A stretch of 50,967 nt of DNA from an uncultured bacterium (GTDB lineage Bacteria; Chloroflexota; Anaerolineae; J036; Brachytrichaceae): positions 1-50,967 of the forward strand of contig CAIXPS010000186.1 in NCBI GenBank assembly GCA_903921365.1. The letters run 5' to 3'. Under the pieces are notes generated by a model. It was not told the origin of the DNA. It worked only from the letters and a program-made list of their open reading frames with translations, and did no database searches. A program made the translations under genes and the position numbers. The stretch's first letter is position 1. The number at the start of each line of letters is the position of its first letter. Below, piece after piece: positions 1-50,967 of this stretch.

Positions 1-117
1 AAAAGGGAATGCAGACAGAATGGATGATAGATTACGCCATGCCGCACGCCGTATTGGGACGGTCGCTCTACTACCGTCGCCAGTACGCCGAGAGCGAAGC
101 GGAGCGCCGGCGCCATC

Positions 118-276
118 GTGTTGGGCTCCCCCTGTGTCTGGTTCGCGCTTACCGTGTTTGCTATTCTGACGTTTTTGGCAATCGTGGCTTTCTATCTCCA
201 TGGTCATCGCAGCATCAGTTTTTTTGCGGCTGTGTTCGGGCTTGCGTTTGTCATCCTCGCGATAGTGCTGCGATAA
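118..276 (+). CDS. possible small two-helix membrane protein (doubtful)
   Basis: A frame open from about position 29 and ending in TAA at 274-276 encodes two strongly hydrophobic stretches separated by a short His/Arg loop, as in a two-helix membrane protein. The only usable start is GTG at 118, giving about 52 residues. No Shine-Dalgarno sequence precedes it. An overlapping frame begins with ATG at 9 and runs to 302, but its product is Arg-rich and looks like no family I know. The reading may belong to a longer membrane protein broken by a frameshift. Apart from this, the first 344 bases hold nothing I can support. Confidence 0.2.
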   Translation: MLGSPCVWFALTVFAILTFLAIVAFYLHGHRSISFFAAVFGLAFVILAIVLR

Positions 277-344
277 CACCGTCTCTCCCCCAGGTCATGT
301 GAACATACAATATCCCGGCACACTACGATTAATGGAGACGCTTA

Positions 345-1427
345 ATGGATTTTCATCTCGTCGGCGGATTTCTGGGCAGCGGTAAAACGACCGCCATTAT
401 TGGCGCCGCCAGGCGCATGCTGGCGCAGGGCAAGACGGTTGGCATCGTCACAAACGATCAGGGCAGGCGCCTGGTTGACACGGCGTTTTTTCGTTCCCAG
501 CATTTCCCAACGGTCGAAGTGACCGGTGGTTGTTTTTGCTGCAACTATGACGATCTCGCTGCTCAACTGCGGCAACTCCGAGCAAGCGCATTGCCCGATG
601 CCATCTTCGCAGAGTCGGTCGGTTCTTGCGCTGACATCGTCGCCACCGTTGTTAAACCGTTCCTTGAGTTGAACCGGCTGGATTTTCCGCTGACGAGTTA
701 CACCGTATTCACCGATGCGCGGCTGTTGCGCAGGCGCCTGCGCAATCAACCGATGCCGTTCGGCGATGATGTGGTCTATATCTTCGATAAGCAGATAGAA
801 GAGGCGGGTCTTCTTGTGATGAACAAGAGTGACCTGCTGACCGCCTCAGAAGCCAACGAATTACGCGTCATGGCACAGGTCACTTATCCAGGGAAAGTGA
901 TTCACGCTCAGAACTCACGCGCAGACACCGGCATCGCCAGTTGGCTTGAGCGGATACAAAAGGACCGCTCGCTCATCCCGCATCGGGCGGTTAACATCGA
1001 CTACGACCGCTATGCGGCAGGTGAGGCTGAACTCGCCTGGCTGGACGAGGCGATCACGGTGACGGCGCCAGAGGGTCGCTTGCGCACAACCCTCATTGCC
1101 TTGATTGATGCGATCAGGGCCGATCTCCGTCAGTCAGCGCTGCCTGTGGGTCATGTCAAGTTTCATCTCGCAGCAGTCGGGGTGGAAGCCAAGCTCAGCC
1201 TGCCGACACTCCTTGATGCAATCGCCGAAAGTGACATCCCAGACTTCACCGGCAACACCTGCAACGTTTTGATCAATGCCCGCGTACAGACAGCTTCAGA
1301 TATCCTGCGCGATTGCATCAAAGCATCGATTGAGCGGGCAATGCTGGATACGGGCGCGCGGTTCGAAGTGGTCGATCTGGCGCACTTCCACCCGGGCTAC
1401 CCGCATCCAACCCATCGCATCAAGTAG
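345..1427 (+). CDS. COG0523/CobW-family P-loop GTPase
   Basis: The 360-residue protein begins with a Walker A loop GFLGSGKTT (residues 8-16). It then shows the family's metal motif as GGCFCC (61-66, Cys63/65/66) and the guanine-specificity motif NKSD (161-164). The tail is His-rich (HPGYPHPTH). COG0523 proteins are GTP-dependent metallochaperones or metal-insertion factors for cobalt, zinc or iron enzymes; the client here is unknown. The ATG at 345 has GGAG seven bases upstream. It stands alone between the start of the window and the convergent ABC importer, so context gives no hint of the metal. The family is certain; CobW, YeiR or ZagA identity is not. Confidence 0.88.
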   Translation: MDFHLVGGFLGSGKTTAIIGAARRMLAQGKTVGIVTNDQGRRLVDTAFFRSQHFPTVEVTGGCFCCNYDDLAAQLRQLRASALPDAIFAESVGSCADIVATVVKPFLELNRLDFPLTSYTVFTDARLLRRRLRNQPMPFGDDVVYIFDKQIEEAGLLVMNKSDLLTASEANELRVMAQVTYPGKVIHAQNSRADTGIASWLERIQKDRSLIPHRAVNIDYDRYAAGEAELAWLDEAITVTAPEGRLRTTLIALIDAIRADLRQSALPVGHVKFHLAAVGVEAKLSLPTLLDAIAESDIPDFTGNTCNVLINARVQTASDILRDCIKASIERAMLDTGARFEVVDLAHFHPGYPHPTHRIK

Positions 1428-1436
1428 TTGCGTTAG

Positions 1437-2540
1437 TTACTTCTCATACGGTGTGCCATCCGCAGCCGGCGCCGTGGCGCGACCCACCACGCCGGTCAGA
1501 ATGACGACCGTCAGCAAATACGGCAACATCTGCGGTAGCTGAGATGGGATATCCGGGCGGAAGATGCTGATCGTTGACGTCACGCCGTTCCCAAGGCCAA
1601 AGATCAGCGCGCCAAGCAATGCGCCAAACGGGTTCCACTTGCCGAAGATCATTGCGGCCAGGCCAATAAACCCCAACCCGTTAGTCATCATCGGGTTAAA
1701 TACATCAACCGCTTCGAGTGTGAACCAGACGCCGGCAAGACCCGCAATCAAGCCGCCCGCGATGACGTTAATGTAACGGATTTTATAGACATTCACGCCA
1801 ACTGTGTCTGCCGCGCGGGGATGTTCCCCCACTGCTCGCGTGCGCAGCCCCCACGGCGTATGGAATAAAACGTACTGAATCACTACGACAGTGATCAGCA
1901 TGATGTATGTCAGCGGTTTCTGCTGGAACAGGATCGGCCCAATGATGGGTATGTTGCTGAGTATCGGTATGTTAATAATGGGAAACGTTCCAGGCCCAGC
2001 CGGAAGGTGTTCCGCAAGAAATTGCCTGTAGAGAAAACCAGTCAGCCCGACAGCAAGGATGTTGATCACCGTTCCTGTGATGATCTGGTTTGTTTTAAAC
2101 TCAATGGACACCACCGCATGCAACGCCGCGAGCACCATCGCGGCAAGCACGCCGGCAAACATCGCCAGCCAGCGGCTCAGGTTGCCGGCTGCCACGACTC
2201 CCATGCTGTCCTTCAATGCCTGGTAGGCGAAGAGATTGACAGCATAACCCACCATCGCGGCCATCAACATCTTGCCCTCGATGCCAATATCGACCACGCC
2301 TGAGCGTTCACACATCACGCCGCACAATGCGGCAAAGGCTATCGGTGTGGCAACGCGCAGTGTTTGCGCCAGCGCTCCAACAACGCAGGGGCCATCGCAC
2401 TGCCCGCCAATTATCAGATTTAGAAGCAGCCACAAGACGACGATCAGCATCAGACCGACCAGTGCAGTAACCCACCACCTGCCCTTTAGCCGTAGACCCT
2501 GTCCTATCGCTCGCGCCGGGGATGTTGTCTGCTGGTTCAC
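1437..2540 (-). CDS. nucleoside-type ABC importer, permease subunit 2
   Basis: A polytopic membrane protein of the branched-chain/ribose permease fold, with the GxVxIGIEG signature (GVVDIGIEGKM) typical of the second permease of BMP-type importers (NupQ/YufQ). Such systems import guanosine or other nucleosides with the lipoprotein encoded upstream. I choose GTG at 2540 rather than TTG at 2555. GGAGG lies six bases in front of it, and the GTGA at 2537-2540 overlaps the stop of the first permease, a classic coupled junction. It is the last gene of the operon and ends 10 bp from the convergent CobW-like gene. About eight to ten hydrophobic segments are visible. Substrate is inferred from family only. 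Confidence 0.88.
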   Translation of the reverse strand: MNQQTTSPARAIGQGLRLKGRWWVTALVGLMLIVVLWLLLNLIIGGQCDGPCVVGALAQTLRVATPIAFAALCGVMCERSGVVDIGIEGKMLMAAMVGYAVNLFAYQALKDSMGVVAAGNLSRWLAMFAGVLAAMVLAALHAVVSIEFKTNQIITGTVINILAVGLTGFLYRQFLAEHLPAGPGTFPIINIPILSNIPIIGPILFQQKPLTYIMLITVVVIQYVLFHTPWGLRTRAVGEHPRAADTVGVNVYKIRYINVIAGGLIAGLAGVWFTLEAVDVFNPMMTNGLGFIGLAAMIFGKWNPFGALLGALIFGLGNGVTSTISIFRPDIPSQLPQMLPYLLTVVILTGVVGRATAPAADGTPYEK

Positions 2541-3943
2541 GCCTTCCCTCCCCAACTGCCGGGCAGCCCCAGACGCTGACCCTTTTGTTCTGTGCGGATG
2601 CGATACAACCAGCGGATGATTGGCGGGGCTGACACAAATAGCAGGATCAGCGCCTGCATGAGCGAGATGATGTATTTAGACACGCCAGAACTAAGCTCCA
2701 TCAAGTCAGCGCCATTTCTCATCGCGCCAAACAGAAAAGCGACGCCCAGTATGCCGAATGGGCTATTGTTGGCAAGCAGTGAGATAGCAATGCTGTCAAA
2801 ACCATACCCGCTCGAGAAGAACAATGGAAGGCAGCGGCAGATAGACACACCTAACACCTCGATCGTGCCGGCAATCCCTGCCAGCGCGCCGGAGATCGCC
2901 ATCGCCAGCACGACGTTCTTCGTAATGCTCATCCCGGCATAGATGGCAGCATTCGGGTTGGCGCCAACGGTTCGCAGTTCAAAGCCGATCGTGGTTTTCC
3001 CAATCAGCCACCAGACAGCCACCGCTGCCGCAATCGCAAACAGCACCCCAATGTGCAAGCGGTCGTATTGATCGGTAAAGGGCCACCATAAGCGCGTCAG
3101 TATTGGCAGCAAAACACCCGTGGCAACCCCCGCAACAATCGCTGTTACCAGTGACGAGTGCCGGCTTAATATGCCCGGAGCTCTCGTGGGTTTACCTCGG
3201 CCAACACTGAGAACCATGGGAGCCGCCGCCGCGATGCGCTCGCGGCGCCTGCGAATGGTCCGCGAGACGAGGAAAGCGATAAATCCCGCAATCAGCGCCA
3301 CCGCAAACGCGTTGAGCGGGTCTTGAAGCCGGGCAGGAACCTCATATAGCAACCAGACCTCGGCAGAGGAGGCCACACGCGTCGTCTGCACCGCAGTGGA
3401 ATGAATATCTCGCAGTGGGCCGCTGATAATAAGCTCAGTAAAACGGAACGCGACGTAGTTCAGCATAATGGTTGTGATGACTTCATGCGCCCCGGTGCGC
3501 ACCTTCAGGTACCCAGGGATAGCGGCCCATAAGGCGCCCCCGGCGGCTCCAGCCAGCAGAGTTAACGGCAAGTGAATGATTGCAGGCAGCCCGGTCGCAA
3601 GTTGCCCCACGAATACTGCGCTGATCGCCCCCATGTAAAACTGCCCTTCCACACCAATGTTAAAAAGGCCTGCCTTAAACCCGACAGCCACTGCAAGGCT
3701 CAGGAATACATACGGAACGGTTGCGATGAGCGATTCTGATAATCCGCGCTCCTTGAACAAGGCGCCGCGTATCAAACCGCCAAACGCATCAAAAACAGTG
3801 CCGATACTCCCACTGGTGACCCATATGATGATGGCGCCAAGAATCAGCGCTGTGACTAGCGCAAGCAGCGGAAGCAGAAACGCTGAGTTTGTGAGACGCG
3901 ACAGTGCAAGCCACTTTCTGGGTGCGAATGATTCTGTTTTCAT
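2537..3943 (-). CDS. nucleoside-type ABC importer, permease subunit 1
   Basis: A 468-residue permease of the BMP/Nup importer class (NupP/YufP-like), with the motif LFNIGVEGQF after the second membrane segment and about ten hydrophobic helices. A basic insert of roughly 35 residues (RRRRERIAAAA onward, about residues 229-265) interrupts the membrane domain and makes the protein longer than usual. ATG at 3943 is preceded by GAGGT. The gene starts 14 bp after the ATPase stop and overlaps the second permease by 4 bp. It works as a heterodimer with that permease. The specific substrate (purine nucleoside) is known only for relatives. Confidence 0.88.
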   Translation of the reverse strand: MKTESFAPRKWLALSRLTNSAFLLPLLALVTALILGAIIIWVTSGSIGTVFDAFGGLIRGALFKERGLSESLIATVPYVFLSLAVAVGFKAGLFNIGVEGQFYMGAISAVFVGQLATGLPAIIHLPLTLLAGAAGGALWAAIPGYLKVRTGAHEVITTIMLNYVAFRFTELIISGPLRDIHSTAVQTTRVASSAEVWLLYEVPARLQDPLNAFAVALIAGFIAFLVSRTIRRRRERIAAAAPMVLSVGRGKPTRAPGILSRHSSLVTAIVAGVATGVLLPILTRLWWPFTDQYDRLHIGVLFAIAAAVAVWWLIGKTTIGFELRTVGANPNAAIYAGMSITKNVVLAMAISGALAGIAGTIEVLGVSICRCLPLFFSSGYGFDSIAISLLANNSPFGILGVAFLFGAMRNGADLMELSSGVSKYIISLMQALILLFVSAPPIIRWLYRIRTEQKGQRLGLPGSWGGKA

Positions 3944-3957
3944 GACGACCTCTGGTG

Positions 3958-5496
3958 TTACTGCCGACTGGCGACGCCGGCCATAAGCAGACCTAGTTGT
4001 TCACGCGATGCCGTCTTCGCGTCGATGATGTCGAGAATGCGCCCCTTGTACATGACCGCAATGCGGTCTGACAAACTCATGATTTCATCGAGCTCCGCGC
4101 TTACAAGCAGCACCGCCGCGCCCTTGTCACGCGCCTGGATGATCCGGCCATGGATGAACTCGATGCTGCCGACATCCAGCCCGCGCGTCGGCTGATTGGC
4201 AATCACCAGTTTCACCTGCCTTGCTAGCTCGCGCGCCACAATCACCTTTTGCTGATTACCACCCGACAAAGTCCCGACCAGGGTGTCCGATCCCGGCGCG
4301 CGGATGTCAAACATGCGTATGAGGTCGTCTGCGTTTCGTTCAAGCATCGGAAAGTTAATACTCACTCCATGCGCAAACGGAGACCGGTAGTAGGTGCATA
4401 GCACAAGATTGTCGCGCACGCTGAAGGACAGCACAAGCCCATGTTTCTGCCGGTCTTCTGGAATATGCGCGGCGCCGGCTTCGATGACATGACGCGGCGT
4501 TGCATGCGTGCTGTCATGCCCCAGAATACTCATGCTTCCTTTAACAGGATGGCGTAATCCTGTTACCGCTTCAGCAAGTTCTGTTTGTCCGTTCCCCTGC
4601 ACGCCAGCGATGCCAAGCACCTCGCCGGCGCGCACCTCAAATGACACGCCATCGACTGCCATATGCTGACGATCGTCGCGCACACTTATATCGCTGACTT
4701 TGAGCACGACCTGGCCCGGATGCGGATCAGCCTTGTCGATTTGCAGCAGGACCTGGCGTCCAACCATCAACTGCGCCAGCGACTCTGAGGTTGCATCGGC
4801 GGGGTTGGCGTGTCCAACCATCTTCCCACCGCGCATAACGCTGATCTGATCTGCAACTGCAAGCACTTCGCGCAGCTTATGGGTGATGAACACAATCGAC
4901 TTCCCTGTCTTCACCATCCCGCGCATGATCACAAAGAGGTCGTCGGCTTCCTGCGGGGTTAATACGGCTGTTGGCTCGTCCAGGATCAGTATCTCCGCGG
5001 CCCTATATAGGGCTTTCACGATTTCAACGCGTTGTTGTGCGCCGACGGGCAGATCCCGCACAGTGGCATCCGGGTCTACCTCAAGACCATATTGCTGGCT
5101 CAACTCCCGAATGCGCTGTGCGGCCCCGCGTCTGTCCAGCAATGCAAGCTGTCCTAGAGCCCGGGATGCTTTCAACACCGATTCCTGCCCAAGCATGATG
5201 TTCTCTGTGACTGTCAATGGCGGCACGAGCATGAAATGCTGGTGAACCATGCCGATGCCATGCGCGATCGCATCATGCGGATTAGTGATGGCGATGGGCT
5301 GGCCATTGACAAGGATCTGCCCCTCATCAGGCTGGTACAGCCCATACAGGATATTCATCAGCGTCGATTTTCCGGCGCCATTTTCACCGAGGAGCGCGTG
5401 GATCTCGCCACGCGCCAAATCAAAATCCACTTTGTCATTCGCCAATACACCGGGAAAACGCTTGGTAATGCCTGCCGCTTGTAAGGCTAGTGTCAT
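3958..5496 (-). CDS. nucleoside-type ABC importer, fused ATPase subunit
   Basis: A double nucleotide-binding-domain ATPase of the RbsA/NupO type, about 512 residues. The N-terminal domain has Walker A GENGAGKST near residue 40 and Walker B LILDEPTAVL. The C-terminal domain has a degenerate P-loop (GVQGNGQTE, no Lys) and an intact signature LSGGNQQ, the normal asymmetry of this family. I prefer ATG at 5496 over an upstream start at 5502 because AGGA sits seven bases before it. It follows the binding-lipoprotein gene after about 110 bp containing an intrinsic terminator, so it is probably expressed at a lower level than the binding protein. Confidence 0.92.
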   Translation of the reverse strand: MTLALQAAGITKRFPGVLANDKVDFDLARGEIHALLGENGAGKSTLMNILYGLYQPDEGQILVNGQPIAITNPHDAIAHGIGMVHQHFMLVPPLTVTENIMLGQESVLKASRALGQLALLDRRGAAQRIRELSQQYGLEVDPDATVRDLPVGAQQRVEIVKALYRAAEILILDEPTAVLTPQEADDLFVIMRGMVKTGKSIVFITHKLREVLAVADQISVMRGGKMVGHANPADATSESLAQLMVGRQVLLQIDKADPHPGQVVLKVSDISVRDDRQHMAVDGVSFEVRAGEVLGIAGVQGNGQTELAEAVTGLRHPVKGSMSILGHDSTHATPRHVIEAGAAHIPEDRQKHGLVLSFSVRDNLVLCTYYRSPFAHGVSINFPMLERNADDLIRMFDIRAPGSDTLVGTLSGGNQQKVIVARELARQVKLVIANQPTRGLDVGSIEFIHGRIIQARDKGAAVLLVSAELDEIMSLSDRIAVMYKGRILDIIDAKTASREQLGLLMAGVASRQ

Positions 5497-5550
5497 GAGC
5501 ACATCCTATGTTTACAGCCAATTCTAGCAATAACCGCATGATATGGCGCG

Positions 5551-5590
5551 GAAAAAGAAAAACCCGTTCCGGGTCTGGAACGGGTTTACT
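5551..5590 (-). terminator. intrinsic terminator/attenuator after the binding-protein gene
   Basis: A perfect 10-bp stem (AACCCGTTCC at 5561-5570 with GGAACGGGTT at 5577-5586) and a 6-base loop. Read on the minus strand it is followed by TTTTTCTTTTT. It lies between the lipoprotein stop and the ATPase start of the same operon, so it should cut most transcripts after the binding-protein gene and let a minority continue into the transporter genes. Confidence 0.8.
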
Positions 5591-5606
5591 ATTTATCTAC
5601 CGATTA

Positions 5607-6656
5607 TTACGGCTGGTACCCTGTCTTGATTGTGCCGGCCTTGAGCCCGTCGGTTGCTTCCTTGACTTTGGCCTTCACTGCATCAGACACCTTGCTGTCC
5701 CAATCATGGAACGGCGCCAGGCCAATGCCTGCGTTCTTGATGTTGGCCGTCAGGATGCCGCCTTTGTCACTCTTGGCATTCACGGTCTTGAGATACTCGT
5801 AAACCGCGACATCCACATTCTTGGTCGCGCTGGTTACCAGCGCATCCTTGACCTCAGGATAGGTGTTGTACTGATCAACATCGACGCCAATCGCTGCGAG
5901 ACTCTTTTCCTTGGCTGCAAGCAAACCACCGTTTCCAGTGTTGCCGCCTGCGCCAAACACAACGTCGCAGCTCTGGGAAATCATGCTGTTGCCCACTTCC
6001 TTGCCCTTGGCGGGATCAACGAATGAGGGGATGTAGACATGCAACGCCTTCGCGCTGGCATTCATCCACTTGGCGCCGGCCTCATAGCCAGTCACGAACT
6101 TCACGACAGGCGGAATCTCCATCCCGGCGACTGTGCACACGGTTCCGGTCTTCGAGATGCCTGCGGCAACGACGCCCGCCAGGAATCCAACTTCATCTTC
6201 CTGGAACATCAAACTGGTGACGTTCTTAAGACCGCCATCCACATAGCAGTCCTTCTTCGAGTCATCGCACACCTTGGCGCCCTTTGTCGGGAAAAAGGCG
6301 TTATCGATGATCGAGAACTTGATGTTCGGGTACTGAATGGCTTTCGCGGCAGTGGCGTCGCCCATCAGAAAACCGACGGTCACGATCACATCATATTTCT
6401 CGGTGGCAAACTGATCGATGTTCTTTTCGTAGTCAGTCGGCTGCTTCGACTCAATGAACTTGGCATCCCAGCCAAATTCAGTGGCCGCTTTCTGAACCCC
6501 GGTCCAGGCAGACTGGTTGAATGACTTATCATTCACGCCGCCGGTATCTGTGACAAGACCGACTTTCAACTTACTGCTGGCGCCGCCGCCTGCACAGGCA
6601 GCCAGCAACGTTGCCGCCGTAATCATGGCAGCAATAGACACATATGACTTGCGCAT
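5607..6656 (-). CDS. BMP-family substrate-binding lipoprotein
   Basis: A 349-residue extracytoplasmic binding lipoprotein of the BMP/Med (PnrA-like) family. The signal peptide ends in lipobox LAAC with Cys21. The family signature GGVNDKSFNQSAW follows soon after, and the protein ends in a C-terminal DGLKAGTIKTG segment typical of the family. Relatives bind purine nucleosides. The start at 6656 is chosen because AAGGAG lies about eight bases upstream; a longer frame back to 6713 would run into the promoter. It is the first gene of the importer operon, with a terminator just behind it. Substrate is inferred. Confidence 0.9.
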   Translation of the reverse strand: MRKSYVSIAAMITAATLLAACAGGGASSKLKVGLVTDTGGVNDKSFNQSAWTGVQKAATEFGWDAKFIESKQPTDYEKNIDQFATEKYDVIVTVGFLMGDATAAKAIQYPNIKFSIIDNAFFPTKGAKVCDDSKKDCYVDGGLKNVTSLMFQEDEVGFLAGVVAAGISKTGTVCTVAGMEIPPVVKFVTGYEAGAKWMNASAKALHVYIPSFVDPAKGKEVGNSMISQSCDVVFGAGGNTGNGGLLAAKEKSLAAIGVDVDQYNTYPEVKDALVTSATKNVDVAVYEYLKTVNAKSDKGGILTANIKNAGIGLAPFHDWDSKVSDAVKAKVKEATDGLKAGTIKTGYQP

Positions 6657-6698
6657 TTCTCTTTCTCCTTTTCTATCTCGCGTCCTTGATACCTGAAT

Positions 6699-6727
6699 AG
6701 TATAGGACATCACAGCAATTCAATCAA
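6699..6727 (-). promoter_or_regulatory. sigma-70 promoter of the BMP importer operon
   Basis: On the minus strand TTGATT (6722-6727) and TATACT (6699-6704) are separated by exactly 17 bases, a near-consensus housekeeping promoter. Transcription would begin near 6692, giving a short leader that carries the AAGGAG before the ATG at 6656. Confidence 0.7.
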
Positions 6728-6749
6728 CTCAAAACAATCCACTCAAAAT

Positions 6750-8105
6750 GTGATAGCATCCGCCGCGGTGTTACAGTCACTTCGCCGGATATCGAATCGA
6801 GTCACGGGGCGCTGGAGCGAGTTCAGAGGGTACACGCCAACTGATCGGAATCTTTTCTATCTCTGCGTTGAAATCATCCCAGTAGGGTTTGCGAGCGGGG
6901 CTCTTGCATTCAATGGCCCCTTTGTCCTGAAGCTGGGCGCTTCGAACGCGCTGATAGGCGCGATGGCTTCATTGCCGGCCTTGATGGTTATCCTGTTCAC
7001 GCTGCCGGCTGCGCGGTTCATGGATCGCACCACCAACAGAAAGCCATGGTTGACTGGCAGCCTGGGTTTGTCTCGGTTGATCTACCTGCTAATTGCGCTG
7101 GTGCCATGGTTGCTGCCTCCGGATATCCGCGCACCCGCAGTCGTCGGCCTGATCGTACTCCAGGCCATTCCACTCGCATTGTTTAATACCGCATTCTGGA
7201 TCTTGATCGCGGACGCTTGCCCACCCGATCGGCGCAGTTCGTTATTCACTACCCGCACGACACTGCTGTCTGCCACTGTGGGCGTAAGCGCGTTTTTGAG
7301 CGGGATATTCCTGGATAGGGTCCCTTTCCCTCTCAACTACCAAATCCTGAATCTGGTCGGGTTTGTGCTGGTGCAATACAGCACTTACCTCGTAAATCGC
7401 ATCACACCGCCCGTCACTTTCTCGCTGCCCATTAACTCCAGTCACCAGGCTGCTTCTGACGGGGTTGTAACCGCGCCGGCGAAACCGGCAAAACCCAGGT
7501 TGTCGGTCGCTGGGGTTCGGTCATTCATCCGTGAGAACCGACCGTTTGTGAACTTCAACGTGAGCACCTTGATTTGCTGGTTTGGCGCCTGGGGTGCAGG
7601 GCCGCTTTATACCATCTTCCTCGTGCGCATGCTGAATTTCAGCAACAGTTGGATTGGAACGAACTCAACACTCGCGCAGATAGCGGTTGTGGTCAGCGCG
7701 CCGCTATGGAACCGGCTGATCAAACGCAAAGGGAATATGTGGACTGTGTTGCGCACAGTGATCCTCACCGGGTTCTACCCCATACTGATTGTCGTGGCGC
7801 CCTTGGCGGCGCCCATCTTGCTGATCGGATTTATGAACACCTTAAATGACACCGGGATCGGGATTGCTCATACCGGCATATTCCTGGATGTCATACCGCC
7901 ACACAAGCGCAGTTCCTTTATCGCAGCCCATACAACGCTCATGAATGTCGGCGCGATGCTGGGCCCTATGTTGGCCGCGCCGCTGGCGGATGTAATCGGC
8001 GTTCCCGCTGTTCTGGTTGTCTGCGGCGTGATCCGTTTTATTGGCGGCGCCATGTTCTGGATTATTCCACCCCGCGCGAAGACCACAGATACAGATAGGG
8101 GATAG
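6750..8105 (+). CDS. MFS transporter
   Basis: A 451-residue major facilitator superfamily protein with about twelve hydrophobic helices. The cytoplasmic loop after helix 2 reads RFMDRTTNRKPW, a variant of the MFS loop motif. A central hydrophilic loop (about residues 225-260) separates the two six-helix halves. The nominal start is GTG at 6750 with no clear Shine-Dalgarno; the hydrophilic first 30 residues leave room for a later start. It diverges from the BMP operon and ends 12 bp before the nuclease gene. I cannot assign a substrate, and the neighbours do not suggest one. Confidence 0.75.
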   Translation: MIASAAVLQSLRRISNRVTGRWSEFRGYTPTDRNLFYLCVEIIPVGFASGALAFNGPFVLKLGASNALIGAMASLPALMVILFTLPAARFMDRTTNRKPWLTGSLGLSRLIYLLIALVPWLLPPDIRAPAVVGLIVLQAIPLALFNTAFWILIADACPPDRRSSLFTTRTTLLSATVGVSAFLSGIFLDRVPFPLNYQILNLVGFVLVQYSTYLVNRITPPVTFSLPINSSHQAASDGVVTAPAKPAKPRLSVAGVRSFIRENRPFVNFNVSTLICWFGAWGAGPLYTIFLVRMLNFSNSWIGTNSTLAQIAVVVSAPLWNRLIKRKGNMWTVLRTVILTGFYPILIVVAPLAAPILLIGFMNTLNDTGIGIAHTGIFLDVIPPHKRSSFIAAHTTLMNVGAMLGPMLAAPLADVIGVPAVLVVCGVIRFIGGAMFWIIPPRAKTTDTDRG

Positions 8106-8117
8106 AATCACCTTCTC

Positions 8118-9356
8118 ATGAGCCAATCCGAACCTATACGCACATTGCATTTCGCCGATATCCATATCGGTATGGAGAACTTCGGCCAGATTGACCCGGC
8201 GACTGGCGTCAACCAGCGCGTTCTTGATTTTATCAAGCGCATGAGTGATGTTGTCGATTATGCGCTTGCAAATGACGCAGATCTCGTTCTGTTCAGCGGC
8301 GATGCGTTTAAAACACGCGACCCCAGCCCGACCTATCAGCGCGAATTTGCGCGCCAGGTCGTGCGGCTGACGAGTGCGAATATTACAACGGTGCTGCTGG
8401 TGGGAAACCATGACATGCCAGTCATGGAAAAGCGCGCGAGCAGTGTTGATATTTACCGCACATTATCCGTGCCAAACGTCATCGTGGGCTCCAGGGAAGA
8501 ACTGCACGTGGTCAACACGCGTCGCGGAAAGGTGCAGATCGCAACTGTGCCCTGGCCGATGCGTTCTCGTCTGCTACAGGACGACGACTTGCGCGACTCG
8601 AATATCGAAGACCTCGACCGCGCCCTCGAGGACATCATGGAACAGGAACTAATCCACCTGGCTGAGTCCGTCGACACGAGCCTGCCTGCGGTTCTGATGG
8701 GACACTTTACGGTTGCCGGCTCAAAGTGGGGTTCAGAGCGGGCTGTCATGATTGGACGCGACACAGTGGTCAGCCTGAGCGCCCTGAACAATCCTGTGTG
8801 GGATTACGTTGCCCTCGGACATATTCATAAACATCAGGACATTAACGCGGGGCGATATCCGTCAGTCGTCTATTCCGGCAGTCTTGAACGGATCGATTTC
8901 GGCGAAGAGCTGGAGCAAAAAGGGTTTTGCTGGGTTGAGCTCTCGCGGGGTCATACGACATGGCGTTTTGTGCCTGTGAAAGCGCGGCGATTTGTAACTG
9001 TCGATGTGGATGCCACAGCCGATGGCGAGACCCCTACCGAGGCCGTCCTGCGCGCGATCGAACGAACTGCCATTGACGATGCCGTCGTGCGCGTCAAAGT
9101 TAAGCTCCTGCAAACACAGGAAGCTTTCTTAAGACCCAAGGATATCGAGAAGGCGCTGAAGACAGCCCGTTTTATAGTCGGAATCGCCAAGGATATCAAT
9201 CGTGACAATCGGACGCGCATCGGCATTGAGAAGGCGGAGAGTTTGTCAGACCCAGAATTGTTGAGAACCTATCTGGTCAGCAAGGGAACGCCTGCCGGAC
9301 ACATCGATGAACTGATGGCAGCGGCGCTGGACTTTCTGGAAAAACAGCCCTCCTAA
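8118..9356 (+). CDS. SbcD/Mre11-like metallophosphoesterase nuclease
   Basis: A 412-residue calcineurin-fold nuclease with all phosphoesterase motifs: DIHIG (Asp14, His16), GD (61-62), GNHD (96-99), GHF (195-197) and GHIH (234-237). These ligate the two manganese ions in SbcD/Mre11, which with the SbcC/Rad50 ATPase processes DNA ends and hairpins. The C-terminal 100 residues correspond to the capping region. No sbcC partner is adjacent, unlike the usual sbcDC arrangement. Its stop codon lies inside a 21-nt dispersed repeat (9351-9371). The fold is certain; an end-processing role follows from the family. Confidence 0.85.
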   Translation: MSQSEPIRTLHFADIHIGMENFGQIDPATGVNQRVLDFIKRMSDVVDYALANDADLVLFSGDAFKTRDPSPTYQREFARQVVRLTSANITTVLLVGNHDMPVMEKRASSVDIYRTLSVPNVIVGSREELHVVNTRRGKVQIATVPWPMRSRLLQDDDLRDSNIEDLDRALEDIMEQELIHLAESVDTSLPAVLMGHFTVAGSKWGSERAVMIGRDTVVSLSALNNPVWDYVALGHIHKHQDINAGRYPSVVYSGSLERIDFGEELEQKGFCWVELSRGHTTWRFVPVKARRFVTVDVDATADGETPTEAVLRAIERTAIDDAVVRVKVKLLQTQEAFLRPKDIEKALKTARFIVGIAKDINRDNRTRIGIEKAESLSDPELLRTYLVSKGTPAGHIDELMAAALDFLEKQPS

Positions 9357-9371
9357 AGGATTCAAAGCAAT
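9351..9371 (+). repeat. dispersed 21-nt repeat, copy 1
   Basis: First of three identical 21-nt copies (others at 15838-15858 and 21657-21677), beginning TCCTAAAGG and ending AAAGCAAT. It contains the TAA stop of the SbcD-like gene. Its AAAGGA and the following ATG at 9370 form a ribosome-binding site and start of a minicistron. With copy 2 the identity extends three bases further left (CCC). Confidence 0.75.
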
Positions 9372-9390
9372 GAAGGATGCACAGTCATAA
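9370..9390 (+). CDS. 6-codon leader minicistron before the MetH-N/MTHFR gene
   Basis: ATG at 9370 is preceded by AAAGGA at good spacing and reads M-K-D-A-Q-S-stop. Its TAA shares an A with the ATG of the next gene (TAATG at 9388-9392), the standard geometry for re-initiation. The enzyme's own ATG has its nearest AAGGA about 12 bases upstream, so translation may depend on this minicistron. Expression of the peptide is inferred, not shown. Confidence 0.4.
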   Translation: MKDAQS

Positions 9391-11294
9391 TGAAATTTCT
9401 TGAACGTTTGCAGGCACAGTCACTGCTGGCGGATGGCGCCATGGGCACAATGCTCTACGCGCGCGGTATTGACTTCGAAGAATGCCTCGACGCGCTCAAT
9501 ACCACCAAACCGGATGTGATCAGCGACGTGCACCGGCAATACGCCGCGGCCGGCGCGGATATCATTGAAACCAACACCTTCGGCGCGAATCGTTTCAAGC
9601 TGGAGCATCACAGCCTGGCACGCAATATCACCGAGATCAATGCCCGTGGCGTCGAGCTCGCCCGCCAGGCGGGTCGCGATGTGCGCGCCGGCATCTACGT
9701 CGCGGGCTCGATTGGGCCGCTGGGTGTTCAGCTCGCGCCACTCGGCCCGGTAAAGGCGGCGGACGCCTTCGATGTCTTTTATGAGCAGATCATCGCGCTG
9801 GCCGACGCAGGCGCCGACCTGCTTGTGCTGGAGACGTTCTCCGACATCAACGAGATTGAGCAGGCAATTCGCGCAGCCAGGGCCGCCTGTGATCTGCCGA
9901 TCGTTGCACAAATGTCATTTACGCGCGACAACAGCACGACCTTGGGCAGCACGCCGGAAAGCGCCGCGCGGCGTCTGCTGCAACTGGGCGTTGATGTGAT
10001 CGGCGCAAACTGCTCAACAGGCCCGAACCGCATGCTGGATGTGGCATCGACGATGTATAAAGTCGCGCAACAGGAACGAACTTCGCCGCCGCTCATCTCA
10101 GCCATGCCTAACGCCGGTTTTCCCGAAGTCCGCGCTGAGCGTCTGGCATATCCAGCGCGTCCAGAATACTTTGGGCAATATGCGACACGCTTTATTGCCG
10201 CCGGAGTAAGGTTGGTGGGGGGTTGCTGCGGCACAACGCCACAGCACATCCAATCGATGCGCGCGGCGATAGACCGATTCGGCCCGCAACTCGCGGACGA
10301 CCGCGACACCACTATCTCCATTGCGACGCCCCGTTCACTAGATTCAGCCGTCGCACCCAAGGCCGAGGCCAGGTCAGCAACCGAACCCACGATCTTGGCG
10401 CAGGCGATTCAAGCTCACAAACTGGTCATCACGGTTGAGATTGAGCCGCCCAAGAGCAGCGATACGGAAGCAATCGAGGACACCGCCCGCATGTTGCGCG
10501 ACGCCGGCGCGACCGTGCTCGATATAGCAGACAGCCCGATGGCGCGCATGCGTATGAGTGGTCTCGCCGTCGCTCACCGTGTGCAGGAACGCGCCGGGAT
10601 TGAAACAATCCTGCACTTCCCGGTGCGCGGGCGCAATCTGTTGCGAGTGCAGGGCGACTTGCTGGCTGCGCATGCGTTGAACATCCGCAACATTTTTGTG
10701 ATCATGGGCGACCCGACCCGCATCGGCGACTATCCTCAGGCAAATGATCATCACGATATCGTTCCCACCGGTCTGGCGCAACTCATAAAAGACAAATTCA
10801 ACCATGGGATGGACAGTGCCGGCTCTTCCATCGGTCGCCCATGCGCGTTTGTTGTCGGAATGGCCGCCAACTTAACCCCATCGGATTTTGACAAGGAAGC
10901 CGCCCTGCTCCACAAGAAAATCGAGTGCGGCGCCGATTTCGCAATCACACAACCCGTCTTTGACGCCGGACGTGCGCGCGCGTTTGTCGCCCACTATGAA
11001 ACCCGCTATGGAAAGTTACTGCTGCCGATCATCAGCGGCATCATGCCGCTTGCCAGTGTGCGACACGCCGAATTCATGCGCAACGAAGTGCCTGGCATCG
11101 TCATCCCGGACGCCGTTATCGAACGGTTAAGGGGTGTTGGGAACAAGACCCGCACCGAAGGCGCTCAGATCGCTGTTGAGACGATCACGGGACTGCGTCC
11201 ACTCATTCAGGGCGTCTACATCCTCCCAGCCTTCGGAAGGTATGACGTGGTCGCTAACATCATCCAGGAAGTGCACAACGCGGCAAGCAAGTAA
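9390..11294 (+). CDS. bifunctional homocysteine S-methyltransferase / 5,10-methylenetetrahydrofolate reductase
   Basis: A 634-residue fusion. The N-terminal part (about 1-300) is a homocysteine methyltransferase barrel beginning with DGAMGT and carrying the zinc cysteines in NCSTGP (near 206) and GGCCGT (near 277). The C-terminal part (about 335-634) is a MetF-type FAD barrel, with VTVEIEPPKS opening the domain and the FVIMGDPTR motif. Together they reduce methylene-THF and methylate homocysteine to methionine. The full cobalamin-dependent MetH modules are absent from this chain, as in other proteins of this fused type. Length is normal for the fusion. Translation is probably coupled to the minicistron at 9370. 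Confidence 0.92.
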   Translation: MKFLERLQAQSLLADGAMGTMLYARGIDFEECLDALNTTKPDVISDVHRQYAAAGADIIETNTFGANRFKLEHHSLARNITEINARGVELARQAGRDVRAGIYVAGSIGPLGVQLAPLGPVKAADAFDVFYEQIIALADAGADLLVLETFSDINEIEQAIRAARAACDLPIVAQMSFTRDNSTTLGSTPESAARRLLQLGVDVIGANCSTGPNRMLDVASTMYKVAQQERTSPPLISAMPNAGFPEVRAERLAYPARPEYFGQYATRFIAAGVRLVGGCCGTTPQHIQSMRAAIDRFGPQLADDRDTTISIATPRSLDSAVAPKAEARSATEPTILAQAIQAHKLVITVEIEPPKSSDTEAIEDTARMLRDAGATVLDIADSPMARMRMSGLAVAHRVQERAGIETILHFPVRGRNLLRVQGDLLAAHALNIRNIFVIMGDPTRIGDYPQANDHHDIVPTGLAQLIKDKFNHGMDSAGSSIGRPCAFVVGMAANLTPSDFDKEAALLHKKIECGADFAITQPVFDAGRARAFVAHYETRYGKLLLPIISGIMPLASVRHAEFMRNEVPGIVIPDAVIERLRGVGNKTRTEGAQIAVETITGLRPLIQGVYILPAFGRYDVVANIIQEVHNAASK

Positions 11295-11339
11295 CATAGA
11301 AAGTCTCATTGGGAACTCTATACGTAAGGGTGCAAAACC

Positions 11340-12353
11340 ATCGTTCGTAAGATAAGCGCGCTGATCGCAAGTCTTCTGCTGCTGGCAGCTTGTCTGGCGC
11401 CGCCAGCAATAGCGCCGCCCTCGCCTTCTCCACAAGCGCGCGATGCGCCTATCACGGGACTGTCACAGGTGCGCTTGGCGATCTATCCAGAGGATGGCGC
11501 CGATGGTTTGTTGACAACGATCGCCTCCGCGCGCCAACGCGTCCTCCTCACAATGTACCTGCTCACCGATCAGCGATTCTTCGACGCATTGCAGGCTGCT
11601 AGCCAGAACGGGGCAACCGTAAGGGTACTGGTCGAGCAAAATCCCTTTAATAACACTGCTTCTGCGCAGATTGCGTATGACAAACTTCGCGCTACTGGAA
11701 TCGAGGCCAAGTACGCGAATCCGTATTTCCGGTTGACGCACGAGAAAGGCATCGTCATAGACAACAGCGCCGTGATCCTGACCGCAAACATGACCAGCAG
11801 CGGGTTCAGGTTCAACCGCGAATTCGGCATCGCCACCGACGACCCGGGTGTCGTCAAAGAAATTGTTGACGTATTTGACGCAGACTGGTCGCGCGCGCCG
11901 ATCGCGCCTGCGAATCCATACCTGATCTGGAGCCCGGTAAATTCCCGCGCAAGAATCGGCGCCGTCATCGCGTCAACACGGCGAAGCCTGGATGTGTACG
12001 CCGAGGAGACGCAGGACGATGCACAAACACAAGCGATGGTTCAAGCGGCGAATGCAGGCGCAACAGTGCGGCTGCTTATTTCGCCGCCGCAGGACACATC
12101 GAATGATGCCAATGCAGCCGACCTGGATCAATTGCAGCGTGGCCGCGTCTATGTGCGGTACCTGAGTAAACCCTACATCCACGCCAAGGTGTTCGTGGTT
12201 GACGGTGCATTGGCCTTCATCGGATCACAAAACATCTCGACGAGCTCGATTGAATTCAATCGCGAACTGGGCGTAATCGTCTCCGATGCAACGGCAGTTC
12301 GCCGGATCGCAGAGACGTTCGCAAAGGACTGGAACCTGGCGACTGAGCGATAG
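11340..12353 (+). CDS. phospholipase D-like lipoprotein, start codon non-canonical
   Basis: The protein has two PLD halves. The first HxK motif is HEKGIVID followed by TANMTSSG; the second is HAKVFVVDG followed by GSQNIS. This is the active-site pair of the phosphatidyltransferase/nuclease superfamily. The first usable start in frame is GTG at 11469, but the frame is open further upstream and encodes a clear lipoprotein signal there, with lipobox LAAC and a Pro-rich linker. Reading from ATC at 11340, nine bases after AAGGG, gives 337 residues with the complete signal. Either ATC is a rare start or an ATG was altered. It is probably membrane-anchored on the outer face; substrate is unknown. 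Confidence 0.75.
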   Translation: MVRKISALIASLLLLAACLAPPAIAPPSPSPQARDAPITGLSQVRLAIYPEDGADGLLTTIASARQRVLLTMYLLTDQRFFDALQAASQNGATVRVLVEQNPFNNTASAQIAYDKLRATGIEAKYANPYFRLTHEKGIVIDNSAVILTANMTSSGFRFNREFGIATDDPGVVKEIVDVFDADWSRAPIAPANPYLIWSPVNSRARIGAVIASTRRSLDVYAEETQDDAQTQAMVQAANAGATVRLLISPPQDTSNDANAADLDQLQRGRVYVRYLSKPYIHAKVFVVDGALAFIGSQNISTSSIEFNRELGVIVSDATAVRRIAETFAKDWNLATER

Positions 12354-12489
12354 ACACCGCCGCTGTGTTTCCACCCGACGCTCGTGTAGGCATCGCCCGG
12401 AGACGTCACCCGTTACGCCCTGATCTGCCACGACCGACGGGTGTCTGTTCGCCCGTAATATTGTTATCTTGCCTATATCGGTTTAGCAT

Positions 12490-13734
12490 CTATCCCCTGT
12501 CCGCTCTCCCTTCTCCTCTCCCTCCTTCTCCTTTTCTCCTCTTCTCCTCCGCTCCTCCGCTCTCCCCTGCCAGTTTATCCACGCGACCTCGCCAGCGACC
12601 GGGGTCTTGCGCGCCAGACACTAGATCCGTTAATACAGTGGTCAACCGCGCATTCACCGGCGTCGGTATGCCCAGCTCTTCACCGTGCCGCGCAACGGCG
12701 CCGTTCAGCCACTGCACTTCACTATGGCCGGCGCTTTGCGCGCTTCGCGCGCTTCGCGCGACATCGTAGTAGAACGAGGGGCGCTTATCTCCGCGCCCGC
12801 TGACAAGTCGACGCCGTAGTATCGGGCGCAGCAGCCCATGCGGTACAACTGCGGCAGCCCTCAACATCAATGCCGCTGGAAAATGCGGCAGATCGAGAGC
12901 CCGAATCCCCAACCGTTTCATAACCTGTCCGGCCTCACTCAGCATCCGCATCTCCAAGTCGAACACCCGCGCATCCCGGTACAGGTCACCCACGGGCATA
13001 TCGAGGATAGCGCCAGTGGCATTCCCAAGGATGTTCAAGACCATCTTCGACCATTTCAGCGCTCTGTGATCACCATACTGGCGCACATCCAGTCCAGTCG
13101 CACTGAGCACATCCGCGACTTTTCCTACAGTGGCTTTCAATGACGCATCATCGATTTGACTTGAGTCGCCATGACGCCTCGCGCTATTGCCGCTCTGAGC
13201 GATCCTGTGATCAACCGAAACAGGCGCGAGGCAGATACAGCCGGCGCTTCTGGCTTCGCTGATCGCCCCGGGCGCAGAGGCGGCCATGACGACCGGGCTG
13301 GTTGTCGTTGCAGAAACGACGCGTTCTCGACCAAATGCCTCGGCGATGATCTCCTCACAGCCAACCCCATTCTGGAAGCACACCAAAACAGGCTGCCCGT
13401 GTTGAGTTGATGCTGCACCTGAAATCTGACCCCAAACAGCTGTTAAGTCGCGAACCGCCTCGACAAGTGAATAGGCTTTGACGGTGAAAATGACGAGGTC
13501 GAACCCCTCGCGATTGTCGTTGCGCACAGTGGCTGCGTCGCCAATACTCGTCACTACGTTAAAATTATTCACTGTCCACTTATGCCCATCCGCCTGCGTC
13601 ACGGTCAGGCCATCACGGGCGATTGCCTCCGTGACTCTGGGTCTGCCAACAAAGGTCACTGGGTTGCCAGAGCGAACAAGATAGGCCCCCAGCCACAGTC
13701 CAATTGCACCTGCCCCAATGATCAGCACTCTCAT
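12490..13734 (-). CDS. ketopantoate reductase (PanE/ApbA)-like protein with extended tail
   Basis: The N-terminal Rossmann fold begins GAGAIG (7-12), and the C-terminal half contains the family's helical domain with LNGAV followed by GIPTPVN. PanE reduces 2-dehydropantoate with NADPH for coenzyme A synthesis, but many paralogues act on other 2-ketoacids. At 414 residues it is roughly 100 longer than usual. Extra material includes a loop near residues 155-205, an ARSARSA insert encoded by a GCGCTTC-type tandem repeat, and a Glu/Gly/Arg-rich tail encoded by a polypurine tract. The tail is probably not part of the fold. It lies 18 bp behind the glycosyltransferase gene. Confidence 0.75.
   Translation of the reverse strand: MRVLIIGAGAIGLWLGAYLVRSGNPVTFVGRPRVTEAIARDGLTVTQADGHKWTVNNFNVVTSIGDAATVRNDNREGFDLVIFTVKAYSLVEAVRDLTAVWGQISGAASTQHGQPVLVCFQNGVGCEEIIAEAFGRERVVSATTTSPVVMAASAPGAISEARSAGCICLAPVSVDHRIAQSGNSARRHGDSSQIDDASLKATVGKVADVLSATGLDVRQYGDHRALKWSKMVLNILGNATGAILDMPVGDLYRDARVFDLEMRMLSEAGQVMKRLGIRALDLPHFPAALMLRAAAVVPHGLLRPILRRRLVSGRGDKRPSFYYDVARSARSAQSAGHSEVQWLNGAVARHGEELGIPTPVNARLTTVLTDLVSGAQDPGRWRGRVDKLAGESGGAEEKRRKGEGGRGEGRADRG
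12493..12571. repeat. polypyrimidine/polypurine tract at the 3' end of the PanE-like gene
   Basis: About 79 bases that are almost entirely C and T on the plus strand, built from degenerate CTCCTTCTC-type units with only a few G interruptions. On the coding minus strand they give the Glu/Gly/Lys/Arg tail of the PanE-like protein. Such a tract could form triplex DNA or arise by slippage. Confidence 0.7.
12731..12760. repeat. short tandem repeat (9-nt units) inside the PanE-like gene
   Basis: Three to four near-identical units of CGCGCTTCG in a row. In frame on the minus strand they insert ARSARSA into the region before the conserved LNGAV motif, where relatives have a shorter loop. The reading frame is kept. 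Confidence 0.65.
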
Positions 13735-13752
13735 GTTTATGTATCAAATGTG

Positions 13753-15822
13753 TTATTGGACGCTCAGGTTGACGCCATCGGCGCTCATTCCATCGCTCAG
13801 TGTGACTGGTACGCCTTCAATCGACGGATACTTGTAGCATCCAATTCGAACCTCGTAGGGCGTTGTCGGCGCCGGGGATGGCAACGGGATATCAAACCAG
13901 TGCACTAAAATATCGCCCGGACGCCAGTTGACTGCGCTGATGCCGCCTCCGTCCAACTGCGCCGCCTTCTCGCCATTGATCAGAATGTGGTTAAACCAAT
14001 GGTAATCGGCGCCGCCGGTCTGGGGAGCGGTGACGCGCAACAGCACATCCAGCTTCAGGGGCGCCCCGGCCTCTGCTCGATAACCCACTAACTCCACGCC
14101 GTTCGCCCAACGCGCATAAGGAGCACTTTGATAGTGACGCGCAAGTGGTTCGGATGTTTTAACATAGGTGTAGGCAAGCGGATATCCCGCGCGCACCGGG
14201 AACGAGCGCGAGACGATACTCCCACCTTCAATGTTGACGAGCAATGCCTGTAACGCTTTCTCGGTTCCCGGCGCGAAGATGTACTGCGCGGTCGAGGGCG
14301 GGATGATGATGCCCGCATCACTATTTGCAAACCGGTGCGGCGCGCCAGCAAGTAATACGTGCAGGATCGTCGCCTGCTCATTGACCAGCGGGTCGCCTCC
14401 CGGCGCAACCACGATGACATCGCTGGGTGAGTTCCTTATCTCGCAGTACGAGACGTCCTGACATAGCGCATCCTGTGCCAGCCTGGCCACACTGTCAGCC
14501 GCCCGCACAGGCAGGCCATATCCGCCTGCGCTGGTGTCATACTGTGCGACGAAGTCCATAAACCTGAAAGTCGTTATCACTTGCCAGACCAGTATGACAA
14601 CGATTCCCGCTCCTGCGAGGGCTGTGAATGCGATCCGTTTGACGTCACGAGTGTTCGCCTGATACCACGCTATGATCGCATTTGCCGCGAGCGCCATCAG
14701 GATAAATTGGATTGGATACAGGGGCGTCACGTAATGAATCTGTATTGGTCTGTTGTGCCGGAGTTGCAACAGAACGGGCATGAGCGCCCACAGGAACAAG
14801 ACGGCCTGTGTCTGCGCCGCGACCCATTTTCGGCAGCGCAATGAGCGCACAAAACGATAAAGCACCCATGCGACGCCGCTTCCGAGAAGCGCCACCTGCA
14901 ACACGTCAATCCAGTCCAGGCTCGCCCCGAACTGGCTTTGCCAGATTGGATAGGCGCCTGCCGTCAAATCGGACAGATGCATCCCGCCGCTGATCCACGC
15001 GGCAAATTGCAACGCATCCAGCGTTACCTGCGCGGTTCCCTGCGATGCGGTAAAAAACGATTTAAGGTTGTTAAAATCGTGCGCCGCGTCATACTGGAGA
15101 TACACCGCCGCGAGAATCACGAGAGGCAAAGCGCCAAGAAGCATCTTGCCCGCCTGTCTTGTCTTGTGCGCCATGATCCACGCGACAATCACAACAGGCG
15201 CGAGATAGAGCGCGGTCAGATGCGTTCCCACGCTGAGCGCCAGTCCCCACCCGCTCATTACCCAGCCCCACGCGTTCTTCCGGCGCACCAATTCAAGCAG
15301 TCCAAACAGGAGCATGACGGTGAACAGCGATATTTCTTCAATCGATAGTTTGCGGGAAAGTTGGACGGCCCATGGCGATACTGCGAAGAACAGACACGCG
15401 AGGATCGACACCACGCGCCCAAAGTGGCGTTCACACAGAGCCCACAACAGCAGAATTGCCCCCACATCCAGCAATGCTCTGAATGCCGCCACGACCAGCA
15501 GGTCGCGCGTAAACAGATACGGTATAGCCAGAACATACAAAAATACCGGTGGGTGATTGGCGACCGAGCCGCTGAACGGCGCGACAGCCAACCAGGCGCC
15601 ATTGACAATGCTCAGCGCAAACTGCGGCGCTGAGGCTTCGTCGAACCGCACATCAATCAGATCGAGCGCATTCAACCTGAGCACGGCTGCGATGACAAGA
15701 ATGATCAGAAGCGGCCCGATGGACCGCTGTAACCGTCTCACTGTTGACTTTGCATCACTTGCGGATTTGATGCGCAGCCAACCTTGCCTTGCTATCGGCG
15801 CGCCAGCCTGAGTTGTTTCCAC
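13753..15822 (-). CDS. GT39-type membrane glycosyltransferase
   Basis: A large polytopic protein of about 689 residues. The first membrane helix is followed by RLNALDLIDVRFDEA, the acidic first-loop motif of GT-C (PMT/ArnT-like, family 39) transferases that use lipid-linked sugars. Roughly ten to twelve helices fill residues 35-460; the C-terminal 230 residues are a soluble extracytoplasmic domain. I use GTG at 15822, which follows TAGGAGGG with a longish 13-base gap; TTG at 15852 inside the dispersed repeat is an alternative. It sits between a cell-wall synthase and the PanE-like gene in one transcription unit. Acceptor and sugar cannot be named. Confidence 0.75.
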   Translation of the reverse strand: METTQAGAPIARQGWLRIKSASDAKSTVRRLQRSIGPLLIILVIAAVLRLNALDLIDVRFDEASAPQFALSIVNGAWLAVAPFSGSVANHPPVFLYVLAIPYLFTRDLLVVAAFRALLDVGAILLLWALCERHFGRVVSILACLFFAVSPWAVQLSRKLSIEEISLFTVMLLFGLLELVRRKNAWGWVMSGWGLALSVGTHLTALYLAPVVIVAWIMAHKTRQAGKMLLGALPLVILAAVYLQYDAAHDFNNLKSFFTASQGTAQVTLDALQFAAWISGGMHLSDLTAGAYPIWQSQFGASLDWIDVLQVALLGSGVAWVLYRFVRSLRCRKWVAAQTQAVLFLWALMPVLLQLRHNRPIQIHYVTPLYPIQFILMALAANAIIAWYQANTRDVKRIAFTALAGAGIVVILVWQVITTFRFMDFVAQYDTSAGGYGLPVRAADSVARLAQDALCQDVSYCEIRNSPSDVIVVAPGGDPLVNEQATILHVLLAGAPHRFANSDAGIIIPPSTAQYIFAPGTEKALQALLVNIEGGSIVSRSFPVRAGYPLAYTYVKTSEPLARHYQSAPYARWANGVELVGYRAEAGAPLKLDVLLRVTAPQTGGADYHWFNHILINGEKAAQLDGGGISAVNWRPGDILVHWFDIPLPSPAPTTPYEVRIGCYKYPSIEGVPVTLSDGMSADGVNLSVQ

Positions 15823-15837
15823 ACTCCGAGTGTACCC

Positions 15838-15858
15838 TCCTAAAGGATTCAAAGCAAT
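15838..15858 (+). repeat. dispersed 21-nt repeat, copy 2
   Basis: Identical to copies at 9351 and 21657; identity with copy 1 extends to CCC on the left. It fills the gap between the PBP stop (15858-15860) and the glycosyltransferase start. On the minus strand its end supplies TTTAGGAGGG, a strong Shine-Dalgarno-like sequence for that gene. Confidence 0.75.
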
Positions 15859-18356
15859 TAGTCTGTGACATGGATCGCTGTTGTAGCAGCGTCCATAGTC
15901 GTGCCGTCGGCGTAGTGCAGCCGCACGCTGAAGACATGATCACCCGGATCCAACTGCCAGAATCCGCTGTAAACCGGCGGCGTGAAGGCGGCGACAATTT
16001 CCTTGCCATCCACCATCACTTCGGCTTTAATCACGTTGCTGTCGTTGATCCGTATCTGCAGTGGAATCTTTTGCACCGACAGCGGCAATTGCCTGGACAT
16101 CTTGTAGTATGAACCCGCATCCGGCTGCAGGATCACTGCCGGTGTGTGTCCATCATCTGTGTTACTGGCGCCCTGAGCATCACCGGCACCGGTGCCAGCA
16201 TGGTCATTGACGACCAGCCAGCCCTGCTCACGCGCCCAGTCAGTCGCCGCCGCCGGCAACTTCACTCCCAGGCGTTCGACAACGCGATTACCCGGTGTCG
16301 TGTCAGAAGCCGTTTTCCCGGTAGCGACATCAATCTTCACACGTTGATACCAGTCGTCAACCCTGGTCGGCTGTGTTCCATCAAGAAACCATTCCAGGCG
16401 CGTATAGGGACAGTCCGGAGATGGCAACAGTCCTGACAACGCGCAAACCTCAACCCGCGCGAGACCGGGGGGTTGAACAAACGCGCGCGCCTGCTGCCCG
16501 CGCGCGGCGGCCATCATAAAGTCGTGCCATATGGGTCCAGCGCCAGCAACACCACTGATCCGCACCATCGGCTGATTGTCTGCATTTCCAGTCCATACGC
16601 CTGTCACAAGGTCGGGCGTATATCCAACGGTCCAGTTATCACGCCAGTCCGTCGTCGTGCCGGTCTTGACTGCTGCCGGCCTGTCCAATCGCAACACACT
16701 GTTCAAGCCAAACGCATCAGAACGGGCGGCGTTGTCCGATAAAATGTCGGTGATCAACCACGCGATCCGCGCATCCACGACCTGCTTAGCCTGCACCTGA
16801 TCCTGGTGTGCATACAGGACCTCACCAGTGGTCTTTACAATGCTTGAGACGGCGTAAGGTTCGACGCGCTGTCCTGCGTTTGCAAATGCCGCGAACGCGG
16901 TAGTCAGTTCGAGCAAACGCACCTCGCCACCGCCCAGGGTTAACGCCAGTCCGTAGGACTCCACGCTGCTAAATGAGTGAACGCCAAGCTCATTTGCCAG
17001 ATTGAGCATTCGATCCAACCCAACCCTCTGCAACACGCTCACAGCTGCCACGTTGTTCGAGGTTGCGAGCGCCATCCGGGCGCTGATCGGCCCGTGATGG
17101 ATACCATCGTAATTTGCCGGGACGTACGGCAGTCCCTCGCGCGTTGGGAAAGACGAGCGCACATCCAGGATCGGTGTTGCGGCAGTAAAGCCCGGGACGC
17201 TTGCGAACGCCGCGGCATAAGTAATTGGCTTGATAGCGCTGCCCGGCTGGCGCAACACAATAGACGCGTTCACCGCGCCGCTGATGGAGGCGTCGAAGAA
17301 GTTGGGGCTTCCCACCATGGCGACGACGGCGCCGGTGTGCGGATCCAGCGCTACCAGGGCCGCGTCATTGGTGTTATGGTCTGGAGAGTTATCAGTCGGC
17401 GTTTGCAACTGTTCAAGCCGCGCGCGAATGATGTCCTGCGCGGACTCATTCAACGCCAAGTCGAGTGTGGTCGTCACAAGGACGCCTCCGCGCGGGAGCA
17501 GTTCGACGCCATATCTTTCCTCGATCCAGTGACGCACGTAGGTGACAAAGTGAGGCGCCCGGATTGAGAAGGGGATCGGGGCGTAGCTCAGGCGCGCCTG
17601 TCTGGCCGTCTGCCCCTCTTCATTTGTGATTAGCCCCTCTTTCACCATCAGATCAATAACGACGCCCTGGCGTCGCCTGGCTGCATCCGGATCGTTGAAA
17701 GGATCATACGCAACGGGTGACTGGGGCAATCCTGCGAGTAGCGCACATTCCGCAAGGTCCAATTCCGCAGCGCTTTTTCCAAAATAAGTGCGCGCGGCAG
17801 CCTCGATACCGTACGCCAGATTGCCGTAATACGTCTCATTCAGGTAGAGTTCCAGGACTTCGTCTTTGCTGAAGCGCTGGGCAATCTGCCAGGCCAACAG
17901 GGACTCGCGAATCTTGCGAAGTAACGTGCGCTGGTTTCTTTCATCGGAGTCAAGCACCAGCATGCGCGCCAGTTGCTGTGTAATTGTGCTTCCGCCCGCC
18001 AGCACCTCGCCGCCCTGAATATTGATCCACAGAGCGCGCGCGATCCCGACGATGTCCACTCCGGGATTACTATAGAAGTTGGCGTCTTCAACGGCGATCG
18101 TCGCCCTGCGCAGCGCAATTGGGATGTGGTCAAGCGCCAGCGGCGTATGATGCCCCACCCTCGGATCGATGATCTCATACAACAGCAACCCGTTGCGGTC
18201 GACTATTTTGGAGCTTGGGGCTTGCGCGCGTTGATGCAGATCGTCAATGGAGGGCAGTGTAGCCCACAATACCAGTAGCCCGGCCACTGGAACGATCATC
18301 AGACCCAGTAAGATTACCCTGAAAACAACCTTGCTGCGAGTGCTGATTCTTCTCAT
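15858..18356 (-). CDS. class A penicillin-binding protein (transglycosylase/transpeptidase)
   Basis: An 832-residue bifunctional peptidoglycan synthase. A membrane anchor (about 10-33) is followed by a GT51 domain with catalytic Glu90 in EDANFYSNPG and GGSTITQQLA (121-130). The usual His of the EDxxFxxHxG motif is Asn97 here. The transpeptidase domain has SAIK (Ser373, Lys376), SNN (433-435) and KTG (564-566). The C-terminal 90 residues form a beta-rich domain like that of PBP1C-type proteins. It polymerises glycan and cross-links peptides outside the membrane, implying a peptidoglycan wall. It is the first gene of a minus-strand unit with the glycosyltransferase and PanE-like genes. Confidence 0.9.
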   Translation of the reverse strand: MRRISTRSKVVFRVILLGLMIVPVAGLLVLWATLPSIDDLHQRAQAPSSKIVDRNGLLLYEIIDPRVGHHTPLALDHIPIALRRATIAVEDANFYSNPGVDIVGIARALWINIQGGEVLAGGSTITQQLARMLVLDSDERNQRTLLRKIRESLLAWQIAQRFSKDEVLELYLNETYYGNLAYGIEAAARTYFGKSAAELDLAECALLAGLPQSPVAYDPFNDPDAARRRQGVVIDLMVKEGLITNEEGQTARQARLSYAPIPFSIRAPHFVTYVRHWIEERYGVELLPRGGVLVTTTLDLALNESAQDIIRARLEQLQTPTDNSPDHNTNDAALVALDPHTGAVVAMVGSPNFFDASISGAVNASIVLRQPGSAIKPITYAAAFASVPGFTAATPILDVRSSFPTREGLPYVPANYDGIHHGPISARMALATSNNVAAVSVLQRVGLDRMLNLANELGVHSFSSVESYGLALTLGGGEVRLLELTTAFAAFANAGQRVEPYAVSSIVKTTGEVLYAHQDQVQAKQVVDARIAWLITDILSDNAARSDAFGLNSVLRLDRPAAVKTGTTTDWRDNWTVGYTPDLVTGVWTGNADNQPMVRISGVAGAGPIWHDFMMAAARGQQARAFVQPPGLARVEVCALSGLLPSPDCPYTRLEWFLDGTQPTRVDDWYQRVKIDVATGKTASDTTPGNRVVERLGVKLPAAATDWAREQGWLVVNDHAGTGAGDAQGASNTDDGHTPAVILQPDAGSYYKMSRQLPLSVQKIPLQIRINDSNVIKAEVMVDGKEIVAAFTPPVYSGFWQLDPGDHVFSVRLHYADGTTMDAATTAIHVTD

Positions 18357-18379
18357 ATCGGAAATGTGCGGTCTGGAAC

Positions 18380-18387
18380 ATTATAAT
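18380..18387. promoter_or_regulatory. shared -10 region between divergent PBP and aminotransferase genes
   Basis: The sequence ATTATAAT contains TATAAT on both strands (18382-18387 plus; 18380-18385 minus). It lies in the short divergent gap between the PBP and aminotransferase starts. No good -35 hexamer is visible in either direction, so the promoter assignment is tentative. Confidence 0.4.
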
Positions 18388-18448
18388 CATGCGCGAATAA
18401 CAAGAAGTGAATCCGATAAGGACACAAAGCCATTTGGAGCTACATCAA

Positions 18449-19537
18449 ATGCCAGAACATATTAAGCTATTCATCCCCGGCCCTATCGAAGTCCGGGAAA
18501 GCATTCTCCAGGCGCAGGTCAAGCCGATGATCGGCCATCGCGGCAAACCCTTCGAGCAGCTTTTCGCAAGCACCCAGTCAAAACTACGCGCGGTGTTTTA
18601 CACGAGCAAGCGCGTCCTGGTCAGCACCTCCTCCGGCACAGGCATGTGGGAGGGCGCGGCGCGCAATTGCGTGACTGACAACCCCGCAACCGGCGTGCTG
18701 GCTACGGTCTGTGGCGCATTCAGTGAGCGTTGGGCGGATGTCTTTGAACGCAACGGTAAAACGACGACGGTGATCAGTGTGGCTGAAGGCAAAGCCATCA
18801 AACCCGAGCAGGTGGCCGATGCAATCAAGGCGCATCCCGCGCCCTTCGACGCCATCGCGATTGTTCACAACGAAACCAGCACGGGTGTGATGAACTCGCT
18901 GGCCGATATCGTCAAGGTTGTCAAGGAACTGTCACCTGAGACGCTCATTCTCGTGGACGCGGTGAGCTCACTTGCCGGTGTGAAGATCGACTTTGAGGGT
19001 CTTGGGCTCGATGTGCTGCTGACTTCTTCTCAGAAGTGTTTCGGTCTCCCGCCGGGGCTTGCCTTTGCAGCGGTCAGCGATCGCGCCATGAACCGCGCCA
19101 AAGGCATTAAGAACCGGGGGTATTACTTCGACTTCGTCGAACTTGAGAGCTTCCTGGTCAAGAACAACACCCCTGCAACTCCCGCAATCTCGCTGCTCTA
19201 CGCGCTGGATCAGCAGTTAACGGACATGCTCACGGAAGGACTGGACGCGCGTTTTGCGCGGCATGCACACCTGGCCGACCTCACGCGTTCATGGGCGCTA
19301 TCACGCGGGTATGCCCTGTTTGCTGAGCCGGGATATGAATCACAAACCGTGACCTGCGTGTCCAACACCCGAGGCACTGACATTGGGGCATTGAACAAGT
19401 ACCTGGCCACGCGACATATGAACTTGTCAGATGGTTATGGCAGTTTGAAAGGCAAGACCTTCCGCATCGCCCACATGGCCGACCTGCAGGAAGCCGATAT
19501 GCAGGAACTGTTCAGCGCCATCGACGACTGGGGATAG
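18449..19537 (+). CDS. class V PLP aminotransferase (alanine-glyoxylate / serine-pyruvate type)
   Basis: A 362-residue fold-type I enzyme of the small-subunit aminotransferase class. The N-terminus LFIPGP is the family's substrate-loop signature. Asp170 in LVDAVSS contacts the pyridine nitrogen and Lys196 in SSQKCFG is the Schiff-base lysine. Relatives transaminate glyoxylate or hydroxypyruvate with alanine or serine. ATG at 18449 is chosen over GTG at 18407 because GGAG lies about nine bases before it and the conserved fold starts immediately. It is monocistronic between divergent and convergent neighbours, with a hairpin after the stop. The exact amino donor is unknown. Confidence 0.87.
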   Translation: MPEHIKLFIPGPIEVRESILQAQVKPMIGHRGKPFEQLFASTQSKLRAVFYTSKRVLVSTSSGTGMWEGAARNCVTDNPATGVLATVCGAFSERWADVFERNGKTTTVISVAEGKAIKPEQVADAIKAHPAPFDAIAIVHNETSTGVMNSLADIVKVVKELSPETLILVDAVSSLAGVKIDFEGLGLDVLLTSSQKCFGLPPGLAFAAVSDRAMNRAKGIKNRGYYFDFVELESFLVKNNTPATPAISLLYALDQQLTDMLTEGLDARFARHAHLADLTRSWALSRGYALFAEPGYESQTVTCVSNTRGTDIGALNKYLATRHMNLSDGYGSLKGKTFRIAHMADLQEADMQELFSAIDDWG

Positions 19538-19544
19538 GGGGCAC

Positions 19545-19576
19545 GGGTCAGGGGCCAGTTTAATGTCCCCTGACCC
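19545..19576. terminator. bidirectional hairpin between convergent genes
   Basis: A perfect 10-bp inverted repeat, GGGTCAGGGG (19545-19554) with CCCCTGACCC (19567-19576) and a 12-base loop, lies between the stops of the aminotransferase and the TPR gene. No T-run follows on either side, so it may act as an RNA end stabiliser rather than a true intrinsic terminator. Confidence 0.6.
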
Positions 19577-19580
19577 CTTC

Positions 19581-20504
19581 CTACTGTCCCGCCTGCATCA
19601 TAGTGCCCAGGCGCACACGGGACTGCGCAAACAGGGCGTCGTTGCCGGCTGCCTGCGCCAGATCAGCGCTTTTCTGGAGATCGGCCATGGCTTCGACGCG
19701 TTTGCCCATCCCCTCATAGCCAGTGGCGCGAATATAGTAGGCTTCAGCGTTATCAGGATACTTCGCCAGCACCGTGTTCGTGTCCGTGATGACATGGGCT
19801 GACTCGCCAACCCGGACAAACGTGATCGCTCGCTCCAGGTAAAAATCCTTGTCTGAAGTTGCGTTTGCCAGCCCAAGCGCGTAACTCTTCGCGCTGCCGG
19901 TAAGATCGCCTGTCTTTTCGAGCAGTATGCCCTTCCAGATCAATAGATCGGTGTTGGTTGGCATCTTGAGCAGCGTGCTGTCGATAGCCGCCACGGCGCC
20001 AGGGACATCGTTGACTTGCAGCGACCGTGTGGCCAGAGCGACCGCATCGCCAACTGGATCCGGTGGGAACAACACGGGGCGCGCAATATACCCCGCAATG
20101 AGGATGACGATAAAGATGCCGATGGTAACACCGATGCGTTTGAGCAACCGGCTGCGCATCGCGTCAAGCACCTGATCCAGCTGCCATATGGGCAACGCAA
20201 AATCCTGTGCGGCAGTCTTGCGAAAGTCGCTATAGCTCTGCCGTCCGCCTAGTGAATTGACAACATCACGGGCGTATCGAACGATGCGGTCATCAATCGT
20301 CACCAGACGCCCCATCTCTCCACGCACATCGGCGCTCTCTGCAGTCAATTGACTTGCCAGGTGATGTGCGGCGTCCGCGTCAAGCATGAGCTGACGAGCA
20401 TTGTGTGTATTCAAGGAGGCGAGCGATTCCTCGCAGCCGTCAATCAATAAGCGCAGCCTGTCGGCATCGTTAATCGGTCCAATCGCCTGTGATAGTTTTC
20501 CCAT
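19581..20504 (-). CDS. TPR-repeat membrane protein
   Basis: A 307-residue protein with an alpha-helical N-terminal cytoplasmic part (1-120), one transmembrane helix (about 123-141) and a C-terminal tetratricopeptide domain (about 150-307; YYIRATGYEGMGK is one recognisable repeat). TPR domains mediate protein contacts; no enzymatic motif is seen. The ATG has GAAGG just upstream. It begins 8 bp after the YchF stop and is probably co-transcribed with it. I recognise no named family; the topology suggests a scaffold outside the membrane with a cytoplasmic helical sensor or adaptor. Confidence 0.7.
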   Translation of the reverse strand: MGKLSQAIGPINDADRLRLLIDGCEESLASLNTHNARQLMLDADAAHHLASQLTAESADVRGEMGRLVTIDDRIVRYARDVVNSLGGRQSYSDFRKTAAQDFALPIWQLDQVLDAMRSRLLKRIGVTIGIFIVILIAGYIARPVLFPPDPVGDAVALATRSLQVNDVPGAVAAIDSTLLKMPTNTDLLIWKGILLEKTGDLTGSAKSYALGLANATSDKDFYLERAITFVRVGESAHVITDTNTVLAKYPDNAEAYYIRATGYEGMGKRVEAMADLQKSADLAQAAGNDALFAQSRVRLGTMMQAGQ

Positions 20505-20512
20505 GGCCCTTC

Positions 20513-21586
20513 TTAACTACTATGCCGGAAGTGCATAATGTCGCCGTCCTGGGCGATGTATTCTTTGCCCTCAAGACGGAATCTTCCCTTGTCGCGCGCA
20601 GCGGCCATGCTGCCGAGTGTGACAAAATCGTTATAGCCAACGGTTTCAGCGCGAATGAACCCCTTCATAATGTCAGTATGAATTGCGCCGGCACATTCCA
20701 ACGCCGTTGAACCCCGGTGAACTGTCCAGGCGCGCACCTCGTCTTCACCGACGGTAAAGAACGATTGCAGCCCAAGGATGTCGTATGATTTCCGCAAAGT
20801 CTTGCTGAATCCCGGCTCGTCGATGCCAAAATCCGCGAGGAAAGCCTGCGCCTCCTCGTTTGAAAGCTCCGCCAGCTCCGCTTCAATCTTACCTTTCATC
20901 GTAAGCACGGCAGAGGTCGGATAGGAGGATTTAATCGGCGACGGCCAGTTGTCCTCGCCTTCGTTGACGATCACCAGCATCGGTTTGATCGTCATCAACC
21001 CGTATCCACGTAAGTCACGAATTTGCTCTTCGTCGTACCCCAGCGTGGATAACGGCTGCTCTGCCTCCAGCGTTTCGCGCATCTGCTGGAAAACCGGCAA
21101 TTCGCGCGTCAGCAAATCCTTATCTTTCCCACCCTTTTTTAAGCCCTCGTCAATGCGTTGGAGCCGCTTCTCAACCGCCACCATATCGAGCAACAGGAAC
21201 TCGGACTCCAACTGGCTCAAATCGCGGACTGGATCCACCGTATTATTCGGATGGGGCACACCCTCGTCCTTGAAAGCGCGCACTACTATCGCCAGTGCGT
21301 CCATTGTCGCAAGTGAATTCATCAGCGGCCCACTGATGCCCTGCGACTGGCTCATCTCGCGTTCGCTGCCGCTGATGTCCGAATACCGCACTTGCGCATA
21401 AATCGTCTTGCGCGGCTTAAACATCCTGCTGAGCGTATCGACGCGCGCATCTGGCACGTTGACTGCCGCCGTGAAGACTTCGAGTTTCGCCGACCCGGCG
21501 ACTCCTGTAGGGCGTTTTGCCTTTGTGAGGGCGTTAAATAGGGTGGTCTTGCCACTCAATGGGAGACCGATGATGCCAATTTGCAT
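20513..21586 (-). CDS. ychF: YchF/OLA1 translation-associated ATPase
   Basis: A 357-residue Obg-superfamily protein. Its P-loop is GLPLSGKTT (7-15), and the specificity motif is VNEGED rather than NKxD, the feature that lets YchF prefer ATP. The C-terminal TGS domain includes FFTVGEDEVRAWTV and ends in the AQDGDIMHFR segment conserved in the family. YchF binds ribosomes and affects the stress and oxidative response. Length is typical. The ATG at 21586 has no strong Shine-Dalgarno sequence, and the gene lies immediately upstream of the TPR gene. Confidence 0.93.
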   Translation of the reverse strand: MQIGIIGLPLSGKTTLFNALTKAKRPTGVAGSAKLEVFTAAVNVPDARVDTLSRMFKPRKTIYAQVRYSDISGSEREMSQSQGISGPLMNSLATMDALAIVVRAFKDEGVPHPNNTVDPVRDLSQLESEFLLLDMVAVEKRLQRIDEGLKKGGKDKDLLTRELPVFQQMRETLEAEQPLSTLGYDEEQIRDLRGYGLMTIKPMLVIVNEGEDNWPSPIKSSYPTSAVLTMKGKIEAELAELSNEEAQAFLADFGIDEPGFSKTLRKSYDILGLQSFFTVGEDEVRAWTVHRGSTALECAGAIHTDIMKGFIRAETVGYNDFVTLGSMAAARDKGRFRLEGKEYIAQDGDIMHFRHSS

Positions 21587-21656
21587 GGTGTGTCTTTACC
21601 CAGGCTGACTGCGCGTCAGATGCAACGACAGCCTGGATATTCCTTTTCTATTGCTT

Positions 21657-21690
21657 TCCTAAAGGATTCAAAGCAATGAATCCGTTAGGA
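21657..21690. repeat. dispersed 21-nt repeat, copy 3, extended into a hairpin
   Basis: Bases 21657-21677 are identical to copies 1 and 2. Here the right flank completes an inverted repeat: the arm TCCTAAAGGATTC (21657-21669) pairs with GAATCCGTTAGGA (21678-21690) with one mismatch and an 8-base loop. A second, mutually exclusive stem pairs ATTGCTTT (21650-21657) with AAAGCAAT (21670-21677). It covers the stop codon of the helical acidic protein gene. No T-run follows. Confidence 0.7.
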
Positions 21691-22134
21691 TGGTTTTACT
21701 TCTTCAGCGGGTGCGGCCTCGCCAGCTTCAGGCGCAGGCTCGGCAGTCTCATCCGCTTTCACTTCGTGTGCCGGCTTGGGCTCAGCGCGTCTCGCTACTT
21801 CGTCGTTCAGCTTCTTTAAGCTATCAACCAGCCCCATGTGCATCTCCGTGAGCACCTGCGGCCCGTGCGCGGTCTGCCAGGCGTCCTTCAACGTCTCTCT
21901 GGCTTTCTTCACGTGATGGTCGGCCTGCGTCTGTTCTACAGCAGTGCTGATCTGCTTGCTGAGTTGTTCAAGCCCGGACTTCAGCTCACGCTCGACAGTC
22001 TTGCGTTCGTCGGATTCCCAGGTCGCCTTTAATAGCTTACCGAGGTTTTCACCCAACCGGTTCAGTTCTGTCGCTAGATCAGACTGCCCGCTCGCATTCT
22101 GCGCTGGTTTTTCCTGTTGATTTGATTCAGTCAT
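21685..22134 (-). CDS. helical acidic/charged protein of unknown function
   Basis: About 149 residues, strongly charged, with a predicted amphipathic helical core (about 25-110, LNRLGENLGKLLKATWES onward) and an Ala/Glu/Pro-rich disordered tail. No signal peptide, membrane helix or catalytic motif is present. The start at 22134 follows GGAGG with a 5-base gap; an upstream ATG at 22146 has no such site. The helix pattern resembles small coiled-coil or apolipophorin-like stress proteins, but I do not recognise a family. A perfect inverted repeat upstream (22151-22166) may be a control site. Confidence 0.6.
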   Translation of the reverse strand: MTESNQQEKPAQNASGQSDLATELNRLGENLGKLLKATWESDERKTVERELKSGLEQLSKQISTAVEQTQADHHVKKARETLKDAWQTAHGPQVLTEMHMGLVDSLKKLNDEVARRAEPKPAHEVKADETAEPAPEAGEAAPAEEVKPS

Positions 22135-22150
22135 GTTGTCCTCCATTCTG

Positions 22151-22166
22151 GACAGTGAATACTGTC
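22151..22166. promoter_or_regulatory. inverted repeat upstream of the helical protein gene
   Basis: GACAGT-gaat-ACTGTC is a perfect 6-bp dyad 16 bp before the ATG, overlapping or adjacent to a TATAGT -10-like hexamer on the minus strand. Its position suits a repressor operator, but no regulator is encoded nearby and the assignment is speculative. Confidence 0.35.
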
Positions 22167-22225
22167 ACTATACAGAACAAATCATAGAGGAATAATGGCG
22201 TCTTTCCTGACGCTGATATGACGTT

Positions 22226-22627
22226 TCACTCTTCAGTGTGATCCATCCATTTCGGTTTTTCGATTTTGATGAGCACCGTATTGCCTTCGATCGTAACCGG
22301 GTACGTTCGCAGCTTTGGGCCGCCCTTAGGGTAAGCGCATTCACCGGATCGGATATTAAACCGATAATAATGCACAGGACAATCCACTTCTTCCTTGGTC
22401 AACCAGCCTTGCGCGAGGTCGCCAAGCGCATGTGGGCAGATTGCTGAAAAAGCGACGACATTGTATTGGCCTTGTTCGGTCTGTCCTTCTAACAATGTCA
22501 GAACGACCGGTTGACCTTTCACCAATACTCGTTTCAGCTTGCCATATCCCAATTCTGACACCTTGGCAACCGGCGCCAAACCGTCGTCACGCTCGTGGGA
22601 ATCCTTGTTAAACAGCCTGTTGAGCAT
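22226..22627 (-). CDS. Rieske [2Fe-2S] ferredoxin-like protein
   Basis: A 133-residue soluble Rieske domain. Cys64-Pro-His66 and Cys83-x-x-His86 are the two cluster-binding pairs, spaced as in dioxygenase-type Rieske ferredoxins, and GECAYP (96-101) and the C-terminal beta strands are present. It would pass electrons to or regulate an oxidoreductase not encoded here. I choose ATG at 22627, since the longer frame upstream lies within the hydrolase gene and gives Arg-rich, non-conserved sequence. The 20-bp overlap with the hydrolase suggests coupled translation. The partner enzyme is unknown. Confidence 0.82.
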   Translation of the reverse strand: MLNRLFNKDSHERDDGLAPVAKVSELGYGKLKRVLVKGQPVVLTLLEGQTEQGQYNVVAFSAICPHALGDLAQGWLTKEEVDCPVHYYRFNIRSGECAYPKGGPKLRTYPVTIEGNTVLIKIEKPKWMDHTEE

Positions 22628-23801
22628 CTTTTGAATTATAGCCCAGCCACCGCGCCATCCAATCCGCCAACTGCGCCATTTCCTGTGGGAATAGCAGTGG
22701 CGAAACATGCGTCGCCTGTGGGACCAGCAAAAGAGTGCGTTCCGGCAATGCAACCTCGAATAACCGTTGTGCATTCGCCACAGAAACCGCCGCATCGCTG
22801 GTTCCGTGAACGATCATTGTGGGACGGCTACCGATAGCGCGCATCGCTGTCAGGATATCGAGTCTCTTAACCATCCCGGCTAGATCCTCGCCAAACCAGG
22901 CGCCTTTTAGCCTTTTATACTCGCGCAGCAGGGTATACAACGAACCCTCGCGCAATAATCCGATGTTGCGCGGTAGGTAAAGCAGGCGAGTGAACTCCTT
23001 AACAAAGACGCGTCGAGTGACCGGTTCCAGTTCAACGGGCGTCGAGATCGTCGCCAGGCATTTGATGCGCGGGTCAGCCGCGGTCAGGTCTGCAAGCAAG
23101 TCACCCCCGAAACTAATTCCGCAGGCGCCAACAGCGCTCACGCCGAGTTGGCTGACCAGCCAGTCCAGGGCGCTACGACATGCTGCCCGTCCGTTCGCAA
23201 CCGTGATGGGAACGCTTTGAAAGTCGCCATGGCCTGGCGGATCGATTGTAAGTATTGCGATTCGCCGGCGCAGCAATTCGTCAAACAGGCGCCACTTGAA
23301 TGTCATCCGGGTATCCCCTGCCCCACAGACCACCAACACAGCCAGTCCATCGCCGCTCTGTTTCCCTGTCCCCCAATCCGTGGGCATGAAGAAGGTTGCG
23401 GGCATCAGTGTGTCGGCAGTCGTTGCATTCTGGGCGATGTGCGTCATGCGCACTGGAATCGTCACTTCAGCGACAGAGGCGCCTTCACTTTTCAACGCAG
23501 CCACGAAGTGTTTGCTTGGATCCCAGCCCGGATTTGTGACTACGCCAAATACAAGCAGCACCATCCATGCAAGCGGTAAACACACAATGAGGCTGATCAC
23601 CAGATCCACAATGGGCGCATCGACGACAAAATACACACCCACAGTAAACATCAGGATGCCAAAAATGATGCCCGGGCCACTCAGGCGACCAGTCAGCGAC
23701 GCACCCCGCAGGTGGAAATACACGCTGACTAATTGGAGCAAACCCAGGACAAGGAGGAATGTTGCAATAGTTACCACGATGATTTTCAAGTGCTGCGCCA
23801 T
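22608..23801 (-). CDS. alpha/beta hydrolase with N-terminal membrane helices
   Basis: A 397-residue protein. Three hydrophobic segments occupy about residues 5-88. A soluble alpha/beta hydrolase domain follows, with nucleophile Ser230 in GISFGG, an acid in HGTSDAA and the catalytic His in QATHVSP. The oxyanion segment reads VVCGAGDTR and GHGDFQS follows strand 4, as in acyl-esterase/FrsA-like hydrolases. It is probably membrane-anchored. Substrate cannot be predicted. It overlaps the Rieske gene and lies downstream of the tRNA on the same strand. Confidence 0.75.
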   Translation of the reverse strand: MAQHLKIIVVTIATFLLVLGLLQLVSVYFHLRGASLTGRLSGPGIIFGILMFTVGVYFVVDAPIVDLVISLIVCLPLAWMVLLVFGVVTNPGWDPSKHFVAALKSEGASVAEVTIPVRMTHIAQNATTADTLMPATFFMPTDWGTGKQSGDGLAVLVVCGAGDTRMTFKWRLFDELLRRRIAILTIDPPGHGDFQSVPITVANGRAACRSALDWLVSQLGVSAVGACGISFGGDLLADLTAADPRIKCLATISTPVELEPVTRRVFVKEFTRLLYLPRNIGLLREGSLYTLLREYKRLKGAWFGEDLAGMVKRLDILTAMRAIGSRPTMIVHGTSDAAVSVANAQRLFEVALPERTLLLVPQATHVSPLLFPQEMAQLADWMARWLGYNSKDAQQAV

Positions 23802-23839
23802 ATTTCATTGCGCGAGCGCTACATGCCACTAAGTGTAAA

Positions 23840-23911
23840 TGGGCCCGGCTGGATTCGAACCAGCAACCCACGCCTTATGAGGGCGCTGCTCTGCCGTTGA
23901 GCTACGGGCCC
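23840..23911 (-). tRNA. tRNA with CAU anticodon (Ile2-like or elongator Met)
   Basis: On the minus strand a 72-nt cloverleaf folds cleanly: acceptor GGGCCCG/CGGGCCC, D-arm GCTC/GAGC, anticodon stem GCGCC/GGCGT with loop CTCATAA, T-arm GCTGG-TTCGAAT-CCAGC, discriminator A. Anticodon CAU fits elongator Met or the lysidine-modified Ile2. The C4-G69 and C5-G68 pairs in the acceptor match determinants for the TilS lysidine synthetase in E. coli, so I lean to tRNA-Ile2. CCA is not encoded. It has a strong promoter at 23982-24010 and a repetitive leader. Confidence 0.92.
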
Positions 23912-23981
23912 AAGCGTACTTGGGTTGCCCAAGAGTACTTTGGGGCCCAAGCATACATGAGCGCCCAAGAATATATTACTG
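23908..23981 (-). repeat. four imperfect 18-19-nt repeats forming the tRNA leader
   Basis: Units beginning GCCCAAG start at 23908, 23927, 23945 and 23963 on the plus strand. In the transcript (minus strand) each reads as CTTGGGC with flanking GTAC/GTAT, so the tRNA's own 5' boundary GCTTGGGCCC is echoed upstream. Some units contain hairpins such as CCCAAG-cgta-CTTGGG. They lie between the promoter and the mature tRNA. Confidence 0.7.
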
Positions 23982-24010
23982 ATTCTAGATGCGCACAAAA
24001 ATAAAGTCAA
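23982..24010 (-). promoter_or_regulatory. sigma-70 promoter of the tRNA gene
   Basis: TTGACT (24005-24010) and TAGAAT (23982-23987) on the minus strand are 17 bases apart, close to the housekeeping consensus. It begins 8 bp after the M20 peptidase stop. Transcription would start near 23975 and run through the repeats into the tRNA. Confidence 0.75.
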
Positions 24011-24017
24011 TCCCACT

Positions 24018-25148
24018 TTAATAGTTTGACAGAATCGCTGCGCATAACGCGCTGCGTTCCACCAGGCTGGAAACGACAACATGCTCGTGCACAGCATGCG
24101 CCCCGTCGCCAACGGCGCCAAACCCATCCATGGTCGGCACACCAATCGCAGATGTAAATGATGCATCGCTTCCGCCGCCACTGGGGCCGTGATCAACCGT
24201 GATGCCAATCGCATTGCCAATGGCTTGTATTCGTTCGACGATTGCCAGTCTTTCAGCATTACATTCCATCGGCAAACGGTTAAACTCTCCTTGAATCTCA
24301 AGCGTGGCGCCAGGGAGCACCGGTTGCAATGAATAAATGGTTCGTGTGATCCACGCAGCATCCTCAATCGTCATTGCGCGTGTATCAACGATGAGCGCGG
24401 CAAAATCGGGCACCACATTGCTCACACCGCCGCCCTTGAAGTCGCCGACGCTGAACGTTATGCCTCTTGAATAATCTGTCAAAGCTTGCAAGCGGATGAC
24501 CTGACGCGCGAGTTCCTCGACAGCATTGATCCCTTTCTGATGTTCGGCGCCGGCATGGGACGCTCGCCCGCGCGCTGTTATTTGGAAATCCCCTACCCCT
24601 TTGCGGGATGATTTCAGGCGCCCATCGGGAAGCGCCGGTTCCATCACCATCGCCAGTGTCGATCCGCGCGCAGTTTCTTCAATGAGATGTCGCGATGACA
24701 AGCTCCCAACCTCTTCATCAGATGTAAACAGAACGCGAACCTCGCGCGAGTGACCAATGCCTGTTGCTTGCAACGCTCTGATCGCGAACAACGCGATGAC
24801 GTGGCTGGCCTTCATGTCGTAAACCCCAGGGCCGTACAGTTTTCCATCATCAAGCCGAGTGGGGCGGCGCGCGAGTGTTCCAGCAGGGTGGACTGTATCC
24901 ATGTGCAGGATCAGCGTGATCGGAGAACCGCCTCCTGCATTCAAGACACCCAGAATGTGATTACCGTAGGCGCCTTGCGGAAACTCGGTAACCGTCGCGC
25001 CAAGCCGGCGCAACTCAAGGCTCAACAATCTACCGACCCGGTCAACCCCTGCTTTATCCACAGTGTTGCTCTCTATGCCGACAATCTGCGCCAGCAGATC
25101 CGTCATCTCCTGAAGCTGATTGTTAAGATACTGTCGGATTTGTTCCAT
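24018..25148 (-). CDS. M20-family zinc metallopeptidase (glutamate carboxypeptidase/ArgE-like)
   Basis: A 376-residue M20 enzyme. Metal and catalytic residues are visible in HMDTVHP (His82, Asp84), YDMKA (Asp111) and TSDEEVG (Glu145, Glu146), with a C-terminal metal His expected in GDGAHAVHE. A dimerisation domain (about 185-295) starts near RKGVGDFQITARGRASHAG. Such enzymes remove amino acids from peptides or N-acyl amino acids; the carboxypeptidase G2-type spacing suits a C-terminal Glu or similar. It begins 9 bp after the NAD kinase stop, probably in one transcript with the chaperone genes. Substrate unknown. Confidence 0.85.
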   Translation of the reverse strand: MEQIRQYLNNQLQEMTDLLAQIVGIESNTVDKAGVDRVGRLLSLELRRLGATVTEFPQGAYGNHILGVLNAGGGSPITLILHMDTVHPAGTLARRPTRLDDGKLYGPGVYDMKASHVIALFAIRALQATGIGHSREVRVLFTSDEEVGSLSSRHLIEETARGSTLAMVMEPALPDGRLKSSRKGVGDFQITARGRASHAGAEHQKGINAVEELARQVIRLQALTDYSRGITFSVGDFKGGGVSNVVPDFAALIVDTRAMTIEDAAWITRTIYSLQPVLPGATLEIQGEFNRLPMECNAERLAIVERIQAIGNAIGITVDHGPSGGGSDASFTSAIGVPTMDGFGAVGDGAHAVHEHVVVSSLVERSALCAAILSNY

Positions 25149-25157
25149 AGGGTGACT

Positions 25158-26000
25158 TCAATCACAGGGCTCAGGTTTTAGCCGCGACATGAGCGTGTGA
25201 TAAAAATAGTCGGGGGACTGCGCGCGCAGAAATTTCGTGAAATATTTGCTTGCCTGCACTACCACTCGGTCGCCGTTTCGCAATGTCAGCTCATCCTGCC
25301 CATCATTCGTCAGAATTGCCTGATGATCCGTGCCGACAAACATCTCAACGATCGATCCCTGTGACAGCACAATTGGCTTGTCGAGGCTCAAATGCGGCGC
25401 AATGGGCACCAGCACCATATTCCGGAGCGTGGGCGGCAGAATCGGGCCTCCGGCAGCAAGGGCATACGCCGTGCTCCCCGTGGCCGTGGCAACGATCAGA
25501 CCATCGCACGCATAAGTCGTCAACAGACTGTGATCCACCACCGTTCGAACCCGCACGATCCGCGCAAGTGTTCCACGACTGATGACGACGTCATTGAGCG
25601 CATCACGGCTGCCCATCAGTTCGGTTTCACGGAACGCTTCAGTGTGCAACATCATGCGCTCCTCGATCCAGTGATCCCCATCGATCATGCGCCGCAGACT
25701 CGTTCTCCAGTCGCTGAGTTGCATCTCCGACAGAAACCCGAGTCGCCCCATGTTGATAGAGGTCACCATGACGCCGTGGCGTGTGGCGACGCGCGCGGCG
25801 CGCAACGTGCTCCCATCGCCGCCCAGGACGACGAGCAAGTCGAGGTTGCTGATGATTGTCTCGATTGAAGGGGTATCCCACGTGCTGGCGCGATACGCCG
25901 TTATCCCCCACTCACGCAACGCGGCGACCACCTGTTCAGCAACTTCCGTTGTCTCGGCTATCTTGGGATGACTCAGTACACCAACGCGATTAATTGACAT
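25158..26000 (-). CDS. nadK: NAD kinase
   Basis: A 280-residue NAD/NADH kinase that phosphorylates NAD to NADP. GGDGS (60-64) is the catalytic motif, NMGRLGFL follows, and the TGSTAYALAAGGPI segment is the NAD-binding signature of the family. Size matches bacterial NadK. Only 3 bp separate its start from the preceding lipoprotein stop, and 9 bp separate its stop from the M20 gene start. The arrangement behind dnaJ suggests co-transcription with the heat-shock operon, an inference from spacing alone. Confidence 0.95.
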   Translation of the reverse strand: MSINRVGVLSHPKIAETTEVAEQVVAALREWGITAYRASTWDTPSIETIISNLDLLVVLGGDGSTLRAARVATRHGVMVTSINMGRLGFLSEMQLSDWRTSLRRMIDGDHWIEERMMLHTEAFRETELMGSRDALNDVVISRGTLARIVRVRTVVDHSLLTTYACDGLIVATATGSTAYALAAGGPILPPTLRNMVLVPIAPHLSLDKPIVLSQGSIVEMFVGTDHQAILTNDGQDELTLRNGDRVVVQASKYFTKFLRAQSPDYFYHTLMSRLKPEPCD

Positions 26001-26003
26001 AGG

Positions 26004-27287
26004 TTACGGACTCAACAGAATCAGACCAGTATGTGGCGGCATGACCACCTTCGTGATCGGGTCAGTGGCGCCAAGAGTATGATACGCCGTATCAAATACC
26101 GTCTCTTTTTTATCACTCGTCGGATTCACAAGTGCCATGCCTTTCGTGAACAACCGGCGATAAATACCACTGGAGAGTTTTGAATACGCCTCCTGGGGAG
26201 AACCGATTGGCGCCGCCAGCACTGGATCCGAGGAATATACCAGGGAACCGCCTGGGTCAAATTGAAAATAGGTGCTGCTTCCATTCTTTCCGAGAAGATA
26301 CGAGGCAACGCTGTAGTCCAACCACGCTTTTATCGTGTCGGTAAGCGCGTCAGTCGTCATGAAGCGCGTGCTGATCAAAACGACCTTGCCGTCTTGTGAT
26401 ATTGCCGACAAATAGTCGATATCCTTTTTCCAGTTTGACTCCGACTTATAGTCGGTGGTTGCGCTGATTGGCGCGCGCAGGAATTCGTCGATGTGTATAC
26501 CGTCACCGATTGACGCCAGATCTTGCGTAACTGCGGGTTTGACGTTATAGGCTGTGCCATCCTCCCATGCATACCCGCCAATAATCATGAGTTTGCCCGG
26601 TATGCGCGCTCGAATAGCCCGTAATAGCCCATCAACTGCGTCCTGCCGTTGCTGATCCGTGAATTTGGTTGTGCCTGTGTACACAGGCGTGTTATCCGCG
26701 CGGATTAAGTCGGTTCCTGCTCCGTCAAGCAGTATGCCATCATAGCGCCCATCGCTTACGAGGTTGAATACATCGTTCGCCAGTTGTGAAATCACCTCAC
26801 TGTCGCGTATATTCAGCAGCGGTTCAGCGGGGTCGACAGTGCTATACGCTACCTTACCGTTCTTGTCGTACAACACCCATGTGGCGTGATTCGCGAGCAC
26901 ATCCGTAATCACGCCCATGATTCCATAGTAAACCTGGCGTTTATTCAAGCTTACCAGCGCCAGGTTTGTCTTCTGCATCGCTAACGCCGCATCACCTGTG
27001 GCAACATCAACAACGCCTGTGAAGTTCTGCGTGGAAGCGATCTTGTCGCTCCATAGCCCGATTGCCGACGTGCTTTCCAGCGGCATCTTCTTTGGCACAA
27101 CCGTCGGCGGGATCGCGGTGGGTTTAGCCAGCGGCAGCGGCGTCGGGGTTGCGCTGGGTTCCGGGAGCGGCCCAGCGGTAACGTAGGCTACGGGTGATGG
27201 ATAAAGGCTCTCCTGTTGTCGCACAGTTAACGGCGCGCAAGCAGTCAACAAGCATATGATCAACAACAACGCGACTCTACGCATCAT
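26004..27287 (-). CDS. lipoprotein with putative glycoside hydrolase-like (GHL15-type) domain
   Basis: The N-terminus is a lipoprotein signal with lipobox LTAC (Cys17), followed by a Pro/Thr-rich linker (about 30-70). The remaining 350 residues look like the GHL15 putative glycosidase barrel, with [10 protein letters not shown] and IHIDEFL as candidate acidic strands. Relatives have no proven substrate. The protein should sit on the outer face of the membrane. Its ATG overlaps the DnaJ stop by 4 bp (ATGA), so translation is coupled to dnaJ. The enzymatic role is a family-level guess; the lipoprotein assignment is firm. Confidence 0.65.
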
Positions 27288-28420
27288 ACGCCAAATGCAT
27301 CCCGCAGTTTATCGAAGAAACCCTTTGCCTGTTGCGGCACGACTTCCTTACCCAGAGTCTTTGACAACTCCATGAATAGACGGCGCTGCTCGGCCGTCAA
27401 AGCTGCAGGAATCTTGACATCGACAATCACGATCTGGTCGCCTCGGATCGAGCGACGCAGATGCGGCACTCCTTTGCCTTTGACGCGGAAAATATTGCCG
27501 CTCTGGGTGCCTGGAGGTATCGACAGCTTTTCCTTGCCATCGACTGTCGGGACTTCTATCTCATCACCCAGCGCAGCCTGTGCGATGTTGATCCCGATTT
27601 CAACAATGATGTCCTGGTCTTTCCGGCGGAAATAGGCGTGGGGCGCAACATTGATGACTACATACAAATTGCCGGGCGGGCCGCCATTGGCGCCGGGTTC
27701 GCCCTCATTGTTCAGGCGAATCTGCGTGCCATTATCAACACCCGCCGGGATGCTGACAGACAATGACCGCGTTGAACGAATCTGTTTCTTGCCGCCGCAC
27801 TGTTTGCAGGGAACTGCTATAACCTCGCCGCCCCCGCCGCAAGTCGGGCAGGTCGTCACACTGACGAACGAGCCCAGGATGCTCTGTTGCATGCGGCGAA
27901 CTTCACCAGTGCCGTTGCAGGTGCGGCATTTGCTTGGCGTGGTGCCCGGTTCCGCCCCGCTGCCGGTGCAACGCGAGCAGGACTCGTTCCGGACAACCTC
28001 AATCTCCTTGTCTTCACCAAAAACGGCTTCAAGGAACTCAAGCTTCAGATCGTAACGCAGGTCGGCGCCGCGCCGGGGGCTGCGCCGTTGTTGCGCTGCG
28101 CCTGAGCGATTAAATCCACCGAAGAATTCGTTGAATATATCGTTTATATCGGTGAAGTTGCCAAAATCGCCCTGCCCTGGCGCCGCTCCGCCCGAACGGA
28201 AAGCCGCATGCCCGTATTTGTCATACGCGGCGCGCTTTTGCTCGTCGCTCAGGACCTCATACGCCTCGTTAATCTCCTTAAACCTGGCCTCAGCAGTGGG
28301 GTCCTTGTTTACATCCGGATGGAACTGGCGCGCAAGTTTGCGGAATGCCTTTTTGACGTCGTCCGGGCTCGCGTCACGCGGCACACTGAGTAACTCATAG
28401 TAGTCTTGATTAGAAGCCAT
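27284..28420 (-). CDS. dnaJ: chaperone DnaJ (Hsp40)
   Basis: A full type I J-protein of 378 residues: J domain (1-70) with HPD, a Gly/Phe-rich linker (about 72-115), four zinc-finger repeats ([32 protein letters not shown]) and the C-terminal substrate-binding barrels. It delivers clients to DnaK and stimulates its ATPase. It lies 127 bp after dnaK in an hrcA-grpE-dnaK-dnaJ operon and overlaps the next lipoprotein gene by 4 bp. Confidence 0.97.
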
Positions 28421-28547
28421 AACTCAAACTTAAGATTGCCGGCAACCAACGATGCAACACCAACTCACACTGCTGATCACCCTATAACTCACCCGGTTGA
28501 TGGCGCGCGCGCAGTTCGACCTATGCGCGCGCCATCGCCACTTAATC

Positions 28548-30452
28548 CTACTTCTCGCGGAATTCGCCGTCTACGACATCGCCTTCAGGTGGTTGCTGGG
28601 GGCCGCCTGGCTGATCACTCGACCCCTCTGTCGATCCCGCCCCTGGCTGCTGCTCGTACATGCTTGCGCCGACAGCCGAGAAAGCGGTCTTCAATTCATC
28701 CGTGGCCTTGCGGATTACGGCTGGATCGTCCGAATCAAGCAAACTCTTCAGCGTCGAGATTTTTGACTGTAGATCAGTCTTTTTGTCAGCAGGAATCTTG
28801 TCGCCGCTATCCTTGATGAACTTCTCCGCCTGATAGGACGCATTATCGGCTTCATTGCGCGCTTCGATCCGTTCGCGGCGCGATTGGTCCTCGGTAGCAT
28901 GCGCCTGACCTTCGCGCACCATCCGATCGATTTCATCCTTCGACAACCCGGACGATGCCTGGATAGTGATATGCGCCGTCTTGGCGGTCGCCTTGTCGCT
29001 GGCCTGCACATTCAGGATGCCATTGGCATCGATGTCGAATGAGACTTCAACCTGCGGCACACCGCGCGGCGCCGGTGGAATGCCGTCAAGGATGAAGCGT
29101 CCCAGGGACTTGTTGTCCGCTGACATCGGACGTTCGCCCTGAACCACGTGGATTTCAACACTGGTTTGCATGTCGCTAGCCGTGCTGAAAATCTGGCTCT
29201 TCTTCGTTGGAATGGTGGTATTGCGCTCGATCAATGCTGTGGCAACGCCGCCCAGCGTCTCGATGCTGAGAGTCAGTGGCGTAACGTCTAACAGCAATAC
29301 GTCGCGCACTTCACCACCCAGCACACCCGCTTGAATCGCCGCGCCTATGGCGACAACTTCATCCGGGTTCACACTGCGGTTCGGTTCCTTGTTAAACAGC
29401 TTCCGGACGGTTTCCTGCACCCGCGGCATTCGCGTCATGCCGCCCACCAGCACAACCTCGTCAATCTTGCTGGCATCCAGCCCGGAGTCTGCAAGCGCCT
29501 GCTTGCATGGGCCGATGCTGCGCTGCACCAGGTCTTCAGTCAACTGCTCAAGCTTCGCGCGCGAGACGCGCGTCACCAAGTGCTTCGGGCCGGTCGCATC
29601 TGCCGTGAGATAGGGCAGGTTGACTTCAGTCTCCATCACCGTCGACAGCTCGATCTTCGCTTTCTCCGCGGCTTCCTTCAAGCGCTGCAATGCCTGGCGA
29701 TCCGCCTTTATGTCGATGCTGGTTTCCGAGCGGAAAGTGTCGATCAGATAATTCATCACGCGGTTGTCAAAGTCGTCGCCACCAAGGAAGGTATCGCCGT
29801 TGGTTGCCTTGACCTCAAACACGCCGTCACCGACATCCAGCACGCTGACATCGAACGTGCCACCACCCAGGTCATACACGACAATCGTTTCGTCCTTCTT
29901 ACGATCGAGGCCGTAAGCCAGGGAAGACGCGGTTGGCTCGTTGATGATGCGCATTACCTCGAGTCCTGCAATCTTGCCGGCATCTTTGGTGGCCTGGCGC
30001 TGCGTGTCGTTGAAATAAGCAGGAACGGTGATGACCGCCTGGGTCACCGGAGCGCCCAGATAAGCTTCGGCGTCAGCCTTGATCTTCTGCAGGATCATGG
30101 CGCTTAACTCCTGCGGTGAGTACTCTTTACCGCCGAGGATGACGCGACAATCGCCATTTGGCGCCGCAATCACTTTATAGGGCACCATCTTGAGCGCGCG
30201 TTGCACCTCCATGTCGCTGAATTTGCGACCCATGAAGCGCTTTATTGAAAAGATTGTGTTCTCTGGATTCACAATCGCCTGGCGTTTTGCGACCTGTCCG
30301 ACCATGCGTTCACCGCTCTTTGGATTTACGGCGACCACCGATGGAATCAAACGAGATCCCTCAACACTTGGGATGACGGTTGACTCACCGCCTTCCATAA
30401 CTGCAACGACGCTGTTAGTCGTTCCAAGGTCAATTCCAATTATCTTAGCCAT
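28548..30452 (-). CDS. dnaK: chaperone DnaK (Hsp70)
   Basis: A 634-residue Hsp70. The nucleotide-binding domain starts [10 protein letters not shown] and contains [12 protein letters not shown]; the linker [15 protein letters not shown] (about 383-397) joins the substrate-binding domain, and the tail ends DVVDGEF. It refolds and holds proteins with GrpE and DnaJ in the cytoplasm. The start follows AAAAGG by about nine bases. A long frame on the opposite strand within the gene is a codon-bias artefact. Confidence 0.98.
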
Positions 30453-30536
30453 TTTCTATGCCTTTTCGCTGTCAACTGCGGCACCCACGCCAACCCTCTG
30501 CCTGGAGAACCGCCCCAATATCCTCATTAAACTCAA

Positions 30537-31112
30537 TTAACGGGCGACTCGCACCAACGTCGGTCTAACGACGCGATCCCCAAGTTTGTACCCGCGCTGC
30601 AGTTCCTCGATGACGCGCCCACTTTCGACGCCTTCCGCCTCATCATGGCTCACCGCCTCGTGAATCGACGGATCAAAGGTGTCGTTGCGCTTGACTTCGA
30701 TAGACTTAATCCCCTCGCTCTCAAGGATCAACTGAAGTTTGCGATGAATCAACAGCACTCCCTCAATCCAGGTCATGTCGCGCAAGGCTACCGGCAATGT
30801 CTTTGTCGCCCGTTCAAAGTCATCCAGAACTGGCAACAGTCTGGCAATCGTCATGCTGGTGTGCAAAGCGCGCTGAGCGGCATTTTCTGAATCCTGACGC
30901 TTTCTGTAATTCGAAAACTCGGCCCTTGCCCGTTGCCACCCGTCCAGGTACTCCGCCGACTTCGCCTTGACTTTCTCAAGCTCGGCCTTAAGCGCCTCTA
31001 TTTCAGCAGCCCGGGCATCCACCTGTGGCGTCGCCGTTTCTGGCGCAGCCTGCGTATCCTCGGTTGATGCTGTTGCTGAGACATTTGCAGCATCTTGTGT
31101 GTTTACTTCCAT
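30537..31112 (-). CDS. grpE: nucleotide exchange factor GrpE
   Basis: A 191-residue GrpE: an acidic, disordered N-terminus (1-35), a long coiled-coil helix (about 35-100, with GWQRARAEFSNYRKR) and the C-terminal beta domain with HEAVSHDEAEG and LQRGYKLGDRVVRPTLVRV. It releases ADP from DnaK. It lies between hrcA and dnaK, with 78 and 84 bp gaps. GAGGTG precedes the ATG at 11 bases. Confidence 0.97.
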   Translation of the reverse strand: MEVNTQDAANVSATASTEDTQAAPETATPQVDARAAEIEALKAELEKVKAKSAEYLDGWQRARAEFSNYRKRQDSENAAQRALHTSMTIARLLPVLDDFERATKTLPVALRDMTWIEGVLLIHRKLQLILESEGIKSIEVKRNDTFDPSIHEAVSHDEAEGVESGRVIEELQRGYKLGDRVVRPTLVRVAR

Positions 31113-31190
31113 TTAGTCATTCACCTCGTTCATTTGATGTAAGCACGTAATCATTAGATATAAACTGGCGATTGTGCTGTCGCCGTAGAC

Positions 31191-32219
31191 TTACTCCATA
31201 TACAGATCGCTGACCAGGTCGCTCATCAGGTCAGCAACATACTTAACCGCGCTGATCGCGCGACCATAGGGCATCCGGATTGGTCCGAGAACACCCAGTG
31301 CGCCTGTTGCAAATCCCTCTACCCCGTAGCGCGCCAGCACCATGCTGCACGAGCTGAGCTCGCGCCAGCGACCTTCACCGCCAATCAGCACCTGCACCGT
31401 TCCAACGCGGGATGTCATTGCGTATTTGAGCAAATCCGGCTCTTCCATCGCATCAACCAGTGCTCTGGCGTCATTCTGGCTTGTAAACTCTGGTTGCCGC
31501 AATACCTCGGTTAAGCCATCCCGGTAAACATCCCGATTCGGCGGCGCGCCGTCAGCAATCAACTCAAGCACCAGGTTCATCACATCGGCTTCGAAATCAA
31601 AGACATCGCCGAGTTTTGGCCGAATGCCTTGCGCATCCAACCCGGCAAACCGCCCGTTCAGCTTCGCCGCGACCTGGCTGAGTATCTGCTGGCTCATCGG
31701 TTCCTTCAAAGTGAGCACGCTCTGGCGCACCGTGCCGCCCTGAAACACGAGTATCAGCAGAACCAGGTGCGACTGGGTCGAGATCAACTCGATGTGCCTC
31801 ACCCTGGGTTGATCCAGTTGCGGGGCGCTGACAAGCGCCACGGCTCGCGCCGAACGCGCCAACACGACTGCTGCCAGTTGCATCCACTGCGCAACTTCCA
31901 GTTTGGCCTGATGAAACTGATGCCGGATGGTGTTCTTCTCATCGGTGGGAAGCTCAACATCTCCCAGCAAACGTTCGACAAAATATCGATAGCCTTTATC
32001 GGTTGGAATTCGACCGGCTGACGTATGCGGGTGCATCAGATAGCCAAGTTCTTCAAGCACAGCCATTTCATTGCGGATGGTTGCGCTTGACAAGTACAGG
32101 CCGGAGCTTTCCAGCACCGCTTTTGAACTGACCGGCGCAGCTGTGGCAACATAATTGTGGACGATCAGATTAAGTATCGCCTGCTGCCGCTGACTTAGGT
32201 CGAATTGTTCCTCATCCAT
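31191..32219 (-). CDS. hrcA: heat-inducible transcription repressor HrcA
   Basis: A 342-residue HrcA. The N-terminal winged helix (about 1-75) includes SSATIRNEMAVLEELGYL and HTSAGRIPTDKGYR, the family signatures. The rest forms the dimerisation and inserted domains. HrcA represses class I heat-shock genes by binding CIRCE; a CIRCE-like dyad lies just before its start, so the operon should autoregulate. It is the first gene of hrcA-grpE-dnaK-dnaJ. Confidence 0.97.
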   Translation of the reverse strand: MDEEQFDLSQRQQAILNLIVHNYVATAAPVSSKAVLESSGLYLSSATIRNEMAVLEELGYLMHPHTSAGRIPTDKGYRYFVERLLGDVELPTDEKNTIRHQFHQAKLEVAQWMQLAAVVLARSARAVALVSAPQLDQPRVRHIELISTQSHLVLLILVFQGGTVRQSVLTLKEPMSQQILSQVAAKLNGRFAGLDAQGIRPKLGDVFDFEADVMNLVLELIADGAPPNRDVYRDGLTEVLRQPEFTSQNDARALVDAMEEPDLLKYAMTSRVGTVQVLIGGEGRWRELSSCSMVLARYGVEGFATGALGVLGPIRMPYGRAISAVKYVADLMSDLVSDLYME

Positions 32220-32234
32220 ATTTATGTCTACCTA

Positions 32235-32260
32235 TTAGCACTCCACACGCAGAGTGCCAA
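32235..32260. promoter_or_regulatory. CIRCE operator of the hrcA operon
   Basis: TTAGCACTC (32235-32243) and GAGTGCCAA (32252-32260) form the HrcA-binding dyad, with one deviation from the consensus right arm. The spacer is 8 bases rather than the standard 9. It lies about 15 bp upstream of the hrcA ATG, in the transcribed leader below the promoter. Confidence 0.85.
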
Positions 32261-32274
32261 TAGACCAACTTTAA

Positions 32275-32304
32275 ATAATACCATGTACTGCAATCAGTCG
32301 TCAA
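32275..32304 (-). promoter_or_regulatory. sigma-70 promoter of the hrcA-grpE-dnaK-dnaJ operon
   Basis: On the minus strand TTGACG (32299-32304) and TATTAT (32275-32280) are separated by 18 bases. Predicted transcription starts near 32268, placing CIRCE in the early transcribed region, the usual layout for HrcA control. Confidence 0.75.
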
Positions 32305-32345
32305 GTTCGGGTAAAAATCAGCGGTGAGAGGATCGTAACACTCGA

Positions 32346-33020
32346 CTAACCCTCTACGAGGAAATCAAAAAGGAGCACGCCCGCCGTCCAGAAGATGATC
32401 GCAAACGCGATAACAACCCCAAACCACGAACCGTAATCAGCCCATGGGATCGCGTCCATGAAGCCAGAGGTGACGATCACGGAAGCGACGACCAGCGGAA
32501 CAGCCAATGGGAATAGCAGAATTGGAAGGAATATTTCTCTGGCGCGTGTGCTGGCAGCCATAACCGATATTAACGTGCCGGCGCCTGAGTAACCTATCAC
32601 GCCAACGATGACCGTAAGAATCACACCCGGCTGCAACAGCGATTCATCCAATAGAATCGCGAGCACTGGCACGACCACCAGTGATATCAACAGCGTAAAC
32701 AGAACATTCGAAACAGCCTTTCCAACAAAGATCACACTGCGGTCGCTGGGTGTGAGGAGCAGACCATCGATACACTGATTAATCTGCTCAATCGACATGG
32801 AATGCCCCAGCCCGAGGGTTCCAGCATAAACAAGTATGACCCACAGTATGCCTGGCACAAGGGGTTTCAGTGAATCTACCCGCAAACGCAGTGCAAAGTT
32901 AAACAGGATGATTGACATTACCGCAAATACGAGCATGGCAGTGGATGCCTCGCGCGTGCGCAGTTCAACCAGGATATCCTTGATAATAATGGCTCGGACT
33001 TGTTGAAAGTAGAGTCGCAT
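32346..33020 (-). CDS. ccmB: haem exporter permease CcmB
   Basis: A 224-residue membrane protein with six predicted helices and the CcmB hallmark SMSIEQINQCIDGLLLTPSD, in the family position after helix 2. With CcmA it forms the ABC module that, in System I, drives release of holo-CcmE from CcmC. It is the last gene of the ccm operon; hrcA control sequences follow. CcmC, normally next to CcmB, is not encoded here or elsewhere in the window. Confidence 0.85.
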   Translation of the reverse strand: MRLYFQQVRAIIIKDILVELRTREASTAMLVFAVMSIILFNFALRLRVDSLKPLVPGILWVILVYAGTLGLGHSMSIEQINQCIDGLLLTPSDRSVIFVGKAVSNVLFTLLISLVVVPVLAILLDESLLQPGVILTVIVGVIGYSGAGTLISVMAASTRAREIFLPILLFPLAVPLVVASVIVTSGFMDAIPWADYGSWFGVVIAFAIIFWTAGVLLFDFLVEG

Positions 33021-33048
33021 GGCTTGTATCCTTTAGAACAGTGGAATT

Positions 33049-33753
33049 TCAACCCACAAGCTTTTCGATTCTCTCAGCGGAAATGTCTTGACACAACTCA
33101 CCCGCGACTTTACCGCCCTTAAGAATCACCGCGCGCGTAACGCCGTCCAGACTTCGACCGTATTCATGTGTCGTCATAATTACGGTCCTGCCTGCAAGCG
33201 CAAGCTCATTCAACAGCGATGAAAGCGCGTGAGCGGACTTTTGATCCAGGCCCGTATAAGGCTCATCCAGCAACAATAGTGGGGGATTATGCAGTATTGC
33301 TCGCGCGATAGACAATCGCTGAACCATCCCCCGCGAAAAGGTGCGGACGGGATCGCGCGCGCGGTGTTGCAGATCAACGCGTCGCAAGACCATGTCAATC
33401 GGCGTGTCGGAACCAGGCGAGCTCGCATTGCAGACATCAGAAACGCCATACATGCGCGCGTAAAACTGCAAATTCTCTTCTGCCGTCAAGTCCGGATACA
33501 CGAGTGTATGGTGTGAAACTACGCCCAGTTTTGCCCGGGCGCGGTTCGCTTCGGTCAATGCGTTAACGCCGTCAACCACCAACTGGCCTTTTTCAGGCTT
33601 AATCAGGGTCGCACACACTCGCAGTAATGTAGTCTTGCCTGTGCCGTTTGGCCCTAAAATCGCGACGAACTCGCCTTTCGTGACGCGCAAAGAGACATCC
33701 CTCAGAACAGGGCGCATGCCATATGACTTGGTGATATTCAGAGCGTCAAGCAT
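33049..33753 (-). CDS. ccmA: haem exporter ATP-binding protein CcmA
   Basis: A 234-residue ABC ATPase: Walker A GPNGTGKTT (about 34-42), a signature in the form FSRGMVQRL, Walker B LLLLDEPYTGLD and the H-loop TTHE. The FSRGM signature, in place of LSGGQ, resembles CcmA proteins outside Proteobacteria. It hydrolyses ATP to recycle CcmE. Position between the cytochrome c lipoprotein and ccmB (28 bp gap) supports the assignment over a generic ABC ATPase. Confidence 0.87.
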   Translation of the reverse strand: MLDALNITKSYGMRPVLRDVSLRVTKGEFVAILGPNGTGKTTLLRVCATLIKPEKGQLVVDGVNALTEANRARAKLGVVSHHTLVYPDLTAEENLQFYARMYGVSDVCNASSPGSDTPIDMVLRRVDLQHRARDPVRTFSRGMVQRLSIARAILHNPPLLLLDEPYTGLDQKSAHALSSLLNELALAGRTVIMTTHEYGRSLDGVTRAVILKGGKVAGELCQDISAERIEKLVG

Positions 33754-33768
33754 GGTTGTGTCGGACGC

Positions 33769-35589
33769 TTACTCCCAAATCTCGCGGAGGTCGTCTTTCA
33801 TCTCCTGACGAGAAGCTTGATACTCCGCCTCTTTGATCTCTCCCGCTGCATAACGGCCATCCAGTTCGGAAATCTCGTGAATTAAAGCCGCTCTCTCCTT
33901 CGCCAGGTCAACCTCAATCCCCTGCCACTTTCGAATTCGCGCGACCATAAAGACACCTCCCGCGATAGCCAATAAGAGGGCGACAAGTCCAAAGGCGATT
34001 GCGATGTTGTCCTCACCAGGGACCCCGACGCTACGCGGTTGCCCGGTCATTGTAAAAGCGGCATCGGCGCCTGCCTTGAGATCAGGTCTATCGGGCGAAT
34101 ACAGTCGTATGCTGGTTGACTGGATCGGTTGCAGCCCCTTGTCCGTCATACTAGTGATGCGCATCACGTTATCCGGCAGGAACACATCCCAGTTCTTGAC
34201 GGGATAAGACATTGTGCGCGCAATGGACTTGCTGTTGTGGTACGGCAAATCATAAATCATTGCAATCGTTGACGCTCTCTGACCCGGTGGAACTGCATCG
34301 CTATCATAAATCGTCTGGCCATCCTCGCCTAACGAGAATCGTTCACCCAGACCTGGACCGTCGAACTTAAGATTGGTTGCATCAGCCGGCAAGCTGACCT
34401 TAACGGATCGCAACGTGCCGTCCAGTGCCGGCTTGTCGATATACGCCTTGGCGCTGGAATTCTCAAAGATGTAAAACTCAATGACGTTAACACTACCCTC
34501 ACCCACAGCCTGCACAAAATAGTGATACTCAGAAACGCTGATCACACTGGGATCAGTGGTCACTTCATACACAGGGAGCGTGCCTGACAGTTCGAGTGTC
34601 CCCGAAAACTGCGCGGGTGGCGCGTAAAACCTGGCGCCCGAATAGGTAACAGTCGCCTGGTAAAACAAATTGGGGTCGACCGGCAGCGCGGTAAAGGTTG
34701 CCACACCATTTGCATCGAGTAAAACCGTTCGTGAGAGCACCTCGCCAGTCGTGTCATAGGTATGAAGTATGACCGGCAAACCGGTCACCTTCGGGCCGTC
34801 CGGGGTTTGATTGACAGCCTGTAAGTGTATGATCCCGTCTCCCGTAATAACGGAACCGGACGCAATAGAAGGGGTGGAATAGCGATAGCCAAATGTGCGC
34901 ACAAGACTCGCCATTGCCAGACGCGCCGGCTCATCCAGCGTCACTTGCGCGTGCGCGGCGCCCTTGATCATCGCGGCAGACATACTGGACAGGGATGTGC
35001 GCGCCATCCACTTGGCGTCGGCAAAAGAGACAACTTTCGCCGCGCCCAGTTGAGGGCCGTCACCCAGGCCTGCAGATCCATGACACGCCTGACAGGTATC
35101 GATATAGGCCTGTTGAGTTGCCAGCAACGTGGGGGTGCTCACGCCCATCGCCCATATATAGCTGAGCACATCCCAGCGATCCTGTGGCCCAAGCGACTGG
35201 GTAAAGCCAGGCATCAGTTGGTCGATTCGGCCATTAGTCACGACATCAAACCATGCCGCAGGAGTGGCATTTTGTGACAGCGTGGAATTGACCAGTTTCG
35301 CCACCTGGCCGCCCTGCGCCTTGATCATGGTTGCGCGCGGGCCATCTCCCTGTCCAGTATCTCCATGACAGGGCTGACACTTGACAGCATAGATCTGGCT
35401 ACCTTTTGCGACATCAGGCGGCGTGTCCGGCGCCTGATTTTCTATGGCATTAACAGGCATGGAGACCGGCGCGAGCAAATCAGTGACGCGCTTTTGCTGG
35501 GCTGGGCTGGAGCATCCCGCCAGGAACATCACGGCAAGGATAACGACGAATGCGCTAAATGAGCTGGGAGTAACAGTGCGGTGATTCAT
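33769..35589 (-). CDS. di-haem cytochrome c lipoprotein with CcmI-like C-terminal segment
   Basis: A 606-residue lipoprotein (lipobox LAGC, Cys26). Two cytochrome c domains follow, with CQPCH (71-75) and CQACH (166-170); LMPGF near 126 offers the first axial Met. Residues 245-540 are beta-rich extracytoplasmic domains without a known motif. A single transmembrane helix (about 548-568) leads to a cytoplasmic helical tail with EISELDGRYAAGEI, similar to the tail of the next gene's product. It lies between the CcmI-like gene (4-bp overlap) and ccmA, so it may be an electron carrier dependent on, or tied to, maturation. Not a recognised family as a whole. Confidence 0.75.
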   Translation of the reverse strand: MNHRTVTPSSFSAFVVILAVMFLAGCSSPAQQKRVTDLLAPVSMPVNAIENQAPDTPPDVAKGSQIYAVKCQPCHGDTGQGDGPRATMIKAQGGQVAKLVNSTLSQNATPAAWFDVVTNGRIDQLMPGFTQSLGPQDRWDVLSYIWAMGVSTPTLLATQQAYIDTCQACHGSAGLGDGPQLGAAKVVSFADAKWMARTSLSSMSAAMIKGAAHAQVTLDEPARLAMASLVRTFGYRYSTPSIASGSVITGDGIIHLQAVNQTPDGPKVTGLPVILHTYDTTGEVLSRTVLLDANGVATFTALPVDPNLFYQATVTYSGARFYAPPAQFSGTLELSGTLPVYEVTTDPSVISVSEYHYFVQAVGEGSVNVIEFYIFENSSAKAYIDKPALDGTLRSVKVSLPADATNLKFDGPGLGERFSLGEDGQTIYDSDAVPPGQRASTIAMIYDLPYHNSKSIARTMSYPVKNWDVFLPDNVMRITSMTDKGLQPIQSTSIRLYSPDRPDLKAGADAAFTMTGQPRSVGVPGEDNIAIAFGLVALLLAIAGGVFMVARIRKWQGIEVDLAKERAALIHEISELDGRYAAGEIKEAEYQASRQEMKDDLREIWE

Positions 35590-36035
35590 CGGCGTTCGCT
35601 TGTTGTTGGGGTTATTTCATCCGCCTTCACAAACTGGCGGCCACAATTAGGGCAAAAACGATCACCAGAACGCGTGGGCGACCCACACGATGGGCAATTC
35701 AACTTGGAAGTGCGAACGGAGGCGATGCGTTCTTCGATCTGTGCGTCAAGATCATCCTGTGACTTTAATTGATCAAGTTCGCGCAGTACCGTTGCCCCTC
35801 GTTGAACCTGCGCCTCGCGTAGCGTCTTATAGTCATCCCCGTTCAACTTACCAGTGCGGTAGTCAAGGTCAAGCTCGCGTATCGCGCGCACCATCGCTTC
35901 ACGCTCTGCCTCAAGCGATTGGCGATGACTCGGTGGCTCGACGGCTTGCCGATAGGGCTCCAACAGTGGACTGATGACAAGAACGATGATGACGGTCAGC
36001 AGAGCTAAACCGATTAGGATTGTTCCAATACCCAT
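35586..36035 (-). CDS. CcmI-like membrane protein with C-terminal zinc ribbon
   Basis: A 149-residue protein: one N-terminal membrane helix (about 5-24), a helical stretch with AIRELDLDYRTGKLNGDDY (about 52-70) as in the N-terminal domain of CcmI-type proteins, and a zinc ribbon CPSC...CPNC (about 118-136). CcmI in System I hands apocytochrome to the haem lyase. The zinc ribbon is not part of classical CcmI. Its 4-bp overlap with the cytochrome gene and place between ccmG and ccmA fit a maturation role. The function is inferred from context and the helical motif. Confidence 0.65.
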   Translation of the reverse strand: MGIGTILIGLALLTVIIVLVISPLLEPYRQAVEPPSHRQSLEAEREAMVRAIRELDLDYRTGKLNGDDYKTLREAQVQRGATVLRELDQLKSQDDLDAQIEERIASVRTSKLNCPSCGSPTRSGDRFCPNCGRQFVKADEITPTTSERR

Positions 36036-36093
36036 TTATTCGTTATGTGTTTGGCTGCATGCGCGCAACGATTATGACTATGTTGTCTCGTGC

Positions 36094-36639
36094 TTAGTCG
36101 TTCAGCAAACCCTCAACCGTGCTGATGAGTTCCTGCTGTGTCATCGCCTGGATGACGGTCTTGCGTATCACGCCTTTTTTATCGATGAAGAAAGATTCTG
36201 GCACCCCGGTGATCTTATAGGCGCGCGAGATGCGCTCCTGGATGTCGTCGCCAATTGCGTAAGAGGTGTCATAGGACTGCAGGTACTTCACAGCTGCGGG
36301 TTCAGTATCCAGGTAGTCGACGCCAAGCACCACGAGACCACGATCCTTGTACTGGCGCCACACCTTCTCTAGTGCATCAGATTCCTTGCGGCACTCCACG
36401 CACCATGACGCCCAGAAGTTGACCAGCACCACTTTCCCACGTAAATCCGAGAGCTTAATGTTCTCAGGCAGCCCTGCGCGATAGCCCTGGTACAAGCCAA
36501 TATCGAAATCTGGGGCCAGAGCGCCGGTAGCAGGGCGATTTCCCGGCTGTGTCGCCAACACCATCCCAGTGATAAAAAGACCAATCAGGAGTGCCGACGC
36601 AGCTCCCGCGATGATTATAAAGAGTGTCTTGTTTTTCAC
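36094..36639 (-). CDS. thioredoxin-like CcmG/ResA-type protein
   Basis: A 181-residue membrane-anchored thioredoxin: an N-terminal helix (about 5-29), then a TlpA/ResA fold with WASWCVEC (Cys80, Cys83) and the cis-Pro loop GVPESFFID. Such proteins reduce the haem-binding cysteines of apocytochrome c in the periplasm. The CVEC active site and the neighbouring CcmH are as expected for System I. It begins 11 bp after the ccmH stop. Confidence 0.87.
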   Translation of the reverse strand: MKNKTLFIIIAGAASALLIGLFITGMVLATQPGNRPATGALAPDFDIGLYQGYRAGLPENIKLSDLRGKVVLVNFWASWCVECRKESDALEKVWRQYKDRGLVVLGVDYLDTEPAAVKYLQSYDTSYAIGDDIQERISRAYKITGVPESFFIDKKGVIRKTVIQAMTQQELISTVEGLLND

Positions 36640-36650
36640 TTTTGTGCAAC

Positions 36651-37145
36651 CTAAGATTTATTGACTTCTTCCTCAATTCTGGCGGCATAACTGTCAGCGA
36701 CCTGGGGGACTGCCGTCGTAATCGTCGCGCCTGTCTGCCGCGGCATTGAGATACGCTTGAGAACAATGACTCCCGCGATCAGTATCGCAATCAATATCAC
36801 TACTGGCGTCACCCACAAAAGCAAAATCACGCCTTCCTTGGGCGGTTCTTGCAACACAGTTGGGCCAAAACGCGTCTTGAAATAATCGATTACTTCTGTC
36901 TGGGTCTTACCTGCATCGAGTTGTGATCGAATCTCCTGCTTCCACTGCGTGCACGTGTCTGTAGGGCAATCCGCCAGATTGCGCCCGCCACAGGTCGGGC
37001 AGTTCAACAACTTCGCAATGGTGTGCACCTGATCTGATGGGTCTGGCGCTTGCGCGAGTGCCGTGTTCGCCACAATTGCGAACAACATAAAAGCGGCCAC
37101 GAAAAAACCGATGCGCACTCGCATCCAGGCGCTGGTGTGTCTCAT
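36651..37145 (-). CDS. ccmH: cytochrome c maturation protein CcmH
   Basis: A 164-residue protein with a cleavable-like signal (about 10-31), the redox motif LNCPTCGG (Cys49, Cys52; family form LRCxxCQ), extra Cys60 and Cys65, and a C-terminal transmembrane helix (about 106-130) as in CcmH/NrfF. It cooperates with CcmF and CcmG in reducing apocytochrome. It overlaps the ccmF stop by 4 bp (ATGA), implying coupled synthesis. The two extra cysteines are unusual. Confidence 0.85.
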   Translation of the reverse strand: MRHTSAWMRVRIGFFVAAFMLFAIVANTALAQAPDPSDQVHTIAKLLNCPTCGGRNLADCPTDTCTQWKQEIRSQLDAGKTQTEVIDYFKTRFGPTVLQEPPKEGVILLLWVTPVVILIAILIAGVIVLKRISMPRQTGATITTAVPQVADSYAARIEEEVNKS

Positions 37146-39148
37146 TTAGATGGCGCTCCTACCGTCTGTGGAAGCTGTGCGGTCCGTCTTACAGTGCCAG
37201 GTTCTAATTGCCAGAATGCAATCAGGAACCCAAAAATGAGCACAATCCCACCCAGCCAGATCCAGTTAATCAGAGGATTGACGTACACCTGAAATGACGC
37301 CGTCGTTCCGGCTGATTCCCAACCAGCCAGAATCACGTACACTTCCTCGTTAAAGCTGCCTGTAATGTCAGCAAGCGTCGCCGTGTATTGCTGCACTGGG
37401 TAGCTGTCGCGATGTGGAAATACCGCCCCAATCAGTCCACCATCGCTTGCCGAAGTGACAAGCAGGGCTGCCTGCACTGATTGACAGTCGCTAAACTCAC
37501 AGGTCACATTACTGATCCCTCGATAAGTGAAGGTATAGCGGCCAGCGCTGAAGCTTTCATTGAGCTTTACGTTGCGAATGACGTCCGTGCCGTAGAACCC
37601 CTTCCCAATAGTGCCGACGGCAATCAACACGATGCCGATGTGGATCAGGTAACCGCCATAACGACGTTGGTTCCGGCGGATCAGATGCCATAACGCCGTC
37701 GGTATACTTTCGCCGGCAGTGCGCACGCGCGCCTGCACGCCGCGGCCATATTCGAGAAGCGTCTGCACAAACGTGTAAACGCACAATGCCAGACACAAGG
37801 ATGGGATAATCTGTCCGGGGCCTGTAACGAGCAACACGATCAGTGATAGCACCGCCGCAATAGCCGGAATAATCGACATGCGCCCTATCGCCTGAGCATT
37901 TGCCTTGCGCCATGCCAGCAGCGGCGCAATGCCCATGAGAATCACCAGCAGCGCCAGTTGCGGCCCGGCAACCTGGTTGTAGAAGGGCGGGCCAACGGTG
38001 ATTTTGACGCCGCTAATCGCTTCCGTTATGGTCGGGAAAATGGTCCCCAGGAATATCGTCAGCGCCGTGCTCACGAAAAGCACGTTCTGCAAGAGAAAGA
38101 TACCCTCTCGCGAGAACCAGGAATCCAGTTTATTTTCGCTGCGGAGCGTGTCAAGGCGCTTAAACCACAGAATGATGGTCCCAGCCAGGATTAAGACCAT
38201 GAATCCAAGGAACATGGGGCCCAGATTAGACTGCGCGAAAGCATGAACCGAGGTGAGTAGCCCGCTGCGAATGAATGAAGTGCCAAAGAAAATGGACACA
38301 AACGTCACAGCCATCAGCAGCACATTCCAGTTCTTAAACATGCCGCGCTTCTCCTGGATCATGGCCGAATGCAGGAATGCCGTCGCGAACAACCATGACA
38401 CAAATGGCATGTTCTCGGATGGATCCCAGCCCCAGTAACCGCCCCACCCCAACACATCGTGAGCCCAGCGGGCGCCCAGCAAAAGGCCAGAAGCCAGGAA
38501 CGCCCAGCCCACCAACGTCCAGCGGCGAGACTTGATCAACCACAGGTTGTCACGCCTGCCAACTGCGAGTGACGCGATACAGAACCCAAATGGAATTAAG
38601 AAGCTTGTGTAACCCGCATACAACATCGGCGGGTGAATGATCATGCCCGCATGACGCAGTAATGGGTTTAACCCGCGACCATCCGTCGGCGGAAAATCAA
38701 AACGCGTGAACGGATTCGCAGCCACCAGATTGATCGCGATAAAGAACAAAGTCACAGTACAGACGACAGCGGTGACGTAAGGAAGCAGTTCCTTGTCCTC
38801 TTTCCAACTGCGCAACATGGCCGCGAAAATGAACGCCGAGAGCAGCAGGTTCCAGAACAGTATTGAACCGTTCTGGGAGCCCCATAGTGCGGTGATTCGA
38901 AAGAACAGAGGCGTCGCCAGACTTGATACGTCCGCGACGTATTTCACGCTGAAATCAAATGTCAGCAGCGCGTACCAAAGGCCTATACAGGCCGCCAGCA
39001 CCAGGGGGAACACGAGCATGGCCGCAGTGCGGCCGCTCTGCACCAGCCTTTCGTCGTTGCGCCGGACGCCCAGCAATGACGCGACAACAGCATAAAGACA
39101 TGCGACACACGAGATGATAAGCGCGATATGCCCAACGTCAGTAATCAT
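37142..39148 (-). CDS. ccmF: haem lyase subunit CcmF
   Basis: A 668-residue polytopic protein with the tryptophan-rich WWD haem-handling motif WGGYWGWDPSEN and HPPMLYAGY before it, both characteristic of the CcmF/CcmC/CcsA superfamily. A periplasmic beta domain interrupts the C-terminal helices, and a final helix follows. It attaches haem from CcmE to apocytochrome c. It starts 12 bp after the ccmE stop and overlaps ccmH. Confidence 0.93.
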   Translation of the reverse strand: MITDVGHIALIISCVACLYAVVASLLGVRRNDERLVQSGRTAAMLVFPLVLAACIGLWYALLTFDFSVKYVADVSSLATPLFFRITALWGSQNGSILFWNLLLSAFIFAAMLRSWKEDKELLPYVTAVVCTVTLFFIAINLVAANPFTRFDFPPTDGRGLNPLLRHAGMIIHPPMLYAGYTSFLIPFGFCIASLAVGRRDNLWLIKSRRWTLVGWAFLASGLLLGARWAHDVLGWGGYWGWDPSENMPFVSWLFATAFLHSAMIQEKRGMFKNWNVLLMAVTFVSIFFGTSFIRSGLLTSVHAFAQSNLGPMFLGFMVLILAGTIILWFKRLDTLRSENKLDSWFSREGIFLLQNVLFVSTALTIFLGTIFPTITEAISGVKITVGPPFYNQVAGPQLALLVILMGIAPLLAWRKANAQAIGRMSIIPAIAAVLSLIVLLVTGPGQIIPSLCLALCVYTFVQTLLEYGRGVQARVRTAGESIPTALWHLIRRNQRRYGGYLIHIGIVLIAVGTIGKGFYGTDVIRNVKLNESFSAGRYTFTYRGISNVTCEFSDCQSVQAALLVTSASDGGLIGAVFPHRDSYPVQQYTATLADITGSFNEEVYVILAGWESAGTTASFQVYVNPLINWIWLGGIVLIFGFLIAFWQLEPGTVRRTAQLPQTVGAPSK

Positions 39149-39160
39149 TCAATAGCTCGC

Positions 39161-39607
39161 TTACCTGCTGGCTGTGTCGGCGCTCTGATATTTGGTCGGG
39201 CATTGCAGCATCAGTGAATCCTGAGCCTGCCCGGCGTAAAACTTGCCGTCGCCTGACAGTTTGCCAGTGACGATCGCGTGCGCTTCATTTACGAGCGTAT
39301 CGGGCTTGACGCCCTGGTACACCACCCGTTGTCGCGGCGCTTTGGCGCCATTAGCCAGCAAGTCATCGCGGGAATTGACAACATCAAACTCGAGGTGGAG
39401 CGATCCAGCATCGTATTGAATGCTGTCGCCGACGACGACGCCCGTCAGCTTTAGCGACCGTTGGGTTAAGTCCACACCTTGTGCGCGTTGTGCAACGACA
39501 TCGTTCACCGCAACTTCCATACTGCTATTGCCGGCAACTGCAAACCCCATGATTGCTATGACCGCAATAATGATGATGCCGATTCCTATAATGAACTTTG
39601 GTTTCAT
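39161..39607 (-). CDS. ccmE: haem chaperone CcmE, CxxxY variant
   Basis: A 148-residue CcmE: one N-terminal helix (about 4-25), an OB-fold domain with VVYQGVKPDTLVNEA, and near the C-terminus Cys136-x-x-x-Tyr140 (CPTKY) where the proteobacterial protein has HxxxY. The cysteine replaces the covalent haem-binding His, as described for CcmE of some sulphate reducers and archaea. The start at 39607 is preceded by GAGGT; an upstream ATG-like start at 39631 is less likely. First gene of the ccm operon. Confidence 0.88.
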   Translation of the reverse strand: MKPKFIIGIGIIIIAVIAIMGFAVAGNSSMEVAVNDVVAQRAQGVDLTQRSLKLTGVVVGDSIQYDAGSLHLEFDVVNSRDDLLANGAKAPRQRVVYQGVKPDTLVNEAHAIVTGKLSGDGKFYAGQAQDSLMLQCPTKYQSADTASR

Positions 39608-39665
39608 ACTTACCTCTGACGCCTCAAACAATCCATGAAATCAGAACGATATTATTATTGTTGTT

Positions 39666-39674
39666 ATTGTATCA
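39666..39674 (-). promoter_or_regulatory. extended -10 element before ccmE
   Basis: TGATACAAT on the minus strand is an extended -10 (TGn-TACAAT) about 60 bp before the ccmE ATG. No good -35 is seen. It is followed by an (A/G)TT-rich trinucleotide stretch at 39648-39668, within what would be the leader. Confidence 0.4.
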
Positions 39675-39724
39675 GCTTCAGGCGGCTTGCTTTTTGCGCT
39701 GAATCAAGCAAACAAGGCAAGATA

Positions 39725-39764
39725 CATGCCCCAGATGCCAGAAGTCTGGTCCATCCGGGGCATG
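39725..39764. terminator. hairpin terminator after the enolase-superfamily gene
   Basis: A 40-nt hairpin with outer arms CATGCCCC/GGGGCATG, inner arms GATG/CATC and CCAGA/TCTGG and a 2-base loop. On the minus strand it is followed by moderately T-rich sequence (TATCTTGCCTTGTTTGC). It lies between the 3' end of the RspA/ManD-like gene and the ccmE promoter and would insulate the two units. Confidence 0.6.
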
Positions 39765-39819
39765 CGCTTTGACGCCGCAATGTGCGCCGGGTGTGTCTGC
39801 GTGGCGCAGTCCGCCCCGT

Positions 39820-41025
39820 TTATGGGAGCGCTATGGTGCCGTCGGGCCAGCGCGATTGCGTCCACTCAATCACCTGTCCAACGTCTCCGACTGGGTACTT
39901 GGCTGCCAGTGTTTCATCGATATCGATCCCCAGGCCTGGTTTATCGTTTGCATACAGGTACCCATTGATCAATTGCGGGCAGCCAGGGAAGACTTCCTGC
40001 AACGGGTCTGGAAAGCCCGAAAACTCCTGGATGCCAAAGTTGTGGACAGCCAGATCAAGATGCACGTTCGCCGCATGCCCAACCGGCGACACGTCGCCTG
40101 GCCCATGGAAGGCCGTTCGCACGCTAAAGGCTTCACACAACGCGGCCAGCTTACGCGCCGGGGTGATGCCGCCGATATCACTGATATGCACCCGGATAAA
40201 GTCAATCAGGTGGTTGACAATCAACGCGCGCCACTCAAGCGGGTGTGTGAACAATTCACCCATTGCCAGCGGGATGGCAGCCTGCTCACGAATACGGGCA
40301 AACCAATCCACGTCTTCTGGCGCCAGCGCGTCTTCCAGGAAGAACAGCCGATACGGCTCAAGCGCCTTTGCCAGCCGCACAGCCTCGATTGGCGCGATAC
40401 GTTCATGCACATCGTGCAGCAACGGTGTGTCAAACCCAATCTTCCCTCGGATGTAATCGAACATCTTCGGAACGGTCAACGCATAGATATCTGGATCAAA
40501 GTACGCCCCGGCGTGTGCTCCCTGCGGCCGGCGAGGTTCGCGACCGATACCGCCATATCCACCCAACTGGCAGCGGATGTACATGATGCCCTGCTCTTTG
40601 AGCCTCAATACGTTGTCGAGCACTTCCTGCGGATCGCGCCCGTCGGCATGCCGGTACACTGCTACACCCTCGCGTGACTTTCCACCAAGCAGTTGATAGA
40701 CAGGCATATTCGCCCGCTTGCCCTTGATATCCCAGAGTGCTTCATCGACGCCTGAAATTGCGTTATTCAAAACCGGGCTGTTGCGCCAGTAGGAGTTCTG
40801 ATAACACAGGTGCCAGATCTCCTCGATCTGATCGACATCGCGCCCGATGAGCAGCGGGCGCAGATGGTCATTGACTGCCGACTCAACCGGGCCAAGGCGC
40901 TGGGTAAACGTGGCGCACCCAACGCCGTAAAGGCCGGGCTCTGATGTCTCCACCTTTACCACGCACAAACCGATACCCGCGGGTGCGGTTAAAATAGCTC
41001 TGACATTTGTGACTACGATCTTCAC
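39820..41025 (-). CDS. enolase-superfamily sugar acid dehydratase-like protein (RspA/ManD group)
   Basis: A 401-residue mandelate racemase/muconate lactonizing-type enzyme. The barrel shows HDVHERIAP, FLEDALAPED and AMGELFTHP as successive acidic strands, and HGPGDVSPVGHAAN as the C-terminal motif, the pattern of the RspA/D-mannonate dehydratase group. Some members dehydrate mannonate or gluconate; many have very low activity. I use GTG at 41025, seven bases after GGAGG, and not ATG at 41082. It diverges from hisD. Substrate cannot be read from sequence. Confidence 0.8.
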   Translation of the reverse strand: MKIVVTNVRAILTAPAGIGLCVVKVETSEPGLYGVGCATFTQRLGPVESAVNDHLRPLLIGRDVDQIEEIWHLCYQNSYWRNSPVLNNAISGVDEALWDIKGKRANMPVYQLLGGKSREGVAVYRHADGRDPQEVLDNVLRLKEQGIMYIRCQLGGYGGIGREPRRPQGAHAGAYFDPDIYALTVPKMFDYIRGKIGFDTPLLHDVHERIAPIEAVRLAKALEPYRLFFLEDALAPEDVDWFARIREQAAIPLAMGELFTHPLEWRALIVNHLIDFIRVHISDIGGITPARKLAALCEAFSVRTAFHGPGDVSPVGHAANVHLDLAVHNFGIQEFSGFPDPLQEVFPGCPQLINGYLYANDKPGLGIDIDETLAAKYPVGDVGQVIEWTQSRWPDGTIALP

Positions 41026-41113
41026 GGATTGTCCTCCAAGACTTAGCGTCGCCATAGGGCGATGCGCAGTCGTTATTATCATCTAACTATTGTTCTATAC
41101 GGATCACACTGAT

Positions 41114-42445
41114 ATGTTAAAAATCTATGATCTCGATGAAGCACTGACCGGTATCCTGAAACGTCGACCGATTGATGAGTTTCCGGTCTCGGAGTCGATG
41201 CGGCAGCGCACGATTGCGACATTTGGCGCAGACATCCCCCCTCAGGAAGCGGTCAGGCGCATCCTGGGCGACGTGCGCGAACGTGGGGATGCAGCATTGA
41301 TTGAGTGGACACAAAAACTCGACGGCGTCACGCTGGAAATCGATGCGATTGAAGTCAGCGACACTGACATCGCAGCCGCCTATGACCAGGTGGACAGTGA
41401 GACGATTGCGGCGCTTGAACAGGCTGCTGAACGCATCCGGGCTTTTCACGCTCGCCAGCCCTTCCATAGCTGGATGGACACCGACTCTGGCGGCATGCTG
41501 GGGCAACTCATTCGAGCATTGGAGACTGTTGGCGTCTATATCCCTGGCGGCAGCGCGCCACTTGCGTCGACGCTCCTCATGACGGCCATTCCGGCTCGCG
41601 TTGCGGGAGTCAACGAGGTTATCGTGTGCTCGCCACCCGACCGCAAAACGGGGCGAGTTTCACCCATTACACTCGTTGCTGCCGACATCGCAGATGTCGA
41701 TACCGTATATGCAGTGGGAGGCGTCCAGGCCATCGGCGCGATGGCCTACGGAACCAATACTGTTCCACGCGTCGACAAGATCTGCGGGCCGGGAAACACA
41801 TTTGTCGTCCTGGCCAAAAAGGAAGTCTTTGGCACAGTGGGAATAGATGCGTTGCCTGGGCCGACCGAAACCGTCGTTGTGGCCGACGAATCGGCGAATC
41901 CCGCCTGGGTCGCCGCAGACATGCTGGCGCAGGCCGAACACACCGGAGGCACCTCCATCCTGATCACCCCTTCGCGGTCTTTTGCAGAGAGTGTCAACCA
42001 ACACCTTGAGGAGCAGGTTTCCACCCTGTCCAACCAGATCGATATCCTTGAGTCTTTCTCGCGCCGCAGCGGCGCAGTGATCACAGAAGACTTGCTTGAA
42101 GCCGTCGCCTACGCGGATGACTTCGCGCCCGAGCACTTGTGCCTGTCTGTCAAGGACCCCTGGGCCTGGGTTGGCAAGATTCACAATGCAGGCGGCGTGT
42201 TTGTCGGCGAGCACTCGTATGAGGTGCTTGGCGATTATGTCGCCGGCCCCAGTCATGTGATGCCAACGGGCGGGACCGCGCGCTTTACCTCGCCCTGCAA
42301 CGTCCTCGATTTCGTCCGCGTGATGAATGTCATTGCTCTGGACGAGCAGACGGCGCGGCAGATTGGCCCGATTGCGATTCAGCTCGCACAGGCTGAAGGT
42401 CTGGACGCGCATGCCGCAGCGGTCAAAATCCGTTTGAGCGAGTAG
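41114..42445 (+). CDS. hisD: histidinol dehydrogenase
   Basis: A 443-residue HisD that oxidises L-histidinol to histidine with NAD. The zinc ligands and catalytic pair are all recognisable: QAEH, the APEHL Glu-His pair, the Asp in GDYVAGPSH and the C-terminal His in GLDAH. GPGNTFV and LPGPTET are the NAD-binding loops. ATG at 41114 is the likely start. No other his gene is nearby; it is followed after 31 bp by carbamate kinase. HisD homologues in catabolism (such as sulfopropanediol dehydrogenases) are possible, but the full residue set favours true HisD. Confidence 0.88.
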   Translation: MLKIYDLDEALTGILKRRPIDEFPVSESMRQRTIATFGADIPPQEAVRRILGDVRERGDAALIEWTQKLDGVTLEIDAIEVSDTDIAAAYDQVDSETIAALEQAAERIRAFHARQPFHSWMDTDSGGMLGQLIRALETVGVYIPGGSAPLASTLLMTAIPARVAGVNEVIVCSPPDRKTGRVSPITLVAADIADVDTVYAVGGVQAIGAMAYGTNTVPRVDKICGPGNTFVVLAKKEVFGTVGIDALPGPTETVVVADESANPAWVAADMLAQAEHTGGTSILITPSRSFAESVNQHLEEQVSTLSNQIDILESFSRRSGAVITEDLLEAVAYADDFAPEHLCLSVKDPWAWVGKIHNAGGVFVGEHSYEVLGDYVAGPSHVMPTGGTARFTSPCNVLDFVRVMNVIALDEQTARQIGPIAIQLAQAEGLDAHAAAVKIRLSE

Positions 42446-42476
42446 AAGGTTGAGATAACCGTCAGAGGAACAAAGC

Positions 42477-43451
42477 ATGTCCAAATTAGCAGTTATTGCA
42501 GTTGGTGGCAACAGCCTCATCGTCAATGAACAGCATCGCGCTGTGCAAGATCAATACGCCGCGACCGTGGAAACTTGTCGTCATATTGCCGATATGCTCG
42601 CGATCGGGTGGCGCGTCGTGTTGACGCATGGCAACGGCCCGCAGGTCGGCTTTATCCTGCGCCGCAGCGAACTAGCGCGCCACGAACTGCACGAAGTTCC
42701 ACTGGACTATTGCGGCGCTGATTCACAAGGCGCGATTGGCTACATGTTCCAACGCGCCATGCGCAACGAGATCGAGCAGCGCATGCGAGCTGGCCAATGG
42801 CCTGAGGAGATTGGCAGCATCCATCCGGTCACGCTTGTGACGCAAACGCTGGTTGACGCAGACGACCCCGCGTTTCGCAATCCGTCCAAACCGATTGGCT
42901 CATTCATGGACGAAGCCACCGCTCAGATGCGCGCGAGCAAGGAAGGCTGGAACGTTATCGAGGATGCCGGGCGCGGCTGGCGCAGAGTCGTGCCATCCCC
43001 TGAACCCCGACAAACTATCGAGCTTGACGCCATCACCGCGTTGATCAAGGACAACTTCTTCGTGATATGCAGCGGCGGGGGCGGCATCCCCGTTGTGCGT
43101 GATGCGGATGGATCGCTGCGCGGCGTTGAAGCCGTCATCGATAAAGACTTGGCTGGGGCGGCTCTGGCATCCTCGCTTAAAGCCGATTTATTCCTGATCT
43201 CTACCGCCGTCGAGCGCGTCGCGATCAACTTCAACAAGCCGAATCAGCGCTGGATCGACAAGATGACCAGCGCCGAAGCATCCGAATATCTCAAACAAGG
43301 TCACTTTCTGAAAGGCAGTATGGCGCCCAAGATTACGGCTGTGCTCAAGTTCCTGGAGGAAGCGCCCACCTCGCAGTCAATCATCACTGACCCATCCAAC
43401 ATCACTCGCGCGCTCAACGGCGAAGCCGGCACCCTGATTATTTCAGGGTAA
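42477..43451 (+). CDS. arcC: carbamate kinase
   Basis: A 324-residue amino-acid-kinase-fold enzyme that interconverts carbamoyl phosphate plus ADP with carbamate plus ATP. VGGNSL (near residue 10), THGNGPQVG (about 50-58) and CSGGGGIPVV are family signatures. GAGGAA precedes the ATG by about seven bases. It is 31 bp after hisD and converges with the epimerase gene five bases away. No arginine deiminase genes are present, so the source of carbamoyl phosphate could be purine, allantoin or cyanate degradation instead. Confidence 0.93.
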   Translation: MSKLAVIAVGGNSLIVNEQHRAVQDQYAATVETCRHIADMLAIGWRVVLTHGNGPQVGFILRRSELARHELHEVPLDYCGADSQGAIGYMFQRAMRNEIEQRMRAGQWPEEIGSIHPVTLVTQTLVDADDPAFRNPSKPIGSFMDEATAQMRASKEGWNVIEDAGRGWRRVVPSPEPRQTIELDAITALIKDNFFVICSGGGGIPVVRDADGSLRGVEAVIDKDLAGAALASSLKADLFLISTAVERVAINFNKPNQRWIDKMTSAEASEYLKQGHFLKGSMAPKITAVLKFLEEAPTSQSIITDPSNITRALNGEAGTLIISG

Positions 43452-43456
43452 TGCAG

Positions 43457-44524
43457 CTAAAAGAACATCTTGGCGACCTTCAAAATGCCCTGTTTCCACG
43501 GCACGCGGTGCGATACGCCGGTCTGATTCGCAAACTCGTTGAAATGTTCCAGATACCATTTGTAATTGCGCAACAGCGCTTGTTTGTTCGAGAAACGGGG
43601 CTGATAACCGAGAATCCGCTCCGCTTTTTCAATGGAGACGAACGAATCCGTCGATGCAGTCTCATAAACCCACTTGTACAGGGGCGAGAGATGCAATGCC
43701 TCTAGAAGCCTGAGGGTCAGAATCGCCGGTTTGGCGGGAAATGGAACGATCTTCTTGCCAAAGCCGGCATCATCCAACACCACTTGATAATCCTCGCGCA
43801 TGGTGGTGAACACTTTGGCGCCGATGTTAAACGTATCATTGACTGTCGCGCGATCCAGTGTCGCGGTCAGATAGATGGCGTCGCACAGGTCTTCCACATC
43901 CAGGAACTGATATCGGTTATTGCCGCTGCCCAGCATCGGAAACCCTTTGCCATCCTTTGCCCAGTCATAGAACAGCGCAAAAACACCGAGTCGCTCAGGG
44001 CCGATAAATGACTTCGGTCGAATGACTGGCACACACAGTCCCTTCTCCCGATACTCAACACAACTCTGCTCAGCCCTGACCTTTGCCTCGCCATACGGCC
44101 CTACGCCATGCAACTGATCCGTCTCAATCAACGGATGATGATCCGGGATGCCATAGACAGCCGTAGAAGAAATGTGGATCATGCGCTCAACACCGTGTTG
44201 GAGGGATGACTTGAGCACGTTCTCCAACCCATCGATATCGGTGGAGAAGATATCCTCGCGTTTATACAGTGGGAGCGCCGCTGCCGTGTGCACCACGATG
44301 TCGATCCCCTGCATCGAATGGTCAACCGCGGACATATCGCGGATGTCGCCCTTGATCACAGTGACGCGATCTTTCTCCGGGTAGGTGAAGTCAGCAATGT
44401 CCAGCGATGTCACGCGATGCCCGCGCGCCAGAAGATACCGAATAAGGTTAATCCCCAGGAAACCGGCGCCGCCGGTTACAAGGTAATTCCGGGATGCTGT
44501 ATTCTGTATTGTGTTGTCAGTCAT
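43457..44524 (-). CDS. extended SDR NAD-dependent epimerase/dehydratase
   Basis: A 355-residue nucleotide-sugar-epimerase-like protein. TGGAGFLG (about 17-24) is the NAD-binding loop, ISSTAVYG carries the catalytic Ser and YGEAK is the Tyr-x-x-x-Lys pair. The C-terminal substrate domain is complete. It may act on a nucleotide sugar, sterol-like or hydroxy compound; nothing nearby specifies which. ATG at 44524 follows AGGAAGG by five bases and is preferred to 44551. It diverges from the DUF2007 gene. Confidence 0.82.
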   Translation of the reverse strand: MTDNTIQNTASRNYLVTGGAGFLGINLIRYLLARGHRVTSLDIADFTYPEKDRVTVIKGDIRDMSAVDHSMQGIDIVVHTAAALPLYKREDIFSTDIDGLENVLKSSLQHGVERMIHISSTAVYGIPDHHPLIETDQLHGVGPYGEAKVRAEQSCVEYREKGLCVPVIRPKSFIGPERLGVFALFYDWAKDGKGFPMLGSGNNRYQFLDVEDLCDAIYLTATLDRATVNDTFNIGAKVFTTMREDYQVVLDDAGFGKKIVPFPAKPAILTLRLLEALHLSPLYKWVYETASTDSFVSIEKAERILGYQPRFSNKQALLRNYKWYLEHFNEFANQTGVSHRVPWKQGILKVAKMFF

Positions 44525-44581
44525 CTTTTCCTTCCTGCTATTATTATGCATAGCAGACCTTAACTGTAATCGAGTAAAGCA

Positions 44582-44920
44582 ATGATAGGTATTCTGAATA
44601 GACGGTATCAGAAAGCGATATCCACCTCACCGGGTCACACCGAACAAACCCGCTGGATCGTCGTGGCGATTGTCAGCTGGGTTGAGGCGGAAGTCATGCG
44701 CAGCAAACTGGAAAGCATGAACATCCCATGCCTGCTGCAGCGAGAAGCCGCTGGCGCAGCGCTCGGCATCACGATTGGGCCTTTTGGCGAAGTAAAAGTG
44801 CTTGTGCCCGAACCTCTGGCAGATGAAGCGCTTGACCTGCTCAGTGAAGATGCCTCGATATCCGAGATCGATGAAAACTTCGATGATGACGCGAGTGATA
44901 CAGCTACTCAATCGCAGTGA
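44582..44920 (+). CDS. DUF2007-family small protein
   Basis: A 112-residue soluble protein with a ferredoxin-like beta-alpha-beta core: WIVVAIVSWVEAEVMRSKLE, then a short loop and VKVLVPEPLADEALDLL. This is the putative signal-transducing DUF2007 domain, of unknown function. The tail is acidic. The last 17 bp overlap the convergent greA gene, so each gene's stop codon lies inside the other. The start is ATG at 44582, 57 bp from the divergent epimerase. Confidence 0.72.
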   Translation: MIGILNRRYQKAISTSPGHTEQTRWIVVAIVSWVEAEVMRSKLESMNIPCLLQREAAGAALGITIGPFGEVKVLVPEPLADEALDLLSEDASISEIDENFDDDASDTATQSQ

Positions 44921-45389
44921 TCTTGAATACCGTCTGCCCCCCTGGCGCAGCCACTCGCACGATGTCGCCGATCCGTTTGCCTAAAAGCGCATGGCCGAGT
45001 GGCGACTCGTTTGATATCTTTCCCATGCTCGGATCTGCTTCAGCGCGCCCGACCAGCTGGAAAGTTTCCCGATCGCTGAATCCTTCCTCGACAACAACAA
45101 TCCTGGAGCCGAGCCTGATCCCGCCTGCGCCGGAACGCGATTCATCCACGATCTCAATATCGCGCAATGTCCGCTCGAGTTCGAGGATACGACCCTCAAG
45201 AAAGCTCTGGTCTTCCTTTGCGGCATGATAATCGGCGTTTTCCGAGAGATCGCCTTGTTTAATGGCGAAGTTCAGGCGCTCGGCAAGTTCCAGGCGCTTG
45301 ACGGTGCGTAGGTTATCGAGTTCCTCGCGCAATTTGCGCGCGCCTTCTGCTGTTAAATAGTTCTTCTTTGGTCCCGTTTGCGAATCCAT
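44904..45389 (-). CDS. greA: transcription elongation factor GreA
   Basis: A 161-residue Gre factor: an N-terminal coiled coil (about 5-75) with the acidic tip SENADYHAAKEDQ that enters the RNA polymerase channel and rescues backtracked complexes, and a C-terminal FKBP-like domain ending in SPLGHALLGKRIGD. ATG at 45389 is chosen; the frame upstream to 45419 overlaps the SDR gene on the other strand. It ends inside the DUF2007 gene. A short palindrome (45393-45405) lies in the 22-bp gap before the SDR gene. Confidence 0.95.
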   Translation of the reverse strand: MDSQTGPKKNYLTAEGARKLREELDNLRTVKRLELAERLNFAIKQGDLSENADYHAAKEDQSFLEGRILELERTLRDIEIVDESRSGAGGIRLGSRIVVVEEGFSDRETFQLVGRAEADPSMGKISNESPLGHALLGKRIGDIVRVAAPGGQTVFKITAIE

Positions 45390-45392
45390 AGA

Positions 45393-45405
45393 ATTAGATT
45401 CTAAT
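45393..45405. promoter_or_regulatory. 13-bp palindrome between greA and the SDR gene
   Basis: ATTAGA-t-TCTAAT is a perfect dyad filling most of the 22-bp gap between the two divergent ATGs. It is too close for both genes to have a separate promoter there, so promoters must extend into coding sequence. It could be an operator or chance. Confidence 0.3.
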
Positions 45406-45411
45406 CTACAT

Positions 45412-46143
45412 ATGAACATTCAAGAATCTGTGATCCTGATTACTGGCGCGGCACAACGCGTCGGTCGCGCGGTCGCCATCGCGCTCGCCAGTCATGGCGC
45501 CAATATTGCTTTCAGCTATTACGACGACGCCGAACCATGGCAGGAAGCCGTCAATGAGATATCGTCACACGGGGTTCGCGTATTTGCGCAGAAGGCTGAT
45601 GTCACACAAGCTGCCTCCATACGCGAATTGATGCGCAATGTGCAAAGCGAGTTTGGCCGTATTGACGTCCTGATCAACAACGCTTCCGTATGGCTCAAGA
45701 AACCTGTTCTCCAGATCACGGAGGCGGAGTGGGATATTGAAATGGCTGTCAATCTGAAGGGCCCTTTCCTGATGGCTCAGGCGGCCGCGCCCGTCATGCA
45801 GGCAAACGGACAAGGTCTCATCGTGAACATCACAGACCTGTCAGCCTTTCAGACCTGGGACGGCTATGCCCATCACTCGGCTGCAAAGGCCGGTCTGGTC
45901 GCCTTGACCAAAGTGCTTGCGTTAGAACTGGCGCCTGTCATTCGCGTGAACGCGATCGCCCCTGGAACTGTGCTGCTCCCGGATAACGCCGATGAGAATA
46001 AAATACAATGGGCAGTGAGCAAGTCTGCGCTTAAACGCATTGGCTCGCCCGAAGATGTTGCGCGCACTGTGCTGTACCTCATTGACGAGGACTTTGCAAC
46101 CGGCTCAGTCTATTTCGTCGACGGTGGACGGTCGCTGGTGTAA
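45412..46143 (+). CDS. short-chain dehydrogenase/reductase-fold protein with atypical active site
   Basis: A 243-residue classical SDR close to pteridine-reductase-like proteins: TGAAQRVGRA (11-20) is a PTR-style NADPH loop, NNAS (89-92) and the APGTV tail motif are normal. The catalytic positions read Asp142, His155, Lys159. SDRs normally have Ser-Tyr-Lys; pteridine reductases have Asp-Tyr-Lys. Here the Tyr is His, so activity as a reductase is uncertain. Tyr152 sits three residues upstream. The gene ends 40 bp before the GH1 gene and starts 22 bp from greA. Confidence 0.8.
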   Translation: MNIQESVILITGAAQRVGRAVAIALASHGANIAFSYYDDAEPWQEAVNEISSHGVRVFAQKADVTQAASIRELMRNVQSEFGRIDVLINNASVWLKKPVLQITEAEWDIEMAVNLKGPFLMAQAAAPVMQANGQGLIVNITDLSAFQTWDGYAHHSAAKAGLVALTKVLALELAPVIRVNAIAPGTVLLPDNADENKIQWAVSKSALKRIGSPEDVARTVLYLIDEDFATGSVYFVDGGRSLV

Positions 46144-46183
46144 CCGCGCAAACTACTTTCTGATCCGCAAAGAGGGTTTCAAA

Positions 46184-47518
46184 ATGACAAATAGAACATT
46201 CCCACAGGGTTTTCTATGGGGCACAGCCACAGCCTCTTATCAAATCGAGGGCGCCGCCCGCGAAGATGGGCGCGGTGAATCGATCTGGGATCGTTTCAGC
46301 CAGACGCCCGGCAAAGTTGTAAATGGTGATACGGGCGACGTCGCCTGCGACCACTACCATCTGTATAAGCAGGACATCCAGTTGATGAAAAGCCTGGGCG
46401 TCAGTGCTTATCGTTTCTCTGTTGCCTGGCCGCGAATTCTTCCCACCGGCACGGGCAGCGTCAACCAGAAAGGCATCGACTTCTACAGCCGTGTGATTGA
46501 TGAATTGCTAGCCGCCGGTATTCGGCCATTCATCACGCTGTATCACTGGGATCTGCCGATAGAACTACACGATCGCGGCGGCTGGACAAATCGCGATATT
46601 GCCGGGTGGTTCGCCGATTATGCCGCCATTGTCGCCAGAGCGTTGGGAGATCGCGCGCAGGATTGGATTACGCTGAATGAGCCCTGGTGCACTTCCTTCC
46701 TCGGCTACGATATGGGCGTGCACGCGCCCGGCATCTGCAACCATCACCTGGCAGTCCAGACCGTGCACAACACCTTGCTTGCGCATGGCGCGGGGATGCA
46801 GGCGATCCGCGCCGCCAGCCCGACCCCATGCAGAGTTGGGATCACGCTGAACATGGGATACAACCTGCCGGCAACTGACAGCGAAGCCGATCGAATCGCC
46901 GCTGAAAATGCCGTCGATTCGGTGTACGAGTGGTTCGTGCCCCCGATATTCGCCGGACATTATTCAGAGCGTCTACTATCCGAAGGCGGCGAACAGCAGC
47001 CCGTTGTGCAACCCGGCGACATGGCGTTGATCAGCGCTCGCAACGACTTCCTTGGCTTGAACTACTACTCGCCGACGCGCATCAGCAGCGCAGGGGGCGT
47101 CGCGCACGCAGTGCGCAACCCGAATGGCGAGTATACCGAGATGGACTGGGAAGTCGAACCTGAAGGGCTCTATCGCATTTTGTTGAAACTCAAAAAGGTC
47201 ACTAAGGGACAGGTGCCACTCTACATCACAGAAAATGGTTCTGCCTTCCTTGATGAAGTTGCTCCGGACGGCGCCGTCCACGATGAGCGTCGCGCGGCCT
47301 ATCTGCGCGGGCACTTAAGCGCGGCATCACGCGCGATTACGGATGGCGTTGATCTGCGTGGCTATTTTGAGTGGTCTTTGCTGGACAACTTCGAATGGGC
47401 GCTTGGATACACCAGGCGATTCGGGCTGGTAAGAGTCAACTTCGCCACCCAGGAACGGCTCATCAAGGACAGCGGACACTATTACCGCGACGTTATAGCA
47501 GCGAATGCCGTCATTTGA
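46184..47518 (+). CDS. family 1 glycoside hydrolase (beta-glucosidase-like)
   Basis: A 444-residue GH1 barrel: FLWGTATASYQIEG at the N-terminus, the acid/base in TLNEP (Glu166), and the nucleophile in ITENG (Glu350). It should cleave beta-linked glucosides or galactosides; lack of a signal peptide implies cytoplasmic action on imported sugars. ATG at 46184 follows AGAGGG by seven bases; an upstream frame to 46040 runs inside the SDR gene. Its stop is followed at once by the ATP-grasp gene's ribosome-binding site. Confidence 0.93.
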   Translation: MTNRTFPQGFLWGTATASYQIEGAAREDGRGESIWDRFSQTPGKVVNGDTGDVACDHYHLYKQDIQLMKSLGVSAYRFSVAWPRILPTGTGSVNQKGIDFYSRVIDELLAAGIRPFITLYHWDLPIELHDRGGWTNRDIAGWFADYAAIVARALGDRAQDWITLNEPWCTSFLGYDMGVHAPGICNHHLAVQTVHNTLLAHGAGMQAIRAASPTPCRVGITLNMGYNLPATDSEADRIAAENAVDSVYEWFVPPIFAGHYSERLLSEGGEQQPVVQPGDMALISARNDFLGLNYYSPTRISSAGGVAHAVRNPNGEYTEMDWEVEPEGLYRILLKLKKVTKGQVPLYITENGSAFLDEVAPDGAVHDERRAAYLRGHLSAASRAITDGVDLRGYFEWSLLDNFEWALGYTRRFGLVRVNFATQERLIKDSGHYYRDVIAANAVI

Positions 47519-47528
47519 GGAGCGCCCA

Positions 47529-48413
47529 TTGAGAATATTATGGCTGGGATGCGAAGACGCCTACACCCCGATCAGGATGCAATCTGCGGCGTGGGCATTG
47601 GGCATCGACCTGGACGCTGTCGAGATATGGGATCTATCATTCATCAGCGCAGACAACGTCGTGGGCGTCTTTCACCAGAACAAGAACGTCATCGAAGAGT
47701 ATGACGTTTTAATCGCGCGCACGTTTTTTCCATTCATCTCTGAGGTGTTGACGGTGGCGCGTTTGTTCCATGAGGCTGGCAAAACAGTCGTGGATGCCAG
47801 CCTGACGGACGAGGCGTTTGTCGTCAGTAAAATGCACGACTACTTGATCCTTGCCCAGAACGGCATACCCGTTCCCCGCACGTGGCAGGTTGCTGATCCC
47901 GCGACCCTCGTGAGTCTTGCTCAGCAACTCGGATATCCATGCGTGTTAAAAGGGGTCCATGGTTCGCACGGCATTCATGTGCATCTGGCAAACAACGCCG
48001 AGGAGGTCGCGGAAAAGCTGGCCGGTTATCCCCGCGGCGAACTGATGTTACAAGAATATCTGCCCGCAAGCGAGGACTATCGGCTGATGGTGGTGGGGTA
48101 CCAGACCTTGCCACTCATGGTCAGCCGGCAACCCATGCCCGGCGACTTCAGAACAAACGTTGGACTGGGACAAAGCATTGCTGCGCATCGCGTCGCAGAC
48201 TTTGACGGCCTGGCCGAGATTGCGCAAAAAGCAGCCATCGCCTTGCGGCGCGAGTTCGCCGGGGTGGACATTCGATTCCACAATGGAAAACCGGTGGTGC
48301 TGGAAGTAAACCGGCGTCCGATATTCGAAAACTTTGAGCGGGTGACTGGCCTGGATGTGCCGGGACAGTTCCTGCGCTATGTGGTTGAAAAAAGGAATTC
48401 GCATGAACGTTGA
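47529..48413 (+). CDS. ATP-grasp ligase, RimK-like
   Basis: About 294 residues with the ATP-grasp fold: the substrate-binding N-terminal domain (LIARTFFPF), the ATP lid in CVLKGVHGSHGIHV, the hinge LMLQEYLPA, and the metal loop VDIRFHNGKPVVLEVNRRP. RimK-type ligases join amino acids or acids through an acyl phosphate. TTG at 47529 lies six bases behind GAGGAG at the end of the GH1 gene; ATG at 47505 is an alternative but inside GH1. It overlaps the racemase gene by 11 bp. The acid and amine substrates are unknown. Confidence 0.8.
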   Translation: MRILWLGCEDAYTPIRMQSAAWALGIDLDAVEIWDLSFISADNVVGVFHQNKNVIEEYDVLIARTFFPFISEVLTVARLFHEAGKTVVDASLTDEAFVVSKMHDYLILAQNGIPVPRTWQVADPATLVSLAQQLGYPCVLKGVHGSHGIHVHLANNAEEVAEKLAGYPRGELMLQEYLPASEDYRLMVVGYQTLPLMVSRQPMPGDFRTNVGLGQSIAAHRVADFDGLAEIAQKAAIALRREFAGVDIRFHNGKPVVLEVNRRPIFENFERVTGLDVPGQFLRYVVEKRNSHER

Positions 48414-49548
48414 GCAGGTTGACCTATATCACATTCGTATCCCGCTGGTTGCGCCATTCGAGACCAGTTTTGGCGTGACAACGGAACGTGAGAGTATCAT
48501 CGCGCGCATCATTGCGGACGGTGTGGTTGGCTGGGGCGAGTGTGTAGCCGACCAGGACCCCGGCTATTGCTACGAGACAGTCGGCACCGCCTGGCACATC
48601 ATCACCGATTTCCTGATCCCGCGCCTGTTTTCCGCCCCACTGGACACCCCCCGCCATGTCCCCGAAAGGTTTCGCTGGGTGCGCGGGCACCAGATGGCAA
48701 AGGCGACGCTTGAGTCGGCGCTATGGGATATTGCCGCACAACAAGCCGGCGTCAGCCTGCGCGAGTACATTGGCGGCGTGCGCGATCGCGTTGTCGTGGG
48801 CGTGAGCATTGGCATCCAGCCATCAACGGAACAACTGGTAGAGCGCGTGCTGGGTTTCCGTGAAATCGGCTATGGGCGCATCAAGATCAAAATCAAACCG
48901 GGCCGCGACCTCGCCGATGCGCGCGCCGTGCGCGCAGCAATTCCCGGCGTCCCGCTGATGGTCGACGCCAATTCTGCTTACACCTTGAACGACGCCGGCC
49001 TGTTCAAACAGATGGAGGATCTGGATCTGCTGATGATCGAACAGCCGCTTTCGAACGACGACATCTATGAGCACAGCAAACTGCAGAAACAGCTAACCAC
49101 GCCCATTTGCCTTGACGAGAGCATCCACTCAGCCGCAGATGCGCGCTTTGCGATTGAACTGGGTTCATGCCGGATCATCAACATCAAACAAGGGCGCGTT
49201 GGCGGCTTGACGAACGCAATCGCAGTGCACGATGCGTGCGCGGAGCACAGCATCCCCGTGTGGTGCGGCGGAATGCTCGAAACTGGAATCGGGCGAGCGC
49301 TCAACGTAGCACTGGCGACACTTCCCAACTTTAAGCTGCCGGGCGACCTGAGCGCGAGTAATCGCTACTACAACCCCGACCTGATCGACCCGGCGTTTGA
49401 GTTTAACAGCGACGGCACATTGAGCGTGCCAACCGCGCCGGGTCTTGGCGTAAACGTTGTGCTGGAGAGATTGGAGAAAGTGACACTTCGTAAAGCTTTA
49501 CTTTCGGCTAAATCACGACTGCATCTGCTGGCCAACCGGAGCGGGTAA
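48403..49548 (+). CDS. enolase-superfamily racemase (NSAR/OSBS type), 3' end altered by IS
   Basis: A barrel enzyme with the full N-succinylamino acid racemase/o-succinylbenzoate synthase residue set: Lys163 (IKIKIKPG), Asp188 (VDANSAY), Glu213 (IEQPL), Asp238 (LDES) and Lys262 (NIKQGRVGGL). ATG at 48403 follows AAAGGA and overlaps the ATP-grasp gene. Host sequence ends at about 49501, after 366 codons, the normal family length. The last 15 or so residues (from about KSRL) are read from the IS left end. It could racemise N-acyl amino acids or dipeptide products of the ligase; menaquinone synthesis is less likely since no men gene is near. Confidence 0.83.
   Translation: MNVEQVDLYHIRIPLVAPFETSFGVTTERESIIARIIADGVVGWGECVADQDPGYCYETVGTAWHIITDFLIPRLFSAPLDTPRHVPERFRWVRGHQMAKATLESALWDIAAQQAGVSLREYIGGVRDRVVVGVSIGIQPSTEQLVERVLGFREIGYGRIKIKIKPGRDLADARAVRAAIPGVPLMVDANSAYTLNDAGLFKQMEDLDLLMIEQPLSNDDIYEHSKLQKQLTTPICLDESIHSAADARFAIELGSCRIINIKQGRVGGLTNAIAVHDACAEHSIPVWCGGMLETGIGRALNVALATLPNFKLPGDLSASNRYYNPDLIDPAFEFNSDGTLSVPTAPGLGVNVVLERLEKVTLRKALLSAKSRLHLLANRSG
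49502..49512. repeat. left terminal inverted repeat of the IS
   Basis: TTTCGGCTAAA, matched in inverted orientation at 50957-50967. It directly follows the palindrome GTAAAGCTTTAC in the host gene, and the transposase -1-frame stop (49513-49515) abuts it on the inner side. Confidence 0.75.
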
Positions 49549-50927
49549 TTGAGCTGCAGACTGCGAAACCACCTGTTTTGTGCGACGATGAGCCAGAACG
49601 CCTTTGAGCAGGTGGTCGGTGCGCGAATGCTTTTCGCGGCGCGGAGCGGCTCCGGGAGTGGGAAATCAGCAGGAAAAGGAAACCTCGTTAATAGGCGGCG
49701 CAGACGACCAGGCGTGGATTTGGGGTCGCGATCCCAAAAGCCGGTGGGGATGGCAACCTCGCGAGCAGCGACATAGGAAAGCACGGACCCAGCCAGCAAA
49801 GACAGTTCAGGCAAGCGTTGGCGTGCTTCATCTGCGAAGACGAATTGGCGCAGTGCGCCGAGAATTTGTTTGGCGACCAATGGCCGGCTCGGCGGCTCAA
49901 TGCCCCAGCGATCCAGATAAAACTCATGGGCTTGCTGAGCCGATAAGGGCAGGGTCGTGATCAACAGCATGGGGTGCGGGAAGTCGGGATGGAAGATCAG
50001 CACAATCGACCAAGGCGTGTCTTTGACCAACTTGCGTGTGTCGTCATCCCAGTCTTTGGGCTGATCGGGCAAGACAACATCGAACCATAGATGGGCGGTC
50101 ACGGTTACACCGTTGTGAGGATCGACCCAGGTTTCGACCTTATCTGGCAGCGTGGCCGCAATGGTCTTGTTCCGGTAGGTGCGTGGCAGCGGGCGCACAA
50201 TTTCCGGCAGCGACGGCTTACGCCCACGTCCGCCGTAGGCTGGCACTATGCGCCGCCGCGCCGTGAAGTTCTTGGGACGACGCAACACAACGCGCTTGCA
50301 GCCAGCTGTGATAAAGGTCACTGGCCTAAATCCCCGATCCGCCGTCAGAGCCTCATCCGCGCCCATCTGCTCGACCGCAATCCGAACCAACTCCGCTTCC
50401 AATACCTTTTCACTCGGATTGTTCACATCCGCACGCACCAATGCAGTCGGCAGCGTGAAACGTTGCGTATTCACATGACCAACATCACCCACTATCCCGA
50501 TCGGAATCGCTTTCAACGCCTTGCCAGCCGTCGAATCGTAATGCGTCGTGGCACAGTCCTGCAAGCACGGTCGAAAGAATCCCGTCAGGTCGAGTGCTTT
50601 CACCCGATACCCGCCATACCCGCTGCGCTCCCAGTGCCCTTCTTGCCGTACCAGTTCGCCCCACCTTGTCACCAGCCGGTGCGCGTCCCATTTCCCGTTC
50701 GCAAATGCACTCCATGCTCGCAGCACTTCTGCATCACTTAACTCGATAGCCGCCAGTGCCGGGATCAGCGCACCGCGTGTGCCCAACAGTTGACCACTCA
50801 CCAGTGCCCACAGCACTTGCAGCAAGCCCAGGTTGGTGCCGATTGGAAAATCGATCACCAGCGCGATCAATACATTCATCATGCGGTACACTATCTGGGA
50901 CGTCAGGTTTACGTTTTTGGTTTTCAC
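49513..50927 (-). CDS. DDE transposase requiring a -1 frameshift
   Basis: The 0 frame starts with GTG at 50927 and encodes an IS4-like transposase: candidate catalytic Asp residues in ALDLTGF and LTADRGF, and YLDRWGIE, resembling the Y-x2-R-x3-E signature, near residue 362. It does not stop inside the IS but would run antisense through the racemase gene to 49368. At T TTC CCA (49659-49665) a -1 shift enters a frame that continues KHSRTDHLLKG...QVVSQSAAQ and stops at 49513 right at the inverted repeat. The shifted product is about 471 residues. A mutation is the alternative explanation. Confidence 0.7.
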
Positions 50928-50956
50928 ACATCAGAATGTATACCTGATGTCGTTTT

Positions 50957-50967
50957 TTTAGCCGAAA
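50957..50967. repeat. right terminal inverted repeat of the IS
   Basis: The reverse complement of the left repeat, ending at the final base of the window, so the sequence appears to have been cut at the IS boundary, as happens when assembly stops at a repeated element. Confidence 0.7.

Follow-up and report, generated by a model that had tools for sequence, protein, structure and literature searches.

System I of cytochrome c maturation is described as two groups of proteins, CcmABCD, which loads CcmE with haem, and CcmFGH, which attaches the haem (PMC8975832, in the part available). According to the accessible text of PMC3884852, the two membrane helices of CcmI are connected through a segment in the cytoplasm, and its TPR domain is believed to receive the apocytochrome. 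In System I*, the haem ligand of CcmE is a cysteine. The chloroflexi are already named among the systems with such a Cys-type CcmE, about one third of which have CcmH (PMC3601427, as far as its available part goes), and these two features are therefore known.

The locus considered here was compared with these systems. By the window we mean the whole stretch of DNA that was analysed, 50,967 nucleotides from an uncultured bacterium of the Chloroflexota. On its minus strand, the genes read in the order CcmE, CcmF, CcmH, ResA/DsbE, CcmI-like, di-haem core and CcmA, followed by CcmB (Table 1). ORF starts were taken as the first ATG, GTG or TTG after a stop, and the N-terminal lengths are rough. As in System I*, CcmA, CcmB, CcmE and CcmF are encoded in the operon, the CcmE motif is CPTKY, and a CcmC-like gene is found outside the operon, on contig C315 (with 109 bits, which is below the cut-off of TIGR01191), which places the locus in this type of system. 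All CcmE motifs among those listed start with a cysteine. In contrast to what is described in the available part of PMC3601427, which contains no mention of them, the operon also encodes a di-haem lipoprotein, called the core protein below, and a zinc-ribbon protein, called CcmI-like; in addition, CcmH is present here and looks intact. The genes of the two proteins overlap by 4 bp (35586–35589), as the earlier note had stated.

Table 1. Coordinates of the ccm genes in the window and of the domains of the two proteins under study
Feature	Position	Strand	Remarks
CcmB	32346..33020	-	
CcmA ATPase	33049..33753	-	TIGR01189 above cut-off
Core gene (di-haem lipoprotein)	33769..35589	-	606 aa; CXXCH at aa 71 and 166
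Core protein, layout			from the N-terminus: di-haem head (optional), beta domains 1 and 2, a single membrane helix, hairpin at the C-terminus
Core, membrane helix and hairpin	33772..34008	-	membrane helix (from ca aa 528) continuous with hairpin helix 1 (to aa 581); helix 2 (aa 587-605) follows a turn at aa 582-586
Core, beta domain 2 (aa 346-519)	34033..34554	-	fold probably like ribophorin I / N-domain of M1 aminopeptidases
Core, beta domain 1 (aa 252-340)	34570..34836	-	structure model
Core, haem head (aa 48-249)	34843..35448	-	CXXCH aa 71-75, 166-170; Cytochrome_CBB3 / Cytochrom_C
CcmI-like zinc-ribbon gene	35586..36035	-	149 aa; CXXC at aa 114 and 128
CcmI-like, zinc ribbon (aa 111-136)	35628..35705	-	Zn_ribbon_3 above Pfam cut-off
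CcmI-like, hairpin	35709..35927	-	helix aa 37-60, turn aa 61-65, helix aa 66-109
ResA/DsbE (CcmG-like) thiol-disulfide oxidoreductase	36094..36639	-	
CcmH/NrfF	36651..37145	-	
CcmF	37142..39148	-	
CcmE	39161..39631	-	Cys-type haem ligand (CPTKY)

The same genome has a second ccm set, with the order CcmE-CcmF-CcmI-like-dihaem core, on contig C247. Its CcmI-like protein is 61% identical to that of the window (over aa 1–98) and its di-haem core protein 57%. This set (locus L006 of genome G000, positions 639–10809) is without CcmH, ResA, CcmA and CcmB in the stretch examined, and it is divergent from genes rich in CXXCH motifs. It might be dedicated to multihaem cytochromes or be the product of a mixed assembly.

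The pair of proteins shares several features with CcmI (CycH, TIGR03142). Namely, a membrane helix is followed by a cytoplasmic helical segment, the genes are part of a ccm operon, and weak matches to TIGR03142 are found in both families. This is the NCBIfam model that matches most of the core tails (24 of 42, best E 2.9e-7), and it ranks second for the CcmI-like proteins, matching 23 of 32. However, the scores of the two window proteins are 15.9 and 12.7 bits, and that of the core tail alone 17.5, and none of these reaches the cut-off of 29.3. Among the proteins examined singly no score exceeds the cut-off, the highest being 28.3 bits (L068). In the whole genome of the window the best match is 16.7 bits against the 29.3 required, which means that no standard CcmI was found there. 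The pair also differs from CcmI in having no TPR domain: no TPR family was found for the core protein, nor among the best 25 of the 34 Pfam matches of the zinc-ribbon protein. According to its structure model, the latter protein has a single membrane helix, without the second one of CcmI, and no outside domain, and it has the zinc ribbon in addition. The earlier remark that a zinc ribbon is not typical of CcmI is thus correct as to CcmI itself, but the CcmI-like family commonly has it: of 78 ORFs, 55 have two or four CXXC motifs, one has a single motif and 22 are without. A Foldseek search with the CcmI-like model gave nothing at E < 0.001, the top rows being ESCRT-I helical hairpins. Since membership in CcmI fails on the score, the TPR domain and the second helix, only a likeness of function is claimed in the following.

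We now consider the helical segment itself. The earlier note had pointed to a motif, I-x-E-L-D-x2-Y-x2-G, shared by the two proteins, and this pattern is present exactly in both, as ISELDGRYAAG at aa 573 of the core protein and as IRELDLDYRTG at aa 52 of the CcmI-like protein. It lies, as also proposed there, next to a membrane helix, at the C-terminus of the former and after the N-terminal helix of the latter, in both cases probably on the cytoplasmic side. A slightly looser codon pattern occurs four times in the 6.88 Mb genome, and once in the reversed control. The four occurrences are the two window genes, the paralogous CcmI-like gene on C247 and one unrelated protein (radical SAM, as judged by eye). 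BLASTP of the two window proteins against each other gives an E-value of 0.005 in this one comparison. The exact pattern and the pairwise alignment are too weak on their own, and family profiles were therefore used.

The alignment with hhalign of the post-membrane segments of the two families, comprising 42 core-family rows and 30 CcmI-like rows (two of the 32 were dropped as too short), has a probability of 96.5 and a score of 42.9. The maximum among 200 column shuffles is 16.8, and the reversed controls give 10.7 and 8.9. Shuffling in blocks of seven columns was also tried as a null and peaked at 44.7, above the real score, but it was set aside because an intact motif block can survive and realign. 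A tail profile made from 21 cytochrome-family tails finds, below E 0.01 in the whole genome, only the two core and the two CcmI-like copies, the CcmI-like hairpins with E-values of 7.9e-5 and 2.5e-4 and the next match with 0.275. When applied to 8054 ORFs from related loci, it matches 78 core-family and 42 CcmI-like proteins at E < 0.01 and no other family among these ORFs. The 78 core matches are partly circular, because the profile was built from that family, while the 42 CcmI-like matches are not. In the AlphaFold2 models (mean pLDDT 89.7 and 91.0) the turns are at equivalent residues, aa 582–586 in the core protein and 61–65 in the CcmI-like protein, and the motif is in the same register of the hairpin. 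The hairpin is most likely common to both proteins by descent.

It should be noted that the hairpin is of a generic type, since the Pfam models GvpG, DUF4381 and SHOCT also match the core tails (38, 19 and 11 of 42, respectively, at E up to 1). These families have the same short helix-turn-helix type of sequence, and their segments occur in unrelated contexts. The window core protein is, however, below both the SHOCT and the GvpG cut-offs; for SHOCT (PF09851) the score is 20.6 bits for the whole protein and 23.6 for the tail alone, against a gathering cut-off of 27. Given the resemblance to GvpG and SHOCT, a sequence likeness to CcmI does not establish that the proteins act as CcmI does. The earlier note had held that many unrelated proteins with the same pattern would speak against its proposal. 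Such proteins exist as far as the three Pfam families are concerned, but within the genomes and loci searched here the hairpin is specific to the two ccm families.

The rest of the core protein was characterized on the basis of its structure model and family alignments. In the haem head of the window protein, PF13442 and PF00034 are both above their cut-offs, on two stretches each, which classifies it as a class I cytochrome c and makes it similar to subunit III of the cbb3 type; the head is optional, however, and the remaining part of the protein has no counterpart in these cytochromes. Relatives across the class align from ca aa 250 to the end, whether the head is present or not. Beta domain 1 is carboxypeptidase-regulatory-like in 13 of 37 members. 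For beta domain 2 no family was found in Pfam or NCBIfam. Its fold appears to be like that of ribophorin I (OST1) and the N-domain of M1 aminopeptidases, with Z 11.7 and an rmsd of 3.5 over 164 residues for ribophorin I, Z 10.4–11.8 among the rows listed, and rmsd 3.5–4.3 for the single-domain alignments, the domain having been modelled within a longer chain. OST1 is a one-pass subunit of a maturation enzyme, which would be a further likeness to the core protein, but the sequence identity is only 6–15% in the OST1 and M1 rows, and a fold likeness shows no function. Searches of PDB sequences with the tail and core profiles gave no convincing relative. The hairpin residues D577, G583, Y590 and R594 are among the best conserved positions of the core, which has about 360 residues, and, two invariant prolines excepted, they equal the best positions of the beta domains. 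A conserved histidine that could be a haem ligand was also looked for in the beta domains, but H356, which is present in 54 of 91 sequences, is too variable for such a claim.

We propose that the pair represents a CcmI-like scaffold function that is divided over two proteins, within a Chloroflexota System I with a Cys-type CcmE. We consider the chances of this reading to be about even. The zinc-ribbon protein would then retain the membrane helix and the cytoplasmic hairpin of the first part of CcmI, with its zinc ribbon on the inner side. The core protein, as a dedicated System I component whose two beta domains are exported and connected by one membrane helix to a hairpin in the cytoplasm, would supply the platform on the outside, with beta domains in place of the TPR repeats, on a second hairpin. 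As a scaffold or chaperone, it may hold the apocytochrome near CcmF and connect haem loading by CcmABCDE with haem attachment by CcmFGH, possibly through docking of the hairpins. In the window's lineage, this machinery would also mature the di-haem domain, from which electrons could reach the haem or the thiols there. Here, it has to be kept in mind that the position of a gene in an operon does not imply physical contact.

Next, we examined with which of the two ccm groups the core gene goes. Across the sampled phylum, a CcmI-like gene is found upstream of 68 of 91 core ORFs and CcmA downstream of 59; 6 of the 91 lack any ccm gene on their own strand within 8 kb, and contig ends interrupt some of the clusters. 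In some genomes the clusters are split. In 11 of these (G005, G012, G017, G021, G040, G042, G046, G049, G052, G056 and G057) the core gene is with CcmA, and usually with CcmB or CcmE, whereas the CcmI-like gene accompanies CcmF. In a further 12 (G006, G007, G009, G010, G013, G015, G019, G022, G023, G025, G026 and G027) the core and CcmI-like genes are both with CcmF, and CcmB is elsewhere. In G023 and G056 the ccm parts are ca 3.1 Mb and ca 0.6 Mb apart, respectively, and since each of these genomes is one contig, the split is not an assembly effect. The earlier note had suggested that the shared helix may recruit both proteins to one partner, CcmF or CcmA. This distribution does not establish such a partner, as the two genes part in the first set of genomes and keep together in the second, and each hairpin can be absent where the other is present.

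One could envisage that the core protein belongs to the haem-loading group (CcmABCD/E) rather than to a divided CcmI, where it might take the place of CcmD and promote the release of holo-CcmE. The frequent CcmA downstream and the first 11 genomes are in line with this, as is the topology of CcmD, which according to the available part of PMC10457321 has its N-terminus outside, one membrane helix and a cytoplasmic extension, as the core protein has. However, CcmD is tiny, and the other 12 genomes keep the core gene with CcmF, CcmH and the CcmI-like gene and away from CcmB, in G023 by the distance given above. We consider this option unlikely. Taken together, the two sets of genomes place the core between the two groups. 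A more far-reaching reading is that the core is an undescribed subunit, accompanying CcmF in all but a few cases, which forms a bridge from the haem-loading group to the haem-attaching one, and whose own two c-haems, self-matured and found in one lineage, serve as a built-in reductant or a quality check. We put this forward only tentatively and regard it as somewhat improbable.

Another option considered was that the two hairpins bind each other, in a fixed heterodimer of the core and CcmI-like proteins. The two proteins have the same hairpin and adjacent, overlapping genes, and both hairpins are detected in 67 of the 80 genomes that have both genes in the loci examined. However, there are 7 genomes in which the CcmI-like protein alone lacks the hairpin and 4 in which the core protein alone does (one of them with an interrupted gene), and losses in the two proteins show no significant association (table [[2,4],[7,67]], Fisher p 0.13, at small numbers). 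A fixed heterodimer is thus quite unlikely, and the divided scaffold is retained as the preferred reading.

We then turned to the haem head. Among 92 core ORFs in 89 genomes (two partial matches had been excluded before this count), at least two CXXCH motifs are found in 37, one in 6 and none in 49, the last number including L063, which is a 3' fragment of a haem-bearing gene. The window's class has members with zero, one or two haem motifs, and in the other classes of the phylum none is present in any of the 34 ORFs examined. The haem-less members mostly retain the operon position and the tail; of all 92 ORFs, the tail HMM (E < 0.01) detects the hairpin in 78 and misses it in 14, a few of which are truncated or interrupted genes. 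The core gene was also compared with CcmF (at E < 1e-8 and E < 1e-90, respectively) in 60 genomes, that is, the window's own and its relatives. The core is present in 50 of the 52 genomes with CcmF and in none of the 8 without (Fisher p 1.8e-8, with relatedness not corrected), 2 of these 8 (G048 and G050) carrying CcmF fragments at contig ends and possibly having the gene after all. In the two exceptions, G032 and G037, CcmF, CcmA and CcmB are present and the core was not found.

These results show that the suggestion of a maturation-coupled cytochrome made in the earlier note holds in that the gene is tied to maturation, by its co-occurrence with CcmF and by its neighbours, but that its emphasis has to be reversed, because the haem head is absent from 49 of the 92 ORFs. 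The protein is better understood as part of the Ccm system that can bear a cytochrome head than as a cytochrome that Ccm has drawn in, and it very probably belongs to the cytochrome maturation system. That it would instead be an ordinary respiratory di-haem cytochrome, located in the ccm operon by chance and with a generic SHOCT/GvpG-like tail of no specific meaning, agrees with its two standard CXXCH domains and with the GvpG and SHOCT matches to the tails, but is very improbable, being largely refuted by the haem-less members that mostly keep operon position and tail, and being at odds both with the absence of the core from the CcmF-less genomes and with a tail profile that matches only the two ccm families among the 8054 ORFs.

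The samples behind these numbers were as follows. In a wider search covering 301 genomes, 172 have a match with an E-value of up to 0.001, and leaving out 35 that are weaker than 1e-20 gives 137; 40 loci were taken from this search, hand-picked for spread. A contig scan with haem-bearing queries gave good matches (E 7e-29 or better) for 9 of 15 loci, 8 being Chloroflexi-type by record title and one an uncultured bacterium, and the other 6 are weak matches to the haem part or the signal end. The tail alignment (A1) contains 42 of 51 core-family ORFs, with L046–L050, L058, L062, L067 and L071 excluded as tail-less, truncated or interrupted. Alignment A3 contains 43 of the 51, A4 contains 21 of the 42 tails, chosen by hand, and A5 the 37 of 43 that remain after a 72% identity filter. 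In a tree of 88 cores, from which L050, L062, L063, L071 and short partial matches were excluded, the presence of haem takes at least four changes, and the starred branches are compatible with one origin, the tree being from a quick method and with many weak branches. The branches are too weak for a claim of gain versus loss, and none is made. The idea that the head would occur as a separate gene beside a haem-less core, in the manner of a Rosetta stone, was also abandoned, as only one ORF with a match to the head, L203 (220 aa), was found in the 50 loci flagged; two of the flags are due to L063, which is a gene fragment, and L083, which is a CcmI-like ORF.

As to novelty, a literature search by title and opening of the abstract, with most subscription journals outside its coverage, gave no description of the core protein or the optional haem head, the available parts of PMC9084895 and PMC9616876 included. 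The core protein is thus apparently a widespread, undescribed part of the assembly machinery. The core with its optional haem head appears to be new, and the rest of the machine, System I, is known. The protein is conserved in the ccm clusters of much of the phylum, with a main domain without a Pfam or NCBIfam family, and it is a concrete candidate for how System I could do without a CcmI of the TPR type and how a physical link between its halves could be made. Where these genes are annotated simply as cytochrome c, a component of maturation is hidden from view. The haem-less and haem-bearing orthologues constitute a natural experiment: if the head adds a reductant or a checking function, the lineages should differ measurably.

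Finally, some smaller observations on these loci can be mentioned. In L054 and L169 (G036 and G326) a 513-aa ORF matches CcmA, and in G036 a CcmB match lies in a 575-aa frame, so that a CcmA-CcmB fusion adjoining the core gene is possible in these loci. In L116–L118 (G005, G012 and G017) the CcmF frames are ca 830 aa, compared to ca 670, and no CcmH was detected in these loci. The CcmI-like frames of L168, L191, L192, L195 and L198 are 408–464 aa long, which corresponds either to enlarged zinc-ribbon forms or to over-extended starts. Near the end of the window, on the minus strand at 49368–50927, there is an ORF, transposase-like as judged by eye, that overlaps the end of the gene at 48355–49548.
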